Assembly: GCA_029339505.1 (NCBI GenBank)
Contig: JAQISU010000164.1
Coordinates: 1-64,000, forward strand
Direction: 5' to 3'
Origin: Unio delphinus
Lineage: Eukaryota > Mollusca > Bivalvia > Unionida > Unionidae
DNA: 64,000 nt
Under the pieces are notes generated by a model. The model saw only the letters and a program-made list of their open reading frames with translations, was not told the DNA's origin and did not search any database. Of this stretch, positions 1 to 64,000 are shown piece by piece. Position 1 is the stretch's first letter, and every line of letters begins with the position of its first letter. The position numbers were made by a program, and so were the translations under genes.

Positions 1-991
1 CTCCACAATGAAGTCAGAATAATTCCATGTAGTCAACCTTTACAAAAAACTATTCTGGAAAATATTTTATGACACCTGTTTCAAACGGACCACGACTTCA
101 AAATAGTCTTCCATGGTTTTTCTCCGTTTTTATCTTCACTCTACGACTCTGATATCATGTTACGATTATACTCTTCTCTGGCTCGAACCGTTCAACAAGT
201 TAGTCCCTAATTAAAACCCAAGTCATGCCCCAAACAGACCAGATTAATTATTAATAGTTGCAAAGCTATGGCGATCCTAGCCAATAGATCAATCTTAATG
301 TTTACGTGTCACGCTGCGCTGACCCGAACACAATGAACTACAAAGAATGTACTTTTTAAATGTATATTACAGACATATCATTCTATAAAATGTTTGCACC
401 ATTACACACTAAATCTTTTAATTCGTTCTAGTTTTTCATAAATGAACATGGTACTGATCTTACATCCAATATGGCCGCTACATTGGCTAATTTGATAACC
501 TTTCGCTCAAGAATATCAGAAATGGTTTAAAATCTCGCAGTTAAAAGGACGAAATGGTCTCTTTCTGAATTCTGGAAATTATTTATGGGCGGAATAACGT
601 AAGATCCTTAGAGATACTCTTGTTTTCTGAGATTTCATTTTCCTAGAAAGATAAAATAACATTTGAGGCGTCTAATGGTAATTTACTTTGTTATTAAGAA
701 GCAACCATACGGTGAAACTTTCATTAACCGGCTTCTCTATAACCCATGTTTCCATGCAGACGTAACATATTTGCGTTTTCTTAATAAAACCGTTATTATA
801 CTAATCAAACTATTTTTTATATTGAGCGTCACATTAAAACTACTATAATTTATCTGTGGGGACAATGTCCTATTAGAAACGTTTATTACGAAGCACAACT
901 GAAGTGGTAGAAATAGCTTAGCAGTATAAAATCCATCTTGTACTCAAGACACTGACCTGCTAGTTTGTAATGGATCCTAACAGTCATCTGG

Positions 992-1035
<44 letters not shown>

Positions 1036-1210
1036 AGAAAAGACATACCTGTTCTACATCCCACCTCAACGCAAAAAGCAAAAAAAAATCTATATGGAAA
1101 CGAGAAAGAAAACAAACAAAGCATGTCTTCAAATACAGCTTATTTCAGGGGGGACTCGTCATATCCTCGACTTGAATAACCTACTAGGTTCACTCAACAA
1201 AGCTTCCCGC
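1..1210. other. left host flank
   Basis: This AT-rich sequence lies left of element 1 and contains no convincing coding region. A short open frame over 970-1179 is only the translation of the ATC microsatellite plus adjoining sequence. I see no RNA gene or transposon end here. Confidence 0.6.
992..1034. repeat. ATC/TCA trinucleotide microsatellite
   Basis: About 14 uninterrupted copies of a TCA-type trinucleotide. In one frame it would encode a serine run, but nothing else supports a gene here. Confidence 0.9.
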
Positions 1211-1216
1211 CTGGAA
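1211..1216. repeat. target site duplication, left copy (CTGGAA)
   Basis: The six bases CTGGAA directly precede the left terminal inverted repeat and recur directly after the right one at 33,618. Six-base duplications are the known signature of Polinton/Maverick integration by a retroviral-type integrase. Confidence 0.95.
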
Positions 1217-1555
1217 AGTAGTATATGGGGACTATCTAGCGTCAATGGGAAAATCCTATGTAAAACAGCTTGGGAACATCTAGCGTCAAGGGGAATTTAA
1301 CATGGTGGGGACTATCTAGCGTCAAGGGAAATTTAACATGGTGGGACTATCTAGCGTCAAGGGAAATTGAACATGGTGGGACTATCTAGCGTCAAGGGGA
1401 ATTGAACATTGTGGGTCTATCTAGCGTCAAGGGGAATTGAACAGAGTGGGACTATATAGCGTCAAGGGAAATATAACATGGGAAATAAAACAAGGAAAAA
1501 AGGGGTGGCAATGAAAGCTACTATCTTTTCGAGACTTATGAGTGGCCCTGAAAAG
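1217..1555 (+). repeat. element 1 left terminal inverted repeat
   Basis: Matches the reverse complement of 33,279-33,617 over 339 bp and starts AGTAGTATATGGGG, in keeping with the AGT-type termini of Polintons. Most of it is a tandem array of a 35-bp unit. Its inner edge lies inside a histone-type stem-loop, so the arm also supplies 3'-processing sequence to the adjacent gene at each end. Confidence 0.95.
1229..1490 (+). repeat. seven 35-bp tandem repeats inside the TIR
   Basis: The core CTAGCGTCAAGGGAAATT recurs with TAGCGTCAA starting at 1237, 1281, 1317, 1352, 1387, 1422 and 1457, so spacing is 44, 36, 35, 35, 35 and 35 bp. The mirror image is at 33,345-33,605. Regular iterons in a terminal repeat suggest protein binding (replication origin, integrase or terminal-protein recognition). 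That function is inference. Confidence 0.9.
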
Positions 1556-1559
1556 GACC
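1544..1559 (-). terminator. histone-type 3' stem-loop for the 1587-1820 gene
   Basis: On the minus strand it reads GGTCCTTTTCAGGGCC: a six-pair stem (one G-T pair) with a four-base loop, followed by CACTC and a downstream purine-rich GAAAAGA. This matches the replication-dependent histone mRNA 3' end and lies 28 nt after the stop codon. Confidence 0.8.
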
Positions 1560-1586
1560 GTTAGGTGTAATGTTAACGTTGTCTTG

Positions 1587-1820
1587 TTAACACAGAGGAC
1601 ATCTTACAGATCTTCTTCTCTTCCTTAAACTTCTCATTACTGTGGGTCCATAGAAGAGAACTCTCTTCAAGCAACCTTGTCTTTCCACATAGACTCTTCT
1701 CTTCCAATAGGCTGTCTCCGTCCTATCAATGACACTCCATGATGATCTGACATACATGGGTATGTCAGTCCTAAACAGCATACTTGACACAAGGGTTGAC
1801 GATTCAACATTAGTCCACAT
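1587..1820 (-). CDS. small basic protein of unknown function, 77 aa
   Basis: I recognise no family. The C-terminus is strongly basic with clustered arginine and lysine (RSLRKRRR) and ends in a Cys-Pro-Leu-Cys motif, compatible with nucleic-acid binding or nuclear targeting. The ATG at 1820 is chosen because a consensus TATAAATA box lies about 43 nt upstream on the same strand and a histone-type stem-loop lies 28 nt after the stop, giving a complete small transcription unit. It is transcribed divergently from the gene at 2039. Its 3' end runs into the left TIR. It may be a virion core or regulatory protein, but the sequence alone does not decide. Confidence 0.65.
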   Translation of the reverse strand: MWTNVESSTLVSSMLFRTDIPMYVRSSWSVIDRTETAYWKRRVYVERQGCLKRVLFYGPTVMRSLRKRRRSVRCPLC

Positions 1821-1862
1821 CTTCTGATGAGAACAGGTGAATTGAATGCCGTGTACTGCGGT

Positions 1863-1870
1863 TATTTATA
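1863..1870 (-). promoter_or_regulatory. TATA box for the 1587-1820 gene
   Basis: TATAAATA on the minus strand, 43 nt upstream of the ATG at 1820. Spacing puts the start site about 15 nt before the ATG. It forms half of a divergent promoter with the plus-strand TATA at 1983. Confidence 0.7.
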
Positions 1871-1982
1871 GGGGAAGAGCGGATTGAAACGGATTGAGTG
1901 TATCCACCAATCCAAACGTGCGTTACAAAAGTCAGACACAGCCATCCAATCGGAAGAGAGCAGTCTGTGACGTCACCTTTTC

Positions 1983-1988
1983 TATATA
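1983..1988 (+). promoter_or_regulatory. TATA box for the 2039-2677 gene
   Basis: TATATA (context TCTATATAGAGG) lies 56 nt upstream of the ATG at 2039. The region between the two divergent TATA boxes (1870-1983) is the shared regulatory segment. Confidence 0.7.
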
Positions 1989-2038
1989 GAGGTACTAGCG
2001 CCTGTGCGCAGTCAATCGATTCAAGAGAGTTGTCAATC

Positions 2039-2677
2039 ATGGCGGACAGTAAGAAGACAATGAATTGGAGTGAGACAGGAGTAGAGACAGCAAGTCATGG
2101 ACCAACAGTGACTACTAAAGTCATGACAAATCTACATCCAGAAGAAGTGGATTTTAACTGGGATATTGTGGATTTTTTAACATCGCAAGAATTTATTCCG
2201 GAACCTTCGTTGCCTTCTGTATCTTCTTATGGACACGTCGATGATTTTAAGCAGAGACAAAAAGAAGCATTGGAGCGATTTTTACAACAACAGAAAGTAG
2301 AAGAACAAGCTTTTCTTATGCAACAGCAGGAAGAAGAAGAAGCAAGAAGAAAACACCAGGAAGAAACAGTAGCAGCAACGGAGAAGAATGAAGACCAAGG
2401 ACAGAAAGAAAATAGTGAAAATCAAACGGTTACGACGGTACTTTTAGATATTTTAGCTGAGTTAAAGAGTCTGAAACAAATGTATCAGACTTCTTTATCA
2501 CGACCGAAGAGAAAAAGACCTTCTCGAGCGAAACAACCCGATCTCTCTGTGACTACGTCTACCTTACCACCGTTAGTGATTTCTACCAAATCATTGACAG
2601 GAACCACCAGTCCCGAAGTAGGCCTTGGCCGTGGCAAAGGCTTAAGACAGCTCAAGAGGATTTCATCCCGTTTCTGA
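2039..2677 (+). CDS. glutamine/glutamate-rich coiled-coil protein, 212 aa, unknown function
   Basis: No recognised family. Residues about 68-115 are a charged Gln/Glu/Lys-rich helix of coiled-coil character (for example FLQQQKVEEQAF). A short hydrophobic helix follows (TTVLLDILAELKSLKQM), then a basic patch RPKRKRPSR that looks like a nuclear localisation signal. The ATG at 2039 (context ATCATGGCGG) is preferred over upstream in-frame codons because only non-ATG starts precede it and a TATA box sits 56 nt upstream. A histone-type 3' stem-loop begins 34 nt after the stop. It belongs to the same accessory class as the genes at 27,977, 28,824 and 32,682. Confidence 0.75.
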   Translation: MADSKKTMNWSETGVETASHGPTVTTKVMTNLHPEEVDFNWDIVDFLTSQEFIPEPSLPSVSSYGHVDDFKQRQKEALERFLQQQKVEEQAFLMQQQEEEEARRKHQEETVAATEKNEDQGQKENSENQTVTTVLLDILAELKSLKQMYQTSLSRPKRKRPSRAKQPDLSVTTSTLPPLVISTKSLTGTTSPEVGLGRGKGLRQLKRISSRF

Positions 2678-2710
2678 GTTTGTTTTGTTTTAAATACACA
2701 AAACACCAAC

Positions 2711-2726
2711 GGTCCTTTTCAGGACC
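2711..2726 (+). terminator. histone-type 3' stem-loop after the 2039-2677 gene
   Basis: GGTCCTTTTCAGGACC forms a perfect six-pair stem with a TTTC loop. It is followed by ACTCC and, 10 nt later, the purine-rich TTTCGAAAAGAAAT resembling the histone downstream element. No AATAAA is seen between stop and stem-loop. Confidence 0.85.
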
Positions 2727-2899
2727 ACTCCAATTATTTCGAAAAGAAATACTATGTCAATTGCCTATTTCAATGAAAACTCAAAAGTCCTTTATGTTTT
2801 TAAAAACCCATGATGTACGTGTGAGTGAATGAATGTGTGAGTGTAGGTAATTATACTATCAAATCAAAACCAAGAGACACTTACGTTTTTTCTCTTTAG

Positions 2900-2905
2900 T
2901 TTATT
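2900..2905 (-). terminator. polyadenylation signal for the 2988-3458 gene
   Basis: AATAAA on the minus strand, about 83 nt after the stop of the zinc-knuckle gene. This gene therefore has a conventional 3' end, unlike its neighbour at 2039-2677. Confidence 0.6.
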
Positions 2906-2987
2906 CTAGTACAAACGACACAATTCAATATCACAACATAACATAACACAAGACCACTTTAAAAAAGTTCATAGGTTTTCTTCTGTT

Positions 2988-3458
2988 TCACTCTTTCTGT
3001 TTTTTCATTTTCTTTACTGTCACAGCTTTTTTTTCTTCCTCTTCACTTTCGTTTCGTCTTCTTTTCTTGTTTTTGTGAACGTGACGGGGTTCTTCCTTGG
3101 AGGAGGGTACCTCTTTCTCCTCCTGTTCAGAATTTCTTTCCTCCTCCTCCTCCTCTTCCTCCACCTCCTCCTCCTCCTCCTGCTCCTGTTGTTTCTTAGG
3201 GCAGTTTGGAGACCAATGTCCTTTCTCTTTACAATAATAACAGGTATCTTGACTTTTGTCTCTATTGTAGCCTTTTTTATTTTTGTTACGATCTGAACAT
3301 TCTGTAGCCCAATGTCCTTTCTTCTTACAGATATAGCAAGTATCTTGACTTTTATCTCGATAGGAGGGAGAGTAGGCTGTCGGCTGGTCTGACGAAAACT
3401 TTCGTATGACCCCACGTAAAGCTCTAATGAGAAGTTCCACTTGTGTAGGTTCTTCCAT
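2988..3458 (-). CDS. zinc-knuckle protein with acidic tail, 156 aa
   Basis: Two CCHC zinc knuckles are plain: CYICKKKGHWATEC and CYYCKEKGHWSPNC, at about residues 41-54 and 74-87. They are followed by a Glu run of about 20 residues and a Lys/Arg-rich end. CCHC knuckles bind single-stranded nucleic acid. The ATG at 3458 is the first real ATG after a minus-strand TATATATATAAAG box. The gene is divergent from the DNA polymerase gene, with starts 138 bp apart, which suggests an early replication-linked role such as single-strand binding (inference). Confidence 0.75.
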   Translation of the reverse strand: MEEPTQVELLIRALRGVIRKFSSDQPTAYSPSYRDKSQDTCYICKKKGHWATECSDRNKNKKGYNRDKSQDTCYYCKEKGHWSPNCPKKQQEQEEEEEVEEEEEEEERNSEQEEKEVPSSKEEPRHVHKNKKRRRNESEEEEKKAVTVKKMKKQKE

Positions 3459-3511
3459 CGTTCTGGTCAATGTGAGAGTGAAAGGAATACTGAACCGTTA
3501 GACACTAACCC

Positions 3512-3548
3512 TTTATATATATATGCACGGATCGAACATGAATATATA
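3512..3548. promoter_or_regulatory. bidirectional TATA region between zinc-knuckle and polymerase genes
   Basis: A TTTATATATATATG block at 3512-3525 reads as TATATATATAAAG on the minus strand and faces the gene starting at 3458. A second TATATA at 3543-3548 lies 53 nt before the polymerase ATG. Confidence 0.65.
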
Positions 3549-3595
3549 GGGGTTATGGTCTTTAAAAGGTAGTCATTTGACTTTTTGCAGACAAG

Positions 3596-6500
3596 ATGAA
3601 AAGGTCACATCATGCTGTGGAGAAAGGAAAAGACAGTAAGAGACAGAAACGTAATGTATCGCCTAGTACAGTAGCTGAAGTCTTGGCTCAAATTCATGCC
3701 AGTGATTTTGAAGATGACATGAGTGAGCCCGAATTTACACCTAAGCAATCGACGTCCAAGCAAAGTACACCACCCTTAGTTAACCCTGAAAATTACTATC
3801 ACATTCGAGAGACAGAAAAGCGTTCCTCTCGAAAATTTAGAACAACGGCTTACACGTATGCCGTAAAGTTTAAAGATTTCAAGTCCAATGTACCTTTGGA
3901 GAATACAGAAGGGTTCATTACTGAGGTGTGGGATTCTGTGTTAACTGCACTGAAACAGCAATGTCAAGCCAAAGAAGACGATCGCTTGAGACTTTCTATT
4001 CATCACGATAATTTAAAGTCTCCCGTTTGGATCGAATTTACTAGTCCATCAGAACTGACACCTTCTAAAGTCATTGACAAAATTCAACATGTGCAACAAT
4101 CCAATGACAAGTTTCACATTGACGATGGAAAAGCCACACTGTTCATGACCCACGTGTCTCTTCCCCAGGGGACAGGACGCAAAAAAGTATTATTGGTCGA
4201 CAGCCTTCGCAGCACCAAACTAAGTCTCGTCCGAATTAACAATCCTCAAGACCAGATGTGTTTAGCCCGTGCTGTCGTCGTGGGACGAACGTATGCCAAC
4301 AAGAACGACACGGTAGAATGGAAAAGAGCCTGGAAAACTATTCAACAATCGGACCGAGCCAAACAACGAAGTGAAGCAGAACTCCTGTTACAGCAAGCGG
4401 GGATATCCAAAGACACTCCTTGTGGCATTCCAGAAATGCAACAATTACAAGACGTCTTGTCTCCACGTTACACTTTGAAAGTACACCCTCAAGAAGTGCG
4501 TGGACCTCTTTTGTTTCGAGGCCACGATTTCAAAGACGGAAAATACATTCACGTCTATCATCACAATGGTCATTTTGATACCATTACCAGTATCACTGCA
4601 TTCCAGGGATACGGTTACTACTGTGAAAAATGTGACTATGGTTATAACAATCGAGAACAACACAAACATTGTGGATCAAAATGTGAGGGATGTTTAGCCT
4701 CACAACCTTGTCTGGACCAAGGAAAAGAAAGAGTGCATTGCCCTGTGTGTCAGCGCACTTTTGTCAGTCCTACCTGTTACCAACAACATTTGAAGATGCA
4801 AGGTTCACAGCAGAAAAACACTTGTCAACTTCTGAGATTGTGCCCTACTTGTGGACAAGGCATACGTACCAATAGTGCCAAGTTTCACGTTTGTCGAGGG
4901 AAGAAACGATGTCACATTTGTCACCAAATCGTGGACTTGGAACACGAATGCTTCATTCAAAAATACCAACCCCATTCAGAAGATACCCAGAAGAAAGGGA
5001 ATTTTATCTTTTTTGATTTCGAATGCATGCAAGAAACCGGTATTCACATTCCCAATTTCTGCGTAGCTCACCGTGCGTGCGAACAGTGCATCCAAGAACC
5101 TATCTTTAGTTATTGCCCTCACTGCAACAAGATTCCTGGAGGACGTGAAAAAATCTTTCGAGGGTCAAACACGTTAGCCAAGTTTGCCCAATGGATCTTA
5201 AACCCCATTGACGAAACGTGGAGTACAGAAGACATCGAACGTTACGGTAATTGTCATTGCCATGCTACGGTCATGGCTCACAATTTTTCGGGATACGATG
5301 GGCAATTTCTGCTCAGATACTATGCGGAACAATGTACCGAACGACCTCAAGTGACTTTGAACGGAGCTAAAATCATTTCTATGCAAGTAGGACAAGTACA
5401 GTTTAAAGATTCGATGTGTTACTTGGCCATGCCATTGAGTCGCATGCCTAAAACGTTTGGAATGACAGAATTGGTTAAAGGTTATTTTCCACACTTTTTC
5501 AATACCGAAGCCAATCAATATGCCGTTCTGCCCCATTTGCCGGAGGCTCACTATTACGACCCTGACAACATGCGTACCGAACAACGAGAAGCTTTCTTCG
5601 CTTGGTACCAGACTCATGCCTCGGACCTTTTTGACTTTCAAGAAGAAATGTTAAAGTACTGTCGATCTGACGTGGACATTTTACGACGTTGCTGTGGAAA
5701 ATTTCGAGAATTGTTCATGGAGTACGGAGGGATCGATCCTTTGAAAGAAGCTTGTACCATTGCCAAAGCGTGTTCTTTAGTGTACCGAAAACGCTTTATG
5801 CCTGAAAATACTCTAGCGGTCATCAGTCCTCAAACGACGAACTTTGTTAAACGTCAATACTCAGTCAAAGCCCTGCGCTGGCTCCATTACTTGTGCGACA
5901 AGGAAGACAAATGGATCCAACACGCTCGCAACGGAGGAGGCGAAAAGATTATTGGAACGTATTCAGTGGATGGTTGGGACTTAGAAAACCCTCAGATCGT
6001 GTACGAGTTTAACGGATGCTTATTTCACGGATGTCCTATGTGCTACCCTCAGCGTGACATCAAAAATCAGTTTTTACAACGAACTATGGAAGATTTGTAC
6101 CAGACCACGTGTCAACGACGTTTGAAGTTAGAACAACAAGGATACCAGGTAGTGGAAATGTGGGAACACGAGTACGATCAGCGTTTGAAAACCGATCCCG
6201 AGTTTAAACGCATCGTAGAAAGTTACAAGTGGGTGGACCCATTGAACCCCAGGGATAGTTTGTACGGAGGACGAACGAATGCTACCTGTTTACTGTACCA
6301 AGCGGACGAGGAGAAGGGAGAAGAAGAAATCAAATACTTGGACGTGTGTTCGTTGTATCCGTACGTGTGCAAATATTGTCACTTTCCCGTAGGGCATCCA
6401 GAATTGATGACAGAACACATTGACTTGGACCACATTCGTCAGTACGAAGGATTGATCAAGTGTAAAGTCTTGCCACCCACAGACTTGTACCATCCCGTTT

Positions 6501-7669
6501 TACCTCACCATTGCCAAGGAAAACTGATGTTTCCTTTGTGTCGCACATGTGCCGAAACGTTCAACCAAGACCAACCTTGTCATCACACTCAGGAAGAACG
6601 TGCCTTGACAGGAACGTGGGTGAGCGTGGAATTGTTTAAAGCTCTGGACATGGGATACCAACTGTTAGAAGTGTACGAAATTTACCACTTTCCCAAAACA
6701 CAACAATACTGCAAGGGCGACAAGAGACAGAAAGGTATTTTTGCAGACTACGTGGATACCTTTTTAAAACTAAAACAAGAAGCTAGTGGCTATCCTTCCT
6801 GGTGTCACACTCCCGAAGACCAAAAGATATTCAAAGAAAAATATCGGGAGCAGGAAGGTATCACTTTAGACCACATCGAGAAAAACGAAGGAAGGCGTTC
6901 GTTTGCCAAAGTGATGCTCAATTGTTTGTGGGGTAAAATGGCACAACGTCCGTCTTTACCCAAGACGGAGTATTTGTCCGAACCGTCTCGCTACTTCCAG
7001 ATGATTCACGACCTAACCAAAGTCATCAAACACGTGGACGTCATTCGTGAGGACTTGATCTTAGTCAATTACGAAGAAGAACTAGACTTTGTAGAAGCCG
7101 ACAAATTTGGAAATGTCATCATTGCGGCTTACGTGACAGCCCACGCTCGCTTAAAATTGTACGAAGTGTTAGAACTGTTAGGAGATCGCGTGTTGTATTT
7201 TGACACAGACAGTTGCATCTACATTCACCGACCGAACGATTGTAACCCTGTCATCGAAGGAGACCGTTTAGGAGCCTGGACCGATGAACATCCCGACGAC
7301 AAGATTCTAAGTTTTGCAAGTGGCGGTCCTAAAAATTACGGCTACGAATACCGAGACCCCCAAGGAAAAATGCACACCAAATGTAAAGTGAAAGGATTGA
7401 CTCTTAATTATCGCACCAGTCAAGTGGTGAACTTTGACGTGCTTCAAGAAGCCTTACAGTCGGGACAGGATGAAACGTTTCAAGTGACTACCCACGAACC
7501 GCACAAGATTGTCCGTTTACCCACACACCAAATCGTTAGCCGACCTTTGGAAAAAGTCTACCAAATCGTGTACCAAAAGAGAGTACGACTTCCCAATCAC
7601 TTCACTCTACCGTACGGTCACATCGAAATCGGGCAGCATATAAAAAGGGACATTGTCCAAGACCAATAG
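3596..7669 (+). CDS. protein-primed type DNA polymerase B, 1357 aa
   Basis: Replicative polymerase of the Polinton/adintovirus type, thought to use a terminal protein as primer. Residues about 330-460 are rich in CxxC/H pairs (zinc-finger region). The exonuclease follows: ExoI DFEC near 474, ExoII NFSGYDGQF near 563, ExoIII YCRSDVD near 688. Polymerase motifs are A (LDVCSLYP, D near 916), B (KVMLNCLWGK near 1105) and C (YFDTDS near 1203). All catalytic acidic residues are present and the frame is intact over 4 kb. The ATG is preceded by a TATA at 3543. The N-terminal 300 residues may carry the terminal-protein function, but I cannot show that. Confidence 0.97.
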   Translation: MKRSHHAVEKGKDSKRQKRNVSPSTVAEVLAQIHASDFEDDMSEPEFTPKQSTSKQSTPPLVNPENYYHIRETEKRSSRKFRTTAYTYAVKFKDFKSNVPLENTEGFITEVWDSVLTALKQQCQAKEDDRLRLSIHHDNLKSPVWIEFTSPSELTPSKVIDKIQHVQQSNDKFHIDDGKATLFMTHVSLPQGTGRKKVLLVDSLRSTKLSLVRINNPQDQMCLARAVVVGRTYANKNDTVEWKRAWKTIQQSDRAKQRSEAELLLQQAGISKDTPCGIPEMQQLQDVLSPRYTLKVHPQEVRGPLLFRGHDFKDGKYIHVYHHNGHFDTITSITAFQGYGYYCEKCDYGYNNREQHKHCGSKCEGCLASQPCLDQGKERVHCPVCQRTFVSPTCYQQHLKMQGSQQKNTCQLLRLCPTCGQGIRTNSAKFHVCRGKKRCHICHQIVDLEHECFIQKYQPHSEDTQKKGNFIFFDFECMQETGIHIPNFCVAHRACEQCIQEPIFSYCPHCNKIPGGREKIFRGSNTLAKFAQWILNPIDETWSTEDIERYGNCHCHATVMAHNFSGYDGQFLLRYYAEQCTERPQVTLNGAKIISMQVGQVQFKDSMCYLAMPLSRMPKTFGMTELVKGYFPHFFNTEANQYAVLPHLPEAHYYDPDNMRTEQREAFFAWYQTHASDLFDFQEEMLKYCRSDVDILRRCCGKFRELFMEYGGIDPLKEACTIAKACSLVYRKRFMPENTLAVISPQTTNFVKRQYSVKALRWLHYLCDKEDKWIQHARNGGGEKIIGTYSVDGWDLENPQIVYEFNGCLFHGCPMCYPQRDIKNQFLQRTMEDLYQTTCQRRLKLEQQGYQVVEMWEHEYDQRLKTDPEFKRIVESYKWVDPLNPRDSLYGGRTNATCLLYQADEEKGEEEIKYLDVCSLYPYVCKYCHFPVGHPELMTEHIDLDHIRQYEGLIKCKVLPPTDLYHPVLPHHCQGKLMFPLCRTCAETFNQDQPCHHTQEERALTGTWVSVELFKALDMGYQLLEVYEIYHFPKTQQYCKGDKRQKGIFADYVDTFLKLKQEASGYPSWCHTPEDQKIFKEKYREQEGITLDHIEKNEGRRSFAKVMLNCLWGKMAQRPSLPKTEYLSEPSRYFQMIHDLTKVIKHVDVIREDLILVNYEEELDFVEADKFGNVIIAAYVTAHARLKLYEVLELLGDRVLYFDTDSCIYIHRPNDCNPVIEGDRLGAWTDEHPDDKILSFASGGPKNYGYEYRDPQGKMHTKCKVKGLTLNYRTSQVVNFDVLQEALQSGQDETFQVTTHEPHKIVRLPTHQIVSRPLEKVYQIVYQKRVRLPNHFTLPYGHIEIGQHIKRDIVQDQ
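7639..7645 (+). promoter_or_regulatory. TATA box for the BIR gene
   Basis: TATAAAA inside the last codons of the polymerase gene, 65 nt upstream of the ATG at 7704. Similar TATAAAA boxes precede the ATPase (9540) and the basic core gene (10,354). Confidence 0.55.
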
Positions 7670-7703
7670 TTCATTGTGACTAACACAGCTAAGCGAAAAG
7701 AAG

Positions 7704-8252
7704 ATGAATCCATTTAAACAGACATCATTCAAATTTGGGAATTCTCAAGTGGAGTGCGATGCTAAACCTTGCGATTGTAGTGATGCCAGGCTCTGTGACG
7801 TTAGCGATTCAGCAGGATATCGTAGGAACGTTGCTATGACTACTACCCCTATATCTACCCTGGAAAGTGATGCTGTGCGTGTCAAACCTGAGGGATGCGA
7901 AAGCGGTGCGACACGTTATCGTGGACTCCTAGGAATTTCACCGTACCTGCATCGAACAGAAGTAAGGAGAGTCGAATATTCGTTCCCGACGAGTTTGCCT
8001 GAATACTGCCACTTTAAAAGTCGATTTCAAACCTTCAAAGATAAATGGCCAAAATATCTGCCTGGACCAACTCCTGAAGAATTAGCCAGAGCTGGATTTT
8101 TCTACTTGGGCGAAGGGGATAAAGTCAAGTGTTTCAGTTGTGGTGTATCCATTTACGAGTGGGAACATAAAGATTCCGCTTACCTGGAACATGCTCGATG
8201 GTCTCCGAATTGTCAATACCTACCTTTAGTGGGACCTAGTGATTGGAAGTGA
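7704..8252 (+). CDS. BIR-domain (inhibitor-of-apoptosis-like) protein, 182 aa
   Basis: A single baculoviral IAP repeat occupies residues about 104-174, with zinc ligands C143, C146, H163 and C170 in the order CFSCG...EHARWSPNC and the typical ARAGFFYLGEGD core. BIR domains bind caspases or their activators and block cell death. No RING finger follows, so ubiquitin-ligase activity is not expected. The N-terminal 100 residues are low-complexity and unassigned. IAP-like genes are known from insect DNA viruses and some Polinton-class elements. The position directly after the polymerase suggests a role during replication. A cell-division (survivin-like) role is possible, but the lack of a long C-terminal helix argues against it. 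Confidence 0.9.
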   Translation: MNPFKQTSFKFGNSQVECDAKPCDCSDARLCDVSDSAGYRRNVAMTTTPISTLESDAVRVKPEGCESGATRYRGLLGISPYLHRTEVRRVEYSFPTSLPEYCHFKSRFQTFKDKWPKYLPGPTPEELARAGFFYLGEGDKVKCFSCGVSIYEWEHKDSAYLEHARWSPNCQYLPLVGPSDWK

Positions 8253-8264
8253 CACTACTACTCC

Positions 8265-8648
8265 ATGTCGTGTAACACACCTAGACCAGTATATAATATA
8301 AAACATAATATTCAAGGATTGCCTCGTGAATTGCAAGAGAAGATCTACAAGGACGTTTGGCAAGGCCTTGCTAAAGAAAAATCTCAATGGGTGACTGTAG
8401 AACTTTTGTGTCGTGAAATTCACAAGAGGAAAGTGACAAAAATTAACCGACGTGTTAGATTTCTCTGGATTAAGGGTATTTTTTTGCTCTGTTACCAATT
8501 TACTACGTTTACCTCTGAAGATGCTTTGATCCTTCTTAACCGTTACCCTGAATGGCAGTGGGACGAAATTACACGTTATATTAATCACTTTCGCTTTTTG
8601 AGCAAATTTAATTCTGTGTTTAATTCTGGGTTGAATCTACACTTGTAA
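8265..8648 (+). CDS. hypothetical protein, 127 aa
   Basis: Unrecognised. It begins 13 bp after the BIR stop. The sequence is mixed helical with a central hydrophobic stretch (FLWIKGIFLLCYQF) and aromatic-rich C-terminus. It could be a small regulatory or membrane-associated protein. No motif supports a specific role. ATG context is CCATGTCG. Confidence 0.55.
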   Translation: MSCNTPRPVYNIKHNIQGLPRELQEKIYKDVWQGLAKEKSQWVTVELLCREIHKRKVTKINRRVRFLWIKGIFLLCYQFTTFTSEDALILLNRYPEWQWDEITRYINHFRFLSKFNSVFNSGLNLHL

Positions 8649-8682
8649 TCTTTGACCTAAAGAAGTATAAAAGAGAACAACC

Positions 8683-8901
8683 ATGCCACAACCTTTATCA
8701 TTGGTGATCCAACAGATTCCGTGGAAGGATATCAATGAGAAGATTCACACAGTGAAAGATTACGAACACTTATTGCAAGAACTATACCCTATGAATTGGG
8801 GTCGACGTGTCGTGTGTGTTTTAGTGACTTGCTTTCTGGGATTTCGTTTACCTGCCGATTCCTTGTGGACACTTTACGAACACTACCTATCAAAAAAATA
8901 A
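8683..8901 (+). CDS. hypothetical small protein, 72 aa
   Basis: Unrecognised. A hydrophobic segment at residues 42-54 (RRVVCVLVTCFLGF) could be a short membrane or amphipathic helix. A TATAAAA at 8666 lies only 17 nt before the ATG, so that box more likely drives the next gene, and this frame may be translated from a longer upstream transcript. Confidence 0.5.
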   Translation: MPQPLSLVIQQIPWKDINEKIHTVKDYEHLLQELYPMNWGRRVVCVLVTCFLGFRLPADSLWTLYEHYLSKK

Positions 8902-8907
8902 GACAGT

Positions 8908-9156
8908 ATGGTGACTCCTTTAAATGTCCACGAGAGACTTATTCTGTTCAAAGCCTTACGTTTTCATCTGGATACGTCTCGACCTTTCCAAGAAAAAAAG
9001 ATTCGTCAACTTTTACGTACGGAAGCAGTGTACGAAGATGTGTGTGTAGCTTGTGATTTACACCCTCATTGGACAGATGTACGTGACTGGAAAAGTTGGG
9101 ATTTTGAGGCTTGGACAAACGAAGTATCCCATTATGCCCAAGCGTTGTGTTCCTAA
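8908..9156 (+). CDS. hypothetical small protein, 82 aa
   Basis: Unrecognised soluble, Trp-rich, charged protein (DLHPHWTDVRDWKSWDF). It starts 6 bp after the preceding stop, and the next gene starts 1 bp after its own stop, so 8265-9517 reads as a tightly packed run of four small genes. Confidence 0.5.
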   Translation: MVTPLNVHERLILFKALRFHLDTSRPFQEKKIRQLLRTEAVYEDVCVACDLHPHWTDVRDWKSWDFEAWTNEVSHYAQALCS

Positions 9157-9157
9157 A

Positions 9158-9517
9158 ATGCATCGTCGAGTGAAAAAAGTCACTTTTAAACCTGTGTTAG
9201 TGACAGTACCAGAAGAAGAAGAAGAAAAAAAATCTGTCACCCAGGACAATCAATCTGTTCAAGACAGAACTGTCATGGACATTCCCCCACAAAGACCCTT
9301 TAGAGAAGACACGTATGTGACTATACCCCCTGTAGAGGAGACTATAAGAACATTGCACACTACCTCTAGGAGACGTTTGTTACCCAAACCACGTTGTACA
9401 GTGACTTGTTTATATGCCACTTTGATCGTTTGCCTATGTCTTTTATTCCTGTATTTATCTATTTGGCTTTTATGTATTTTTTGTCTTTCGTGTTGTTCGA
9501 ATTTAAACATGCATTGA
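9158..9517 (+). CDS. single-pass membrane protein with Cys-rich C-terminal segment, 119 aa
   Basis: The first 80 residues are hydrophilic, with a glutamate run and Pro-rich stretches. Residues about 83-113 form a long hydrophobic, cysteine-rich membrane segment (LYATLIVCLCLLFLYL), so it looks tail-anchored. The ATG at 9158 lies one base after the previous stop. An in-frame ATG at 9134 (MPKRCVPK) is an alternative. Role unknown; an envelope or membrane-remodelling function is inference only. Confidence 0.6.
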   Translation: MHRRVKKVTFKPVLVTVPEEEEEKKSVTQDNQSVQDRTVMDIPPQRPFREDTYVTIPPVEETIRTLHTTSRRRLLPKPRCTVTCLYATLIVCLCLLFLYLSIWLLCIFCLSCCSNLNMH

Positions 9518-9539
9518 AATAAACGTGTCTTGAAAAAAG

Positions 9540-9547
9540 TATAAAAA
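9540..9547 (+). promoter_or_regulatory. TATA box for the packaging ATPase
   Basis: TATAAAAA lies 59 nt upstream of the ATPase ATG and 22 nt after the preceding stop, the best-spaced TATA of the core block. Confidence 0.65.
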
Positions 9548-9598
9548 CCTCTTGTCTTGTCTGTTTTTGTGTCAATACTAACATACCACTACACGACT

Positions 9599-10330
9599 AT
9601 GGCTCACTCTACTCTTTCTACTACTCCTTCCTCCTCCACATTCAAAGTCATTGACGAACACTTAGATCAGGCTAGTTGGAAAGCCTTGTATCTTCGTCAT
9701 CCTTTTAACATGTTAATTGCTGGACCGAGCGGTTCAGGCAAAACCGAATTTGTCAAACGTTTGATCGAACATAAACATCATTTGATCGATCGTCCACCTC
9801 AACGCATCGTGTGGTGTTACAAAGAGTGGCAATCGGCATACAGCCTCTTGCAAGAAAGTCAAGGTGATTCCATTGTGTTTGTAGCAGGCATTCCTAAAGA
9901 AGACGAGGGGATCGTGTCTGACCCTAGTCAAACTCATTGGGTTATTTTTGACGACATGTTAGGAGAAGACGAAGAAGAAATTAAACTGTGGTTTACACGT
10001 AAAGGGCATCATCGTAATGCCAGTGTCATTTACATTACGCAAAATTTATTTCAACAAAGTAAAGCCCATCGTACCATTAGTCTCAATGCTCATTACGTGG
10101 TCTTGTTTAAAAGTCCTCGAGATAAATCACAAGTGCAAGTTTTAGCCAAACAGTTAGGAACACCTTGGCTAACTCATGCGTACGATGATGCCACTCAAAC
10201 GCCACACGCCTATTTACTCGTGGATTTAAAACCCACTACCCCTGATTATTTGCGATTTCGTACCGATTTGTTTCACGACTGGTGTCAAGACGGAGGACCT
10301 GTCGTGTACACGTCCTCCTCGTCGACATAA
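9599..10330 (+). CDS. FtsK/HerA-type (A32-like) genome packaging ATPase, 243 aa
   Basis: P-loop ATPase of the DNA-packaging family found in Polintons, virophages and NCLDVs. Walker A is GPSGSGKT at residues 42-49, and Walker B is WVIFDDML at 114-121 with two acidic residues. A conserved RKGHHRNASVIYITQN segment follows, where the Gln/Asn is the usual sensor. It is expected to translocate the genome into preformed capsids. The ATG at 9599 (ACTATGGCTC) is chosen because upstream in-frame starts are non-ATG. The family match is strong. Confidence 0.95.
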   Translation: MAHSTLSTTPSSSTFKVIDEHLDQASWKALYLRHPFNMLIAGPSGSGKTEFVKRLIEHKHHLIDRPPQRIVWCYKEWQSAYSLLQESQGDSIVFVAGIPKEDEGIVSDPSQTHWVIFDDMLGEDEEEIKLWFTRKGHHRNASVIYITQNLFQQSKAHRTISLNAHYVVLFKSPRDKSQVQVLAKQLGTPWLTHAYDDATQTPHAYLLVDLKPTTPDYLRFRTDLFHDWCQDGGPVVYTSSSST

Positions 10331-10353
10331 CACTATGAAGCACTAAAAAAATC

Positions 10354-10360
10354 TATAAAA
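10354..10360 (+). promoter_or_regulatory. TATA box for the basic core gene
   Basis: TATAAAA, 46 nt before the ATG at 10,400 and 23 nt after the ATPase stop. Confidence 0.6.
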
Positions 10361-10399
10361 ACCTTGGGTTACCTTGACCTGGTCTCATACATCGTCAAC

Positions 10400-11299
10400 A
10401 TGACGTCCCTTCAGTCTCATCTTCCCATCAAATTGATTCGTGCCTTGTACGGCATCAGTCGCGAAAAAAATCCACAAAGACGTGCTCACGTCTTAGAAGC
10501 CAGTCTCAAAGAAGTCTTACGATGGTTTACGGTGACAGCACGTCAAATGCTGCAAGGCATCATTCACCTTCCACATCAAACCAAACGCTTTTTTGACAGA
10601 AACAAAGTAGCCTTGACGCAACTGGCCAATCCTCGCATCGACACTCACACCAAAAAGCAAATCATATTGAAACCTGGAGGCAGTGGTTCTCTAGGAGGTG
10701 TCATCATTCGTTCCCTTTTAAAATGGGATCCCAATACTCCCAAAGTCCACCCCAAGAAGAAAACAAAAAAAGCCAAACAAGCCCCTAAGAAAAAGAAGAA
10801 GGGTACCAAGACCAAAGCACAGAAAAAGAAAAGTCCACAGAAAAAAGCGGTCACCCGCAAAAGAGGCACTTCGGCCAGGACACAACCTTACCTTCGTCAA
10901 CCACGACCTGTAAGAAAAGATCTACAAGGACGTTTGGCAGGGACTACGTTGCCAGTAGCCTCAGGGGCTGCCACTTCTCCGTTGCGGGTGATGCCAGCCA
11001 AACCCAATTTGACACCCGTTTTTCCTAATTTGATGAAACATTGGAAATCTGCGTCTCCCAAAACGTCTCCTCCACCGGAGACACCCTCGTCCACCTTAGC
11101 GTCAGTAGCAGCTGCTCATAAAGTACCTGCCCCCAAAGTCAAAGTCCAAGAAAGATCTGGCATGTTAAAGAGTTTACTAGATTTGTCCAAACAAGAACTG
11201 TCCCGATTGAGTCCATTGCGAACTCCTTCACGACGTGTGTTACCTGCCATGAAGTTGATACGACGCAAAGATAATCAGTGGCGACGCATTCCAGTATAA
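10400..11299 (+). CDS. lysine/arginine-rich virion core-type protein, 299 aa
   Basis: An N-terminal helical region (about residues 1-110) is followed by an extreme Lys-rich stretch (KKKTKKAKQAPKKKKKGTK) and a Pro/Ser/Thr-rich C-terminal half ending in a basic tail. Such composition is typical of DNA-condensing core proteins of adenovirus-like particles, and its place in the morphogenesis block fits that. No enzymatic motif is seen. DNA condensation is inference from composition and context. Confidence 0.75.
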   Translation: MTSLQSHLPIKLIRALYGISREKNPQRRAHVLEASLKEVLRWFTVTARQMLQGIIHLPHQTKRFFDRNKVALTQLANPRIDTHTKKQIILKPGGSGSLGGVIIRSLLKWDPNTPKVHPKKKTKKAKQAPKKKKKGTKTKAQKKKSPQKKAVTRKRGTSARTQPYLRQPRPVRKDLQGRLAGTTLPVASGAATSPLRVMPAKPNLTPVFPNLMKHWKSASPKTSPPPETPSSTLASVAAAHKVPAPKVKVQERSGMLKSLLDLSKQELSRLSPLRTPSRRVLPAMKLIRRKDNQWRRIPV

Positions 11300-11302
11300 A
11301 AA
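11295..11302 (+). promoter_or_regulatory. TATA box for the 11,365 gene
   Basis: TATAAAAA directly at the stop of the previous gene, 70 nt before the chosen ATG. Confidence 0.5.
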
Positions 11303-11364
11303 TATGACTTGAAAACCACGATGTCAATCAGTATTTTTTCTGTACCACTGATGAACACTCAAGG

Positions 11365-11586
11365 ATGCCTCCTCAAAAACGTGCACACCATCACCCTCGA
11401 CGTTCTACCGTCCAAAAAGGAAAAGGAACAAGACAATCTCGTCATCTCACCAAAAGCTTTAAAACCAAACATCAACGTCCTTCCCTCCAAAGACGTAGAC
11501 CTTTAAAGAAAAAGAAAAGACACCAAAAAGGAGGATCCTTTGACAATTTTGGGAAACACATTGTTACCTTTTTGACAAAGCGCTAG
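11365..11586 (+). CDS. small basic core peptide, 73 aa (paralogue 1)
   Basis: Almost entirely Arg/Lys/His with a short hydrophobic end (FGKHIVTFLTKR). It shares the pattern of a basic block, a RHQKGG-type glycine pair and a hydrophobic tail with the next two genes, so I read the three as a tandem paralogue family. A precursor of a DNA-condensing minor core peptide (adenovirus pX-like) is the best guess. An upstream ATG at 11,321 opens a different frame of 62 codons without such features. Confidence 0.6.
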   Translation: MPPQKRAHHHPRRSTVQKGKGTRQSRHLTKSFKTKHQRPSLQRRRPLKKKKRHQKGGSFDNFGKHIVTFLTKR

Positions 11587-11663
11587 TTCCCAAAAAAAGT
11601 AAATAAAAGAGAGTGTATACCAAGTCATTGACACTAGTGGTATTGTGAAACGAACAAGCAAAG

Positions 11664-11939
11664 ATGTCACCTCGCAGAAAACATTTTTCTACACTCCACA
11701 AAGGAAAGAAAAGGAAAGGACGTTTAGCCAAACATCGACACGTTCTTCGTCAAAGGACACAAAAGAAAATACCCAAACGTCAAAAGAAAAAGAGAAGTCA
11801 CCAAAGAGGAGGCATATTTACTGGTTTTATTAAAGGTATGCAGAAACTAGACAAAGCAGCTAATAACCGAACTGGTATCTTTAGCCCTGCTTTTGAGGAT
11901 TTAGCGAAGCATGCCGTTACCTTTTGGAGAAGCCAATAG
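11664..11939 (+). CDS. small basic core peptide, 91 aa (paralogue 2)
   Basis: The N-terminus MSPRRKHFSTLHKGKKRKG and the internal LAKHRHVLRQ and RQKKK-RGG motifs are shared with the next gene. Its leader (GAAACGAACAAGCAAAG directly before ATG) is also near-identical to the leader of the gene at 12,011, so promoter and coding sequence were duplicated together. The hydrophobic stretch after the Gly-Gly pair (IFTGFIKGM) may become a membrane-active peptide after cleavage by the element's protease (inference). Confidence 0.7.
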   Translation: MSPRRKHFSTLHKGKKRKGRLAKHRHVLRQRTQKKIPKRQKKKRSHQRGGIFTGFIKGMQKLDKAANNRTGIFSPAFEDLAKHAVTFWRSQ

Positions 11940-12010
11940 GAAAAAGAAGATAAAAGAGGGTGTGTACCAAGTCTTTGACATCAGTGTATTTCTGAAACGA
12001 ACAAGCAAAG

Positions 12011-12442
12011 ATGTCACCTCGCAAAAAACATTCTTATTCACCCCACAAAGGAAAGAAAAGGAAAGGACTACCTCCTCGTTTAGCCAAACACGGAGACGTG
12101 TTGTCCGTCCTGTCCAAAGCCTCTCCGTCCATGCGAAAACAAATCATTAAAACAGCCTCCAAAGATGTCATCGATACCGTGTGTGAATGTTGTTTGAATG
12201 TTTTGAAAGGCACGATACCTTTGTCTCCACACAAGAAAAAATGCTTATCCAAACATCGACACGTTCTTCGTCAAATGGTTCAAAAGAAAATATCCGTCCG
12301 TCAAAAGAAAAAGATGTTGGTGCAACGCGGAGGATTTTTACCCTTTCTTGCTCCTTTGTTGACAGGCATAATACCAGGTTTGCTACAAGGGGTGACCCAA
12401 GGGATATCCCAAGGGTTTAACCAAGGGATGGGTAGAAGATAA
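12011..12442 (+). CDS. core/membrane-active precursor, 143 aa (paralogue 3)
   Basis: It shares the basic N-terminus with the preceding gene, then carries an inserted helical region with conserved Cys residues (VCECCLNVLKGTIPLS), a second LSKHRHVLRQ block and QRGG. It ends in a Gly/Leu-rich amphipathic tail (FLPFLAPLLTGIIPGLLQG). This layout recurs in Polinton and related animal elements. A C-terminal membrane-active peptide released after GG is plausible from the resemblance to known protease sites. The preceding TATA-like GATAAAAGAG is 60 nt upstream. Confidence 0.75.
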   Translation: MSPRKKHSYSPHKGKKRKGLPPRLAKHGDVLSVLSKASPSMRKQIIKTASKDVIDTVCECCLNVLKGTIPLSPHKKKCLSKHRHVLRQMVQKKISVRQKKKMLVQRGGFLPFLAPLLTGIIPGLLQGVTQGISQGFNQGMGRR

Positions 12443-12490
12443 AAGGACACTATGGAGCACCACAATCTCAGACATAACCTTTGAAAGCCC

Positions 12491-13156
12491 ATGGAAGGAC
12501 GAAAACTAACTTTGGTTCCTTACAAACGATGGATGGAATACCATCATTGGCAAGAACAACGATCCCCCCATTTACCACCCAATCCCAATTTGGCTGAGAT
12601 GTCGCAATTACAACACGAATTGCAATCCTTGATCCATCGCCACGATTTATCCGAAACCGAAAAATCACAAAAGTACGGTCAACTCTTGAAACGGCTACAA
12701 CTCTTTCATCAGAAAGCTGTGGAACAAACAGCTCAACCCGGCACCCTCACCCTCACCCTCTACAGTAGTTAAAACAGACGTTACCCCACCATTACCCAAG
12801 GAAGAAGAACCCCATGATCTCTTTCAAACACCTACTGCTACTCCCATTCCGAGTAAGATTGCTGCTTCCTTGTTGACCCCTTCCCCCACTCCCCCACGAG
12901 AAGAACTCAAAACTTGGGTTAAAAAGATGATGGCTACTCCTTCTTCGACAGATGTGAAAAAGATGTGAAAAAGAAAGAAAGGAAACCAGAAGTGAGAAAA
13001 GAAAAGAAGGCCAAAGAAGCTATCCCATTACCTCCGCCACCACCATTACCCTCGACGTCATCTCCTGTGGCACATCGGACACGTAAAACCGTTTCCAAAC
13101 AACCCACATTTCGTCCCACCCAAAGCAATATCCTCGAAGAGTGGGTTCCTTATTAA
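12491..13156 (+). pseudogene. broken virion-associated gene (two frame disruptions)
   Basis: Reading starts at the ATG at 12,491 and stays open to 12,772 (93 codons, helical and charged). Coding-like Pro/Ser/Lys-rich sequence then continues in the +1 frame from about 12,710 to a stop near 12,970, and in a third frame from 12,965 to 13,156. The second break is explained by an exact 11-bp tandem duplication, GATGTGAAAAA at 12,951-12,961 and 12,962-12,972. The first break has no obvious cause. The combined span would fit a single gene of about 220 codons between the core and integrase genes. Function unknown. No slippery heptamer is present, so frameshift decoding is unlikely. Confidence 0.6.
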
Positions 13157-13164
13157 CAAAAACC

Positions 13165-14277
13165 ATGGAGAAGGTCTTAGCCAGCATTTACTACGATCCA
13201 GCTCACCCTGCAGGTTACGGAGGCATTCAGAAATTGTATCGTGCTGCCAAAACTCGCCTGAAAAAGCTCCGTTTACCAGCAGTACAACGATGGTTACAAG
13301 AACAAGCGACGTACACTTTACACAAACCCATTCGACGAAAATTTCACAGAAGTCGCACTCAAGTGGAAGGCATCGATCATCAATGGCAAGCCGATTTAGC
13401 TGATGTCTCTCATTTAGCCACCTACAATCGTGGCTACAAATATTTGTTTTGTGTCATCGACGTCTTTTCTAAATTTGCCTGGGTCGTACCATTGACATCC
13501 AAATCGAGCGGAGAGTTAGTACGAGCTTTGCAACTGGTGTTGAAACAAAGTGGTCGTCACCCTCTTCGATGGCAAACCGACAAAGGCACCGAATTTCTGA
13601 ACCAAGCTTTCCAACGAGAATTAAAAAAACGTGACATTCATTTTTTCACCACCGAAAATCCTGAAACCAAAGCCAGTATCGTGGAACGTTTTCAACGTAC
13701 CTTGAAAGAACGCATGTGGAAATATTTTACGCATCAACACACTCTCAAGTACATCGACGTCTTACCACACTTAGTCCAAGCCTACAATCAATCTTACCAT
13801 AGAAGCATTGGACGTGCCCCACAAGAGGTGACACCTGACAACGAAGTGACTGTTTTTGAGCGTCTGTTTGGTACGTCCCGGACGAGGGCTGTCCCCAAGA
13901 AAGGTAGAGAAGTGTTAACCCCGGGAGATTGGGTACGCATTGGCAAAACCAAACGCACTTTCGACAAAGGTTACTTACCCAACTGGACCACCGAATTGTT
14001 TCGTGTTACTGGACGAGTGCGCGATCGTCATCCTACCGTCTATAAATTGGAAGACATGAACGGAGAAGTATTAAAAGGAACATTTTACTTGCCTGAGTTA
14101 CAACGTGTTACCAAAAAAGAAGACGACGTGTACGACATTGAAAGCATTCTCGAACGAAGAACCCGTAAAGTAGGAAAACGTCGTGTCAAAGAAGTCAAAG
14201 TACGTTGGAAAGGATATCCTCCTAGTTTTGATTCTTGGATTGACGCTTCGCAAGTCATCGACTATAAAAAGAAGTGA
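13165..14277 (+). CDS. retroviral-type integrase with C-terminal chromodomain, 370 aa
   Basis: Catalyses insertion of the linear element; the 6-bp target duplication is its product. The rve core has D77 (WQADLAD), D139 (QTDKGTEF) and E174 (SIVERF), giving the D,D-35-E spacing. The N-terminal 60 residues are the usual helical DNA-binding part. Residues about 310-370 form a chromodomain (VYDIESILERR...VRWKGYP...DSWI), which in such integrases directs insertion to marked chromatin. The ATG at 13,165 (ACCATGGAG) is preferred over an upstream GTG. Frame intact. Confidence 0.95.
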   Translation: MEKVLASIYYDPAHPAGYGGIQKLYRAAKTRLKKLRLPAVQRWLQEQATYTLHKPIRRKFHRSRTQVEGIDHQWQADLADVSHLATYNRGYKYLFCVIDVFSKFAWVVPLTSKSSGELVRALQLVLKQSGRHPLRWQTDKGTEFLNQAFQRELKKRDIHFFTTENPETKASIVERFQRTLKERMWKYFTHQHTLKYIDVLPHLVQAYNQSYHRSIGRAPQEVTPDNEVTVFERLFGTSRTRAVPKKGREVLTPGDWVRIGKTKRTFDKGYLPNWTTELFRVTGRVRDRHPTVYKLEDMNGEVLKGTFYLPELQRVTKKEDDVYDIESILERRTRKVGKRRVKEVKVRWKGYPPSFDSWIDASQVIDYKKK

Positions 14278-14282
14278 CCATC

Positions 14283-14717
14283 ATGCCCTTCAATACAGCT
14301 TCAGCAACCACAGTGACTACTCCTTCACCCACGTCATCTCTACCCACGTCATCTCTGCAAGATTTACAAAAGCAACCCTTGTGGGTGTGGTGTGGAGAAC
14401 GTGTCCCTAAAACGCAAATCGTTTTTTTCTGTCAAATCTTTGTGGTATATTGTGTCATTGGTGCAGCCATTGCTAATTTGAGTTTGCAACAAGGAGACAA
14501 ACAATTGTGGACCATTTTACTCAGCAGTTGCATCGGGTATCTTCTTCCCAATCCTTCCCTGAAATACTCTTACAACGGGAACAACAGTAACAATATTGGG
14601 AGTCTGGCGGCCAACGTTAGTCCTTCTCCTGACAGTCACCCTTCCAATCACAATCCTCTTTTAGATACTCCTTTAACCTCGAGTGACTCCTCGGACAGAA
14701 GAACATTGGAAATATGA
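14283..14717 (+). CDS. two-helix membrane protein, 144 aa
   Basis: Two hydrophobic segments at residues 46-66 (IVFFCQIFVVYCVIGAA) and 74-89 (LWTILLSSCIGYLLP) are separated by a short polar loop. The flanks are Ser/Thr/Pro/Asn-rich. Similar short two-helix proteins sit between integrase and penton genes in other Polintons as far as I recall; their function is not established. Its last 4 bases overlap the penton ATG. Confidence 0.7.
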   Translation: MPFNTASATTVTTPSPTSSLPTSSLQDLQKQPLWVWCGERVPKTQIVFFCQIFVVYCVIGAAIANLSLQQGDKQLWTILLSSCIGYLLPNPSLKYSYNGNNSNNIGSLAANVSPSPDSHPSNHNPLLDTPLTSSDSSDRRTLEI

Positions 14718-15643
14718 ACAACACTATTAACCAATTTTACTTAACGTTACCCAGTGACAGTTCCATGGAGGTGTTTCCTAACAACACATTGTGTTGTTAC
14801 ATGTCTAAATTACCTCAAGCCATGCATTTGGATCAAGATGATCACTGGGAAGCAGCTTTAGTGGAAATAATACACCCGACACAAATCAAAAACATTGTCG
14901 AAAATCAAAACTTTTTCACAGTTGAAGTGTACGACAAGCAATTGCAACAAGCCTTAGATGAACGAGGCATCACTGGCATTGACAACAAGAAATCAGATGG
15001 ACCCGCAACTAAACAACTGTCCACTCATGTGTTGACCATTCCTGCAGGCTACTATTTTAGCGGTCAACATTTAGTGACTACGATTGCAAGCAGGTTCAAT
15101 GTTGTGTTTGGTAAACCCCTGGACAAAATCAGAGAAAGTGTTACCTTTGAGTACATTAAAGCGGCTCGCCGCTTCATGATCAAATTTTCAGAGAAGAAAA
15201 TAATAGCCATTACCTTTTGTCCTGAATTGTTTGATATCTTAGGTGGAGACCTCAAGATGCTCCCGAACAAAAAAGAAATACCAGGCATAGCCAGTAACTT
15301 GGATTTTACCAAATATTTTCGATCCCCTGTAGAAATGAACCAAGGACTCAATTTGATGTTTGTGTACTCCGATGTGGTGGAGTACAACGTGGTAGGACAC
15401 ACCTCTGTACCGTTACTGCGTGTCATTCCTTTCAAAGTGGATACCACTACCGCTGAAGAAGAAGGTGGAAATACCTATCACGTTCACCGCGAATTTGTAC
15501 ATCCTCATTATTTACCCGTCAGTAAGTCGTATTTCGACAGTGTCAACATTACTATAAAAGGAGAACTAGGTCAAAATATTCCATTTACCAAAGGGAAAGT
15601 CACAGTGAAACTCCATTTTCAAAAACGATTCTCCAACAACTGA
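14714..15643 (+). CDS. minor capsid (penton, single jelly-roll) protein, 309 aa
   Basis: The start MNNTINQFYLTLPSDSSMEVFPNNT and the following HWEAALVEIIHPTQ match the pattern of Polinton penton proteins, which form the five-fold vertices beside the double-jelly-roll major capsid protein. It is rich in beta-strand-like segments and has no membrane helix. It lies in the usual order penton, pVI-like, major capsid protein. Confidence 0.88.
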   Translation: MNNTINQFYLTLPSDSSMEVFPNNTLCCYMSKLPQAMHLDQDDHWEAALVEIIHPTQIKNIVENQNFFTVEVYDKQLQQALDERGITGIDNKKSDGPATKQLSTHVLTIPAGYYFSGQHLVTTIASRFNVVFGKPLDKIRESVTFEYIKAARRFMIKFSEKKIIAITFCPELFDILGGDLKMLPNKKEIPGIASNLDFTKYFRSPVEMNQGLNLMFVYSDVVEYNVVGHTSVPLLRVIPFKVDTTTAEEEGGNTYHVHREFVHPHYLPVSKSYFDSVNITIKGELGQNIPFTKGKVTVKLHFQKRFSNN

Positions 15644-15650
15644 AAAAGTG

Positions 15651-16091
15651 ATGTATCCTGTGTACCAAGGAGTCACTCGACAACGAGGACATGGTTTAGG
15701 AGATATGTTTAAATCAGCCTTTCGTTCCGTAGTCCCTGTTTTAAAACCAATGGTGACACGAGGATTGCACACCTTAAAAGATGCCGCATTGACTCACGGC
15801 AAAGATTTTCTTTACAATGTTCTCATTGACAAACAAAACCCAAAAGAAGCTTTTTTGAGAGCAGGCAAAAATACCTTGCTTCAAACGGGTAAAGAGCTTT
15901 TGGGTCGACGAGAAAGTCCTATAAATGCTCTGAACGGTACCACGTCTGACATTCCTACTTCCCTGACGACACAGCAAGGACAAGGTAGAAAGCGTCGACG
16001 AAGACACCCTTTCAAAAGTCTCCGTACCTCAAAAGTTCGAAAGACAAAGAAAAAAAGAACCGCTCGAGACTTAGACATTTTTGATTATTAA
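15651..16091 (+). CDS. pVI/pX-like virion protein, 146 aa
   Basis: A Gly-rich start (RQRGHGLGDMFKSAF) leads into an amphipathic helical region (VVPVLKPMVTRGLHTLKDAA) and a strongly basic C-terminus (RKRRRRHPFKSL). Position directly before the major capsid gene and this layout suggest a cement or endosome-lytic protein matured by the adenain-like protease. Element 2 has a counterpart in the same place (61,795-62,229) with the same GDGLG start pattern. The ATG at 15,651 is used. Confidence 0.7.
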   Translation: MYPVYQGVTRQRGHGLGDMFKSAFRSVVPVLKPMVTRGLHTLKDAALTHGKDFLYNVLIDKQNPKEAFLRAGKNTLLQTGKELLGRRESPINALNGTTSDIPTSLTTQQGQGRKRRRRHPFKSLRTSKVRKTKKKRTARDLDIFDY

Positions 16092-16119
16092 AAGTGAAGA
16101 AAAAAAACCTAAAGAAAAA

Positions 16120-17460
16120 ATGATGCACCAAGAATCTTTTGCCTGTTCCAAGTCGGAACTGGATCTCTTTGCCATGCCACCCACGATGATGACCATGCAA
16201 GAAGCTCAATGGGTCGAATTTCATCCCGTCTCCTCTTTGACGGATTCAGCTCCCATCGAGTTTGAAATCAAAGGACAACCCGAAGATTACATCGATCTCA
16301 ACAACAGTTACTTGTATTTGAAAGTGAAAGTAAGCAAAACAGACAACACCAATCCAGGAGCCAATGATAGAGTAGCTCCTGTCAACAATTTCATGCATTC
16401 CTTGTTCAGCGATGTGGATTTGTACATGAATAACAAACTGATCAGCAGTAGCATGGATACTTACCCTTACCGAGCGTACCTCGAAAATCTCTTGACGTAC
16501 GGAAAAGAAGCCAAGAACACTCATCTAGATGCTTGCGTGGTATGGAAACCTGACACTGCAGATAAGTTTAACGACACAGCCTTGCCCGTAGCAGCAGCTG
16601 CTGATGGCAGCGCTCCTGCCGATCCTCACAATGAAGGTTTTAACGAGCGTCGAAAGAAAATTTTGCAAGGACGTAGTTTAGAACTGTTCGATCGTTTGCA
16701 TTTGGACATGTGGTTTCAAGAGAAGTATTTGCTGAACGGAGTAGATATTCGCTTGAGACTGAATCGAAGTAGTACTGCTTTCCATTTGATGGCTCATGCC
16801 AACGAATACAAAACCATTATCCAAGAAGCCAGGTTATACGTACGTCGCGTGGAAGTGTTACCTAAAGTGGGAAATGATATCAGTCACACTTTGAGCAGAA
16901 CGACAGCCAAGTATCCGATACGACGCGTGGAAGTCAAAACTTTCACCATTGCCGCTGGACTCCGATCTAAGATCGAAGATCATCTGTTCCAAGGACAGTT
17001 ACCCAAACGTTTATTCATTGGTATCGTCAGCAATGCAGCCCTCAATGGTGCCCACGATGAAAATCCTTTCCAGTTTAAGCACTGCAGAGTATCCAAAATT
17101 GAAGTCAGTCGCGATGGCAAAACTTTGTGTACCAGACCCTTCGAACCCGACTTTGGCGAACAGAAAAATTACTTGAGGTCGTACTTGTCGCTGTACGAAG
17201 CCACAGGACAGTTAGGAACCAACACCAGTCACGGTATTTCCTACGACGACTATGCAAGAGGTTACACGTTGTGGGCTTTTGATTTCACTCCAGACCAAGG
17301 CAGCGACGAGGGACATTTCCACCCTATAAAATCTGGGCAACTGCGTGTGGAACTTCAGTTTGCAGCACCTCTTCCCGAAACGGTGAATATCATTCTGTAT
17401 GCTGAATTCGATAATACCATAGAAATTAACAGTTTGAGAGAAGTCATTCTAGACTATTAG
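16120..17460 (+). CDS. major capsid protein (double jelly-roll), 446 aa
   Basis: Polinton/adintovirus hexon-type capsid protein. Conserved features include the N-terminal WVEFHPVSSLTDSAPIEFEI, DYIDLNNSYLYLKVKV, NNFMHSLFSDVDLYMNNK and TYPYRAYLENLLTYG blocks, where the last is a strong family signature. Length agrees with family members. The ATG at 16,120 (AAAATGATGC) is chosen; in-frame sequence upstream lacks an ATG. The frame is intact. Confidence 0.95.
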   Translation: MMHQESFACSKSELDLFAMPPTMMTMQEAQWVEFHPVSSLTDSAPIEFEIKGQPEDYIDLNNSYLYLKVKVSKTDNTNPGANDRVAPVNNFMHSLFSDVDLYMNNKLISSSMDTYPYRAYLENLLTYGKEAKNTHLDACVVWKPDTADKFNDTALPVAAAADGSAPADPHNEGFNERRKKILQGRSLELFDRLHLDMWFQEKYLLNGVDIRLRLNRSSTAFHLMAHANEYKTIIQEARLYVRRVEVLPKVGNDISHTLSRTTAKYPIRRVEVKTFTIAAGLRSKIEDHLFQGQLPKRLFIGIVSNAALNGAHDENPFQFKHCRVSKIEVSRDGKTLCTRPFEPDFGEQKNYLRSYLSLYEATGQLGTNTSHGISYDDYARGYTLWAFDFTPDQGSDEGHFHPIKSGQLRVELQFAAPLPETVNIILYAEFDNTIEINSLREVILDY

Positions 17461-17465
17461 ACATT

Positions 17466-17963
17466 ATGGAAGGCCCTTGTCCTTCTTTGAATAGTGGAGA
17501 ATCCATGGAATGGGAGGTTACAGAAAAAGCAGAACCCCAAGACCAAAAAGAAGAAGTAGTGATCATGCAATCCAGATGGCCAGAACAGGAACAACAGTTA
17601 GTGGCTTGTTTTGCACAACACTTGGAAGATAAAATGAGGGATCTGATTAAAAAAGATTGTTATGGATGTCAAATCGATCATCCCAGTCAAATTCAACACG
17701 ATAAATGTATGATGATGAGTCAAGAAGAAAAATTGGACAATTATCTGAACGAAGCTTGGAGTCTCATCTCCGAAGAAGACGTGTTACTTCAGTGGTATAA
17801 AGGCTTACGTGATCATTCCTCTCCTCCATTGTTTGCTCGAGAAATCGATCGCATCAAAGCTCTCTTGGCCAAAAGTGAAGAGACGAAGCAAACCATCAGT
17901 TACTTGTCAGACCGTTTCAAACAAAAAGTCTGGATTGAATTGATGACTTATCATCACCTGTGA
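17466..17963 (+). CDS. conserved Polinton accessory protein with Cys/His motif, 165 aa
   Basis: It begins 5 bp after the capsid stop and precedes the protease gene. The centre contains DCYGCQIDHPSQIQHDKCMM, a compact Cys/His cluster that may bind zinc. The rest is charged and helical. I recall similar CYGC-IDHPSQ proteins next to the protease in other Polinton-class elements, but no function is known. Confidence 0.65.
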   Translation: MEGPCPSLNSGESMEWEVTEKAEPQDQKEEVVIMQSRWPEQEQQLVACFAQHLEDKMRDLIKKDCYGCQIDHPSQIQHDKCMMMSQEEKLDNYLNEAWSLISEEDVLLQWYKGLRDHSSPPLFAREIDRIKALLAKSEETKQTISYLSDRFKQKVWIELMTYHHL

Positions 17964-18000
17964 AGAAAGGAGAGAAAAACACAAGGCTACACAACAAAAA

Positions 18001-18558
18001 ATGGATACCTGGGAACTTTATTATCTTTTGAACCGTAGTTCGTACACTGCTTCTTGGAATCCTGTCGTGTGTGCTAAAGATGAACTACCTCATCGCAAAC
18101 CTCAAGAGAATCAAGCTTATGTCATCAACACAGATGACAGTCATCTTCCAGGAACTCACTGGGTAGCTGTCTACTTTCCTCAAGAGGGTTGTGCGGAGTA
18201 TTTTGATTCGTATGGATTGCCTCCTTTCGAAGATGATATCATTGACTTTATGAGAAGAAATGCTCAGACGACACGATTCAATAATGTGAAATTACAAAGC
18301 ACAGATTCTATGGTGTGTGGACAATATTGTATCTATTATCTACATCATCGCAGTCTTGGATATTCTTTAGAACATTTAGTGACTTATTTTGATCGTCATT
18401 CGTCTCGAAACGATGACAAAGTAGATCGATGGTTTTGTGACCATTATGGTTATCTGTTGTCTTTAGCTAGGAAACGTAGTGTACATCAATCGCCCAATGA
18501 TTTCCAACAGTGGAAATCTCAATTTAATTCACAACGTTGTCAACCATGTCAAAGATAA
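18001..18558 (+). CDS. adenain/Ulp1-like cysteine protease, 185 aa
   Basis: Maturation protease of the C5/C48 (adenovirus protease/SUMO protease) fold. The triad is in order: H53 (GTHWVAV), D69 (EYFDSYG) and C106 (SMVCGQYC), with oxyanion Q99. It is expected to cleave core and pVI-like precursors at Gly-containing sites. The gene closes the morphogenesis block, and an AATAAA follows at 18,637. Confidence 0.93.
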   Translation: MDTWELYYLLNRSSYTASWNPVVCAKDELPHRKPQENQAYVINTDDSHLPGTHWVAVYFPQEGCAEYFDSYGLPPFEDDIIDFMRRNAQTTRFNNVKLQSTDSMVCGQYCIYYLHHRSLGYSLEHLVTYFDRHSSRNDDKVDRWFCDHYGYLLSLARKRSVHQSPNDFQQWKSQFNSQRCQPCQR

Positions 18559-18636
18559 TGTATTGGTGTTATGGAAGAAAAAAAATGTTTTTTCTTTGAA
18601 ATAATGTTTGTTCTTTGAAATAATGTTTGTTATTTG

Positions 18637-18642
18637 AATAAA
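18637..18642 (+). terminator. polyadenylation signal after the protease gene
   Basis: AATAAA, 79 nt after the protease stop. It is a candidate common 3' end for the core block. Confidence 0.6.
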
Positions 18643-18771
18643 AATGTTGTGTTTTGAAAACCAATGCGTCTGTCGTTTGTTTTACATTTGTATTCATATA
18701 AATGCTCTTTGACTTTTCTTTCTATCCCTCACATCAAACTATCTAAACGTTTCAAAACCCTAAACCGCAGA

Positions 18772-18810
18772 GGGGTGTTTTCCATCACGTCCGCGCTTGA
18801 ACCATATAAA
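18772..18810 (+). promoter_or_regulatory. accessory-gene promoter (displaced from its gene)
   Basis: GGGGTGTTTTCCATCACGTC...GCTTGAAC is followed by TATAAA at 18,805-18,810. The same block precedes the genes at 28,824 and (in variant form) 32,682. Its natural gene is probably the one at 27,977, now 9.2 kb downstream because LINE sequence occupies 18,825-27,935. Confidence 0.75.
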
Positions 18811-18824
18811 GCAGGGGTAGTCTG

Positions 18825-19248
18825 ATAAGGCTAGGGCGTGCAAGACGAACGACATCAAGGTGCCAGTTCACAGATCCTTTTCCTCCTCCTCCGCTGCCTG
18901 ACTCCAACACCAGCAAATGACTAGAAGTGGAAACCATTTTTCACTAGTCATCATTCGGTGCCATTGCACCTCTAGCTCTGCATCCTCCGATTGGTTGATA
19001 GGGTTGAGTGCGTGGCTGTTCTATTCCCACTCACCTAGGTCTTTCATTCATGTCGATAGCTCCGTATAGGGTGCGGCATGACGACCAAATTAAATAGCAT
19101 ACTATGTATGCATAAACGCCCGTGGGGATGTGGCACCATTCCTTCCTCACGGGAAAATCTAAATCACTACCATATTAATTGGTAGTGTAAAATAGTGAAC
19201 AAATGACCCTTTGTGGCCGGTTTCACTTAAAACCATAATTCATTCATT
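18825..19248 (+). mobile_element. LINE 3'-tail fragment (LINE-0)
   Basis: This segment aligns with the 3' tails of the two larger LINEs. It has GCATAC-TAT-GTATGC, then a CCCGTG...CACGGG stem, then ACTACCA-TATTAAT-TGGTAGT at 19,166-19,186. It lacks coding sequence and looks like a heavily 5'-truncated insertion. AGTCTG flanks it on both sides (18,819 and 19,251), so its duplication is short or eroded. Confidence 0.65.
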
Positions 19249-19261
19249 CCAGTCTGGCCAT
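19249..19261 (+). repeat. target site duplication of LINE-1, left copy
   Basis: CCAGTCTGGCCAT, exactly repeated at 27,936-27,948. It is part of the 5' leader of the accessory gene at 27,977. Confidence 0.85.
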
Positions 19262-19721
19262 ATCATTCCATCTCTTGCACTCGCCGCTCTGTACTGTACA
19301 GACGTGTTTGTCGCAGCACTCAGAAAATCTCTCACTCAAGCTTTATAGTAACCTGTTACCTGTTTTCGGCAGCCACGGTTTCACAGTGAATCCCGGATAG
19401 CGAGTACCATATCATTCCACAAGTCAAGTAACCAGCTTTCCAAGGAGGATACAGATTTGTTATCAGGATATTCTATTAAGCTACACATCGAATTAAGGTA
19501 AATTGTTAAACCTACGGGTTCAAATTGAGTGCCGCTGACTTAGTTTCTTAACAAAACCCTAACAACTAATATTTAAATACAGACTACTACAGTTAATCTA
19601 TAACTCAGTTTATCATAAATCATAAATACTAAATATTATTTAATTCATCTTCATTACAAGTACTTTAAATTCATAAATATTAGAACCTAAATCCTTCAAC
19701 TCTTCACCAACACCGTATAAA

Positions 19722-21746
19722 ATGCACAGAGATAACGTAAGACTCGCAGCTTTAGTCAAATGTGGGCTTGCAAAGCCTATTCAAACAAATTTGGCAACAA
19801 AAATGGGTGTTATTGACCTCACGCCTCAGCCAAGTAAGAGACCTGTCCAAATCAAACAGTTAAATTTTTTAAAATCGCCTGAATATCGCCTAAGAAAAGA
19901 GCAGGCAGACAAGTTAAATCCCTTATCTCCCGTTAGATTTAATCTAGGGGACAATTTTGCTAATGAAACAAACACCACTATCAAGAAAAACAAACCAGTA
20001 GGTATTAAAATCATTGAGGTTTCAACCACTCAAAACCTAGACGATACTTTACCTTCTGACACACCAACCCCCCATTCCGCTAACTCGGACAAAACCCAGT
20101 CCATACAAAAGGTAGGGACTAAATCTGATAAGGCCAAAAGTACTACCACACCACTCGGCTGTACACAAATGATAGAGGGTAAAACTGTGCAGACCGGAAC
20201 TAAATTAACACAGGCAAAATTTACCTACGCCCAAATACTTAAAACTGGCAGGAAAGTAGGTCAAATCCAAGCAGACAAAGCTACATTGTACCATAGTAGC
20301 CAAATACCAGAAACATCTGCAAGTAATAGAGAGAGCAAAACAGCTAAAACGGTACAACATATAGAAAACTCCCCCCCCGCTTACAAAGGAAAGGGGAAAC
20401 AGGCGCTAAACCCCAAATATCAAAGACCTGCTAAAAACTCTTCAAAAACTGAAAACAAAAAACAAGTCAGCTCACATTACACAAAAATAAATAAACACTA
20501 TCATAACGTGGATATGACAGTGTTTCTAAAGGGCAAAACAAGCACAATATTTGATCTCACAACCATCAGTATTGCTAAGGCATTACTGAAGGTTCATTCA
20601 GGGCAATGCAAAATTGTACGCCCTAAAACCAATTACATAATTTTGCATTGCAGCACACGTGCACAAGTTGCAAAATTTTTGGAAATAAATAAACTTTGCG
20701 GTATGCCAGTAATTATGGAGCTGCACAAAAAAGCTAAAACATCTCAAGTTACCAAAATCAACAACAACAACAACAAAATCAACAACCACAACAACAATAA
20801 CAATAAAAGTCCAAAAGTAAATAAAGTGCAACAGCAAAGTGAAATTAAACAACAGGAACAACAACAACAACAACAAAGAGAAATCAAACAGCAAAAACAA
20901 CAACAACAACAACAACAAACCCGACCAATAAAATACAAGGCAGTAATGAAATTAAAGGGCCAAATGGCAACATGCACCACTCAACAAATCAAAGACAAAA
21001 TTACACAAGGAGGAAATAAAGTTACTAAAATCTACAAAATAGGTAAAAATCAAAAAGCTACAGATCAAACTGTGGTGGTTGTTGAATCAACAACGCCAAT
21101 ACCAGCAATAATCAAAGTAGGATCTCTGGGAATATATCATAAAACTCAGTCATTTGTGAATAAAGTAAGATTCTGTACAAATTGCCAGCATTGGGGTCAC
21201 TATAAGGTCGCTTGTACCTTTAAACATAGATGCGAAAACTGTGGTGGACCACATACAGGACAATGCAAAAGAGAACAACCTAAATGTGGTAATTGTAAGG
21301 AAGACCATCCCTCTAGCTCTATTAAATGTAGTGCTGCTATTTTTGAAAACGAGGTCATAACTCTTATGAACTCGTCTAATTATGATTATATCACAGCACG
21401 AAATATAATAAATCTTCAAAACCAAAATACTAAAAATCCAAAAAAACAGGAAAAGACAACTCCTACTCCAACATCAACTGTAATTGGCCAAACTATAGAA
21501 ATAACAGAGGTTACTAATAAAACAACCTCTAATAGCCAAACTCAAACAGAAAATTCTATAGACCTTACAGATAATCTGGGTCTAAATACAATAGGCCTAG
21601 CTATTTCTCAAATAGGTCGTTACATTAGTAACGCACAAAACAAAAACAGTAGTTATTTATCTACCCTCACGAACGGGCTCCATGTCCTTATCCAACACGT
21701 AGAGGAGGGTATAAAATCAGGAAAGTTATTAAACCAACATGAATAA
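19722..21746 (+). CDS. LINE-1 ORF1, gag-like nucleic-acid-binding protein, 674 aa
   Basis: Binds LINE RNA in the retrotransposition particle. Three cysteine knuckles lie near residues 485-535 (CTNCQHWGHYKVAC, CENCGGPHTGQC, CGNCKEDHPSSSIKC), after a Gln/Asn-rich low-complexity region at about 345-405. The N-terminal half is Lys/Thr-rich and disordered. The stop overlaps the ORF2 start by 8 nt (CATGAATAA), so ORF2 is probably translated by reinitiation. Confidence 0.88.
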   Translation: MHRDNVRLAALVKCGLAKPIQTNLATKMGVIDLTPQPSKRPVQIKQLNFLKSPEYRLRKEQADKLNPLSPVRFNLGDNFANETNTTIKKNKPVGIKIIEVSTTQNLDDTLPSDTPTPHSANSDKTQSIQKVGTKSDKAKSTTTPLGCTQMIEGKTVQTGTKLTQAKFTYAQILKTGRKVGQIQADKATLYHSSQIPETSASNRESKTAKTVQHIENSPPAYKGKGKQALNPKYQRPAKNSSKTENKKQVSSHYTKINKHYHNVDMTVFLKGKTSTIFDLTTISIAKALLKVHSGQCKIVRPKTNYIILHCSTRAQVAKFLEINKLCGMPVIMELHKKAKTSQVTKINNNNNKINNHNNNNNKSPKVNKVQQQSEIKQQEQQQQQQREIKQQKQQQQQQQTRPIKYKAVMKLKGQMATCTTQQIKDKITQGGNKVTKIYKIGKNQKATDQTVVVVESTTPIPAIIKVGSLGIYHKTQSFVNKVRFCTNCQHWGHYKVACTFKHRCENCGGPHTGQCKREQPKCGNCKEDHPSSSIKCSAAIFENEVITLMNSSNYDYITARNIINLQNQNTKNPKKQEKTTPTPTSTVIGQTIEITEVTNKTTSNSQTQTENSIDLTDNLGLNTIGLAISQIGRYISNAQNKNSSYLSTLTNGLHVLIQHVEEGIKSGKLLNQHE

Positions 21747-24700
21747 TACAACAAAAGTAGTAACCAACTCTCACTCTAATACCACAAATTTAACCATATG
21801 GCAATGGAATTCGCGTAGTCTAGTTATTAATATTAATGAATTAAAATTAAAACTAATTAATACTTTAATAAAACCAGATCTAATTTGTATTCAGGAAACT
21901 AAAATAACAAATAAAACTAAAACATTACCGACAATTGTAGGATATTCACCTGGATTTTTTCAACATAGGAATGAGGGTCAGGGAGGGGGACTTGTTATAT
22001 ATCTTAATAATAACATACCCTCTGCAACAATAGTCCCAATTAACCTACAAGCAATTAATAATTCTGCAATAGAGGTACAAGCTTTGCAAATTAATACAGG
22101 CAAGTTTAAATTTATTTTATATAACTTATATGATCCTGGACATGATATTGCACTAACTCATAAATTAGCATTGAAAGCGCTTAAACTGCATATAGGACAA
22201 AATGAAGCTATGGTGTTAGGTGATTTTAATTCTTACAATGTTACATGGGGAAGTGAATCAACAAATAATAGAGGTAAAAGAGTACAAAATTGGATTAATA
22301 AAACGAAACTTGTATTACTCAATGATGGTACTAAAACAAGACTTAATCCGGTAGATGGCACTTTAGCAGCCTTAGATCTCACACTATGTACTCCCAAACT
22401 TGCTCAATTAGCATCTTGGAGTGTTGATCAAGAAGATAGTATGGGCAGTGATCATTTTCTTATAATAACCAAATTACAAAATTCTGCTCAACTGCAAAAT
22501 GATAATAAACTCCCAAAATGGAACTACCAAAAAGCAGATTGGAATAAGTTTCAACAAAATATTAAATATGAAACACTTGAGGGCATTAAAAATGAAAATA
22601 TAGATCATTACTATGATAACATAATTAATGCTATAACAAGGGCAGCTAATGCCTCAATACCTAAAACAAAAGGTAATCCCACTAAACTTAGAGTCCCTTG
22701 GTGGAATAATGACATTAGTGTAATGAGGAAAAATAAACGTAAAGCACTTAATAAATTTAAACGTACTAATAATACACAGCATTTTAAAGAATATCAAAAA
22801 ATAGAAACTGAACTTAAAAATGTTATTAAAAAAGCTAAGCAAGATACTTGGAGACAATATTGCAGTACCTTTGATTATAAAACAAACTCAAAACAAGTCT
22901 GGGACAAAATTAGAATAATAAGGGGTAAGCATACTAACAATACCCCAAAAATAAATAATACCAATAATCACAAAGAGCAAGCTGACTCATTAGCAAAGCA
23001 CTTCCAAGATATGAGTAGTAATAAAAATCACACTAAGGAATTTCAGGAACATAGATCTAAAATTGAAATAAATAATAAAAATACATTCTCAGATATGGGA
23101 ACTAAAAAGTCCTATCTAAATGATAAAATTACAATTAATGAATGGTATCAAGCTCTTAAAACCAAAAAAGATACATCACCTGGAGAAGATACCATAGGAT
23201 ATTCAGTATATAAGAAGTTACCACTTAAATTTGTTAAGATAATACTTGATATGTATAATCAAATTTGGGAGACAGGAAAACTACCTATTAAATGGAAAAC
23301 AGCAGTAGTAGTACCAATATTAAAACAAAACAAAGATAGGAATGATGTAAATTCATATCGTCCTATCTCTCTTACCAATAATATATGTAAAATAATGGAA
23401 ATAATAATAAATAATAGACTTAAATATCACCTAGAAATCAACAATTTCATATCCAAGAATCAATGTGGTTTTAGAAATAATAGATCTACTATAGATCAAC
23501 TTATTAAATTAGAAACAGCAATTAAATTAGCTTTTAATAATCATCAAAAAAAAAATAGAAACCTCATTGCTGTATTCTTAGACATGGAAAAAGCTTTTGA
23601 CTTAGTATGGACTAAAGGTCTACTAACTAAATTAAACAAATATGGTATAACCGGTAATATATTTAATTTTATCAAAGATTTTCTAACTGAACGTAAAATT
23701 ATAACTAGAGTAGGAACAACATACTCTGAAAAGTATGTATTAGATAATGGTACACCCCAAGGGAGCGTACTCAGCCCCACCTTATTTAATATCATGATTA
23801 ATGATCTAGATACAAATCTAGCTACCTCCAATATTGACCTATCTCAGTTTGCGGATGATAGTGCACTATGGCGCGCTGGAGATCCCAATAATCAAAAACA
23901 TATTGCTGAGATACAACAAACCTTAGACAATATTGGTAGTTGGGCTGATAAATGGGGATTTAAATTTTCACATACAAAAACAGTCGCAGTTGTATTCTCT
24001 CCCTTTAACTATAATAAAATATATCCTAAACTTACTCTCCAAAATCAAAATATAGTTTTCGTAAAAGTAGTTAAATTTCTAGGGATGTATTTTGATCAAA
24101 ACATGAAATGGAAATACCATATTAATTATTTAATTAGTAGATGTAACCTTGATCTAAATCTAATTAGAAGTATCCAAGGCACACATTGGGGTGCTTGTCA
24201 AAATACAATAATGACCCTATATAGATCTTTGATACGTTCAAAGATCGATTATGGGTGTCATGTTTATGCCACAGCATCGCCAGCTTTACTAAATAAAATT
24301 ACCTCAATTCAGCGTAAAGCCCTTCTCCTTGCAACTAAAGCACTACCATCTACTTCCACAGAAGAATTACAAATTCTTACTGGCGAACCATCATTACATC
24401 TCAGAAGACAGGAAATCATGTTAAGATATGTAGCTAGACTGTCAACCCAAAATGATGAGCACCCTACTTTAAAGGCAATTAAAAAATGTACTAAACCACT
24501 TATTAAACGGGGCAAATACTCCACTTCATTTGGCAAACAAATTCTTCGTCTTAAAACAAATTTACCAACTGATATATTTAATGTACAGCAAACTAAAAAT
24601 CCCATTATAATTCCATGGAGATTAAAAACAATAAAAGTAGACACCACTCTACAAGATAAAGGAATTAAATTACAGGACTCCCACTATCTTAAAATGCTTG

Positions 24701-25614
24701 CCAATGAAAAGCTAAATAATGAATATAAAAATTATGTCAAAATATATACGGATGGGTCTAAAAAACTAGACCCTGCAAGAACGGCAGCATCATGGGTTAT
24801 TCCTGAGTTCACTGTTAAACAAGGAATGCGACTACCTGATTACTGCTCCATATACACTGTTGAGTTCTGGGCTATACTTCAGGCATTAAAATGGATACAA
24901 CACTCTAAATTAACCTCAAAAAAATTTCTTATTGTTAGTGATTCATTAAGTGTTCTAAAAACAATTAGCACAAACAACTCTAACAGCAGAAAATTTTTTC
25001 TATATTTATTTCAGTATCAAATAAGCAAACTTAGCATTCAAGATATTGAAATAGACTTTCTATGGGTGCCATCACATATAGATATAAAAGGAAATGATTT
25101 GGCAGATCAAATAGCAAAAGAAAAACTAAATGAATTGACACAAGAACAGGTTCCTTACAGCCATACAGAGATATATAAATTTATTACTGATATGATAAAT
25201 AATATGTGGCAAACTAACTGGAATAACTCAATAAAAGGGAGAGTACTTTATAACATTATGAAAACAGTTAAAAGGAAAGTTACTCCTATAGGTAAGACAA
25301 GAACTCAGCAAATTAAAATGAATAGGCTAATGGTAGGAAAAACAAAACTGGCTAACAGTTTTGGAAAATATTTAGGACCATTTCCACACAATATTAACTG
25401 TTTTATGTGTAACCAAGTGGAAGATTTGGATCATATCTTTAATAAATGTCTTAAAAACATCACATATAGAAATATCCTTAAAAATAAATTGAAAATAAGT
25501 AAATCAACTAAATTATATCCAAAACTTCTTGATCTAAATCAACCTAATATGCAAATGACTGTTACTTATATTATGGATTTTATTACAAACTCAAATCTAA
25601 TGTATAAAATATAA
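21739..25614 (+). CDS. LINE-1 ORF2: APE endonuclease, reverse transcriptase, RNase H, 1291 aa
   Basis: The endonuclease shows QETK near residue 53, LGDFNSYN near 160 and GSDHFL near 236. The reverse transcriptase shows FLDMEKAFD, GTPQGSVLSPTLF and the catalytic FADDS near 705. RNase H carries IYTDGSK near 1003, the VEFWA glutamate and SDSLSVL. A C-terminal Cys/His motif (CFMCNQVEDLDHIFNKC) follows. RNase H after RT points to the I-type superfamily rather than typical Jockey. All catalytic residues look present. Confidence 0.93.
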   Translation: MNNTTKVVTNSHSNTTNLTIWQWNSRSLVININELKLKLINTLIKPDLICIQETKITNKTKTLPTIVGYSPGFFQHRNEGQGGGLVIYLNNNIPSATIVPINLQAINNSAIEVQALQINTGKFKFILYNLYDPGHDIALTHKLALKALKLHIGQNEAMVLGDFNSYNVTWGSESTNNRGKRVQNWINKTKLVLLNDGTKTRLNPVDGTLAALDLTLCTPKLAQLASWSVDQEDSMGSDHFLIITKLQNSAQLQNDNKLPKWNYQKADWNKFQQNIKYETLEGIKNENIDHYYDNIINAITRAANASIPKTKGNPTKLRVPWWNNDISVMRKNKRKALNKFKRTNNTQHFKEYQKIETELKNVIKKAKQDTWRQYCSTFDYKTNSKQVWDKIRIIRGKHTNNTPKINNTNNHKEQADSLAKHFQDMSSNKNHTKEFQEHRSKIEINNKNTFSDMGTKKSYLNDKITINEWYQALKTKKDTSPGEDTIGYSVYKKLPLKFVKIILDMYNQIWETGKLPIKWKTAVVVPILKQNKDRNDVNSYRPISLTNNICKIMEIIINNRLKYHLEINNFISKNQCGFRNNRSTIDQLIKLETAIKLAFNNHQKKNRNLIAVFLDMEKAFDLVWTKGLLTKLNKYGITGNIFNFIKDFLTERKIITRVGTTYSEKYVLDNGTPQGSVLSPTLFNIMINDLDTNLATSNIDLSQFADDSALWRAGDPNNQKHIAEIQQTLDNIGSWADKWGFKFSHTKTVAVVFSPFNYNKIYPKLTLQNQNIVFVKVVKFLGMYFDQNMKWKYHINYLISRCNLDLNLIRSIQGTHWGACQNTIMTLYRSLIRSKIDYGCHVYATASPALLNKITSIQRKALLLATKALPSTSTEELQILTGEPSLHLRRQEIMLRYVARLSTQNDEHPTLKAIKKCTKPLIKRGKYSTSFGKQILRLKTNLPTDIFNVQQTKNPIIIPWRLKTIKVDTTLQDKGIKLQDSHYLKMLANEKLNNEYKNYVKIYTDGSKKLDPARTAASWVIPEFTVKQGMRLPDYCSIYTVEFWAILQALKWIQHSKLTSKKFLIVSDSLSVLKTISTNNSNSRKFFLYLFQYQISKLSIQDIEIDFLWVPSHIDIKGNDLADQIAKEKLNELTQEQVPYSHTEIYKFITDMINNMWQTNWNNSIKGRVLYNIMKTVKRKVTPIGKTRTQQIKMNRLMVGKTKLANSFGKYLGPFPHNINCFMCNQVEDLDHIFNKCLKNITYRNILKNKLKISKSTKLYPKLLDLNQPNMQMTVTYIMDFITNSNLMYKI

Positions 25615-25650
25615 TAATGCTTCAACATACATTAATATAATTAAAAGAAA

Positions 25651-26150
25651 TTCAATGGCCTGTGACTCTGATTGATGCATAATATGGGTGGGTATAGATA
25701 CATTAGTTCATAGTGAACTGATACGTTACTCACGAGTCTATATCTGCTCACTATGGTGCTCTGCAGAGATCATCGCTATGTAGGGTTTGGTTAGATATAA
25801 ACTAATTATTAAATAAAACATACAATTAAAACAATTTTCAATGGCCTGTGACTCTGGTTGATGCATGATATGGGTGGGTATAGATAATTTAGTTCATAAT
25901 GAACTGATACGTTACTCACGAGTCTATACCTGCTCACTGTGGTGCTCTACAGAGATCATCGCTATGTAGGTTTTGGTTAGCTATCAAATAATTATTAAAT
26001 AAAACATACAATTAAAATAAGTTTCAATGGCCTGTGACTCTGATTGATGCATGATATGGGTGGGTATAGATAAATTAGTTCATAATGAACTGATACGTTA
26101 CTCACGAGTCTATATCCGCTCATTATGGTGCTCTGCAGAGATCATCGCTA
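25651..26150 (+). repeat. three 186-bp tandem repeats in the LINE-1 3' UTR
   Basis: Units begin TTCAATGGCCTGTGACTCTG at 25,651, 25,837 and 26,023; the last is truncated. Each contains the hairpin AGTTCA...TGAACT and a GGTATAGA/TCTATACC-type pairing. Confidence 0.85.
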
Positions 26151-27324
26151 TAAATTACTAAATTGAACTGTAGTCTGTAAACAATTACTAACACCTTACT
26201 CACCACTTTCTTGTTGGAGCAAAGTCATTGGCACTTGATATTCTAAAGTATAATAGAACTTTACACAAAGTGTGGCCAGCTTAGGAATATCAATGGAGTT
26301 CATGGCGCTATCCTTGAGGACAATGAAAACGTGGAGGACGGACTACAGATTCATAGGATTATACAACAGTCCTTTTCAGGGCTATTTTATTCTTGTTATG
26401 TTCTTGTTCTCTTAATATTAGTATAGTTGTATTGATGCTAATCTTAGTATAGTTTGTATTGATGATAATTTTGTTAACATGTTATTATTATATTTATTGT
26501 TTACTAATATTGTATTAAATTTTTTACTAATACAACCATGTTATACTAAAGATACTGTTATTTACTTTTTACTGACCTTTAGTTATAGCTTACTAATATT
26601 GTTAATATACTCGTGTTGTTAATGTCATTGTTGTAATTGTATTGTCAATGTGATATATCTATTCCCCCCTTTTTTGTGTATTCTTTGGGATTTGGTGAAG
26701 ATCAGTGGAACAGTGGAGATACGGGTATTCCAAGCCTGGATTGGAGAAATATATGTGTACAGCCTAGTACACCTCTGTATATATCCACTCAATTAATTTC
26801 TCAGGGAAGCTGATGTTGAACCTTTTCCCTTCTCATTCTGTACTATGTATTGTCTTCTTGTTATATGTTATTACAACATGAATTCTCATAATCTCGATTG
26901 GTACGAGAATTCCATTTGATTAACCAATATCAATATTGAATTGATCCTTTCGGAGCACACCTTACCAAATTAACAACTTTAACAATCCACCGTGAACAAC
27001 TGATGCAGTCACTCTGACATAGTATAGGTATTTTGTTTTTTCATAGGGTGAATTACCCTCGAAAGAAGGGCTTTTCACCGGCCAAAGGAGGATGGTGGAG
27101 ACTCATATAGTACATTCAGTACTTACTTACTGATATAGTGTTAAGTTTTTGGAAAATTCAGTAACTTATATAGTTTTGACATAATTGCATAGGTGGCTAA
27201 CACATTATTGGTGAATAGGGAATTCCACTAATACAACTGGATAATTGAATAGAGTCATAGGGAATGCAGCCTCATGGACAGCACACATGTACGTACACAC
27301 ACTTCTGTCCCTCTTAGTTAATAT
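26151..27324 (+). other. remaining LINE-1 3' UTR
   Basis: Non-coding and AT-rich. A histone-like stem-loop (AGTCCTTTTCAGGGCT) occurs at 26,368-26,383 without a clear purine-rich downstream element. No convincing gene is present. Confidence 0.5.
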
Positions 27325-27375
27325 AAGGTAGTCTTAATCCAGGACTATCAGGCTCCCGCAACACAATGTTGCAAA
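27325..27375 (+). ncRNA. two-hairpin RNA motif, copy A (LINE-1 3' UTR)
   Basis: A GGTAGTC...GACTATC hairpin is followed by GCAAC-ACAAT-GTTGC. It is the same two-stem motif as the three copies at 31,918-32,180, with different stem bases that still pair. Confidence 0.65.
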
Positions 27376-27785
27376 TAAATGTTACACACTAAATAACATC
27401 AAAACAATGCAAAACACAACTTTATAGCACATACATTCTGATACATGTCCTATGAGGTTGTAAAGTAGCCAAGCACCTAAGGTGTGCCTCTTGTTTCTTC
27501 GTATTGGGGTCCGGGTTGCGTTCGCCCCCTCTTCGTGCTGGACGACGATTGCAGTGCCTTGGAGCTTGCAGCTTCCTGAACTGGACCTTTCCGCCTTTGC
27601 CGCTTCCGGACATGACATTACTAGCGAAGTGAGAAAATTCTCCTTGCTACCTTTAATAATACATCGATTGGAACTTAACTGGGGGTGGATGTGTGTAGTG
27701 CCAGTCCTATCCACTCTATAGGCTACCATCTCCCTTGATAGTTACTTTTTAGTAATTCAGGGGAACGCCTAACAAAGACTGAAAT

Positions 27786-27935
27786 GTGGTGCAATTAAGC
27801 ACTCAAACCCTAAGGGGAGGGAGTGCATCCTTCCCCTCCCTGAAGGAACTAAATGGACACCGATATGGTGTCTATAAAAGCTGCACATATGTCTCTAGTA
27901 GACGGCTGCAGCTATAAAACAACCAAGTCAGTCAG
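27786..27935 (+). ncRNA. LINE-1 terminal 3' tail structure
   Basis: Three consecutive stems: GTGC-AATTAA-GCAC, GGGAGGG...CCCCTCCC, and GACACC-GATAT-GGTGTC (27,856-27,872). LINE-0 and LINE-2 tails show the same three stems with different bases. The TATAAAAG at 27,873 is part of this tail and not a promoter. Confidence 0.65.
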
Positions 27936-27948
27936 CCAGTCTGGCCAT
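27936..27948 (+). repeat. target site duplication of LINE-1, right copy
   Basis: CCAGTCTGGCCAT, matching 19,249-19,261. It continues directly into the leader of the 27,977 gene. Confidence 0.85.
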
Positions 27949-27976
27949 CCATTGTTTGACTCATCCTATAACGAAG

Positions 27977-28336
27977 ATGTGCTCAAGACTAGCTAAGCTG
28001 AACGAAGCTTATGTCACTCTGCATCGTATCAGACACAATCTGATGCCAAAGCCTGAAGAGATTGAGAATGTAAGAATGCTACAAGTAACGGAAGACCTCA
28101 TAGAAGAACTCTTCAGAGAGGAAATTCAAAAAGAGAAAGAAGAATGGACTGAGAAGTATCGACTTCAAAAGCAGCAGAGAGAGCAGAGAGAACAGCATCA
28201 GCAGCATCAGCAACAGCAGCAGGAACCAGACAGAAGTTTTGTCGACTGTCGTGTGGACACGAAAGAGTTCTCTTTCTCTTTCCGAAGAAGCAGACCCTAT
28301 CGTGTAGCCAAACGAGGACGCAATCTTAGACGATAA
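27977..28336 (+). CDS. Gln-rich coiled-coil accessory protein, 119 aa
   Basis: Unknown family. An N-terminal helical region (MCSRLAKLNEAYVTLHRIRH) is followed by an acidic helix, a Gln/His run (about residues 73-90) and a basic C-terminus (RRSRPYRVAKRGRNLRR). The N-terminus resembles that of the next gene (28,824), so they are probably paralogues. The ATG at 27,977 (GAAGATGTGC) is the first after the LINE target site. Its promoter is most likely the one at 18,772, cut off by the LINE insertions, so the gene may now be silent or driven from LINE sequence. A histone-type stem-loop starts 42 nt after the stop. Confidence 0.72.
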   Translation: MCSRLAKLNEAYVTLHRIRHNLMPKPEEIENVRMLQVTEDLIEELFREEIQKEKEEWTEKYRLQKQQREQREQHQQHQQQQQEPDRSFVDCRVDTKEFSFSFRRSRPYRVAKRGRNLRR

Positions 28337-28377
28337 AAGATTGTCATCCTTCCTCGTACACACAAACACAAAAAAAC

Positions 28378-28393
28378 AGCCCTTTTCAGGGCT
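28378..28393 (+). terminator. histone-type 3' stem-loop after the 27,977 gene
   Basis: AGCCCTTTTCAGGGCT forms a perfect six-pair stem with a four-base loop, then ACCCA and the purine-rich CTCGAAAAGAATT. Confidence 0.85.
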
Positions 28394-28582
28394 ACCCAAT
28401 ATTCTCGAAAAGAATTAATTATTCAATTTGCTTATGGTGTGAGGAAGTTAGAAAAAAATAGAAGTGAGTCTATAATCACTGTCTCTTTTAACTTTTGTTT
28501 TGAAGTGCGTCTATAAGCACAACGTATTTTTTCAAAATAACTTGTTCAATGTATAATTAATAGGAGCCAAGTATAAAAGTGT

Positions 28583-28736
28583 GGGGTGTTTTCTTTTAAG
28601 TCCGCGTGTTTTGTTTTTTTGGTAATGATAGGGATAATGTAAGTTTTTTGGAACGTAAAGGGGTGTTTTCTTTTAAGTCCGCGTGTTTTGTTTTTTTGGT
28701 AATGATAGGGATAATGTAAGTTTTTTGGAACGTAAA
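28583..28736 (+). repeat. two 77-bp tandem copies of an upstream promoter block
   Basis: GGGGTGTTTTCTTTTAAGTC units start at 28,583 and 28,660. The third start, at 28,737, is the functional-looking promoter with CACGTCCG and TATA. Amplified upstream elements may act as enhancer-like copies. Confidence 0.8.
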
Positions 28737-28777
28737 GGGGTGTTTTCCATCACGTCCGTGCTTGAACTATATATAAA
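28737..28777 (+). promoter_or_regulatory. accessory-gene promoter for 28,824
   Basis: GGGGTGTTTTCCATCACGTC, then GTGCTTGAAC and TATATAAA at 28,770-28,777. A TCAGTC initiator-like sequence follows at 28,788. This intact copy shows the layout expected before LINE insertion at the two other promoters. Confidence 0.8.
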
Positions 28778-28823
28778 GAAGCACTCATCAGTCTGGCTAC
28801 CCATCGTTGGTGAATCAAAGAAG

Positions 28824-29291
28824 ATGAGCAGAGTTCAAAAGTTAAGAGAGCTTCAAATGCATCTGGAAAATGCTAGGCGTCTCCTGGACGAACTGTTTAT
28901 GGAGGCCATAGCAGAGCAGGCCAAAATTGAAAAAGAAGAGGAGGAAAGAAAAAAGAAAGAAGAGGAGGAGAAGAAAAGTCCCATCTTACCTCACCGCATG
29001 ATGAGACAGACTAGTGAAGTCAAACCCATGGTGAGGACACCTTCACCACCAGAACCAGTTCGTCCACTACAGGTTCAGCCCCCACTGCCTCAGACGCAAC
29101 AACCACAGACTCATCCACGGTTGCGGAATAGAGGCAGAAATGAAGAGACTTTCACTATCCCTCAAACAGAAGATTGGGATAGTGAAGCCACTCATTCTCC
29201 CTCTGCACTCCCAGTCACAAGAGTGAATTGGGAGAATGATTGGAGTAGGAGATGTGTGTGTGGGGCTAGACCTGGGAGATGCCAGCATTAG
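28824..29291 (+). CDS. coiled-coil accessory protein with Pro-rich middle, 155 aa
   Basis: No known family. Residues 1-55 form a Leu-heptad-like helix running into a Glu/Lys block (EKEEEERKKKEEEEKK). Residues 70-105 are Pro/Gln-rich. The end has Cys residues in RRCVCGARPGRC. The ATG at 28,824 (AAGATGAGC) lies 54 nt after the TATA. A histone-type stem-loop starts 29 nt after the stop. Likely a paralogue of the 27,977 gene, judging by N-terminal pattern and shared promoter. Confidence 0.75.
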   Translation: MSRVQKLRELQMHLENARRLLDELFMEAIAEQAKIEKEEEERKKKEEEEKKSPILPHRMMRQTSEVKPMVRTPSPPEPVRPLQVQPPLPQTQQPQTHPRLRNRGRNEETFTIPQTEDWDSEATHSPSALPVTRVNWENDWSRRCVCGARPGRCQH

Positions 29292-29319
29292 CCAGGTGCA
29301 TTTTGAAGTTAAAAAAAAC

Positions 29320-29335
29320 AGCCCTTCTCAGGGCT
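29320..29335 (+). terminator. histone-type 3' stem-loop after the 28,824 gene
   Basis: AGCCCTTCTCAGGGCT, a perfect six-pair stem with loop TCTC, followed by ACCCA and AACAAGAAAAGAAATA, very like the histone downstream element. Confidence 0.87.
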
Positions 29336-29424
29336 ACCCAAATAACAAGAAAAGAAATACTATGTCAATTGCCAATGAGTGTGAGAGAGGAGTAGTGTGA
29401 TTATAAACACTGACTCTATTTAGA

Positions 29425-29825
29425 TGGTATATGTTGTGATTTTGGATAGTATATAGTAGGGTGTGTTTTGGCTGCTTCCCCGTGTGTGTGGTTAGTATAG
29501 GGTGTGATTTTGGATAGTATATAGTAGGATTTGTTTTTGGCTGCTTCCCCGTGTGTGTGGTTAGTATAAGGTGTGATTTTGGATAGTATATGATAGGGTG
29601 TGTTTTGGCTGCTTCCCCGTGTGTGTGGTTAGTATAGGGTGTGATTTTGGATAGTATATAGTAGGATTTGTTTTTGGCTGCTTCCCCGTGTGTGTGTGTG
29701 TGTGGTTAGTATAGGGTGTGTTTTGGATAGTATATAGTATGGTTTGTTTTTGGCTGCTTCCCCGTGTGTGTGGTTAGTATAGGGTGTGATTTTGGATAGT
29801 ATATAGTAGGATTTGTGAATAGTAT
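29425..29825 (+). repeat. 69-bp minisatellite upstream of the 29,847 promoter
   Basis: GGCTGCTTCCCCGTGTGTGT recurs with core starts near 29,471, 29,540, 29,608, 29,677 and 29,753. It is composed of alternating GT-rich and TAGTATA blocks directly upstream of a promoter. Confidence 0.8.
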
Positions 29826-29846
29826 CTAATATGACAAGTGAATGTA

Positions 29847-29887
29847 GGGGGGTGATTACTTTCACGTCCGTGCTTAAGATATATATA
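29847..29887 (+). promoter_or_regulatory. accessory-gene promoter, separated from its gene by LINE-2
   Basis: GGGGGGTGATTACTTTCACG, TCCGTGCTTAAG and TATATATA (29,880-29,887). Its leader continues as CCTTGGAGCCAT at 29,901 and resumes after the insertion at 32,650, so it is the promoter of the gene at 32,682. Confidence 0.78.
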
Positions 29888-29900
29888 CGCAATCGTCGGT

Positions 29901-29912
29901 CCTTGGAGCCAT
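29901..29912 (+). repeat. target site duplication of LINE-2, left copy
   Basis: CCTTGGAGCCAT, repeated exactly at 32,650-32,661. Confidence 0.85.
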
Positions 29913-29913
29913 C

Positions 29914-30879
29914 ACCTCCCTCACAGAAAAAGGCAATAAACAAAATCAAGAACAAACCCTCAAAATAGAAGCCTTAAACATTATAAATACTCAATACCAA
30001 CAATATACCAAAATCTATACGGATGGATCTAAAATTACTAACCCATACAGAACAGCTGCTGCAATGGTCATACCAGAGCTCAACATACAAATAGGCAGAC
30101 GTCTCCCAGACTACTGCTCTATTTACACAGCTGAATTCTGGTCCATCCTCAAATCATTACAATGGATTGAAGAATTCAAACCTAATAAGACAGTAATTAT
30201 TAGTGACTCGCTTAGCGTCCTATCTTCAATTCAAACAAATACCACCAAATGTAGGGAAGATTTCCTCATTCAAATAAACGCCAAACTAAAACTACTAAAT
30301 TCCGGAAATACTATTGTAGAGTTCATGTGGATACCATCCCACATCGAAATTAAGGGTAATGAAATGGCCGATAAACTAGCTAAGGAAAAACTACACGAAC
30401 CGAACTTCGAGCCACTGCACTATAGCACAACCGAACTCTACAGTATAATAAACACCCAAATAGATAAAAAATGGCAACATGATTGGGACAATAGTACAAA
30501 AGGGAGAGTGTTGTACACTACTGTTAAGGAAGTCACCAGGCACAAAAAACCGCCCAAGGGCTCTCCTAAAGAGCAGACAATCATAAATAGGATAACTTTA
30601 GGAAAAACCAAGCTGGCCAACAGCATGGGAAAATATATAGGACCCTTTCCACATAATATAAACTGCTACCATTGTCATACCCCGGAAGATCTACATCATA
30701 TCTTCAACAATTGCAGTAAAACCAAACAAGAAAGGGACAAATTTAGATCACAACAGCAGAATATAAAAGCCCCATATACATACCCAGAAATTATACATAT
30801 TACAAATCCAAACATTCTAATAACACACAAGAATATATTGGAATTTCTACTAAATATAGGAAAAATAGGGAATATATAA
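29914..30879 (+). pseudogene. LINE-2 ORF2 C-terminal fragment (RNase H and Cys/His tail)
   Basis: An open frame of about 320 codons without a proper start. RNase H motifs IYTDGSK, AEFWS and SDSLSVL and the end motif CYHCHTPEDLHHIFNNC are present. Endonuclease and reverse transcriptase are missing by truncation, so it is not functional alone. Confidence 0.88.
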
Positions 30880-30944
30880 CGTATCCTTTAAATTCCTAAC
30901 CCCAACAATCAACAAAACAGGACCCTAATACTTACCTATAAAAT

Positions 30945-31576
30945 CACTAATACGCCCCTTTAGGACAGGGAAAACAAGAAACGGCCAGGACCGGGGTGTG
31001 GAAACTGGGTTCAACAAGGAATACCTTTGACGTGTCGCTTAACGGCCCCGGATACTTCCGGCAGAGGTCCCTTGTTGTTGCCTGGCCGCCGCGCCTCACG
31101 GACCGGTCGTGGGGAGGTGCCTGGGTGTGGAAATGGACAATCCTTGACGTGTCGCTTAACGGCCCGGGACATTTCCCGCAGGGACCCATGGCTACTACCT
31201 AGTAACTGAACCACATACCTGAACTAAACCAAGGGGCCAATACAAATATGGAAATAGGGTCACTAATAAGCCCCTTTAGGACAGGGAAAACAAGAAACGG
31301 CCAGGACCGGGGTGTGGAAACTGGGTTCAACAAGGAATACCTTTGACGTGTCGCTTAACGGCCCCGGATACTTCCGGCAGAGGTCCCTTGTTGTTACCTG
31401 GCCGCCGCGCCTCACGGACCGGTCGTGGGGAGGTGCCTGGGTGTGGAAATGGACAATCCTTGACGTGTCGCTTAACGGCCCGGGACATTTCCCGCAGGGA
31501 CCCATGGCTACTACCTAGTAACTGAACCACATACCTGAACTAAACCAAGGGGCCAATACAAATATGGAAATAGGGT
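30945..31576 (+). repeat. 316-bp tandem duplication, GC-rich (LINE-2 3' UTR)
   Basis: Two near-identical units start at 30,945 and 31,261. Each contains two diverged copies of a TTGACGTGTCGCTTAACGGC block followed by a short hairpin (CCGGA-TACT-TCCGG or CGGGA-CATT-TCCCG). Open frames on both strands here are artefacts of the repeat. Confidence 0.88.
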
Positions 31577-31917
31577 CCCATTCAAACAAAAAGGGGAACC
31601 AAGAACTAAAAACACAAAACAGGTCATAAAAACTTAAAAAAATCACCAAATAAATCCCACCTAAAAAAGGATAAGATGAAGTAAAAATACAAACATCATA
31701 GGCAGTAAGAATGCAGGACAACACTATACTTTCTCTTCTTTCCTCTTTAGACACTTTCCCTAGATACCTTCTCATTAGGAGTACAACCAAGTGCACAGTG
31801 TTAAAAACATAAGTATCAACCACAACAAAAGCTTAATTAGAACCTGCAGCTGCACCGAGAACGGAGCAACTTAACTAGGTAGAGAAATATGATAGTGACC
31901 CCAAATCAAGAACATCT

Positions 31918-32180
31918 AAGGTAGTCTAAAAATCCAAAGACTATCAGGTCCAGCGACACAAGGTCGCACATCAAATAAAAAATAGGGAAGAACATAATTT
32001 AGGTCCCGCAAAATTAGAACTTATAAGGTAGTCAAAAACCCAAGACTATCAGGGCCAGCAGCACAAGGCTGCAAAACTAACTAAATTACCTAAGAAATAT
32101 GGTTTACTCAGAACCCCAAATAGTATATATTAGGTGATCAAAGACCAGATCATCAGGCCCAGCAACACAAGGTTGCACAT
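31918..32180 (+). ncRNA. three copies of the two-hairpin motif (copies B, C, D)
   Basis: Copies at 31,918, 32,025 and 32,131. Stem 1 is AGTCT/AGACT, TAGTC/GACTA and TGATC/GATCA. Stem 2 is GCGAC/GTCGC, GCAGC/GCTGC and GCAAC/GTTGC around ACAAG. Pairing is kept while bases differ. Confidence 0.75.
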
Positions 32181-32501
32181 ACCAAACTACTACACCAATA
32201 TACACATCGAACACCCAACATTATAAAACACTGTTGCATAAACGTTGTACACTCAAAAGCAGCACAGAGTATATAAATAGGGATAGGATACGTCCAAAGA
32301 AGCTGCCCTTGCCAGGCACTTCGCCTCGCCCACAAAAACCTGCCGCAGCAACTACACGTGCTTAACACGTCCTGAACAACCAACCAGAAACAGTATGAAT
32401 TAATATGAGTGTGTGCTGGAACTATTCCCACTCATATTGTATGTGGCCCTACAATCACACAGTAGTAGCTCAATAGCTACTCCGATGTGACGGCCCAAGT
32501 A

Positions 32502-32649
32502 AATAGTGTTCCATGAACACATAAATGCCTGCAGGGTGGCGGCTCCATTCCCACCCTCAGGATAAAGTAAATAACCGTCTTTTGACGGATAAAACAGTGA
32601 TAAGAGCCCTCGGGACGACTCACTTTAAACGCATCATATCAATCAATCA
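32502..32649 (+). ncRNA. LINE-2 terminal 3' tail structure
   Basis: Stems GTGTTC-CAT-GAACAC, CCTGCAGGGTGG...CCACCCTCAGG and CCGTC-TTTT-GACGG (32,575-32,588). They correspond one to one with the stems of LINE-0 and LINE-1. Confidence 0.65.
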
Positions 32650-32661
32650 CCTTGGAGCCAT
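32650..32661 (+). repeat. target site duplication of LINE-2, right copy
   Basis: CCTTGGAGCCAT, identical to 29,901-29,912, located 21 nt before the ATG at 32,682. Confidence 0.85.
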
Positions 32662-32681
32662 TCAATTTTGAACACATCAAG

Positions 32682-33254
32682 ATGAATTTTGAATTGTTTA
32701 TCCAACTCCGAGACAGCTGGTTTGGGATCCTTGATGCAGAATATCAAGTGGAAAGACTTGAGGAAGAATTTCAGAGTAACCATGGCTTTGTAAGCCAACT
32801 GAAATTAGCAAGAGATTTATTAGAAGGTATGATAGAGGAGGAAGACCAGAAATTAAGAAGACGTATTAAAAGAAAATATATAAGAATAGGGGACTTGAAG
32901 CAAGCACTTGATCATGTCATCAAAGTCAGGTGTTTTCTAGAAGAAACATTACATCTGATAGAGTGGGAATATGTGAAGTGGGGTCTAGACAGGCTAAAGA
33001 AAGCAGAAGCAATGATGAGAATGGTGATGGAAGAACAGGTGATCCAGATTAAAGAAAACTGGTCTAAGGAGAGAAAGGAAAAAAAGAACAAAAAGACAAA
33101 AGAGGACTTTGATCTACTCAATCTAAGATGGATGAGAGTTCAGGAAAAGTTTAGAGCTATGGGACATCCCGACTGGATTCCCGAAGAAGAAAAGAATAAG
33201 AAAACGGGAATCATTGGTAAAATCAAAAGGTGGTGGAACAATGGCAGAAAATAA
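32682..33254 (+). CDS. charged helical accessory protein, 190 aa
   Basis: Unknown family. It is almost entirely alpha-helical and charged (for example QVERLEEEFQ, LIEWEYVKWGLDRLKK) with a Lys-rich stretch KERKEKKNKKTKED and a Trp-containing basic end (KIKRWWNNGRK). The ATG at 32,682 follows the restored leader order after LINE-2. A histone-type stem-loop begins 21 nt after the stop and overlaps the edge of the right TIR. It mirrors the gene at 1587-1820 at the opposite end. Confidence 0.72.
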   Translation: MNFELFIQLRDSWFGILDAEYQVERLEEEFQSNHGFVSQLKLARDLLEGMIEEEDQKLRRRIKRKYIRIGDLKQALDHVIKVRCFLEETLHLIEWEYVKWGLDRLKKAEAMMRMVMEEQVIQIKENWSKERKEKKNKKTKEDFDLLNLRWMRVQEKFRAMGHPDWIPEEEKNKKTGIIGKIKRWWNNGRK

Positions 33255-33274
33255 AAGAAGAAGAAATATCCAAA

Positions 33275-33290
33275 GGCTCTTTTCAGGGCC
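33275..33290 (+). terminator. histone-type 3' stem-loop after the 32,682 gene
   Basis: GGCTCTTTTCAGGGCC (six pairs with one T-G wobble), then ACTCA and GTCTCGAAAAGATAG. The downstream part lies inside the right TIR. Confidence 0.82.
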
Positions 33291-33617
33291 ACTCATAAGT
33301 CTCGAAAAGATAGTAGCTTTCATTGCCACCCCTTTTTTCCTTGTTTTATTTCCCATGTTATATTTCCCTTGACGCTATATAGTCCCACTCTGTTCAATTC
33401 CCCTTGACGCTAGATAGACCCACAATGTTCAATTCCCCTTGACGCTAGATAGTCCCACCATGTTCAATTTCCCTTGACGCTAGATAGTCCCACCATGTTA
33501 AATTTCCCTTGACGCTAGATAGTCCCCACCATGTTAAATTCCCCTTGACGCTAGATGTTCCCAAGCTGTTTTACATAGGATTTTCCCATTGACGCTAGAT
33601 AGTCCCCATATACTACT
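33279..33617 (-). repeat. element 1 right terminal inverted repeat
   Basis: Reverse complement of the left arm, 339 bp, ending CCCCATATACTACT before the CTGGAA duplication. It contains the mirrored 35-bp repeats. Confidence 0.95.
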
Positions 33618-33623
33618 CTGGAA
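33618..33623. repeat. target site duplication, right copy (CTGGAA)
   Basis: Exact match to 1211-1216. Confidence 0.95.
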
Positions 33624-35175
33624 CCTTTAAGCAAGTGTTTATCACATTAATTCGTACTACACCCCCACACACCCTCCCATTTTTAAGGTTTGAACTGTAT
33701 CGGTTGAATGTGGGTCACAGGATTGCAACAACAAATACCGATGCCATCATATCTAATACTTAGTGATGTAACGTCATCATGGGAACGCGCTTCTATTTTC
33801 TATAATATTTGCTTCAACTTTCTTCCAGTTACTCATCTGCTTTATAATCACCAAAGTCATGTATGATACTAAGTTCTGACCAATCTATACATTTTATGGT
33901 GACATTAGTATTAAATGCACATATAAAAGTGCATCCAGAAAAGTAAAGTTAAATACGTATCGAACTTTGAGCTTTGGCATTTTTAGAACATCTGCCGTTA
34001 CATATAGTGGACCATCGAAAACTTGTTGTGATACGGCCCAGATTTTGTCCTTTTTTCGGCAATACAGAGACAGTATATGGAATCAGGTCACAGTTAGTAC
34101 CTCCAGTTTAATGGATGTAGTCCTAGTAAATTATTTAGCATTTTTTCCTCTCTCATTTTGGAAGTGACACATTAGTTATATTTCATGCTTTTTCTGGTAG
34201 AGATTTAAAAGTAATTATTTATTCTTTAGAATATAATCTTATTGTGTGGTTGTATGTGTGTATTTCCGCGACTGTGCACGGCGAGTAATAGGGCCTTGGT
34301 GATGATCAGAAGTGAAATCTGTATTCATTACACGTTGCTTTGCTTACAACACATCCTCTCAAAAGAGGAGCCGGTGAACCTATGACAAGAACTTCACCGT
34401 GAAGTCATCTTTGAACGTTTTTTTTTTGGGGGGGGGGGGGATTAACATGATCTGTATTGATTGTCACACAGTGGAAAGCTCAGTACTGATAAACAAATGT
34501 AGAGCCTATATAGGAACGTAATCGTGTTCTGATGTTCTGGGTCCCTGTAACATGTGTATGTATCAGGAAGGTGCGAGTTTTCGAGATTGAAATCAAGAGA
34601 AGCGTGTGCATTGTTATTTTTGTTATTTTAAACCATTTTTCAATCACTAACTGATCAATCAATTTCATCTGTCTCTATAGAATCAGCAATATGGAGGGAA
34701 AATGAAGCATTTTCTTTAATTATAATCAAAGTTATAACCGATCCAGAGCAATAAAAAAGGGGGAAAATGCTCTAGTCACCATGCCAATACGTCATTTTTA
34801 GACACGAGACCAATAAGTTTCAGCCATAGCTTTGTATTTGGACTTTCTTAGTTCTGTATTTGAAGGGTTGTTTCAAAAACACGATAACAGTACACGTGAT
34901 TCCCATTGAAAACATTCAAAATGGTGCCTTTCCTTTATTTTTCTTCTCGACATCGTACATTATTATACCGAGTAATAATGTAAATTGAATATATTTCCGA
35001 CGAAATCGTCAACGTTAAAGTTTTGCGTTTATAATGATGACCTGAATGCAAGGGAATACATCACTGCACATACGCATATCAGACACTGGATTCCGCGAAA
35101 GTTGTGTTTTCCTTATATATTAAATATCTGAAAGAAATAATGTTTACTACTCAATACTTCACTTATTAATGTGAT

Positions 35176-35229
<54 letters not shown>

Positions 35230-37340
35230 CTTTCCAAAGCACACTCTAACTTCTCAGAGAAAGACAGTATTGTCAAATGCAGTAGAACGTATTTCACTTG
35301 TACTAATGAAGATGAAAGTATAGAATTGTGTAATACACTGATATACAAAACAGCTTAAAAGGCAAAGAGAAAGGCTGAAACACGCTAGCGTCCAGAGAGC
35401 ATCCCAACCCTATAACAGCAGATATGTTCGTATCCGAGCTATATCCAGAGAAAATATATTGTGCAGATAGACAGTATGGTGTGAGCTTTTCATATGTACA
35501 TCTGTCCGGAAAGGATCATAGAAAACGAAAAAGAAAGAAATAATACATTACTCCTATGTGCAAAGCAATTTTTTATTTCAGAGGTTGACGTTCTTGCTGT
35601 TACTCTTCAGATATTAATAATGACTAAGCATAAGAAAAAATAGATTTTCATGGCTAAGTATGAAACGACTTATTAACAAAGACACGTTTGAAGGACATTG
35701 ACTGAAGGTACAACATAATGTAAAGTACATCTCACATACTCCTTAAAATCATGAATACAGGACAAAAGACAGTTGATTTGCATTAAGCAGTAATAAAAAA
35801 AAACATACAAGAATAACAATTTACTTAATTTACTAAATACATACTTTTACTACTCTATGGAGTAAAGTAAGTAACATAATAAAAAAAGAAAAAACGTATT
35901 ACGACCCTATTGTCTTAAACTAAGCAACATTTGTAAAATAAAAGAAATGATGAATTTCCTTAGGATACATAGTGAAATTTTAAAAATGGTATCGTATGAT
36001 AAATTAAATCTCAAATAGGATTAAAACTTCTATCACAAATCCGAATGTATAAAGTTTAAAATGAATTCCAGTGGTATTCCAAATAAATTTCGATACTTAA
36101 TGTCCTGATTTGCCTGAAGTATCGAATGTACTAATGCGCCAATAGCCTGGAGTGTAAAGCTGTGTTAGAATCAAGCCTATAAACATGTTTACCGTTAATA
36201 ATTATTTGAGTATTTATTCCACACTCACAGAAATATTAGCTATGTATTATGCTATTTACAAAATAAGTGTCACGGGTCAGGTAGACCGTTGACTTGATTT
36301 TGTGCAAAGTCTAGTACAAAATACAGATAGACATAACATACAATAATTAAGAAAAGTCAATAAACAATACAAATTAATATCCATAACAAGCAAACCCGGT
36401 ACTTTTAGTAAAATTCAACAAACAATTCAGGTTACAAGAATACAAATTGAAAATGTAAAAGGAACTTACTATTGTGAAATTAATTCTCAAACAATACTAA
36501 ATTTTGTATCACAAATACAAAATTATAAAGTTTTCCGTTCCGAATGAATTGCATATCATGAATATGCTGACGTACCAATAACCTTGAATGGGTTGCTGTG
36601 TCAACAATCTTGATGCATCACAATGATATAATCTATAATGTTTTTGAAAGAACTCACAAGAATACCAAAATAGTGTTGTAGTCTAAACAGTTAATGAGCA
36701 AATTACAATGAAGAATTTGAATTTTTCCTCTTAAATTATAACTGAACACAACTAAAAGATTGATATTAAGATAAGAATGAATTTATCTTCCTTATATAAA
36801 GACGTGTCACCTGATTTATGACCAAATGTCCTAACAATACACCACCATAGTATGATAAATACACTTCCAAGAATGATTTTGCTTACTAAATAATTTCTAA
36901 TAATCTCTGCAAACCACTGCGCCACCAAGGTCTGAAGATAATAATGATAGTAGTAGTATTAGTTGATGTTGTTATTAATATATCAGGCATCTGGCCTATT
37001 TTCCGATTCTAAGAATTAACCGTATAAATTAATCATTCATCAATTCGGTTACAAAAGTGTGTCATATATCTAATCTTCAAACTTTCCTTATGTCTGTATT
37101 TCGCCTGGTATGTTTTTACTTTACATACGCGCGCACAGACACAGTTTAAGGAGGTTGTGTATTACAGCTTAGTCAGTTAGTCTTAGGAGTAAGTTGCAGA
37201 TGTAAGCCAAATAAAAACGGTGTGAACCCAAATAATTAGGAGGTCAATTTGGTTCAAAAACTTTTGAATCCTTCTAAATATCTATCCTGTATTTAGTGTT
37301 ACATCTGCACGAATTTTCGTCTTCAACTCCAAAGTTCCGA
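33624..37340. other. host non-coding sequence
   Basis: AT-rich with no convincing gene. A T/G homopolymer run occurs near 34,420-34,440. Scattered short open frames have no domain or codon signal. Confidence 0.6.
35179..35226. repeat. GA dinucleotide microsatellite
   Basis: Uninterrupted GA run of about 24 units. Confidence 0.95.
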
Positions 37341-37789
37341 TGTGTTAACCCTACCTACACCTTGGCGTACCGTACAGATATTTCAGATCATTGTCCAAGT
37401 GATATTTATTGCATTTCATGAGTTGTCTCCCTTAGTGTATAATCCCAACCAACCAATAGCCTATAACAGCGCAGCTTCTACGTCAGCTGAAAGTTGTAAG
37501 TTCAACCTCGAAAGTATGACTATATATCAGAGAAAAGGCATTGCATGTGTATTTGTGGGAAAGGATGTATTTGTTCAAACAATGACTGGCAGTGGAAAAA
37601 TGCTTATTTATTAGTCCATTCCAGTTGTTGTGTGTTCCTATTGTCTTCATCTTGTAGGAACAGTGTTCAAATTTGAACAACTTAATTTTGATTGAATCCG
37701 GTGGCTTGCCGCAGCATCGAATGAAATATATCAACCCGAAGCACCGAAATATCTGAACGATCTGCCAAGGTGAAGATAGGGTTAACACA
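37341..37789. mobile_element. non-autonomous element with inverted ends and a helicase fragment
   Basis: About 44-bp imperfect inverted ends: TGTGTTAACCCTACCTACAC at 37,341 and its diverged complement ending at 37,789. The interior encodes YQRKGIACVFVGKDVFVQT then MTGSGK, which resembles the P-loop start of RecQ-like helicases, with an early stop. This looks like a captured gene fragment inside a MITE-like unit. Confidence 0.6.
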
Positions 37790-37864
37790 TTTGAGCCTTG
37801 GTTAGTGACAATGTCTTACGTTTATATAAATTAAAAAAAAAACAAAAAAACAAAGGACAACAAT

Positions 37865-39193
37865 GTCCATCTATTCATTTGGTGTTCTGTACTTCGTATG
37901 ATCTTTCCATGCTTGTCCTTTACGGGTCACTCTGTTTTACTGTACTTGCCGGACAGCTTGTTAGTGATGTCGTACAGCATCTTCATGTTTCCACTTCCGG
38001 CCGCTTCTTCTGCCTCTGCTGCCAGTCCTTAAAGGTAGTTTTTCTTGTCTATCTTGATGGTTCTTTTCACTTCCCTGTGGGCGTCAGTGTACCTTGACTT
38101 TTTTAGTTCTTGTCTTACTGTTATTTACTGCTGATTTGTTCTGTTTAAGCTCCTGGATTTTGCGCAATTTTTGGCTAAAATCCATTCTTTCTGATGATGC
38201 TTCATGGGGCCTAGTACTTCTTGGCAGGTTAATTTTACTGCCTCCTTAAGTTTCTGCCATCTGTTCACGCTGTCTACCTCATCTTCGAGCAGCTCTTGTA
38301 GTACTTGGTACTTGTTGTTAAGAGTAAGTCTGTATTCTTCTTTAGTATTTGCATCTTTCAACAGGCCGATGTTATACCTTGTTTTCTTCTCTTTTGTGCC
38401 CATCCAGTTCTTCTTCAGCTTAAGTTTCAGCCTTGCAACAGATGCCACATCTGCTCCCCTCTTCATCCTAACATCTTGCAGGGATCTTCTGAACTTCTTG
38501 GCTGTGCAGATTGTCAGTCTGATTTTCTGTTACATGGTCAGGTGATATTCATGTGCTCTTGTGGGGAAAGATGGTACCCCCGATGACTAGATCCTTCAGA
38601 GCACAAAGGTCTGCGAATCTCTCTCCATTTTCGTTCATCTCCCCTAGGCCATGGATCCCCATGACTTGTTCATACCCTGTATTGTCTGACCCAACTTTGG
38701 CAATGAAGTCACCCATGACGATGTTGATGTCTTTGTCTGGGAAATTCTCTACTATGTTCTGTAGTCTGTTGTAAAAGTGGTCCTTATCTTTTTCTTCGCT
38801 GTCATTTGTTGGTTCATAGCACTGGATGACGTTCAACTTTATTTTCTTCTTCTTGGCCCTAAATGTTGCAGTGAGGATTCTGTGCCCATGTGGTTCCCAT
38901 CCCATCAGTGCATTATATGCTTGCTTCGACAGCATGAACCCTACCCCTTGTGTATGAGGCGCATTTTCTTCCTCATGTCCTGAATACAGTAACATCTCTC
39001 CTGTCATCAGTCTTCTTTGTTCAGATTGAATCCATCTCGTCTCGCTGATGCCTAGTAGGGATATGTTGCAGTTTCTCATCTCTGCTGCTACCTGTGCTGT
39101 TTTTCTTGCCTCATACATTGTCCTCACATTCCATGTTGCTATGTTAATACGCCTGTTTGATAGAAGGGTGATCTGCTTTATGGCTTTCACCAT
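37865..39193 (-). pseudogene. decayed RTE-like LINE (endonuclease and linker)
   Basis: From the ATG at 39,193 the minus strand encodes an APE-type endonuclease (INIATWNVRTMYEARKTAQV, LLGISETRW, NIVMGDFIAKVG). It breaks at 38,549, continues in another frame at 38,466-38,125 and then, with further stops, as far as about 37,870. The reverse transcriptase part is absent. Typical of RTE-type repeats often annotated as craniofacial development protein 2-like. Confidence 0.8.
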
Positions 39194-39569
39194 ATAGCGT
39201 CAAAGTCTTCCAGGAGAAGACCCTTCCTCCCACAGGCTTTCAGTTTCTGGTTTTTCTTTTGTCGACGTTTTTGTAGCAAGTTGCGTTTTACAGGGTCAGG
39301 TTGCTAGCCCCACGCCTAACCCTCCTCCTTTTACACCCGGACTTGGGACCAGCGATGGCGGAGTTTCTGTATATGTTATACGCTGCTAATATCGGCGATG
39401 TAGATTTATGTTGTTGTTGTTGTTGTTGTAGGATTTAACGCCATTTTGCAGCACACGATAAGCTATACATGGCGGACAGTATTAATGATGGAGGAAGAAA
39501 CCGGGGAAACCTAGGAAAGAACCACCAACCCACGAGAAGCTACTGGCAAACTTTCTCACATACCCACAT

Positions 39570-39993
39570 TGGCCGAATCTGAGACTCGAACCCACGCAGA
39601 CAGAGGTGAGATGCATCGGCGTCGCTAGGGTTGGTGTCACCCAGTGCGGTAAACTCATGGTGTCACCTCTCCAGACTTCCACCATGGATTTCTTCTTCTT
39701 AAAATAAGTCCAAATTCTGCCCCGATCAGCTCTGAATCTCATTCAAATAAGCACCAGACGCTCTGCAGACTGCATGGTGGCACCCTGTGCCTGCAAGTCA
39801 TGTATTTAACTATGATCGGTTATCCGCTTATGAAATCCGACTAGACCGAGCAGTGTGTGCTCTGTAAAATTTGCAATTTTTCGTTTTGGTGTCACCCCTG
39901 CACCCCCCCCCCCTAGCGACGCCACTGGTGAGATGGAAGTGATCCGTAACGGAAAGCGGTTTAGACCACTCGGCCACTCGCCCCCTCCCCCCC
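39570..39993 (-). mobile_element. tRNA-derived SINE interrupted by a MITE-like insert
   Basis: On the minus strand GGGCGAGTGGCCGAGTGGTC (A-box-like, Ser/Leu tRNA type) lies at about 39,967-39,990. The B-box-like GGTTCGAGTC lies at about 39,587-39,597. They are normally some 50 nt apart, but the 306-bp insert at 39,618-39,923 separates them. Confidence 0.55.
39618..39923. mobile_element. short inverted-repeat element inside the SINE
   Basis: It starts GGCGTCGCTAGGG and ends CCCTAGCGACGCC. Inside these ends, GGTGTCACC-type sequence recurs at both sides. No coding capacity. GGTGAGATG occurs just outside on both sides. Confidence 0.6.
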
Positions 39994-42413
39994 CCCCTCT
40001 TAGGTTTATGTATTACACGAAATAATTATATTTCTTTTTAATAGAGTTCAAGTCTTTTTTTAATGATGGAGTAAACAGAGAAATTTTAAAATAAGTTACG
40101 CATTCAGAATTGCTCTTTGAAATTCAAAAGTGCAATAGTCGATTACCCCAAAAGAAAGGGAAAAAGCCAATAGACCTCTCCGCCTCCCCCACCCACAAAA
40201 AAGAAGCAAAACGATAACATATAATTTCTGAGTTTCTTGCTTTGATAAGATGAAGACAAAGAATATCCTAAAATGAGAGTATATAAACAGCAGTATCAAT
40301 CGTGAAGAACAATAATGGCTTTCGATAAGAAAACAAATACAGCGGTATAAAAGCTAAAGTTATCTTCAAATTTCACATTGATATTGAGTATAATTCGTAG
40401 ATATTTTACTCTCTCCACCGTACAAAAAAGAAATGACTTAAGCTTCATACACAAAAAGCTGCTGTTTTCAAAAGTAGAAAAGGCATTACAAGTATTTTTG
40501 ATCTTTGACTTTTACAGAACTCAATTTTCTCATGATTGTTACCATGGCGATATTTTTAAAGATAAGCAGTACCTTTGGTTTCTCTAAAAAAAAGTATTTA
40601 TACTGGTCAGCTGATAATTTACATTGCTCAGTAATTTAAAAGAAAATTAAAAAGAATAAAAATTACATGGATTAAGTTTCTTTTTTATAAAAAAGGAGGG
40701 ATGGGGCAGTTGGAAAGGACTTAAGGCGAATATGTATTGGGGGTGACCTTGGACAAATTAGTTTCAATATGGAACGACTCACGCAACCAATTGGACTTGG
40801 GACTTAATAAAATATTAGTGTGGCTGATATAGGAGAATCTTGCAACTGAACATAGTAATAACTTATTTAGCCGTATCTAGTTAATTAAACAGGCATGTGT
40901 CGTCAATATTAACAACATAAAAATCTCTGTTGTTGCGTATGGTCATAACACTCCATCGTTGTAAGTCAAAATATTGTTAATTTTTCTTTGCATATTTATG
41001 ACAGACTGACTACTGGGTAGGTATACTTTATGTCTGATGGGATTTTTAATGGAGCTTTACCAATTTTTCAATCATATCGCTACGATATGTGCAGCATCGC
41101 GTCGCACGTGGTCACATTATCCTGACACCAGACCGAGCATTCTACCAGTAACATCTTAATGTTGAGTGCCACGCGAAGCGTCTGCGTATACCATCCTTGT
41201 GTATTTGGTACGGCTCGGCCGTGGTTCGAACCCGCGACTGTTCGGCATCAGAAGCGGACGCTCTAACCACTGAGGCTCTAGATGCGGTCAGGTATACACT
41301 GGACTTATATGTTCTTCATTAGTTTTATGTATCAGCTTTTGCATCAACTAATACTAAAACATGATTATATTCGCAGTGGCAAGAAGAAAGCATTAAGGTA
41401 TATGATTTACTTAAATATATAGAGAACAGAAAATTATATTGGAAAGGCGCTCATACTGCTATAATTATTCCCTCTTTGCGACGATCCGACTTTCAAGTAG
41501 GAATCTGGCGTTCTGGTAAAATATAATAACAAAAACAGAAGAGATGTGTAATGTTTTATATAGGTTCACCTTGCGCGTTACTGTATTTAACCCGCGTTTC
41601 ACCTCAAGCTAGTTGGAAACAGCATAGACTGCGCACAAGCCGAATATATCTGGTTTATTGCCCGTTTGCATGTTTTTGGGCGCAATGTGAGTAATGATGA
41701 AATGGATCATCATGTTTCAACTAGGTCCATCAAGTACGAACACCAGTGAAGCAAGACAAAGCTAATTGGTTCCCATATATCATAATATGTATATGAAGAA
41801 AACCTGTTTATAAATATCACTTCCAGATGGTGCACAGGCTAGTCTTTAAACTCAGACAGTGGCTCATTAACGATATGCATTTAAACTTGTCGTTAACATT
41901 TCTGTCGAATTTCAGCATTTGATGTTCTTTCACCTTTCTCTTAGGTAATGAAATGCATTGCAGGCTGAAAAATATTAGTTTTATTTCTTTCCGTTTATTT
42001 ATTATTGATTATATCGGAGACAGACATACTTGTCTTCGATACTGTCCATGGTTTATCTTAATGCTGATTTATTAAAGTGCAGATTGAAAATAAGATTGTT
42101 CCCATGTCTCTGTGGGTACCTCCATAATTCTTTAGTTGTATTTATGTGAGAGAGACAGAGAGACAGGCAGAGAACACCGTACATGTTTGCATATAAATTT
42201 AATAGAAGCATTTTTATGAAATACTCAGACTTAATACCTCTTTGACGTTCAAATACATGACAATCAAGGTAGGTTTTGTTACTGGGTACGTGTTTATCTG
42301 CCTGTTTGTCTATCTGACAAAGATTATATCTTTTTCTTTTTAACTTTGGTGTCTACGTGTACGAAAAGTTAAGGGTACGGTATAAAAATGAGGAGTAAAA
42401 TGTATGTTTTTGT

Positions 42414-42414
<1 letters not shown>
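39994..42414. other. host non-coding sequence
   Basis: No gene recognised apart from the tRNA-like SINE piece at about 41,205-41,285. Confidence 0.6.
41205..41285 (-). mobile_element. tRNA-like SINE head
   Basis: On the minus strand GCCTCAGTGGTTAGAGC resembles a tRNA D-arm/A box and GGGTTCGAACC a B box at suitable spacing. The acceptor stem does not pair, so it is not an intact tRNA gene. Confidence 0.5.

Positions 42415-42459
<45 letters not shown>
42415..42459. repeat. GT dinucleotide microsatellite
   Basis: Near-perfect GT run of about 20 units. Confidence 0.95.
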
Positions 42460-43639
42460 CCGTTAACTAGGTTGGGTGGGGTGCTCCCAGTATTATTTTT
42501 CAATTATTACAGAAGACCCACCATGGCTCGTTTGTGTCAGAATTTAAAGTAGTGATAGAGAGATGCAAAGCTCCAAGCCCCCAGCCAGCGATGCCGACAG
42601 TTAAATTACTGAATACACAAGGTGAAATTCAAGTAAACAACAATTTAATATCATTCAATAATATATATTCATTCTGAAATGAAACTCAATATTTAAAACC
42701 TCACCACTAGTCTTTCACTCGACCAAGTGAAGGCCGATTTCATCGTCTGACGTGATGCTTTAGTTCCCCTCCAGACCATCAACTTCTGCCTCCGTTCTCT
42801 ACTTTTCTCGTCTCCCAGAGACTCGTGACCAACTGCATTAGGGCATTTCCCTCTGTCTCCTACAGCTCATCTGGTCCCTAAAATCTTCCTGTATTAACAT
42901 AAAAGACATTAGCATATTCATCTAGCTATCTAGACTCACACTAAACAATAATCTATCATCAGATACGTCATTACCTTCTTTGGTCACGTATTCGTGCACA
43001 TCGAAATACCCATACTTTATGATATGGTATACACGGTATCAACTACGTATCATGCATATATCAAAAGATTTTGTCACATCGGTATATATAGATTCTCGAT
43101 TTTAGTATACAGAACAATATCCCATAATCAGATGCATTTCTGGACATTGCACTTCTACAAAGTGTTTACAGATATCCACATATCCATGTGCTGATATAAA
43201 TTGCACATGATTTTTGTAGCAAACTGCCAAGAAGTTTAAGAACTGCAACCAGTCGAGCAATAAATCAAGAAAATACCTGAAAATTTCAACAAAATACCAG
43301 CAGCATGCATAATAACACAAGTAATAATGATTCAGCCAGAGTATGCAGAACAAAATATGGCCCACATAAAGTCATGATGCAATGTTTGACTTACAAGGTT
43401 AGAAAAATAAAATAGTTCATGAATTATGAAAAAATATGAAAAACTAAAAGATCCCAAACAAATAAGGTTCTTACAGACACCGTAAAACAATATTACATCA
43501 CACTTATTTGAAGGATGGATATAAAGAAGATCATGAAGGTTATGTACAAGCAGTGTCAGGCAATGTGGATTATATTGCAGCAAATATTTTTGGTGTATAA
43601 TAACAGTATCGATTGTACAACACCAGCTGGGCAAAGTTA
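42460..43639. other. host non-coding sequence
   Basis: No convincing gene. Open frames on the minus strand (43,102-43,649) are hydrophobic and have no domain. Confidence 0.5.
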
Positions 43640-44025
43640 TAGGGAACATAGCATTCAGAAATAAACAACAACACTAGCTGTGATTGGCGCATTATGTAAG
43701 AGTTGTATTTACCATTAGGCTTTATAAAAAGTTAAGCCTCTTGGCAACATATGAGATGATGTTAATTCATATCTAGATCATATTTTGTATTTTTTGATGA
43801 TTTTCTTTTTTAAATGTGGTACACAAGGCTGAACATGTGTCTGTTTTGACTAGATAACTCTTAACCCTATCTAGTTCCAACAGAGTTATCTCTTAAATGT
43901 AATGAAGTCCCTGGTTTTGTCCTTGTCAAATTGACAATCTATCATTGTTCTCTTTGACAATGTGTGACAAGCATGCTGAAGTAGGATAGAAAGTATATTT
44001 ATTCCCAAAATATTAGCATTGAGGT
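43640..44025. repeat. diverged host segmental duplication, copy 1
   Basis: Similar over nearly its whole length to 46,460-46,702 plus 48,851-48,970 (shared GAAATAAACAAC, ACTAGATAACTCTTA and CAAATTGACAATCTA blocks). This copy lacks the transposon found in copy 2. Confidence 0.8.
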
Positions 44026-45423
44026 ACAGTATATGGAAAACCAATTGGTATCATCATACCTATAGGGAAGAACAGCCTCAGATTGTATGCATAGAATCGC
44101 ATACATGTGGGCAGCATTTATGAACTGTATTAGTTTGATGTAGGAAAACAAATGGATGCTGACCATCTTTGGTCAAATATTGACAGTCTTGTAAGAATAA
44201 CATGTATGAAATCTTCAGAAAATAGCACAAGCTGGCTTTGGAAGAGGGCTTTTGTAATTATAGCTATAATATATATAGACTGATGGCTTTACATCTGTGT
44301 AGTCAGTTCCAAGATTAGCATACATGCAAAAAAATAAGTTATGTAATGATAATTTAGTTGATTTTTGGCCAAATATAATGACTATTATACTTGCAAAAGA
44401 TGAAAAATCATGTATAAAAAAGCAGTTATCTCGTACTTGTAAGGCAGGTCATAAACCAGGATAGAGAACTTTTAGGTTTTCACTTGTAGATCCCTTGTAT
44501 CATACATAATATTCTGGTATGAGTAATTTTAGGTAATTTATTAAAGGATATGAAAGTATTTCCCATTTTGATTTTGATTGTCCATTTTTGTACTTTCCTG
44601 CCTTGAAATTGTTCATGCAGTTTATTTAGTTAAGTTCTCTTGCATTCTCTTTTGTTGAAGTAGCAGAGAATACAAACAGACAAGAGCAGTTTCTTTAAGT
44701 CAGCATTTACCATTGACACTTGTAAAAGTCCATTATTATAACCTACTATCGACTTTCAATTAATTCTACTTTTTTCTGTCCAGCTGTTCTTGTGGAATTT
44801 CCTTATTAGGTCCAACATTACTGAGTGATAACTATATTAGTCACACAGTGACCATTCATTCAAGTCTACCTTGTTCTTCACACTTTGCATCCCATCACAA
44901 GAATCTAGATGGCCATGGGATCAAATCTGCATGGTTATGGAAAGCTGCACTTCACATGTCCGCATGAACTATGCATAACACAGCTGCCTCTTACTCAGAG
45001 AATAAAATTACATCACTCTCGAGGTCTCCACTAAATACAGAAGCCTGAATTTTGTAAGTAATTTATTTTTGGATATTTTAATTGCATTGAAGTTAATACA
45101 TGTGTTTATAAATTCATCTAAATTACATGGATAATATATTAGAGGAAATAAAAATACAACTTATGAATATCATTAAGTTATCTCCCATACATCAGACAGG
45201 ATTTCAAGAAATAAAAACTCATATTTTCAGCGACTGGTTATGAAAATAAAGAGATTTGTGAAGTATTATATTAGCATCAAACTTGATGATGTAAATGTAT
45301 GTAGAAGCAATTTAATAATTTCTTACAGTAAAGTTTACAAGTTTAAAAGCTGATAAAGTATGCTTTGTTCATTTAGGAATTATCTGCCTAACTTAAGCCT
45401 ATTATTAATTTCTTATGTAGATG

Positions 45424-45427
<4 letters not shown>
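44026..45427. other. host non-coding sequence
   Basis: Nothing recognisable. Confidence 0.5.

Positions 45428-45478
<51 letters not shown>
45428..45478. repeat. AT dinucleotide microsatellite
   Basis: Uninterrupted TA run of about 25 units. Confidence 0.95.
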
Positions 45479-45481
<3 letters not shown>

Positions 45482-46459
45482 CTAAATTATTCACCCTTTT
45501 ATATTAGATTGAAATGAACACCACTTCACCTGACCTGTATACCTGTAAGGGAGTTATAGCACTGCCCTGTCCCCATATATTTGTCCTGGTAAGGTTATCA
45601 AAATTTCACTTCTCATTTTTTTTCATTGCTGCTTTTGTCTCCTTTAAATACTTTATCATAAGTACATCTCCCTTTTAGATATATATTTTCCTCCCGTTTC
45701 TAACTCCATTTGACTCGCTATACTTATTGTTTATATTTGTCATTTTTCTGTATTTTATTTACCAAATTTTACCCCCAATTCAACTTAACCACGTAGAAGC
45801 TGTGGTCTACTTTATTTGGCGACTGATTGGCTTATTGCATCAATTTTATTCACAACAAAAAGAAGGGAAGTTTTCTATTTGTGTTACAAAGAGGATGGGA
45901 AGGCAGACCATTGTATGAGGACTGGGGGTTACTGATCTCATATATCTACAGTGTAAAGTGTTCAAAGCTTATACTTTGTAATAAGATTTGGTCATGTCCA
46001 CCTGTCTCTGATATTAAGTGCGGCATATTTTTAGGTGAATTGTACTTTTAGGAGAGGAACATACTATTTGGTACATTGACCTTTGATCTAGTTATTACAT
46101 AATATGATATAATGTGAATTAATCCATATCACCCATGTGAAGTTCAATAAGTGTAGAATAAAAAAAACACTACCCAAAGTTAAAACAATTCATTTTATTC
46201 CCAAAGTGCATTTTGATAGTAAAGTACAAATATGAAAACAGCAGCTGAAATAGTTCAAAGACTATTACATATACATTATTACAAGACACAGCTTGGTACC
46301 TTCTAAAATTGTTTTTGACAAGCAAGACTAAGTACACTTGTTACTTGTACAGATGCGAGCTAAATTACAGATTATTGAAAAAATTACAGTTTGCCATAGG
46401 TATAACAGTACCAATTTTTGTACAACCTCAGGTGGGCGGAGCTTAAGGTGTAGGGAACA
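45479..46459. other. host non-coding sequence
   Basis: AT-rich. Two overlapping short open frames at 45,727-46,051 show no recognisable domain. Confidence 0.5.
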
Positions 46460-48970
46460 AAGCATTCAGAAATAAACAACACTAGCTGTGATTGGTGCAT
46501 TATCAAAGAGTTGTATTTTCTGTTAGGCTTAAAAAAAAAGTTAAGCATCTTGGCAACATGTGAGATTATACTAATTAATATCTAGATCATATGCTGTATT
46601 TTATTAAGATGTGGTACACAGGACTGAAAATGTGTGCTTTGACTAGATAACTCTTACCAGTCTAGTTTCAGCAGAGTTATCTCTTTTAAATGCAATGGAG
46701 TACAGTGGAACCCCCCTATAACGCGATAATTGTGGTCCAAGAAATTGGATCATGTTAATACAGGGTTTTACAGTATTTTAACTTTTTCCCCAGCAAACAC
46801 CGCATTGGCATATACACATGTACTTTGTGTCTAATGTAAAAAAATTGGATTATTATCAGACAAATATTAAATGGAATGTATTAATAAGACTTATTCAAAG
46901 TAATGGACAGATAATATATTTATAGATAATTACTTTGCATTAAATAGTTTTACTAATTTGTATTGTTTATTCCCGAAAATACAAGTTGATGGATAATACC
47001 TCGACTGACGTTATATAATGAATAGGGTATCAACATTGTTTGCTATCATGCTACCGTGGCATGCAGTTCATCCATAGTGCATGTAATTCCGTTGGAAAAT
47101 TGCAGATTTAAAATACTGAATAATTTTTTTCCAAGATCATTGTGTCTGAATTCAATGTCCAATATATAACATGAACATAGTATTAACACCATTTACTTAG
47201 TCTGATACAGTACCATTGTGGCATGCAGCTAATCCATAATACCTGTAATTCCATTGCAAATGTATTTAAACTATTCAATGTTTTTGTCACAATGATTATG
47301 TGTCTGAATTCAATGGGAAAAATTAACAGAAAATTAAATTGAGAAAGACGAAGCAAGTGTATATTCATTATGTTCTAGGGTTTATGAACGGTGTCTATAC
47401 AAATTGTAAACTTGATTTTCCATAACGGTAAAATATTTTTCATATATCCAAAAAATAGGAAATTAATGACGAGTTCATGAACAAACACCATACACATAAA
47501 ATCCAAGAACTAAATGGGGCGAGTCTGTAATGGTCATGCGCCACTGATATAAAGTTTTTTTTTTTTAGTTATATGCATGTACAATTTTACACCCTTTCAA
47601 TTTCCAGCTAACAAAGCAGACATTGTTTAATAGTCAAATGATTCCCTGTAATAACACTGCCAAGCCCAGAATACATGTTGGCAGCTTTCGTTTTTTTTAT
47701 GTTTATTAAATTTTGAGAATCTTGTATCAACAATCGCATTGTCTGCTGCTTGGTTGTGTATGAAGTTTAAGTCATAAAGACTTGCTCTTGTATCAACAAT
47801 AAATAATATTTCCAATCATGTTTTTTTTAAGCACGACAATTCAAGAACCTGGTGAAATTAATACATTTCAGAAGCTGTGTTTTACACACTATTTCTCGTA
47901 CTTTATCGTATTATATTAGAATTCATACACGATCTCTTCCTAAAAATCACAATAAACATTTTTTTGCGCAATGTGCAATGAATAACTTCTGTTTGTAAAC
48001 TTGCTTTTCCATAACGGTAAAATAATTTTTTAATAAATAAAAGGGAAATTAATAAAGATATCACAAGCAAACCCCATCCACATGTAAACCAGATAACTAA
48101 GTGCAGTAGGCCTGCAATGGTCACAAGTCACTTTCATAAGTGTTTTTAAGCTGATCTTTTGTACAATTTCATATCCTCTCAATTTCCAGCTAGTAAAGCG
48201 GACATTTACTGGTCAACTGATTGTGTCTAATAACACTAACAAGCCCAGAAAACATGTTGGCAGCTTTCATTTTTTGATGTTTATTAAATTGAGAAGCTTT
48301 TATCAACCACTGAATTGTCTGTTTCTTGGTTGTGTGTGCAGTTAAAGGAGAAACACACGTCAGCTATTGTTTGAGCAATGCTTGGTTACAGAACTAAATG
48401 GAGACAACCACAAAGACTACGTCATGTTTATTTTGGCATAACACTTCAAGTACCTGGTGAAATTGTTAAATTTAAGAAGCTACGCCACTATCGTATTATA
48501 TTAAAATTCATACGCGAACTCTTCCTCAAAATGATAATAAATGTTTTACACACTATTTCTCATACTTAAAATAAAAAAAATGTATCAGTAGGAGAAAAAT
48601 ACACATACATATATTTAAAAATTTCAGGAACCATGCCACGATCATATTTTTTTCAATTCATATGTGATTTCTTCTCCATACGCAATCTCACCCCCAAAAT
48701 GATAATAAATTATTAATACACTATTTAACATACTTTGAAGAAGAAAAAAATGTATGTGGGAATAGATATACGAAATTTCGGGAGCCACATTGCAACCACA
48801 TTATATTCGAATTTGTGGTGTCACGGGCATGTTATAGTAGGGTTCCACTGTACCTGGTTCTGTCCTCATCAAATTGACAATCTAACATTATTTTCTGACA
48901 GTGTGTGACATGCATGCTAAAGTAAGATAGAAAGCATATTTATTTCACAAAACATTAGCATTGAGGTCTA
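46460..48970. repeat. diverged host segmental duplication, copy 2, split by a transposon
   Basis: The flanks at 46,460-46,702 and 48,851-48,970 are continuous in copy 1 (43,640-44,025). The empty-site comparison dates the insertion after the duplication. Confidence 0.8.
46703..48850. mobile_element. non-autonomous TA-flanked DNA transposon
   Basis: The ends read CAGTGGAACCCCCCTATAAC and, inverted, CAGTGGAACCCTACTATAAC. TA lies on both outer sides (46,701-46,702 and 48,851-48,852), as for Tc1/mariner/pogo elements. The 2.15-kb interior has internally duplicated segments (near 47,395-47,800 and 47,995-48,330) and no transposase frame. Confidence 0.8.
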
Positions 48971-50670
48971 TGGAAAAACAACTGGTAAAAGGTTTGGCTA
49001 TCCAGGATTGCTGGATTTATGAGGTGTGAATACGAACACATCCACACTGTGAACAAGAAATACTTGAACAGCAAAACCCACATAAATACATAAGCAAGTG
49101 AGAAACACACAAAAAAGGCAAATAAATTAGTACTTTTTGTTCTTTGTACACTGGTAAGCACTTTATTGGTGCATCATCGAAAGAGCTTATATTAGTAAGT
49201 TTTGCATGGGGTATTTTTTTTTAACTTTAACATCGTTATTTTGTAATTAAGAATACAGCCCAAGACAAGTGTCAATTACACACTGTTTTACAATACATGT
49301 GTTAACAGTTTTTGCACTATCCACCTGACACAGCTGTCCTTGTGAAATTTTACTTTAATAAAATAATTAATTTAGGAACATTTTCAGTGTTAATTAGGGT
49401 TCAAACCTAAAAAAGCTTCACAAGAAATATAAATGTGGATAGTAGTGTATATGTATTATGGATTAACAGCAGCTTTCTAGAAGATTTAGAGATTTTTGTT
49501 GAACAATTCAATTGTTACCTTAAAAAAATATGTTTTGCTGCCCAAGTGTGAATATATTTACATAAAGGTATGCCATGCATTGATTGGTATGCGAAAGGGT
49601 GGTCTGAAGCTAATCCAAATTAATGTCAGACTGCAAGGAAATGCTCAAGTAAATCCAGTGGGGTGTAGTTATCTTCTGTTGGCCTATGTAACAATCAATC
49701 TTTTGGATCAAGACAGATCACTCCACCCATCTTATTTCTATGCAGATTTTGTTTCTGTATGCTTTCCACACAAAAAATCTTTGCAGAGGTTTTGCTTGCA
49801 TCATTTAGGTTAAATACCAGAATAAATATTGACCAATGACTTACAAGAAATTGTAATGTAAAGTTACAAGATAGTGGAATGTAAACATACTATATATTTC
49901 AACACCACTGCAATATCCCAACTGTCCTTTCTCACTACAATTAATCAACTTTAGTGGTCACCGATTCCATTGCATGATTGGATAATACTTTACATCTGTT
50001 TGACATAAAGGTGGGAAGATGAGGGTATCCCAGTGGAAAAATGCATGTACCATCTAATACAAATCTTGGTCCGGCTACCAGACAGCTGGGTATGACTTCT
50101 GTGCATCAAGACTTATCTGATGTGCCTTTTAAAAAATAGCTATAAATCTATTTCTCAGAGAGAATGATTAATGACTAATAACAAAGAGAAACATGAGTCT
50201 GAAAGACACAGCTATTGAGTTTACAAAGTTACCTGGGTCTTTTCTCAAAAGTCAACCAAGCTAAAATCAACATTTAAACATAATAACACCCTGTATTATG
50301 CTAAACCCAATAAAAAGTTTCACTTGTCTTACAAAGCAACCCTACTAATAAGTAATTAAACATGTTCAGTTAGTACTCAAGTCATAAAATGCAGAAAAAG
50401 ACTTGCTTTATATTATTTAAAATTGATTAGTACCTTTCACATAGTACTGAATTCTTGCCTGAATTATGAAATAACTCAAAAGCTTACATAAACCAAGCTA
50501 ACTGTTAATCTGCACTGACTTATTACTTTAAGGAAAAACCGACTTCTAAATGTGACATTGTCATTTTGAAATGAGAAAATGTGAGACGAGTACATAATTT
50601 TGAAGTGTGACTGTCACCCACAAAACTTATCCAGTATATCTAAAACAAAAGAATTTTGTAGTGAATTGTG
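48971..50670. other. host non-coding sequence (3' side of the kelch-like gene)
   Basis: AT-rich, no convincing gene. The open frame at 49,496-49,813 has no recognised domain. Confidence 0.5.
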
Positions 50671-50673
50671 ATC

Positions 50674-50679
50674 TTTATT
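50674..50679 (-). terminator. polyadenylation signal of the host gene
   Basis: AATAAA on the minus strand, 9 nt after the stop at 50,689. Confidence 0.7.
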
Positions 50680-50688
50680 TAAACACTC

Positions 50689-51155
50689 CTATATTTCTTC
50701 TTTCCACTTTGGGTAATAAGGTAATAGTACCATTTGACTTTCAGACACCTGTAGTTTTTCAGGCATTTTCTTTATAATTGGCTTTAGGAATTTTCCATTC
50801 ATTGAACAACTGAAGAGTGTATGATTGTCTCCATCATACACATAAATTCTGCCTCCGTCAACACTAAATGTCACATCGCTAGACTCAAATCCATCGAGTT
50901 TTTCAAAAGTATTATTCGTGCAGTTCAGTCTCACAAAACTGTCTGTAACACAAGACTTGATGTATATGAAATTATGATAAATGTAAATTGACCCAGAGAT
51001 GGAAAAGTCAAGATTTTGTTTGATTAAGGTCCATGAACCAGTCTGCAGGTCATACAACTGGATCCCAGATTTAATACAGTAAAGCTTGTTTCTATGGACT
51101 GCTACCCCAGGATTGAATTCAGGCTGCAACATTGGCTGATGGTTTACCCACTCAT
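50689..51155 (-). CDS. terminal exon of a host kelch-repeat-like gene
   Basis: About 155 residues with kelch-like blade patterns: LYCIKSGIQLYDLQTGSWTL, then IYIYHNFIYIKS, DGGRIYVYDGDN and similar. Kelch propellers bind proteins, often as substrate adaptors of Cullin-3 ligases. The exon start is set at 51,155 because the sequence just upstream on the minus strand (CTTGCTTTTCATTCCCAG) is a good splice acceptor. The ATG further upstream lies inside that acceptor. Upstream exons should lie to the right of this point, possibly beyond element 2, which would then sit in an intron (inference). Confidence 0.7.
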
Positions 51156-52713
51156 CTGGGAATGAAAAGCAAGACATAAATGTACTTTTGTAATTTTAGT
51201 GCTACAATTATTAAACACTGAATAAATAAATAAATCTGGCCAATTTAACTTTACATTCAATATTAACAGAATTGTTTTACAGTTTTAAACAATAATTATT
51301 TGTCCGTAAAAAACAAATCCATACTGTTCCCCATTTTGTTCTTCACCTCAAAGTTTGAACTACAAGGGAAAGTTCCTGAAGATAAGTAATGCCCAGGGAA
51401 AAACTTCAGTTGTGTTAGAGTGTTTGTATTTTAATTCCGAGGAAGTATGTACATGGTTAGAGTGTGATCACAAAAGATTTCAAGTGTGACATGAACCAAA
51501 GTCCTTTGCTGGGAAAGGATGGACCCTAGAGGCTACGCCAATTGCATATATAAATTTGTCGTTGCATGCACAGCAAGTAGAGATGCAACCCTAGCGAATA
51601 CAAATTCTGAATGGAGCCAGGAATTTGTGTCATGGGCATGTCTAGTGTGGGCTGTTAGAGGGGAGGCGGCAGCAGGGGAATGTTCCTCCATAAATTGTTA
51701 AGAGGATATTCTTTAATATGGTGCATACTTTTAAATGGGGGAATCCTTAATGTAAAAAAACTTTTTTAACAGCAGTGAGGCAAATACGACTGACATACCA
51801 TAGTGAAACACTGTGAAATATATGCAATGTCTTTATTAGCAATGGCAAGTTATAGTTCACTTGATGTTTGTAAGAAAAAATGCTTGGTGCTCAACATTAA
51901 GAGGTTAGTGTTAAGACTGGTCGGCCAGGTGTCAGGTTAATGTGACTGAGTGGGACATCATGCTACATGTCTGTGCCATGATGCCCCAGTGCTAGACATC
52001 ACTATAAACTGCCTCACTGCAGACATTATAGCGATATGACTGAAAACTTGTTAAAGCTGTAAGTATTATGAACGAATTGAAAATAGTCCAATAAAAGGTC
52101 TATTCAAGTCCAAAAGATGCAAACGTTCTGAATGAATTTCAGATCCCTGAATGTAATGCCAAGATTTATAACATATCGCACTGTCACTGTCCAAACCTCT
52201 ATTGAATCAAGTCACAATAGTCCCAGAAATTTTAGTCCAATGAGCACTGTATATTTCCAATGAATAATCCAAAAAAATGTCTACTCACAAATTATATCTA
52301 AACACAACATTAAATAAATTTGCATAGCGAAATTGACAGTTCTCTCATTATATATACATCCAATAGTCTATAACAATTATCTCATAATATACACCAAGCT
52401 ATAGACCTTACTGTTCAATCTTATATTTCACAGTACCTGCTCACATGACCTACTTCACAGTACTCAACCACCTCACTTTAACTAGCCAACCATAAATAAC
52501 TCAAAAAATGAAAACATATTTTTAGAAACTTGACATCTATTTATAGATTCTATGTAATCAACAGGCACGCTTAACATTTAAACATAGATCTATACCCATG
52601 TACAAAATTAGCTAATATCTTCTATATAGATACTCAATACAAATTAAGTCATGAACAAAATTAAAAAGTTTGTATATAACACTACTAATTATATAAGGCG
52701 GAGAGACTGCTTC
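51156..52713. other. host intronic or intergenic sequence up to element 2
   Basis: No gene seen. The exact left end of element 2 cannot be fixed, as the partner terminal repeat is outside the window. Confidence 0.45.
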
Positions 52714-52973
52714 AGCAGCAGAGAGGGTGAATCAGACAACATTTTTAGACAAGTTTTCACTGAAATCACGCTTAAAAACAATGAAACCAATGACATCAGG
52801 TCCAAAATGTGTGTGTGAATCTGATATCGTTTCATGGATTAGGATCAAATCAAAAAAACAACATTTTCAATGAAATCAGGTCCAAAAAAAATTAATGAAA
52901 TTAATGAAATCCTCCATCGATTTTTTTGGAAAAAGGGATTACAACGTCGTTGTCACTCACCCTCTCTGCTGCT
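52714..52973. repeat. 17-bp inverted repeat at the left end of element 2
   Basis: AGCAGCAGAGAGGGTGA at 52,714-52,730 and its perfect complement at 52,957-52,973 enclose 226 bp containing direct repeats of ATCAGGTCCAAAA. It lies just outside the ATPase stop and could be a terminal hairpin or regulatory site. Confidence 0.75.
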
Positions 52974-52990
52974 AGAACTTTCAGTTTGGG

Positions 52991-53662
52991 TTAACCGAAT
53001 ATTTGATCCAGTCCGATACGATATCGTGTTCGAGGGTCATGTAAATTTATTGTTACAAATCCGTGTGGGGCAGACTGAGCATGACTAAAGAAATTTCTAA
53101 ATTGATTGAAGTCCATATCGGAGCACCATGTCTGCCAAATATTTCGTAGCGTATGTGTATCAACTCCATTAAACACACACAACACATTACAGTTATCTCT
53201 AATCACTTTTGGAATCTGAGTGTAGCGTTGAGTGACATAGATCACGTCCGTGTTTTTATGCCTGCCTCTGGAAAATATTCTAGCAGGATTTTTTTGATTA
53301 TCTAACATGACATCGTCGTATACAACTAAATTGTTGATACTTCCATCGAGGTCATTCACGGATGGCGCCTCGTCAATATCGGTTATAAATTCAATAACAT
53401 CCTCGCCGGCAATCTCTGAAGCGTTTTCATTAAAATCTTTTAGCACTTCATAGCATCGTTGGTCATCTACGCTAGGGGCAATTAAATACAACTTATCCCA
53501 CTTCATCCATCTCATTATTAAATTGAGCAACAATTGCGTCTTGCCGGATCCAGATGGCCCGATTATAATTGCGCGGATAGAGTTTGGTAGCGCTGCATGA
53601 TGCTTCACTGGTTCTCTTGTTTTAGTCGCTGAAAAATCAATTATATTCATATCTCTATACAT
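52991..53662 (-). CDS. FtsK/HerA-type packaging ATPase, 223 aa
   Basis: Walker A is GPSGSGKT (residues 35-42) and Walker B is NLVVYDDVM (about 111-119). They are followed by SRGRHKNTDVIYVTQRYTQI, the counterpart of the element 1 segment. It is expected to pump DNA into capsids. The start codon is only 5 bp from the divergent start of the zinc-ribbon gene, so the two share a minimal promoter. Slightly shorter than the element 1 enzyme but complete. Confidence 0.92.
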   Translation of the reverse strand: MYRDMNIIDFSATKTREPVKHHAALPNSIRAIIIGPSGSGKTQLLLNLIMRWMKWDKLYLIAPSVDDQRCYEVLKDFNENASEIAGEDVIEFITDIDEAPSVNDLDGSINNLVVYDDVMLDNQKNPARIFSRGRHKNTDVIYVTQRYTQIPKVIRDNCNVLCVFNGVDTHTLRNIWQTWCSDMDFNQFRNFFSHAQSAPHGFVTINLHDPRTRYRIGLDQIFG

Positions 53663-53667
53663 AAATT

Positions 53668-53865
53668 ATGGATCTATATTGCGTGAAGTGTAAGGCGCGT
53701 ACTGGCACAGATGACTTGACGACGATTACAACTAAAAATAACCGATCAGCGCTTTCTGGTAAATGTGTACAGTGTAGTACAAAGAAATTTAGATTTGTTT
53801 CTAAACCCAAGGAACCCAAGGAACCTTTAAAAAAAAACGAGGAGGTGATATCACTGCCAAATTAG
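53668..53865 (+). CDS. zinc-ribbon protein (DUF5679-like), 65 aa in zero frame
   Basis: Four cysteines as CVKC (C5, C8) and CVQC (C33, C36) frame a short ribbon like the small DUF5679 proteins. A Lys/Pro linker (KPKEPKEPLKK) follows. The zero-frame stop is at 53,865, but just before it lies A_AAA_AAC in exact phase, after which the -1 frame encodes a phospholipase A2 domain. The short product may be the main form, with a longer frameshift product made at lower level. Confidence 0.8.
   Translation: MDLYCVKCKARTGTDDLTTITTKNNRSALSGKCVQCSTKKFRFVSKPKEPKEPLKKNEEVISLPN
53832..53838 (+). promoter_or_regulatory. -1 ribosomal frameshift heptamer (A_AAA_AAC)
   Basis: Zero-frame codons are AAA AAA AAC, and the heptamer ends a run of nine A. 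The -1 frame from 53,838 is open to 54,197. A CCCTGGAA/TTCCAGGG stem lies at 53,873-53,921, rather far downstream for a stimulator. T_TTA_AAA at 53,826 is a second in-phase candidate. Confidence 0.7.
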
Positions 53866-54197
53866 CAAAACTCCCTGGAACCCCATGGGCAAAATACCCC
53901 GGAGAAAAACACCTTCCAGGGTATAGTTATTGTGGACCGGGAACAAGACTTGATATCAGACTCAATGATCAAAATCAGCCCCGACCCGGTGAGGAACCAA
54001 TAAACGCTATTGATAAGGCCTGTCACCTTCATGATGTTGCTTATAAAAGCAGCAATTTGCAACACAGGCATCTAGCAGATGTGAAATTAATTCATGCGTT
54101 GAATGCCATTCCTGATAAATCCTTCAAAGAAAAATTGGCTTCATTTTTGATAAAATCGGCAATGAAAAGCAAATTGATGTTAGGTGCTGGTAATTAA
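53838..54197 (+). CDS. phospholipase A2 domain (parvovirus VP1-like), -1 frame extension, 119 aa
   Basis: It has no ATG of its own until near its end. It contains the calcium-loop motif CGPGT (tail residues 32-36) and the catalytic His-Asp motif HLHDVAY (H65, D66), preceded by WAKYPGEKHLPGY typical of virion-borne PLA2. Such domains breach endosomal membranes during entry of parvoviruses and are reported in some adintovirus-type genomes. It fills the 340-bp gap between the zinc-ribbon stop and integrase start. Expression as a -1 fusion to the ribbon protein is inferred. An indel in the A-run or a spliced form are alternatives. Confidence 0.8.
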   Translation, partial: RGGDITAKLAKLPGTPWAKYPGEKHLPGYSYCGPGTRLDIRLNDQNQPRPGEEPINAIDKACHLHDVAYKSSNLQHRHLADVKLIHALNAIPDKSFKEKLASFLIKSAMKSKLMLGAGN

Positions 54198-54204
54198 TAG
54201 CAAC

Positions 54205-55155
54205 ATGGAATCTATTTATTATTCCCCAAGAGGATACTGGAAGGGTAACGCTGCAATCAGTAAACTCGCTAGCGCCGCAAAAGTGAAAAAAACCACTGCG
54301 GCTCATTGGTTATCCAAACAGGCACTATGGCAAATTTATCTACCACCGCCTAAACAAATTCAATTCTCGCATTTTGATGTAACCGGACCCAATGAAGTTC
54401 ATCAGGCTGATATATTATTTCTGCCACATGATCGTGGTTACAAATATGCATTAACTGTAGTTGATATTGCAAGTCGATACAAAGAAGCAGAACCGTTAAA
54501 AACAAAATCAGCCACTGAAGTGGCTTCTGCATTTGAAAGGATTTATCGAAGGAGCCCTCTGCACTGGCCAAATCTGTTACAAGTTGACCCGGGCAAGGAA
54601 TTTCAGGGTGCAGTGTTATCTACAATGAAATATCACAATGTCGCTATCAGACGAGGGCATACTGCACTGCATCGTGATCAGGCCATTGTAGAACGATTTA
54701 ATCGGATTCTTGCTGAACGGTTATTTGGATATCAATATGCAAAAGAATTCATCCAAGAAAAAAGATCCCGTGAATGGGTTAAGAGATTACCAGGTGTAGT
54801 TACCGCACTGAATAACGAGATTACTAGAACCATCAACATGAAACCTATCAACGCGATTAAAAAGAAGTCGATACCTGAAAAACCACAAAAGGATTTTAGC
54901 GTTTCCCAACCAATTCTTGGTAGTAATGTCATTGTGAGGTATTTATATGAACCAGGAGAGCTTGAGGGTGGCACAAAAAGGGCTACTGATCCTATTTGGA
55001 GTGTTACTGCACACAAGATATCTAGTATAACACGATCTACGGGTAGACCTCCAATCTATAAACTGGATTCAACTGCCCCTCAACGGGGTTTTACTAGACA
55101 ACAATTACAAGTGATACCCGAGGATACTCAATTGCCACCCCATGGTCTTAACTAG
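54205..55155 (+). CDS. retroviral-type integrase, 316 aa
   Basis: rve core with D69 (HQADILF), D128 (QVDPGKEF) and E163 (AIVERFNR), spacing about 35. The N-terminal 45 residues match the helical region of the element 1 integrase (SIYYSPRGYWKG against SIYYDPAHPAGY). The C-terminal 90 residues look like an SH3-like DNA-binding part and not a chromodomain. The ATG at 54,205 is chosen over an upstream GTG. The 3' end overlaps the -1 tail of the convergent polymerase-helicase gene by 8 bp. Confidence 0.93.
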   Translation: MESIYYSPRGYWKGNAAISKLASAAKVKKTTAAHWLSKQALWQIYLPPPKQIQFSHFDVTGPNEVHQADILFLPHDRGYKYALTVVDIASRYKEAEPLKTKSATEVASAFERIYRRSPLHWPNLLQVDPGKEFQGAVLSTMKYHNVAIRRGHTALHRDQAIVERFNRILAERLFGYQYAKEFIQEKRSREWVKRLPGVVTALNNEITRTINMKPINAIKKKSIPEKPQKDFSVSQPILGSNVIVRYLYEPGELEGGTKRATDPIWSVTAHKISSITRSTGRPPIYKLDSTAPQRGFTRQQLQVIPEDTQLPPHGLN

Positions 55156-55363
55156 CACCCTTGCGTCTATTGCACTCAAGACAAGTCAACATCACATTAT
55201 TTCTGACATGACCGAGATTGTTATTTTTTCTGTCTACGGTGAATTGGCGAGGATCCTTATCCGAATACTGCCAACGCATTATACAATTGCAACTCGCGCA
55301 GTGATTATTCTGTTGTTGCTTCAGAGTAATTATTAATTCAGCATCAATATCAAATTCTCGTTG
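55148..55363 (-). CDS. HNH-type domain, -1 frame extension of the polymerase-helicase, about 70 aa
   Basis: The -1 frame after A_AAA_AAC reads through the zero-frame stop and encodes NHCASCNC, then FTVDRKNNNLGHVRNNVML and TCLECNRRKG. This is the zinc-bound HNH layout: two CxxC pairs around an Asp/Asn/His core. No start codon suits an independent gene. It occupies what would otherwise be a gap before the integrase stop. Possible role: nicking or resolving DNA during replication. An indel in the A9 run is the alternative explanation. Confidence 0.72.
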   Translation of the reverse strand, partial: QREFDIDAELIITLKQQQNNHCASCNCIMRWQYSDKDPRQFTVDRKNNNLGHVRNNVMLTCLECNRRKGAS

Positions 55364-58257
55364 TTTTTTTTTGTCTTGTTGTTTGTAACCGGAGAGTTTT
55401 TTTTATCAATAATATCATCTATTGTGGTGTCATTATCATCGCCAATGATTTCATCATCGAAGACAATTCTTCGAAGTTGATTTATTTTTCGTACTCTGGA
55501 TACTGAAAGATAGACTAAATTAAACCATTCTATGCGATTATCTACCATCCAAACAATTGTATTCGATATTGTCAATCCCTGTGAAGAATGTATCGTCGCT
55601 GCGTATCCTAGCGTCCATGGGGATTTATTAGCACGCAATGCATCTTCAACAACATTGATATCAACCAGCACAATATCATTTAATACGAGAATCTGCTTTT
55701 CACTCTGTCCTGGAATATCAACTTCGATGTTCTGTTTTCGTGTATCCGATGGCCTATAACATAACGGTACTGGAAGTGTTGCAAATTTTTGTTTATGCAA
55801 TTCAAATAACTTGATCTGAAGTGTATCCCTGACTATTTTTCTACTTGCAATGATTAAATCATTTGGTCTCCACATTTCCCAGAAATCATTCATGGGAGTT
55901 TCCGAAATTATTTCACGGGTTATTTCACACTGGATTCTATCCGGTTGTAATCTAATTAGTTTCTTCAATTCTTTTAATTCATTATCAAGTGATCTATGAT
56001 CGGTATCAATTTCTTCATAATAGTCTACAAAACCCTTTAGCCATTCATGGGGGGATGCACCGACAAATGGTGGTGGTTGCCCGTGATCACCGCACATGAC
56101 GACTTTTGTATTCTTCAATAACAACCACTCAAGAAATATTTTTAAGACATCTTCTGACACTGTGTCTATTTCATCCCACATGATGATTTCAGGAATAAAT
56201 TTCTCTCCCATGCGCTCAGGAGTCCATTTATCTCCCTTCCATCGGAAAAAGCTGTGATAAGTGCAAGCATTTACCCCTCTCTGTATCATTTCTCTTGCAA
56301 GTCTGTGAGTCGGTGTTAGTACAATCATGTTTGGATTGGAAACGCTAGCGTTTCTACGGAATAACTCAATTACCCGGGTTGTTTTTCCTGACCCGCCACA
56401 ACCGTTTAAATAAACTGTTTTATATCTACAGATTGGATCAGAAATCGGTGGTGCACTAGAAAATTCTGAACACTGATTGCTTTCTAAGTAATTATTTTCA
56501 ATGGTAACATCTGCTGATTGAATATAATCATGAATCATTTCTTTCTTAATTCTCCATGTCCCCCATTTCTCGTTGCCAGTAGCCTTAAAATCAGCCATTT
56601 TGCTATTTATGTAAAATGAGTCAGTGGCAACTCTAACTGCGGTGGTAGGAAATCTATTGATCATTGAAAACAGATTAATAGAAGCATAACCGAGCATAGA
56701 AGCTCTTAAGTGTGTGTACTGCGGATGGTATCCATCATTGTAGGTAACAATTGTACCCAATTTGGTTCCATCGGACATAAATGCGTCCTTACGATTGACA
56801 TATAAGCCCTTATTCGTTAAATCCGTGATTACAAAATCGTATTCAGCATTGTCTATAATCAATCGTGAAGAATATTTCGTATTATCATCTTTGCTACCTT
56901 GGGTAAATTTACCGATTATTCTTCGTCCAAGATTTTTTGCTTCATTGTTTCTGATTTCAAATAACTGTTGGGACCAATCCATGATTTGTTGTTCATTAAA
57001 ATCAGGAAACAGTTTTCGCTCTTCGCTAATTATATTTTCTAGATCAGGTTGTGGTAACCAGACTGATTTCTGTGCTCGATAGGATATAATTGCTTCACTG
57101 ACAATTAATGATTTTAACATCTTACAATCAAGCATATACCGTAATAACACTATTGGCATCCAGTGTTTTTCAGACATGTGTTTACCAATCCAAAGATAAC
57201 TACACGGATGAAGTCCTTCAGCCATTTCAAATGATACTACACAAGCGAATCCGGTTAAATCAAAATCAGGAAGTGGTCCATTAATAGCAACACGGATCAT
57301 TTCGTGTGTAGGGTGTCCAAATCGTTTGAAATATTTCTCACACTCTCCATACCCAAGAAAACTTCCTGGATAACACGCAATCATATCAACGGAAATAACG
57401 GTATCAGCGGTGTATTTTGTGTTCCATAATCCGCCTTGGCTGTATTCAAGACAGGACAATTTGACATCTGATAAAAACTCACTTCGTGTTGGTTTCCACG
57501 CGTTTTTCTTTCTAGCAAAATGTGCTGCAATGGATGGTACTGTGAAACAGTTTGCTAATAATTGATCGTTGTCTTCTCCGTCCCCAGAAAACTCACTAGC
57601 TAGTTGTTTCATTTGATTCTGCAGCTCTTCAGTACGGTATAATTCTCCGTTAGGCCTTACAAACTGATCAAATTTGCATTCTTCGTCTGAAGTACTATGA
57701 AACAGCCACACTGACACAGGATCGTTTTTACTCAAATGGTAAATAGCATCAAATAATTTCTGCTCTGAAAAAAACTCTTCGGTTTGGGATAGATATTTTA
57801 CGGTTCTATCCCGTGGGAATATTGTTACTGCAGATGACCACGCGTGTGCGTTATGATCAATAATTTCAATGGGAGCTCCCTGTGATTTATATTTCGATTC
57901 GTATAATACTTCTCCGGTGATTGTCCTTACCGATATTGGAAATCTTAATGATTTTTCTAATTTAGTTATATCCTGAATTGTTGCCCCATGCTCTTTTACC
58001 GTGAACTCCCACTCGGTTATTTTTTTTCGTCTTAGATCAGTTAGTTTATTTCCCCGGGACGCATTTGTGAAGTGTTCTATTATTCGTTCTGCTACACAAT
58101 TTAGCCCTGTCGAATATTTCATGGGTGCTAGTTTTGAAATATCAGGTTTTTCATTGAGCGGATAGATCCCGTAAACAACTGCTGTGACAGGATAAGATCT
58201 TTCGTAGTAGGGTTTATCAATTCCAGTCAAAATTCCCGGTTTTGAATCCTGATTCAC
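55333..58257 (-). CDS. polymerase-B-like domain fused to SF1 helicase, 974 aa
   Basis: Residues 284-550 align with PolB palm motifs: A is VDMIACYPGSF (D291), the motif B region is NLGRRIIGKFTQG (about 442-454) and C is VRVATDSFYI (544-547). Motif C keeps the second, catalytic Asp but the first is Ala, and motif B lacks the canonical Asn-x-x-Tyr-Gly. Residues 612-930 form an SF1 helicase: Walker A NGCGGSGKTT (618-627), IIMWDEID (691-698), CGDHGQPPPF (722-731), ATIHSSQGLT (887-896) and VYLSVSRVR. No 3'-5' exonuclease motifs are evident in the first 280 residues. It is the likely replication protein of element 2. The start at 58,257 overlaps the preceding gene by 41 nt. Confidence 0.85.
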   Translation of the reverse strand: MNQDSKPGILTGIDKPYYERSYPVTAVVYGIYPLNEKPDISKLAPMKYSTGLNCVAERIIEHFTNASRGNKLTDLRRKKITEWEFTVKEHGATIQDITKLEKSLRFPISVRTITGEVLYESKYKSQGAPIEIIDHNAHAWSSAVTIFPRDRTVKYLSQTEEFFSEQKLFDAIYHLSKNDPVSVWLFHSTSDEECKFDQFVRPNGELYRTEELQNQMKQLASEFSGDGEDNDQLLANCFTVPSIAAHFARKKNAWKPTRSEFLSDVKLSCLEYSQGGLWNTKYTADTVISVDMIACYPGSFLGYGECEKYFKRFGHPTHEMIRVAINGPLPDFDLTGFACVVSFEMAEGLHPCSYLWIGKHMSEKHWMPIVLLRYMLDCKMLKSLIVSEAIISYRAQKSVWLPQPDLENIISEERKLFPDFNEQQIMDWSQQLFEIRNNEAKNLGRRIIGKFTQGSKDDNTKYSSRLIIDNAEYDFVITDLTNKGLYVNRKDAFMSDGTKLGTIVTYNDGYHPQYTHLRASMLGYASINLFSMINRFPTTAVRVATDSFYINSKMADFKATGNEKWGTWRIKKEMIHDYIQSADVTIENNYLESNQCSEFSSAPPISDPICRYKTVYLNGCGGSGKTTRVIELFRRNASVSNPNMIVLTPTHRLAREMIQRGVNACTYHSFFRWKGDKWTPERMGEKFIPEIIMWDEIDTVSEDVLKIFLEWLLLKNTKVVMCGDHGQPPPFVGASPHEWLKGFVDYYEEIDTDHRSLDNELKELKKLIRLQPDRIQCEITREIISETPMNDFWEMWRPNDLIIASRKIVRDTLQIKLFELHKQKFATLPVPLCYRPSDTRKQNIEVDIPGQSEKQILVLNDIVLVDINVVEDALRANKSPWTLGYAATIHSSQGLTISNTIVWMVDNRIEWFNLVYLSVSRVRKINQLRRIVFDDEIIGDDNDTTIDDIIDKKNSPVTNNKTKKNNENLILMLN
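55363..55369 (-). promoter_or_regulatory. -1 ribosomal frameshift heptamer (A_AAA_AAC) in polymerase-helicase gene
   Basis: Zero-frame codons read ACA AAA AAA AAC, near residue 965 of 974. The -1 frame then stays open for 71 codons. Confidence 0.7.
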
Positions 58258-59005
58258 TCACGGTGACAGTTTTTTTACCCCTGAGAATGGGTTCAAATTT
58301 ATCCCTAATAATCCATTTGTCATCCTCACAGATAATGAATTTGATTCGGAAAAAATGACTTTTTTCCCCAACATTTGAGATTATCACTGCTGCTTTTTCA
58401 TCATTCATGGTAGCGTCAACAACACCATCAATTCGAAATGTTGACCAACAATAAGATGCTCCATCACGCTTGAATTCATTAAAACAGTCTCTGATGGGTT
58501 TATCAAGAATTTTATTCTTGGGTGTATTAGAAACTATATCAAGATTGAATTGAGCATCCTTCCATGGTGATCTCATGTTTCCGTCTCTTGGACGTTTGTT
58601 ACGTTTTTTGGGTCTATCGCGATTAAATCTAGGATTGATTTTCAACAATCTCTTAAACTCTTTCATGTTTCCGTCTCTTGGACGTTTTGGACGTTTTTTT
58701 GGTCTATCGATATTAAATTTAGGGTTAATTTTCAATAATCTCTTAAACTCTTTCATGTTTCCGTCTCTTGGACGTTTTGGACGTTTGTTTCTGTTTACTA
58801 CACTTTTTTTTGGTCTATCGAGATTAAATCTAGGATTGATTTTCAATAATCTCTTAAACTCTTTCATGTTTCCGTCTCTTGGACGTTTTGGACGTTTTTT
58901 TGGTCTATCGAGATTAAATCTAGGATTGATTTTTAATAATCTCTTGAACTCTCTATCGGTATTGATTTTAGCATTTTTCGAAGTCAATCTCTTGAACTCC
59001 TTCAT
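58217..59005 (-). CDS. repeat protein with basic 30-residue repeats, 262 aa
   Basis: Four to five N-terminal repeats of a unit beginning MKEFKRLLKINPRFNLDRPK and ending in Arg/Lys-Pro-Arg-Asp-Gly (DNA period 90 bp, one copy 111 bp) form a highly basic region. It is followed by a unique globular domain of about 115 residues (from SPWKDAQFNLDIV onward). Probably DNA-binding via the repeats. I know no family. It overlaps the polymerase-helicase start and is divergent from the gene at 59,030, with a TATATATAAAA between the two starts. Confidence 0.7.
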   Translation of the reverse strand: MKEFKRLTSKNAKINTDREFKRLLKINPRFNLDRPKKRPKRPRDGNMKEFKRLLKINPRFNLDRPKKSVVNRNKRPKRPRDGNMKEFKRLLKINPKFNIDRPKKRPKRPRDGNMKEFKRLLKINPRFNRDRPKKRNKRPRDGNMRSPWKDAQFNLDIVSNTPKNKILDKPIRDCFNEFKRDGASYCWSTFRIDGVVDATMNDEKAAVIISNVGEKSHFFRIKFIICEDDKWIIRDKFEPILRGKKTVTVSESGFKTGNFDWN

Positions 59006-59029
59006 TCTATATATAAAACAAGCATTTAA

Positions 59030-59425
59030 ATGAAAGATTTATGTATAATGAACCAATGCAAATGGCTCATGATGGGAAATGTAACCCCGTGTAACAAATC
59101 GTGCAGAAAAAATGAGTACTGTAGGTATCATATGCAAAGTTTTCGACGTGGAAGTCTTGGTCCATTACCCTGTATTCGATGTGGGGTTGGGGTTAAGGGA
59201 AGATCACAATTGTGTATTGATTGTGGTGGTAAGCGATATAGGGAATTGAAGCGTTATTATGATAAAAGAATAAAAAATGGACAATCCATCAGAAATTTTG
59301 ACCCTGAAAAAGTCTTTGACCCTGATAACGTCACTGACAAAATCATAAGAACTCCGCAAGACTACATCGAAAGATTTTCCAGTGATGTAATTATTGAACC
59401 AAACACTGAATTAGACAAACAATAG
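59030..59425 (+). CDS. Cys-rich zinc-binding protein, 131 aa
   Basis: An N-terminal CNKSC...CRYH cluster is followed by CIRCGVGVKGRSQLCIDCGG, a clear zinc ribbon around residues 45-65, then a charged helical tail. Probably nucleic-acid binding or transcriptional. Function unknown. Confidence 0.65.
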   Translation: MKDLCIMNQCKWLMMGNVTPCNKSCRKNEYCRYHMQSFRRGSLGPLPCIRCGVGVKGRSQLCIDCGGKRYRELKRYYDKRIKNGQSIRNFDPEKVFDPDNVTDKIIRTPQDYIERFSSDVIIEPNTELDKQ

Positions 59426-59435
59426 AATAGTATAT

Positions 59436-59915
59436 ATGAACCAAGAATTCAGACCACACCCAGTGATTACAAATTATGAAGCATCCAGTGATGGTACTGT
59501 CAGAAACCGTAGACTGAAGAAACCAGTTGGTGTTGTGACTAATCAAGGGTATTTGATGTTTGGTGCTGGAAAGAAAAAATATCACAATCATCGTTTCGTG
59601 TATGAGTGTTTCCATGGATTGATCAATGATGGTTTTGTTATCGATCATAAAGATTCCAATCCAAAGAATAATTCTTTATCAAATCTGCAAGCTATCACAC
59701 AAAGTGAGAATACCAAACGAGTAAAGACTGGCACTTGCTCAAAAAAAGCGAGACCAGTAAAATCTTTGAACGAAGAAAAAATATTTTCATCTATGAATGA
59801 AGCCGGTAAGTATTTCAATATTTGTCGATCTTCAGTACGAAAAGTTGCAGAGGGGATTTATCGATCTGCTATTTCAAAAAAGAGCGAGCAAAAAGTTCAA
59901 TTTAGTTATGTCTAA
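59436..59915 (+). CDS. free-standing HNH homing endonuclease with NUMOD-type domains, 159 aa
   Basis: NUMOD4-like N-terminus (YEASSDGTVRNRRLKKPVG), HNH_3-type core (YHNHRFVYECFHG, FVIDHKDSNPKNNSLSNLQA) and a C-terminal NUMOD1-like helix-turn-helix (SSMNEAGKYFNICRSSVRKV). Such enzymes spread by cutting cognate DNA and are typical of phages and giant viruses. It lies between the zinc-ribbon gene and a short gene that overlaps its end by 8 bp. Confidence 0.85.
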   Translation: MNQEFRPHPVITNYEASSDGTVRNRRLKKPVGVVTNQGYLMFGAGKKKYHNHRFVYECFHGLINDGFVIDHKDSNPKNNSLSNLQAITQSENTKRVKTGTCSKKARPVKSLNEEKIFSSMNEAGKYFNICRSSVRKVAEGIYRSAISKKSEQKVQFSYV

Positions 59916-60306
59916 TGCGTCATATTTTTCAATTAGAGATATGTCATGTTATAGAATAATGAATTCTGAAAACATGAATAGCATCATAGTTGAAATAGCA
60001 AAATTGAAAAATCAGGATATCAAACTATCAGATGGGCTAAATCCTGATCAAATTGTGTCTGATTTTCAGGATATAGAATACGGGGTTAGCACTAACAAGT
60101 ATATGCTACCCAAGAAGTATGCACTCATCAAAAGAATTCAGAATTCTATTAAAGACTCTCTTTCATTTTCCAGTGACATCAGTGTGTTCGTCCTGTTGTA
60201 TACTATCGTAGAAGGAATACGAAAAGAATTAGGTAACGAATACGAATTGAAAAAAGAAGTCAACTCTAAAATTAGAAACCTACGGGCGTTAATTCAGGAA
60301 AATTGA
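59908..60306 (+). CDS. hypothetical protein, 132 aa
   Basis: Unrecognised, largely helical (for example SDGLNPDQIVSDFQDIEYG and VFVLLYTIVEGIRKELG). The ATG at 59,908 lies inside the end of the HNH gene. No cysteine motif or membrane segment is convincing. Confidence 0.55.
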   Translation: MSNASYFSIRDMSCYRIMNSENMNSIIVEIAKLKNQDIKLSDGLNPDQIVSDFQDIEYGVSTNKYMLPKKYALIKRIQNSIKDSLSFSSDISVFVLLYTIVEGIRKELGNEYELKKEVNSKIRNLRALIQEN

Positions 60307-60419
60307 TTACCCGACCATTGATTGCCCGACCATTTTATCATCGACCCTCATTTTTTTTAGCTGACCCTCAAGGGGGATGTCAAAAATCGATGGACGATGT
60401 GTCAGATTGATCAAAACTA

Positions 60420-60559
60420 GAATGTTGAAAGTGTCAGTATTATTTATTTTATATACAATTATGACACTTTCAACATCATTGATAGAGCCGTTAAAACAAT
60501 CAAATAACACTTCCATGACCGTATCAAAAATCATCCGACATGTCATTGATGTCAAAATA
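60420..60559 (+). ncRNA. hairpin cassette 1
   Basis: A perfect 15-bp stem (ATGTTGAAAGTGTCA at 60,422-60,436 with its complement at 60,462-60,476) encloses a 25-nt AT-rich loop. The downstream block is shared with cassette 2. It resembles a pre-miRNA or other structured RNA in size, or a protein-binding cruciform. Confidence 0.7.
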
Positions 60560-60684
60560 GAATGGAGCAACTCACAGTATTAATTATTTTATATACAATT
60601 ATGTGACTTGCTCCATCATTGATAGAAGGTGTCTCACGATGAAATAACACTTCCATGACTGTGTTAAAAAATCATCCGACATGT
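60560..60684 (+). ncRNA. hairpin cassette 2
   Basis: Stem ATGGAGCAACTCACA (60,562-60,576) pairs with 60,602-60,616 at 14 of 15 positions. The 25-nt loop differs from cassette 1 by one base. Spacing between cassettes is 140 nt. Confidence 0.7.
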
Positions 60685-60739
60685 AACAAAAGTGGGAAAA
60701 AGGGTTTTACAATTGAAAAATGGTTTCTGATTTCAAATA

Positions 60740-61420
60740 ATGGTCAATGAAGCATTAACAACCCGATTGGCTCGTGAACGATTAGATGCAATTAAGAGAT
60801 TTGTACCAATTCGTGACTCTGTACGGAATAAACTGCAACAACGACAGAGTTTACAAACTGATTTTGCTCTGGGGTCTGAAGAGTTGTTTAAACCAGTAAC
60901 CACAGCAACGAAAGGGGTAGAGCGTGCTTTACTGGGAGATGGTCCCGAGACGGGAAAATCTGTTATTGGTGAACTTGAAAAACTAGCAGCGAAAACTGAA
61001 CAAACTGAAAAAACTGATCCGAAAAAAACGACTGTTTCTCTGGTGAATAAATTTACTGATCATGCTAAAATAGAAATAAAAAAACCTAGTTTATTGAAAT
61101 CAAAGGATTATCAAGCCTTTGGTAATTTTGCTGCTCAAAGCTATAATTCAAAAAAAGATTTTTTAAAGGACGAGTATAAAAATGATAGAATATCAAGTAA
61201 TGATTGGTTCGATAATTTGTATAAACTAAATAAAGGGATTGGTCATTTGAATAAGGATGAGATAGGATACAAGGAATTTCAAAGGGGAATTAGTTATTAT
61301 AAAAGAGAACAAATAGAAGAGCGACAACGAGAATTAGAAGAACGACGTCAAACACCAACACGTAGACAAACAAGAAGACAAAAAAACAACAACTACCACC
61401 TGATGATGATGATGATTTAG
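60740..61420 (+). CDS. structural-type protein, zero-frame part, 226 aa
   Basis: A charged, helical protein between the hairpins and the pVI-like gene, of no recognised family. The zero frame ends in an artefact-like Met run (ATG repeats) soon after an A_AAA_AAC heptamer at 61,381. The -1 frame continues with coding-like sequence. Acidic/basic repeats ERRQTPTRRQ appear on both sides of the frame change, which supports one continuous product. Confidence 0.65.
   Translation: MVNEALTTRLARERLDAIKRFVPIRDSVRNKLQQRQSLQTDFALGSEELFKPVTTATKGVERALLGDGPETGKSVIGELEKLAAKTEQTEKTDPKKTTVSLVNKFTDHAKIEIKKPSLLKSKDYQAFGNFAAQSYNSKKDFLKDEYKNDRISSNDWFDNLYKLNKGIGHLNKDEIGYKEFQRGISYYKREQIEERQRELEERRQTPTRRQTRRQKNNNYHLMMMMI
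61381..61387 (+). promoter_or_regulatory. -1 ribosomal frameshift heptamer (A_AAA_AAC), third example
   Basis: Zero-frame codons CAA AAA AAC. The -1 frame from 61,387 is open to 61,761. Confidence 0.7.
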
Positions 61421-61761
61421 AAGAACGACGTCAAACACCAACACGGAGACAAAAAAAACAAGAAGAGCCTAATGATGATTATTTACAAGAAACGAATTTA
61501 GAAAAACTAGATGAAGCAACTGGTTATAGCGGAAGTGGACTGCAAAATCCAAGGATTGGAAACACTTGTCCTGATAGTGTTATCAATGATATATCACGAT
61601 TAGATGTTCTTGTAGGAGGATTCCGAGCTGGAAATAACTCTCCAGAAATAATTAATGAAGCAGCTGATATCTGTAGACGGTTATTTGCCGGCGGTATCAT
61701 GGATATCAAAACATATCGAGATTTTATTGACGAGTTAGCAAATGGGTATCATAGCGATTAA
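61387..61761 (+). CDS. -1 frame extension of the 60,740 gene, 124 aa
   Basis: It begins with a Gln/Asp-rich stretch and a second ERRQTPTRRQ unit, then a compact domain (LDVLVGGFRAGNNSPEIINE, GGIMDIKTYRDFIDELANG). From memory this resembles a tail seen in proteins of other invertebrate Polinton-like elements. It has no suitable start codon. It fills the space up to the next gene at 61,795. Confidence 0.68.
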   Translation, partial: QQLPPDDDDDLEERRQTPTRRQKKQEEPNDDYLQETNLEKLDEATGYSGSGLQNPRIGNTCPDSVINDISRLDVLVGGFRAGNNSPEIINEAADICRRLFAGGIMDIKTYRDFIDELANGYHSD

Positions 61762-61794
61762 ATAACAATTGAAAACACTATTGTTTTTATAATA

Positions 61795-62229
61795 ATGATC
61801 GTACACTACAATCATGATAAACCAACCCTCGTCTATGTAGTTAATTCACGGTTTCCAGTTTATAAAGCATACTATGGAGATGGCCTCGGCAATACCATTT
61901 TAGGATTCTTTTCAAGAATGGCCCCAAAAGTGATGCCGTTATCTAAACAATTATCAATGAAAGCCATTGATGTTATTCGTGATAAGGGTATTAGTGCTGT
62001 TGGAGATCTTGCCGGGAAAGCGTTTTCAACTGCGAAGGATAAAATAACATCATTAGTAAAATCACGAAAAAAGAAACCGTTACCGTCTACAGAAGAAATG
62101 CCTGCAAGTGTTAGTAAAATTATAAATAACGCAGTAGATGAAAAACTAGCGTCGATGGTAAATCAAGGGGACCAAAGCAATATTGCAAATATGATAGCGG
62201 GAAGTGGCTTTAAAAAACCACGTCGATGA
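61795..62229 (+). CDS. pVI-like virion protein, 144 aa
   Basis: It shows GDGLGNTILGFF followed by amphipathic helices (MAPKVMPLSKQLSMKAIDV) and a basic KSRKKKPLP segment. The same order and place, directly before the major capsid gene, are seen for 15,651-16,091 in element 1. Probably a cement or membrane-lytic protein. Confidence 0.65.
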   Translation: MIVHYNHDKPTLVYVVNSRFPVYKAYYGDGLGNTILGFFSRMAPKVMPLSKQLSMKAIDVIRDKGISAVGDLAGKAFSTAKDKITSLVKSRKKKPLPSTEEMPASVSKIINNAVDEKLASMVNQGDQSNIANMIAGSGFKKPRR

Positions 62230-62301
62230 AATCCTATGGATTTTCACGCTAGCGTTTTTCACGATGAAAATCACGATTTAGACTCTGATAAATAGAATAA
62301 A

Positions 62302-63720
62302 ATGTTCAAAAGGTCACCTGATCCAGCATTTGATATAGACGCCCCAGTCCCCAAGAATGATTCTGTACGCGATTATCAATATTACGCCTATCATGCCATA
62401 AACTCAAATAGTCGAGCAAGAATTGATCTTCAAGTCCATGATACCAGTAAATACTTTTTACCCTGCGAAGCATTTATTGAAGTAGAAGGAGAAATTGTAA
62501 CAGCTGCTGATACTCCTACTGTACCAGCACCGTATCCAGCTGGTACTCAAGTCGGTTTTGTCAATAATGGTATTATGGCGCTATTTGAGAGTGCTAGATA
62601 TCTCATTGATGGAAAAGAAATCGAGTCGATAGATCGCGATGTTGATGTGGCTACAACAATAATCGGGTTAGCGAGATATTCCGATGATTATACAAGATCA
62701 GCAGGACCTTCTATGATGTTTGCAAAAGATGCTACAAATACCGCTGGAGGAAAACAATTCGTTGTAAGACGACCAAATGATCGTGCTGCTAACCCTGTTC
62801 CTGCTGGTATCGAGGATATGATTATAAACAACGATCCCAATTTCAATCTAGGAGCTGCAACACGAAACGCAATGTTGCAAGGAGAGCGTAAATCATTTTC
62901 ATGCGCGATTCCACTGCATCACATATTTGGATTCTGTAGAAACGTCAGAAAAGTTATCTACGGGGCGAAGCATACAGTATCGCTTGTACGAAAAAGTGAT
63001 GATAACGACGCAATCTGGAGGATTCCAGCAGATGCTGCAGCCCCCAATGCTGATGCCGGTAGAGTCGATTTAACAAAAATATCATTGTGGATGCCAGTGT
63101 TGACTCCAGCAATCACCGCAGAAGAACGATTACTATCATTTATGGACCAAGGAGGAAAGTCGTTGTTGAGTTGGCTAACCGTGAGTACAGATGTGAAGCA
63201 ATCAAATATCAACGGGTTATTCACTTGGAATCTAGCATCAAAACAAGGCGTTTCTGCGCCACGTCATATATTCGTAGCGTTACAGGATAACATACGAGTT
63301 AATAATCAACAACAAAGTCATATGATATTTGATCAGTTAGGTGTGAAAGACGTCTCACTGAGAATAAACGGCCAGCAGGAACCATCTGAGGATATACAAC
63401 TTAATTACACAGAAAATCATATTGCACGAGTTTATCATCGTCTGTTGTCATTTATGGCACGCGACCAAAATGTCGATACTGGTTTGCAAATATCACAATA
63501 TGATTTTAAAAATTTGTATCCGATCTATTACTTCTCACTGGAACATCTCGATTTGACAAGACAGTCAGTTGTTGATATACACTTTAGAGCTAATGTGACT
63601 CGTGGTGCTGATATTGCTGATTATAGAGCGGTTGCTGTCATTCTCAGTGATAAATCAATGCTACTCGAAGGTGTTGGTGGAAGAATGAGAGTGGTAGATG
63701 CACCAGTGGAAAATCTTTGA
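62302..63720 (+). CDS. major capsid protein (double jelly-roll type), 472 aa
   Basis: Divergent from the element 1 capsid protein but with typical blocks: an N-terminal SRARIDLQVHDTSKYFLPCE strand, FVNNGIMALFESARYLIDGK, GERKSFSCAIPLHHIFGFCR and a C-terminal YFSLEHLDLTRQ. Length and position after the pVI-like gene fit. The family assignment rests on pattern recognition, not on a structural search. Confidence 0.85.
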   Translation: MFKRSPDPAFDIDAPVPKNDSVRDYQYYAYHAINSNSRARIDLQVHDTSKYFLPCEAFIEVEGEIVTAADTPTVPAPYPAGTQVGFVNNGIMALFESARYLIDGKEIESIDRDVDVATTIIGLARYSDDYTRSAGPSMMFAKDATNTAGGKQFVVRRPNDRAANPVPAGIEDMIINNDPNFNLGAATRNAMLQGERKSFSCAIPLHHIFGFCRNVRKVIYGAKHTVSLVRKSDDNDAIWRIPADAAAPNADAGRVDLTKISLWMPVLTPAITAEERLLSFMDQGGKSLLSWLTVSTDVKQSNINGLFTWNLASKQGVSAPRHIFVALQDNIRVNNQQQSHMIFDQLGVKDVSLRINGQQEPSEDIQLNYTENHIARVYHRLLSFMARDQNVDTGLQISQYDFKNLYPIYYFSLEHLDLTRQSVVDIHFRANVTRGADIADYRAVAVILSDKSMLLEGVGGRMRVVDAPVENL

Positions 63721-63769
63721 ACGATTTTTCTCGATTTTTCATTGAATTAGAATCAATCTATTATGTATA

Positions 63770-64000
63770 ATGTCATATAGTGTTATTAGTGTTACGTTAA
63801 CTCCTGGTCAAATAAAAAAATTGCAATCAGAATCGGCTAAAAAATGTGGAACCACAATCACGTTGAAACCTAATCAAATGACTGGTGGTGCAAATAAATT
63901 ATCACTGACAACTCGTCAAATAAAACATTTCAATGATGCACTTGCAGCCAAAAAAGGTGTCCAGATTACTCTTTCTGCGGCTGCTATTAAAAATATGATA
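63770..64000 (+). CDS. partial virion-type protein, cut by the window edge
   Basis: At least 77 residues from the ATG at 63,770. It has repeated modules of the form leucine-threonine-x-x-Gln-Ile-Lys (LTPGQIKKL, LTTRQIKHF), each followed by a short beta-like ITL segment. Similar modular proteins sit after the capsid gene in related invertebrate elements as far as I recall. Function unknown. Confidence 0.65.
   Translation, partial: MSYSVISVTLTPGQIKKLQSESAKKCGTTITLKPNQMTGGANKLSLTTRQIKHFNDALAAKKGVQITLSAAAIKNMI

What the first reader, a model, noticed from the sequence alone, without database searches (positions are those of the whole stretch)
53668..61761. Three genes of element 2 share an in-phase A_AAA_AAC heptamer at a switch into a coding -1 frame
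At 53,832 (+), 55,363 (-) and 61,381 (+), the heptamer A_AAA_AAC sits in exact zero-frame phase close to the zero-frame stop. In each case the -1 frame beginning at the C of AAC is open for 70-124 codons, has no usable ATG, fills an otherwise empty gap, and encodes a domain or repeat expected of the gene. A_AAA_AAC is among the most efficient -1 slippery sites known in animal viruses. Three independent cases in one 11-kb element suggest a general strategy for making minor extended forms. Random indels in A-runs would not all give the same direction and phase.
Basis: partly seen in the sequence, partly recalled or inferred. Interest (0 to 1): 0.93.

Follow-up and report, generated by a model that had tools for sequence, protein, structure and literature searches.

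The report
Conserved frameshift site before phospholipase domain
One of three proposed ribosome-slipping sites looks like a real, long-conserved switch that adds a phospholipase to a small zinc-binding protein in an abundant virus-like element of an animal genome, while the other two look like damage that differs from copy to copy.

Summary

Site 1 (53,832): the zero frame encodes DUF5679 and the -1 frame a phospholipase A2. This arrangement is conserved: 33 of 39 near-identical copies have it, and 5 of 5 copies read from other subfamilies (84-87% identical) share one invariant 26-nt block with the heptamer, while the linker before it varies. The window's run length makes up 9,272 of 14,889 genome-wide matches. 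The -1 frame is under purifying selection: dN/dS 0.12, against 1.62 for the same DNA in the zero frame.

Sites 2 and 3 vary between copies. Site 2, 38 scorable: 14 same frame, 13 -1, 11 +1. Site 3, 28 scorable: 16 same frame (2 with a stop), 7 +1, 5 -1. A fourth break, +1 and without heptamer, lies in the same element.

Best reading: conserved -1 slippage at site 1, probably ribosomal; homopolymer and repeat indels at sites 2 and 3. Against: no convincing stimulatory RNA structure, amplified sister copies with one frame, no expression data.

The parts
53668..53865 (+). Zero-frame ORF, DUF5679 zinc-ribbon-like protein (65 aa)
   Evidence: Pfam PF18930 1.3e-13; open in 39 of 39 copies over the domain
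53826..53851 (+). 26-nt block with the A-run and in-phase heptamer (53832-53838), site 1
   Evidence: Identical in window and L139-L143; free-length pattern 14,889 matches, the window's length 9,272
53838..54197 (+). -1 frame: phospholipase A2 domain, 119 aa, no ATG ahead of the core
   Evidence: PF08398 2.5e-12; open in 38 of 39 copies; dN/dS 0.12
55363..55369 (-). Site 2 heptamer, in a linker of variable length
   Evidence: frame relation varies between copies
55151..55363 (-). -1 frame at site 2: HNH-like piece, 71 aa
   Evidence: PF01844 0.0032, below cut-off; in one open frame with the upstream ORF in 14 of 38 scorable copies
61381..61387 (+). Site 3 heptamer
   Evidence: The window's run length in 1 of 20 measured copies
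61387..61761 (+). -1 frame at site 3: C-terminal piece, 124 aa
   Evidence: In one open frame with the upstream ORF in 14 of 28 scorable copies
58217..59005 (-). Repeat-rich N-terminal ORF; joint with the polymerase/helicase ORF broken +1 in this copy
   Evidence: One open frame in 17 of 20 copies read, +1 in 2, -1 in 1
55333..58257 (-). Long ORF with a superfamily 1 helicase domain (polymerase part by eye only)
   Evidence: PF13245 1.2e-11, no Pfam polymerase match; Dda-like helicase PHROG 1.9e-14
52991..53662 (-). A32-like packaging ATPase
   Evidence: PF04665 2.2e-12
54184..55155 (+). Retrovirus-type integrase
   Evidence: PF00665 6.7e-08; open in 33 of 39 copies
62302..63720 (+). Double jelly-roll major capsid protein
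   Evidence: PF21738 1.1e-17

Best explanation
Site 1 is a conserved -1 slippage site. Translation of the DUF5679 gene normally ends shortly after the A-run; a fraction of ribosomes slip back one base on A_AAA_AAC and go on in the phospholipase A2 frame, giving a minor DUF5679-phospholipase product, plausibly a virion entry factor like the phospholipase of parvovirus VP1 (recalled). Sites 2 and 3 are not programmed: they are length changes in homopolymers and short repeats in genes that run through in many other copies. Shown: the arrangement, its conservation, selection on the -1 frame, absence of an AUG ahead of the domain. Inferred: that slippage happens, that the ribosome does it, the ratio, the role of the product.
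For: 33 of 39 copies keep the -1 arrangement with the heptamer in phase, on many different mosaics of shared alleles. Among those 33 plus the window, shared PLA2 polymorphisms are 10 synonymous: 3 non-synonymous, singletons 4: 22 (Fisher 3e-4). PLA2 open in 38 of 39 copies. Run length kept in 34 of 39 copies, against 17 of 37 for the equally long run at site 2. 150 of 150 scored matches to relative P0085 in the host genome run to the end of the query, well past the heptamer (many with one in-frame stop); 5 of them read, all with an in-phase heptamer, PLA2 in -1 and the same 26-nt block although the linker before it has five lengths in the six sequences. dN/dS 0.12 in the -1 frame, 1.62 in the zero frame of the same DNA. 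Database relatives: 18 of 21 of the -1 type; 117 of 129 zero-frame differences in 11 of them fit the silent position of the -1 frame, null 45%.
Against: No convincing downstream structure: z -0.37 to -1.91 in the window, -1.39 to -1.67 in 5 copies. Sister copies with both domains in one frame are amplified too, 19 of 75 database relatives have both domains in one ORF, and 983 of 14,889 matches have one length that gives one frame. 6 of 18 -1-type relatives lack the heptamer's asparagine. The -1 label is not clustered on the PLA2 tree, 7 rows only. The shared-polymorphism contrast is not significant for DUF5679 itself (5:3 against 6:13, p 0.14). No RNA or protein data.
Confidence: 0.7

Rival explanations
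1. Site 1 too is an inactivating indel: a progenitor lost the phospholipase by chance and was then amplified.
For: A-runs in these copies are mutable, one-frame relatives are common, and -1 forms are scattered on the PLA2 tree.
Against: Purifying selection on the -1 frame within -1 copies and between -1 subfamilies; PLA2 open in 38 of 39 copies; the same run length in 9,272 of 14,889 matches.
Confidence: 0.1
2. The run is read by transcriptional slippage: mRNAs of different run length, a part of which encode the fused protein in one frame.
For: A run of nine A is a plausible substrate (general knowledge); it explains the conserved run length and the lack of a stimulatory structure equally well.
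Against: The in-phase A_AAA_AAC and the following codons are identical in six sequences, more than a bare run would need; no RNA data either way.
Confidence: 0.1
3. The phospholipase frame is expressed apart, by splicing or non-AUG initiation.
For: No expression data exclude it. Some relatives have an in-frame ATG further upstream in the PLA2 frame (P0003, P0011, P0012).
Against: In the window and in the five other-subfamily copies read there is no ATG between the last stop and the PLA2 core; it gives no reason for an invariant slippery block.
Confidence: 0.08
4. All three sites are programmed.
For: All three heptamers are in phase near a stop, far above chance.
Against: Sites 2 and 3 are not conserved between near-identical copies; none of 39 other copies has all three; a fourth break is +1 without heptamer.
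Confidence: 0.02

Closest known systems
A_AAA_AAC -1 ribosomal frameshift sites of retroviruses and other viruses
   Same: Same heptamer in the same phase; listed among the most shift-prone heptamers on mammalian ribosomes (PMC5009743, passages).
   Different: No clear downstream stimulator here; a DNA element instead of a retrovirus; slippage not observed.
Predicted -1 frameshift near the 3' end of adintovirus Penton genes (PMC11071296, passages)
   Same: Integrase-bearing animal DNA viruses; a slippery site near the zero-frame stop; an alternative C-terminus.
   Different: Another gene, and a KnotInFrame prediction only in the passages I saw; here copy-level conservation and selection support one site.
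One-frame DUF5679-phospholipase proteins of sister copies and database relatives
   Same: Same two domains in the same order, also amplified in this genome.
   Different: One continuous frame, other linkers.
Parvovirus VP1 phospholipase (recalled)
   Same: The PF08398 family phospholipase, with YxGPG and HD motifs by eye.
   Different: No parvovirus capsid here; joined to DUF5679, not to a VP protein.

Membership tests
Programmed -1 frameshift site (site 1) | X_XXY_YYZ heptamer in zero-frame phase | tested here: met
   also in 5 of 5 copies read from other subfamilies
Programmed -1 frameshift site (site 1) | Heptamer and phase conserved while flanks vary | tested here: met
   but 6 of 18 database relatives lack the heptamer's asparagine
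Programmed -1 frameshift site (site 1) | -1 frame under protein-level selection in lineages with the -1 arrangement | tested here: met
Programmed -1 frameshift site (site 1) | Downstream stimulatory stem-loop or pseudoknot | tested here: inconclusive
   Short stem 2 nt after the heptamer, z about -1.4 to -1.9 at 92 nt; pseudoknots not tested
Programmed -1 frameshift site (site 1) | Frameshift product observed | not testable with these tools
   Needs reporter, ribosome profiling or peptides
Programmed -1 frameshift site (sites 2 and 3) | Heptamer and phase conserved | tested here: not met
   In-phase heptamer with the downstream piece in -1: 12 of 38 and 2 of 28 scorable copies
Polinton-like / Maverick-like element (element 2) | Double jelly-roll capsid protein, A32-like ATPase, retrovirus-type integrase | tested here: met
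[quoted passage not shown]
   The 974-aa ORF matches helicases only; polymerase-like motifs by eye, recalled
Polinton-like / Maverick-like element (element 2) | Terminal inverted repeats and adenovirus-type protease | not tested
   The window ends at 64,000, just after the capsid gene

The most novel reading that the evidence does not exclude
A virus-like DNA element with thousands of copies in one animal genome keeps an invariant slippery A-run that sets the ratio between a small zinc-ribbon protein and its phospholipase-bearing form, and its lineages move between a frameshift mode and a one-frame mode through the length of that run.
Probability: 0.45. Interest if true: 0.8.

Novelty: new variant of a known kind. 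Interest (0 to 1): 0.68.

Why it matters
If true it would be a selection-supported -1 frameshift site in an endogenous, integrase-bearing double jelly-roll DNA element of an animal. In the held library my searches found one relevant paper, with predictions in another gene. Thousands of natural copies with both arrangements side by side make a ready comparative test of how slippery runs arise and persist, and the same element shows how to tell a programmed site from homopolymer damage.

Tried and rejected
Viral contigs: four scans found no relative (PLA2 piece, PLA2 alignment, capsid, integrase). The PLA2 piece has no match among solved structures. RNA folding gave no convincing stimulator. Assembly error at site 1 was considered and rejected: several run lengths are resolved in the same assembly, and database relatives show the same frame relation. 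'All three programmed' was rejected.

Results against my reading: the PLA2 tree does not cluster the -1 label (7 changes against 6.6 shuffled), the DUF5679 tree does (6 against 15.2 to 15.3, 0 of 500 shuffles as low), both poorly resolved; 6 of 18 -1-type relatives lack the heptamer's asparagine.

Limits of the counts. The 39 copies were picked by similarity to a query that includes site 1, a mild bias towards the window's run length. The search by N-terminus missed some one-frame relatives known, such as P0075. The pattern is free in run length but needs exact flanks, and DUF5679 and upstream phase were not checked copy by copy. Arrangement and heptamer in database proteins were judged by eye from protein letters. 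One search used a -1-type query, so it shows that such subfamilies exist, not their share. The 30 loci came from a one-frame query and are all one-frame, some with stops. In the DUF5679 tree some loci were left out because my script did not find a clean start (8 of 10 attempted entered).
Full report
Observation. The downstream frames are open for 119, 71 and 124 codons. At site 1 the zero frame is DUF5679 (1.3e-13) and the -1 frame a phospholipase A2 (2.5e-12); at site 2 the -1 frame has a weak HNH match (0.0032, below cut-off); at site 3 there is no convincing match. Three genes with such a heptamer near the end is far above codon-shuffled expectation (0 of 2,000). But losing one base from an A-run before a C gives the same picture, so conservation has to decide.

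Copies in the same genome. The window lies in a 2.5-Gb genome in which the element is repeated; the 40 scored matches to the site-1/integrase region, the window included, are 99-100% identical. I read sites 1 and 2 in the 39 others, site 3 stretches in the same 39 and the polymerase N-terminal joint in 20 of them. Site 1: 33 of 39 have PLA2 in the -1 frame with an in-phase heptamer, 4 are +1, 1 is in one open frame, 1 in one frame with a stop. Site 2: of 38 scorable, 14 are in one open frame, 13 are -1 (12 with heptamer), 11 are +1. Site 3: of 28 scorable, 14 are in one open frame, 2 in one frame with a stop, 7 are +1, 5 are -1 (2 with heptamer); 11 could not be scored. None of the 39 has all three heptamers. 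The site 2 linker holds two homopolymers and a short tandem repeat whose lengths differ between copies. The window has a fourth break, +1 and without heptamer, where 17 of 20 copies run through, 2 are also +1 and 1 is -1. Sites 2 and 3 are therefore variation of individual copies; copies without the break exist.

Selection at site 1. If the -1 arrangement were dead, PLA2 would drift. In the 34 sequences with it (window plus 33), variants shared by two or more copies are 10 synonymous to 3 non-synonymous in the PLA2 frame; singletons, which should mostly arise after insertion, are 4 to 22 (Fisher 3e-4; expected synonymous share about 25%). The integrase shows the same contrast (36:14 against 29:50); DUF5679 does not reach significance (5:3 against 6:13, p 0.14). 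The -1 copies carry many different mosaics of shared alleles, so the arrangement is not one recent event. PLA2 is open in 38 of 39 copies, the integrase in 33 of 39. The run at site 1 keeps the window's length in 34 of 39 copies, the equally long run at site 2 in 17 of 37 measured (p 2e-4).

Other lineages. A search with the zero-frame protein, and one with the N-terminus of a relative, found database proteins whose zero frame passes the A-run and goes on into DNA that encodes PLA2 in the -1 frame: 12 of 14 and 18 of 21, 11 proteins being in both sets. In 11 of them, 117 of 129 differences from the window in the zero-frame tail can come from the second zero-frame position, which is the third position of the -1 frame (null 45%). 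In the host genome a search with such a relative scored 150 places of 34,169 candidates; all 150 match to the end of the query, well past the heptamer, many with one in-frame stop. Five were read: 84-87% identical to the window, all with the in-phase heptamer, no ATG ahead of the PLA2 core in the -1 frame, one identical 26-nt block, and linkers in front that give five different lengths in the six sequences. Among the six, dN/dS is 0.12 for PLA2 in the -1 frame, 1.62 for the same DNA in the zero frame and 0.25 for DUF5679 (summed over pairs, which are not independent). A pattern with free run length has 14,889 matches in the genome and none in the control. The window's length accounts for 9,272, one length that puts both domains in one frame for 983. 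Of the first 100 listed, 64 have the window's length, 30 other lengths, 6 an impure run.

Against. No convincing stimulatory structure. Sister copies with one frame are amplified in the same genome (150 scored; 30 loci, all one-frame by choice of query), and 19 of 75 database relatives carry both Pfam domains in one ORF; by eye 6 of the 75 read as -1 and 1 as +1. The PLA2 tree does not cluster the few -1 proteins it holds, the DUF5679 tree does. 6 of 18 -1-type relatives lack the heptamer's asparagine. No expression data.

Mechanism. Most likely: -1 ribosomal slippage on A_AAA_AAC making a minor DUF5679-PLA2 product. Arrangement, conservation and selection are shown; slippage, its agent and the product's role are inferred. 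Transcriptional slippage, splicing or non-AUG initiation remain possible. The review PMC5009743 (passages) lists A_AAA_AAC among the most shift-prone heptamers on mammalian ribosomes. PMC11071296 (passages) predicts -1 sites near the end of adintovirus Penton genes. Parvovirus and retrovirus parallels are recalled.

The element. Element 2 has an A32-like ATPase, a retrovirus-type integrase and a double jelly-roll capsid protein and a helicase-bearing long ORF; the polymerase is not confirmed by a family match. Some relatives are from the limpet Lottia gigantea, so a mollusc is a guess.

Novelty. Frameshifting is a known mechanism; a conserved site of this kind in an endogenous double jelly-roll DNA element was not found in print in these searches: Maverick, Polinton and programmed ribosomal frameshifting (none), adintovirus with frameshift (11 papers, listing; one read in passages), Polinton with ribosomal frameshift (2 papers, the relevant one read in passages), DUF5679 (none), Maverick with PLA2 and capsid (3 papers, listing only). 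PMC11071308 was searched for PLA2, DUF5679 and frameshift terms, none found. Most subscription papers are not held.

Noticed in passing
window 53826-53851 and genome G000: The slippery block with free run length has 14,889 matches in the 2.5-Gb genome and none in the reversed control, so this element family is extraordinarily abundant there.
   Followed up: partly
window 1217-33617: Element 1: a Polinton with 346-nt inverted repeats, 99% complementary, about 32 kb apart, a DNA_pol_B_2 gene and a chromodomain integrase, and a reverse-transcriptase element (21739-25614) inside it.
   Followed up: no
window 7704-8252: A BIR (inhibitor of apoptosis) domain gene inside element 1 (PF00653, 1e-23).
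   Followed up: no
window 61006-61380: The middle of the site 3 gene does not align in roughly half of the 39 copies while both ends do, as if a block had been exchanged between variants.
   Followed up: no
window 58511-58952: A four-copy in-frame repeat of about 90-111 nt in the N-terminal ORF ahead of the helicase ORF.
   Followed up: no
window 60414-60486 and 60554-60626: Two 73-nt direct repeats (82%); by eye each is a hairpin whose stem sequence differs from the other's while the loop is kept.
   Followed up: no
window 59436-59915: A free-standing HNH endonuclease gene (PF13392, 3.4e-13) with a weak NUMOD1 match (0.00043, below cut-off) inside element 2.
   Followed up: no
L011-L049: Copies about 99% identical are mosaics of shared allele blocks over the integrase, which suggests recombination between elements.
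   Followed up: no
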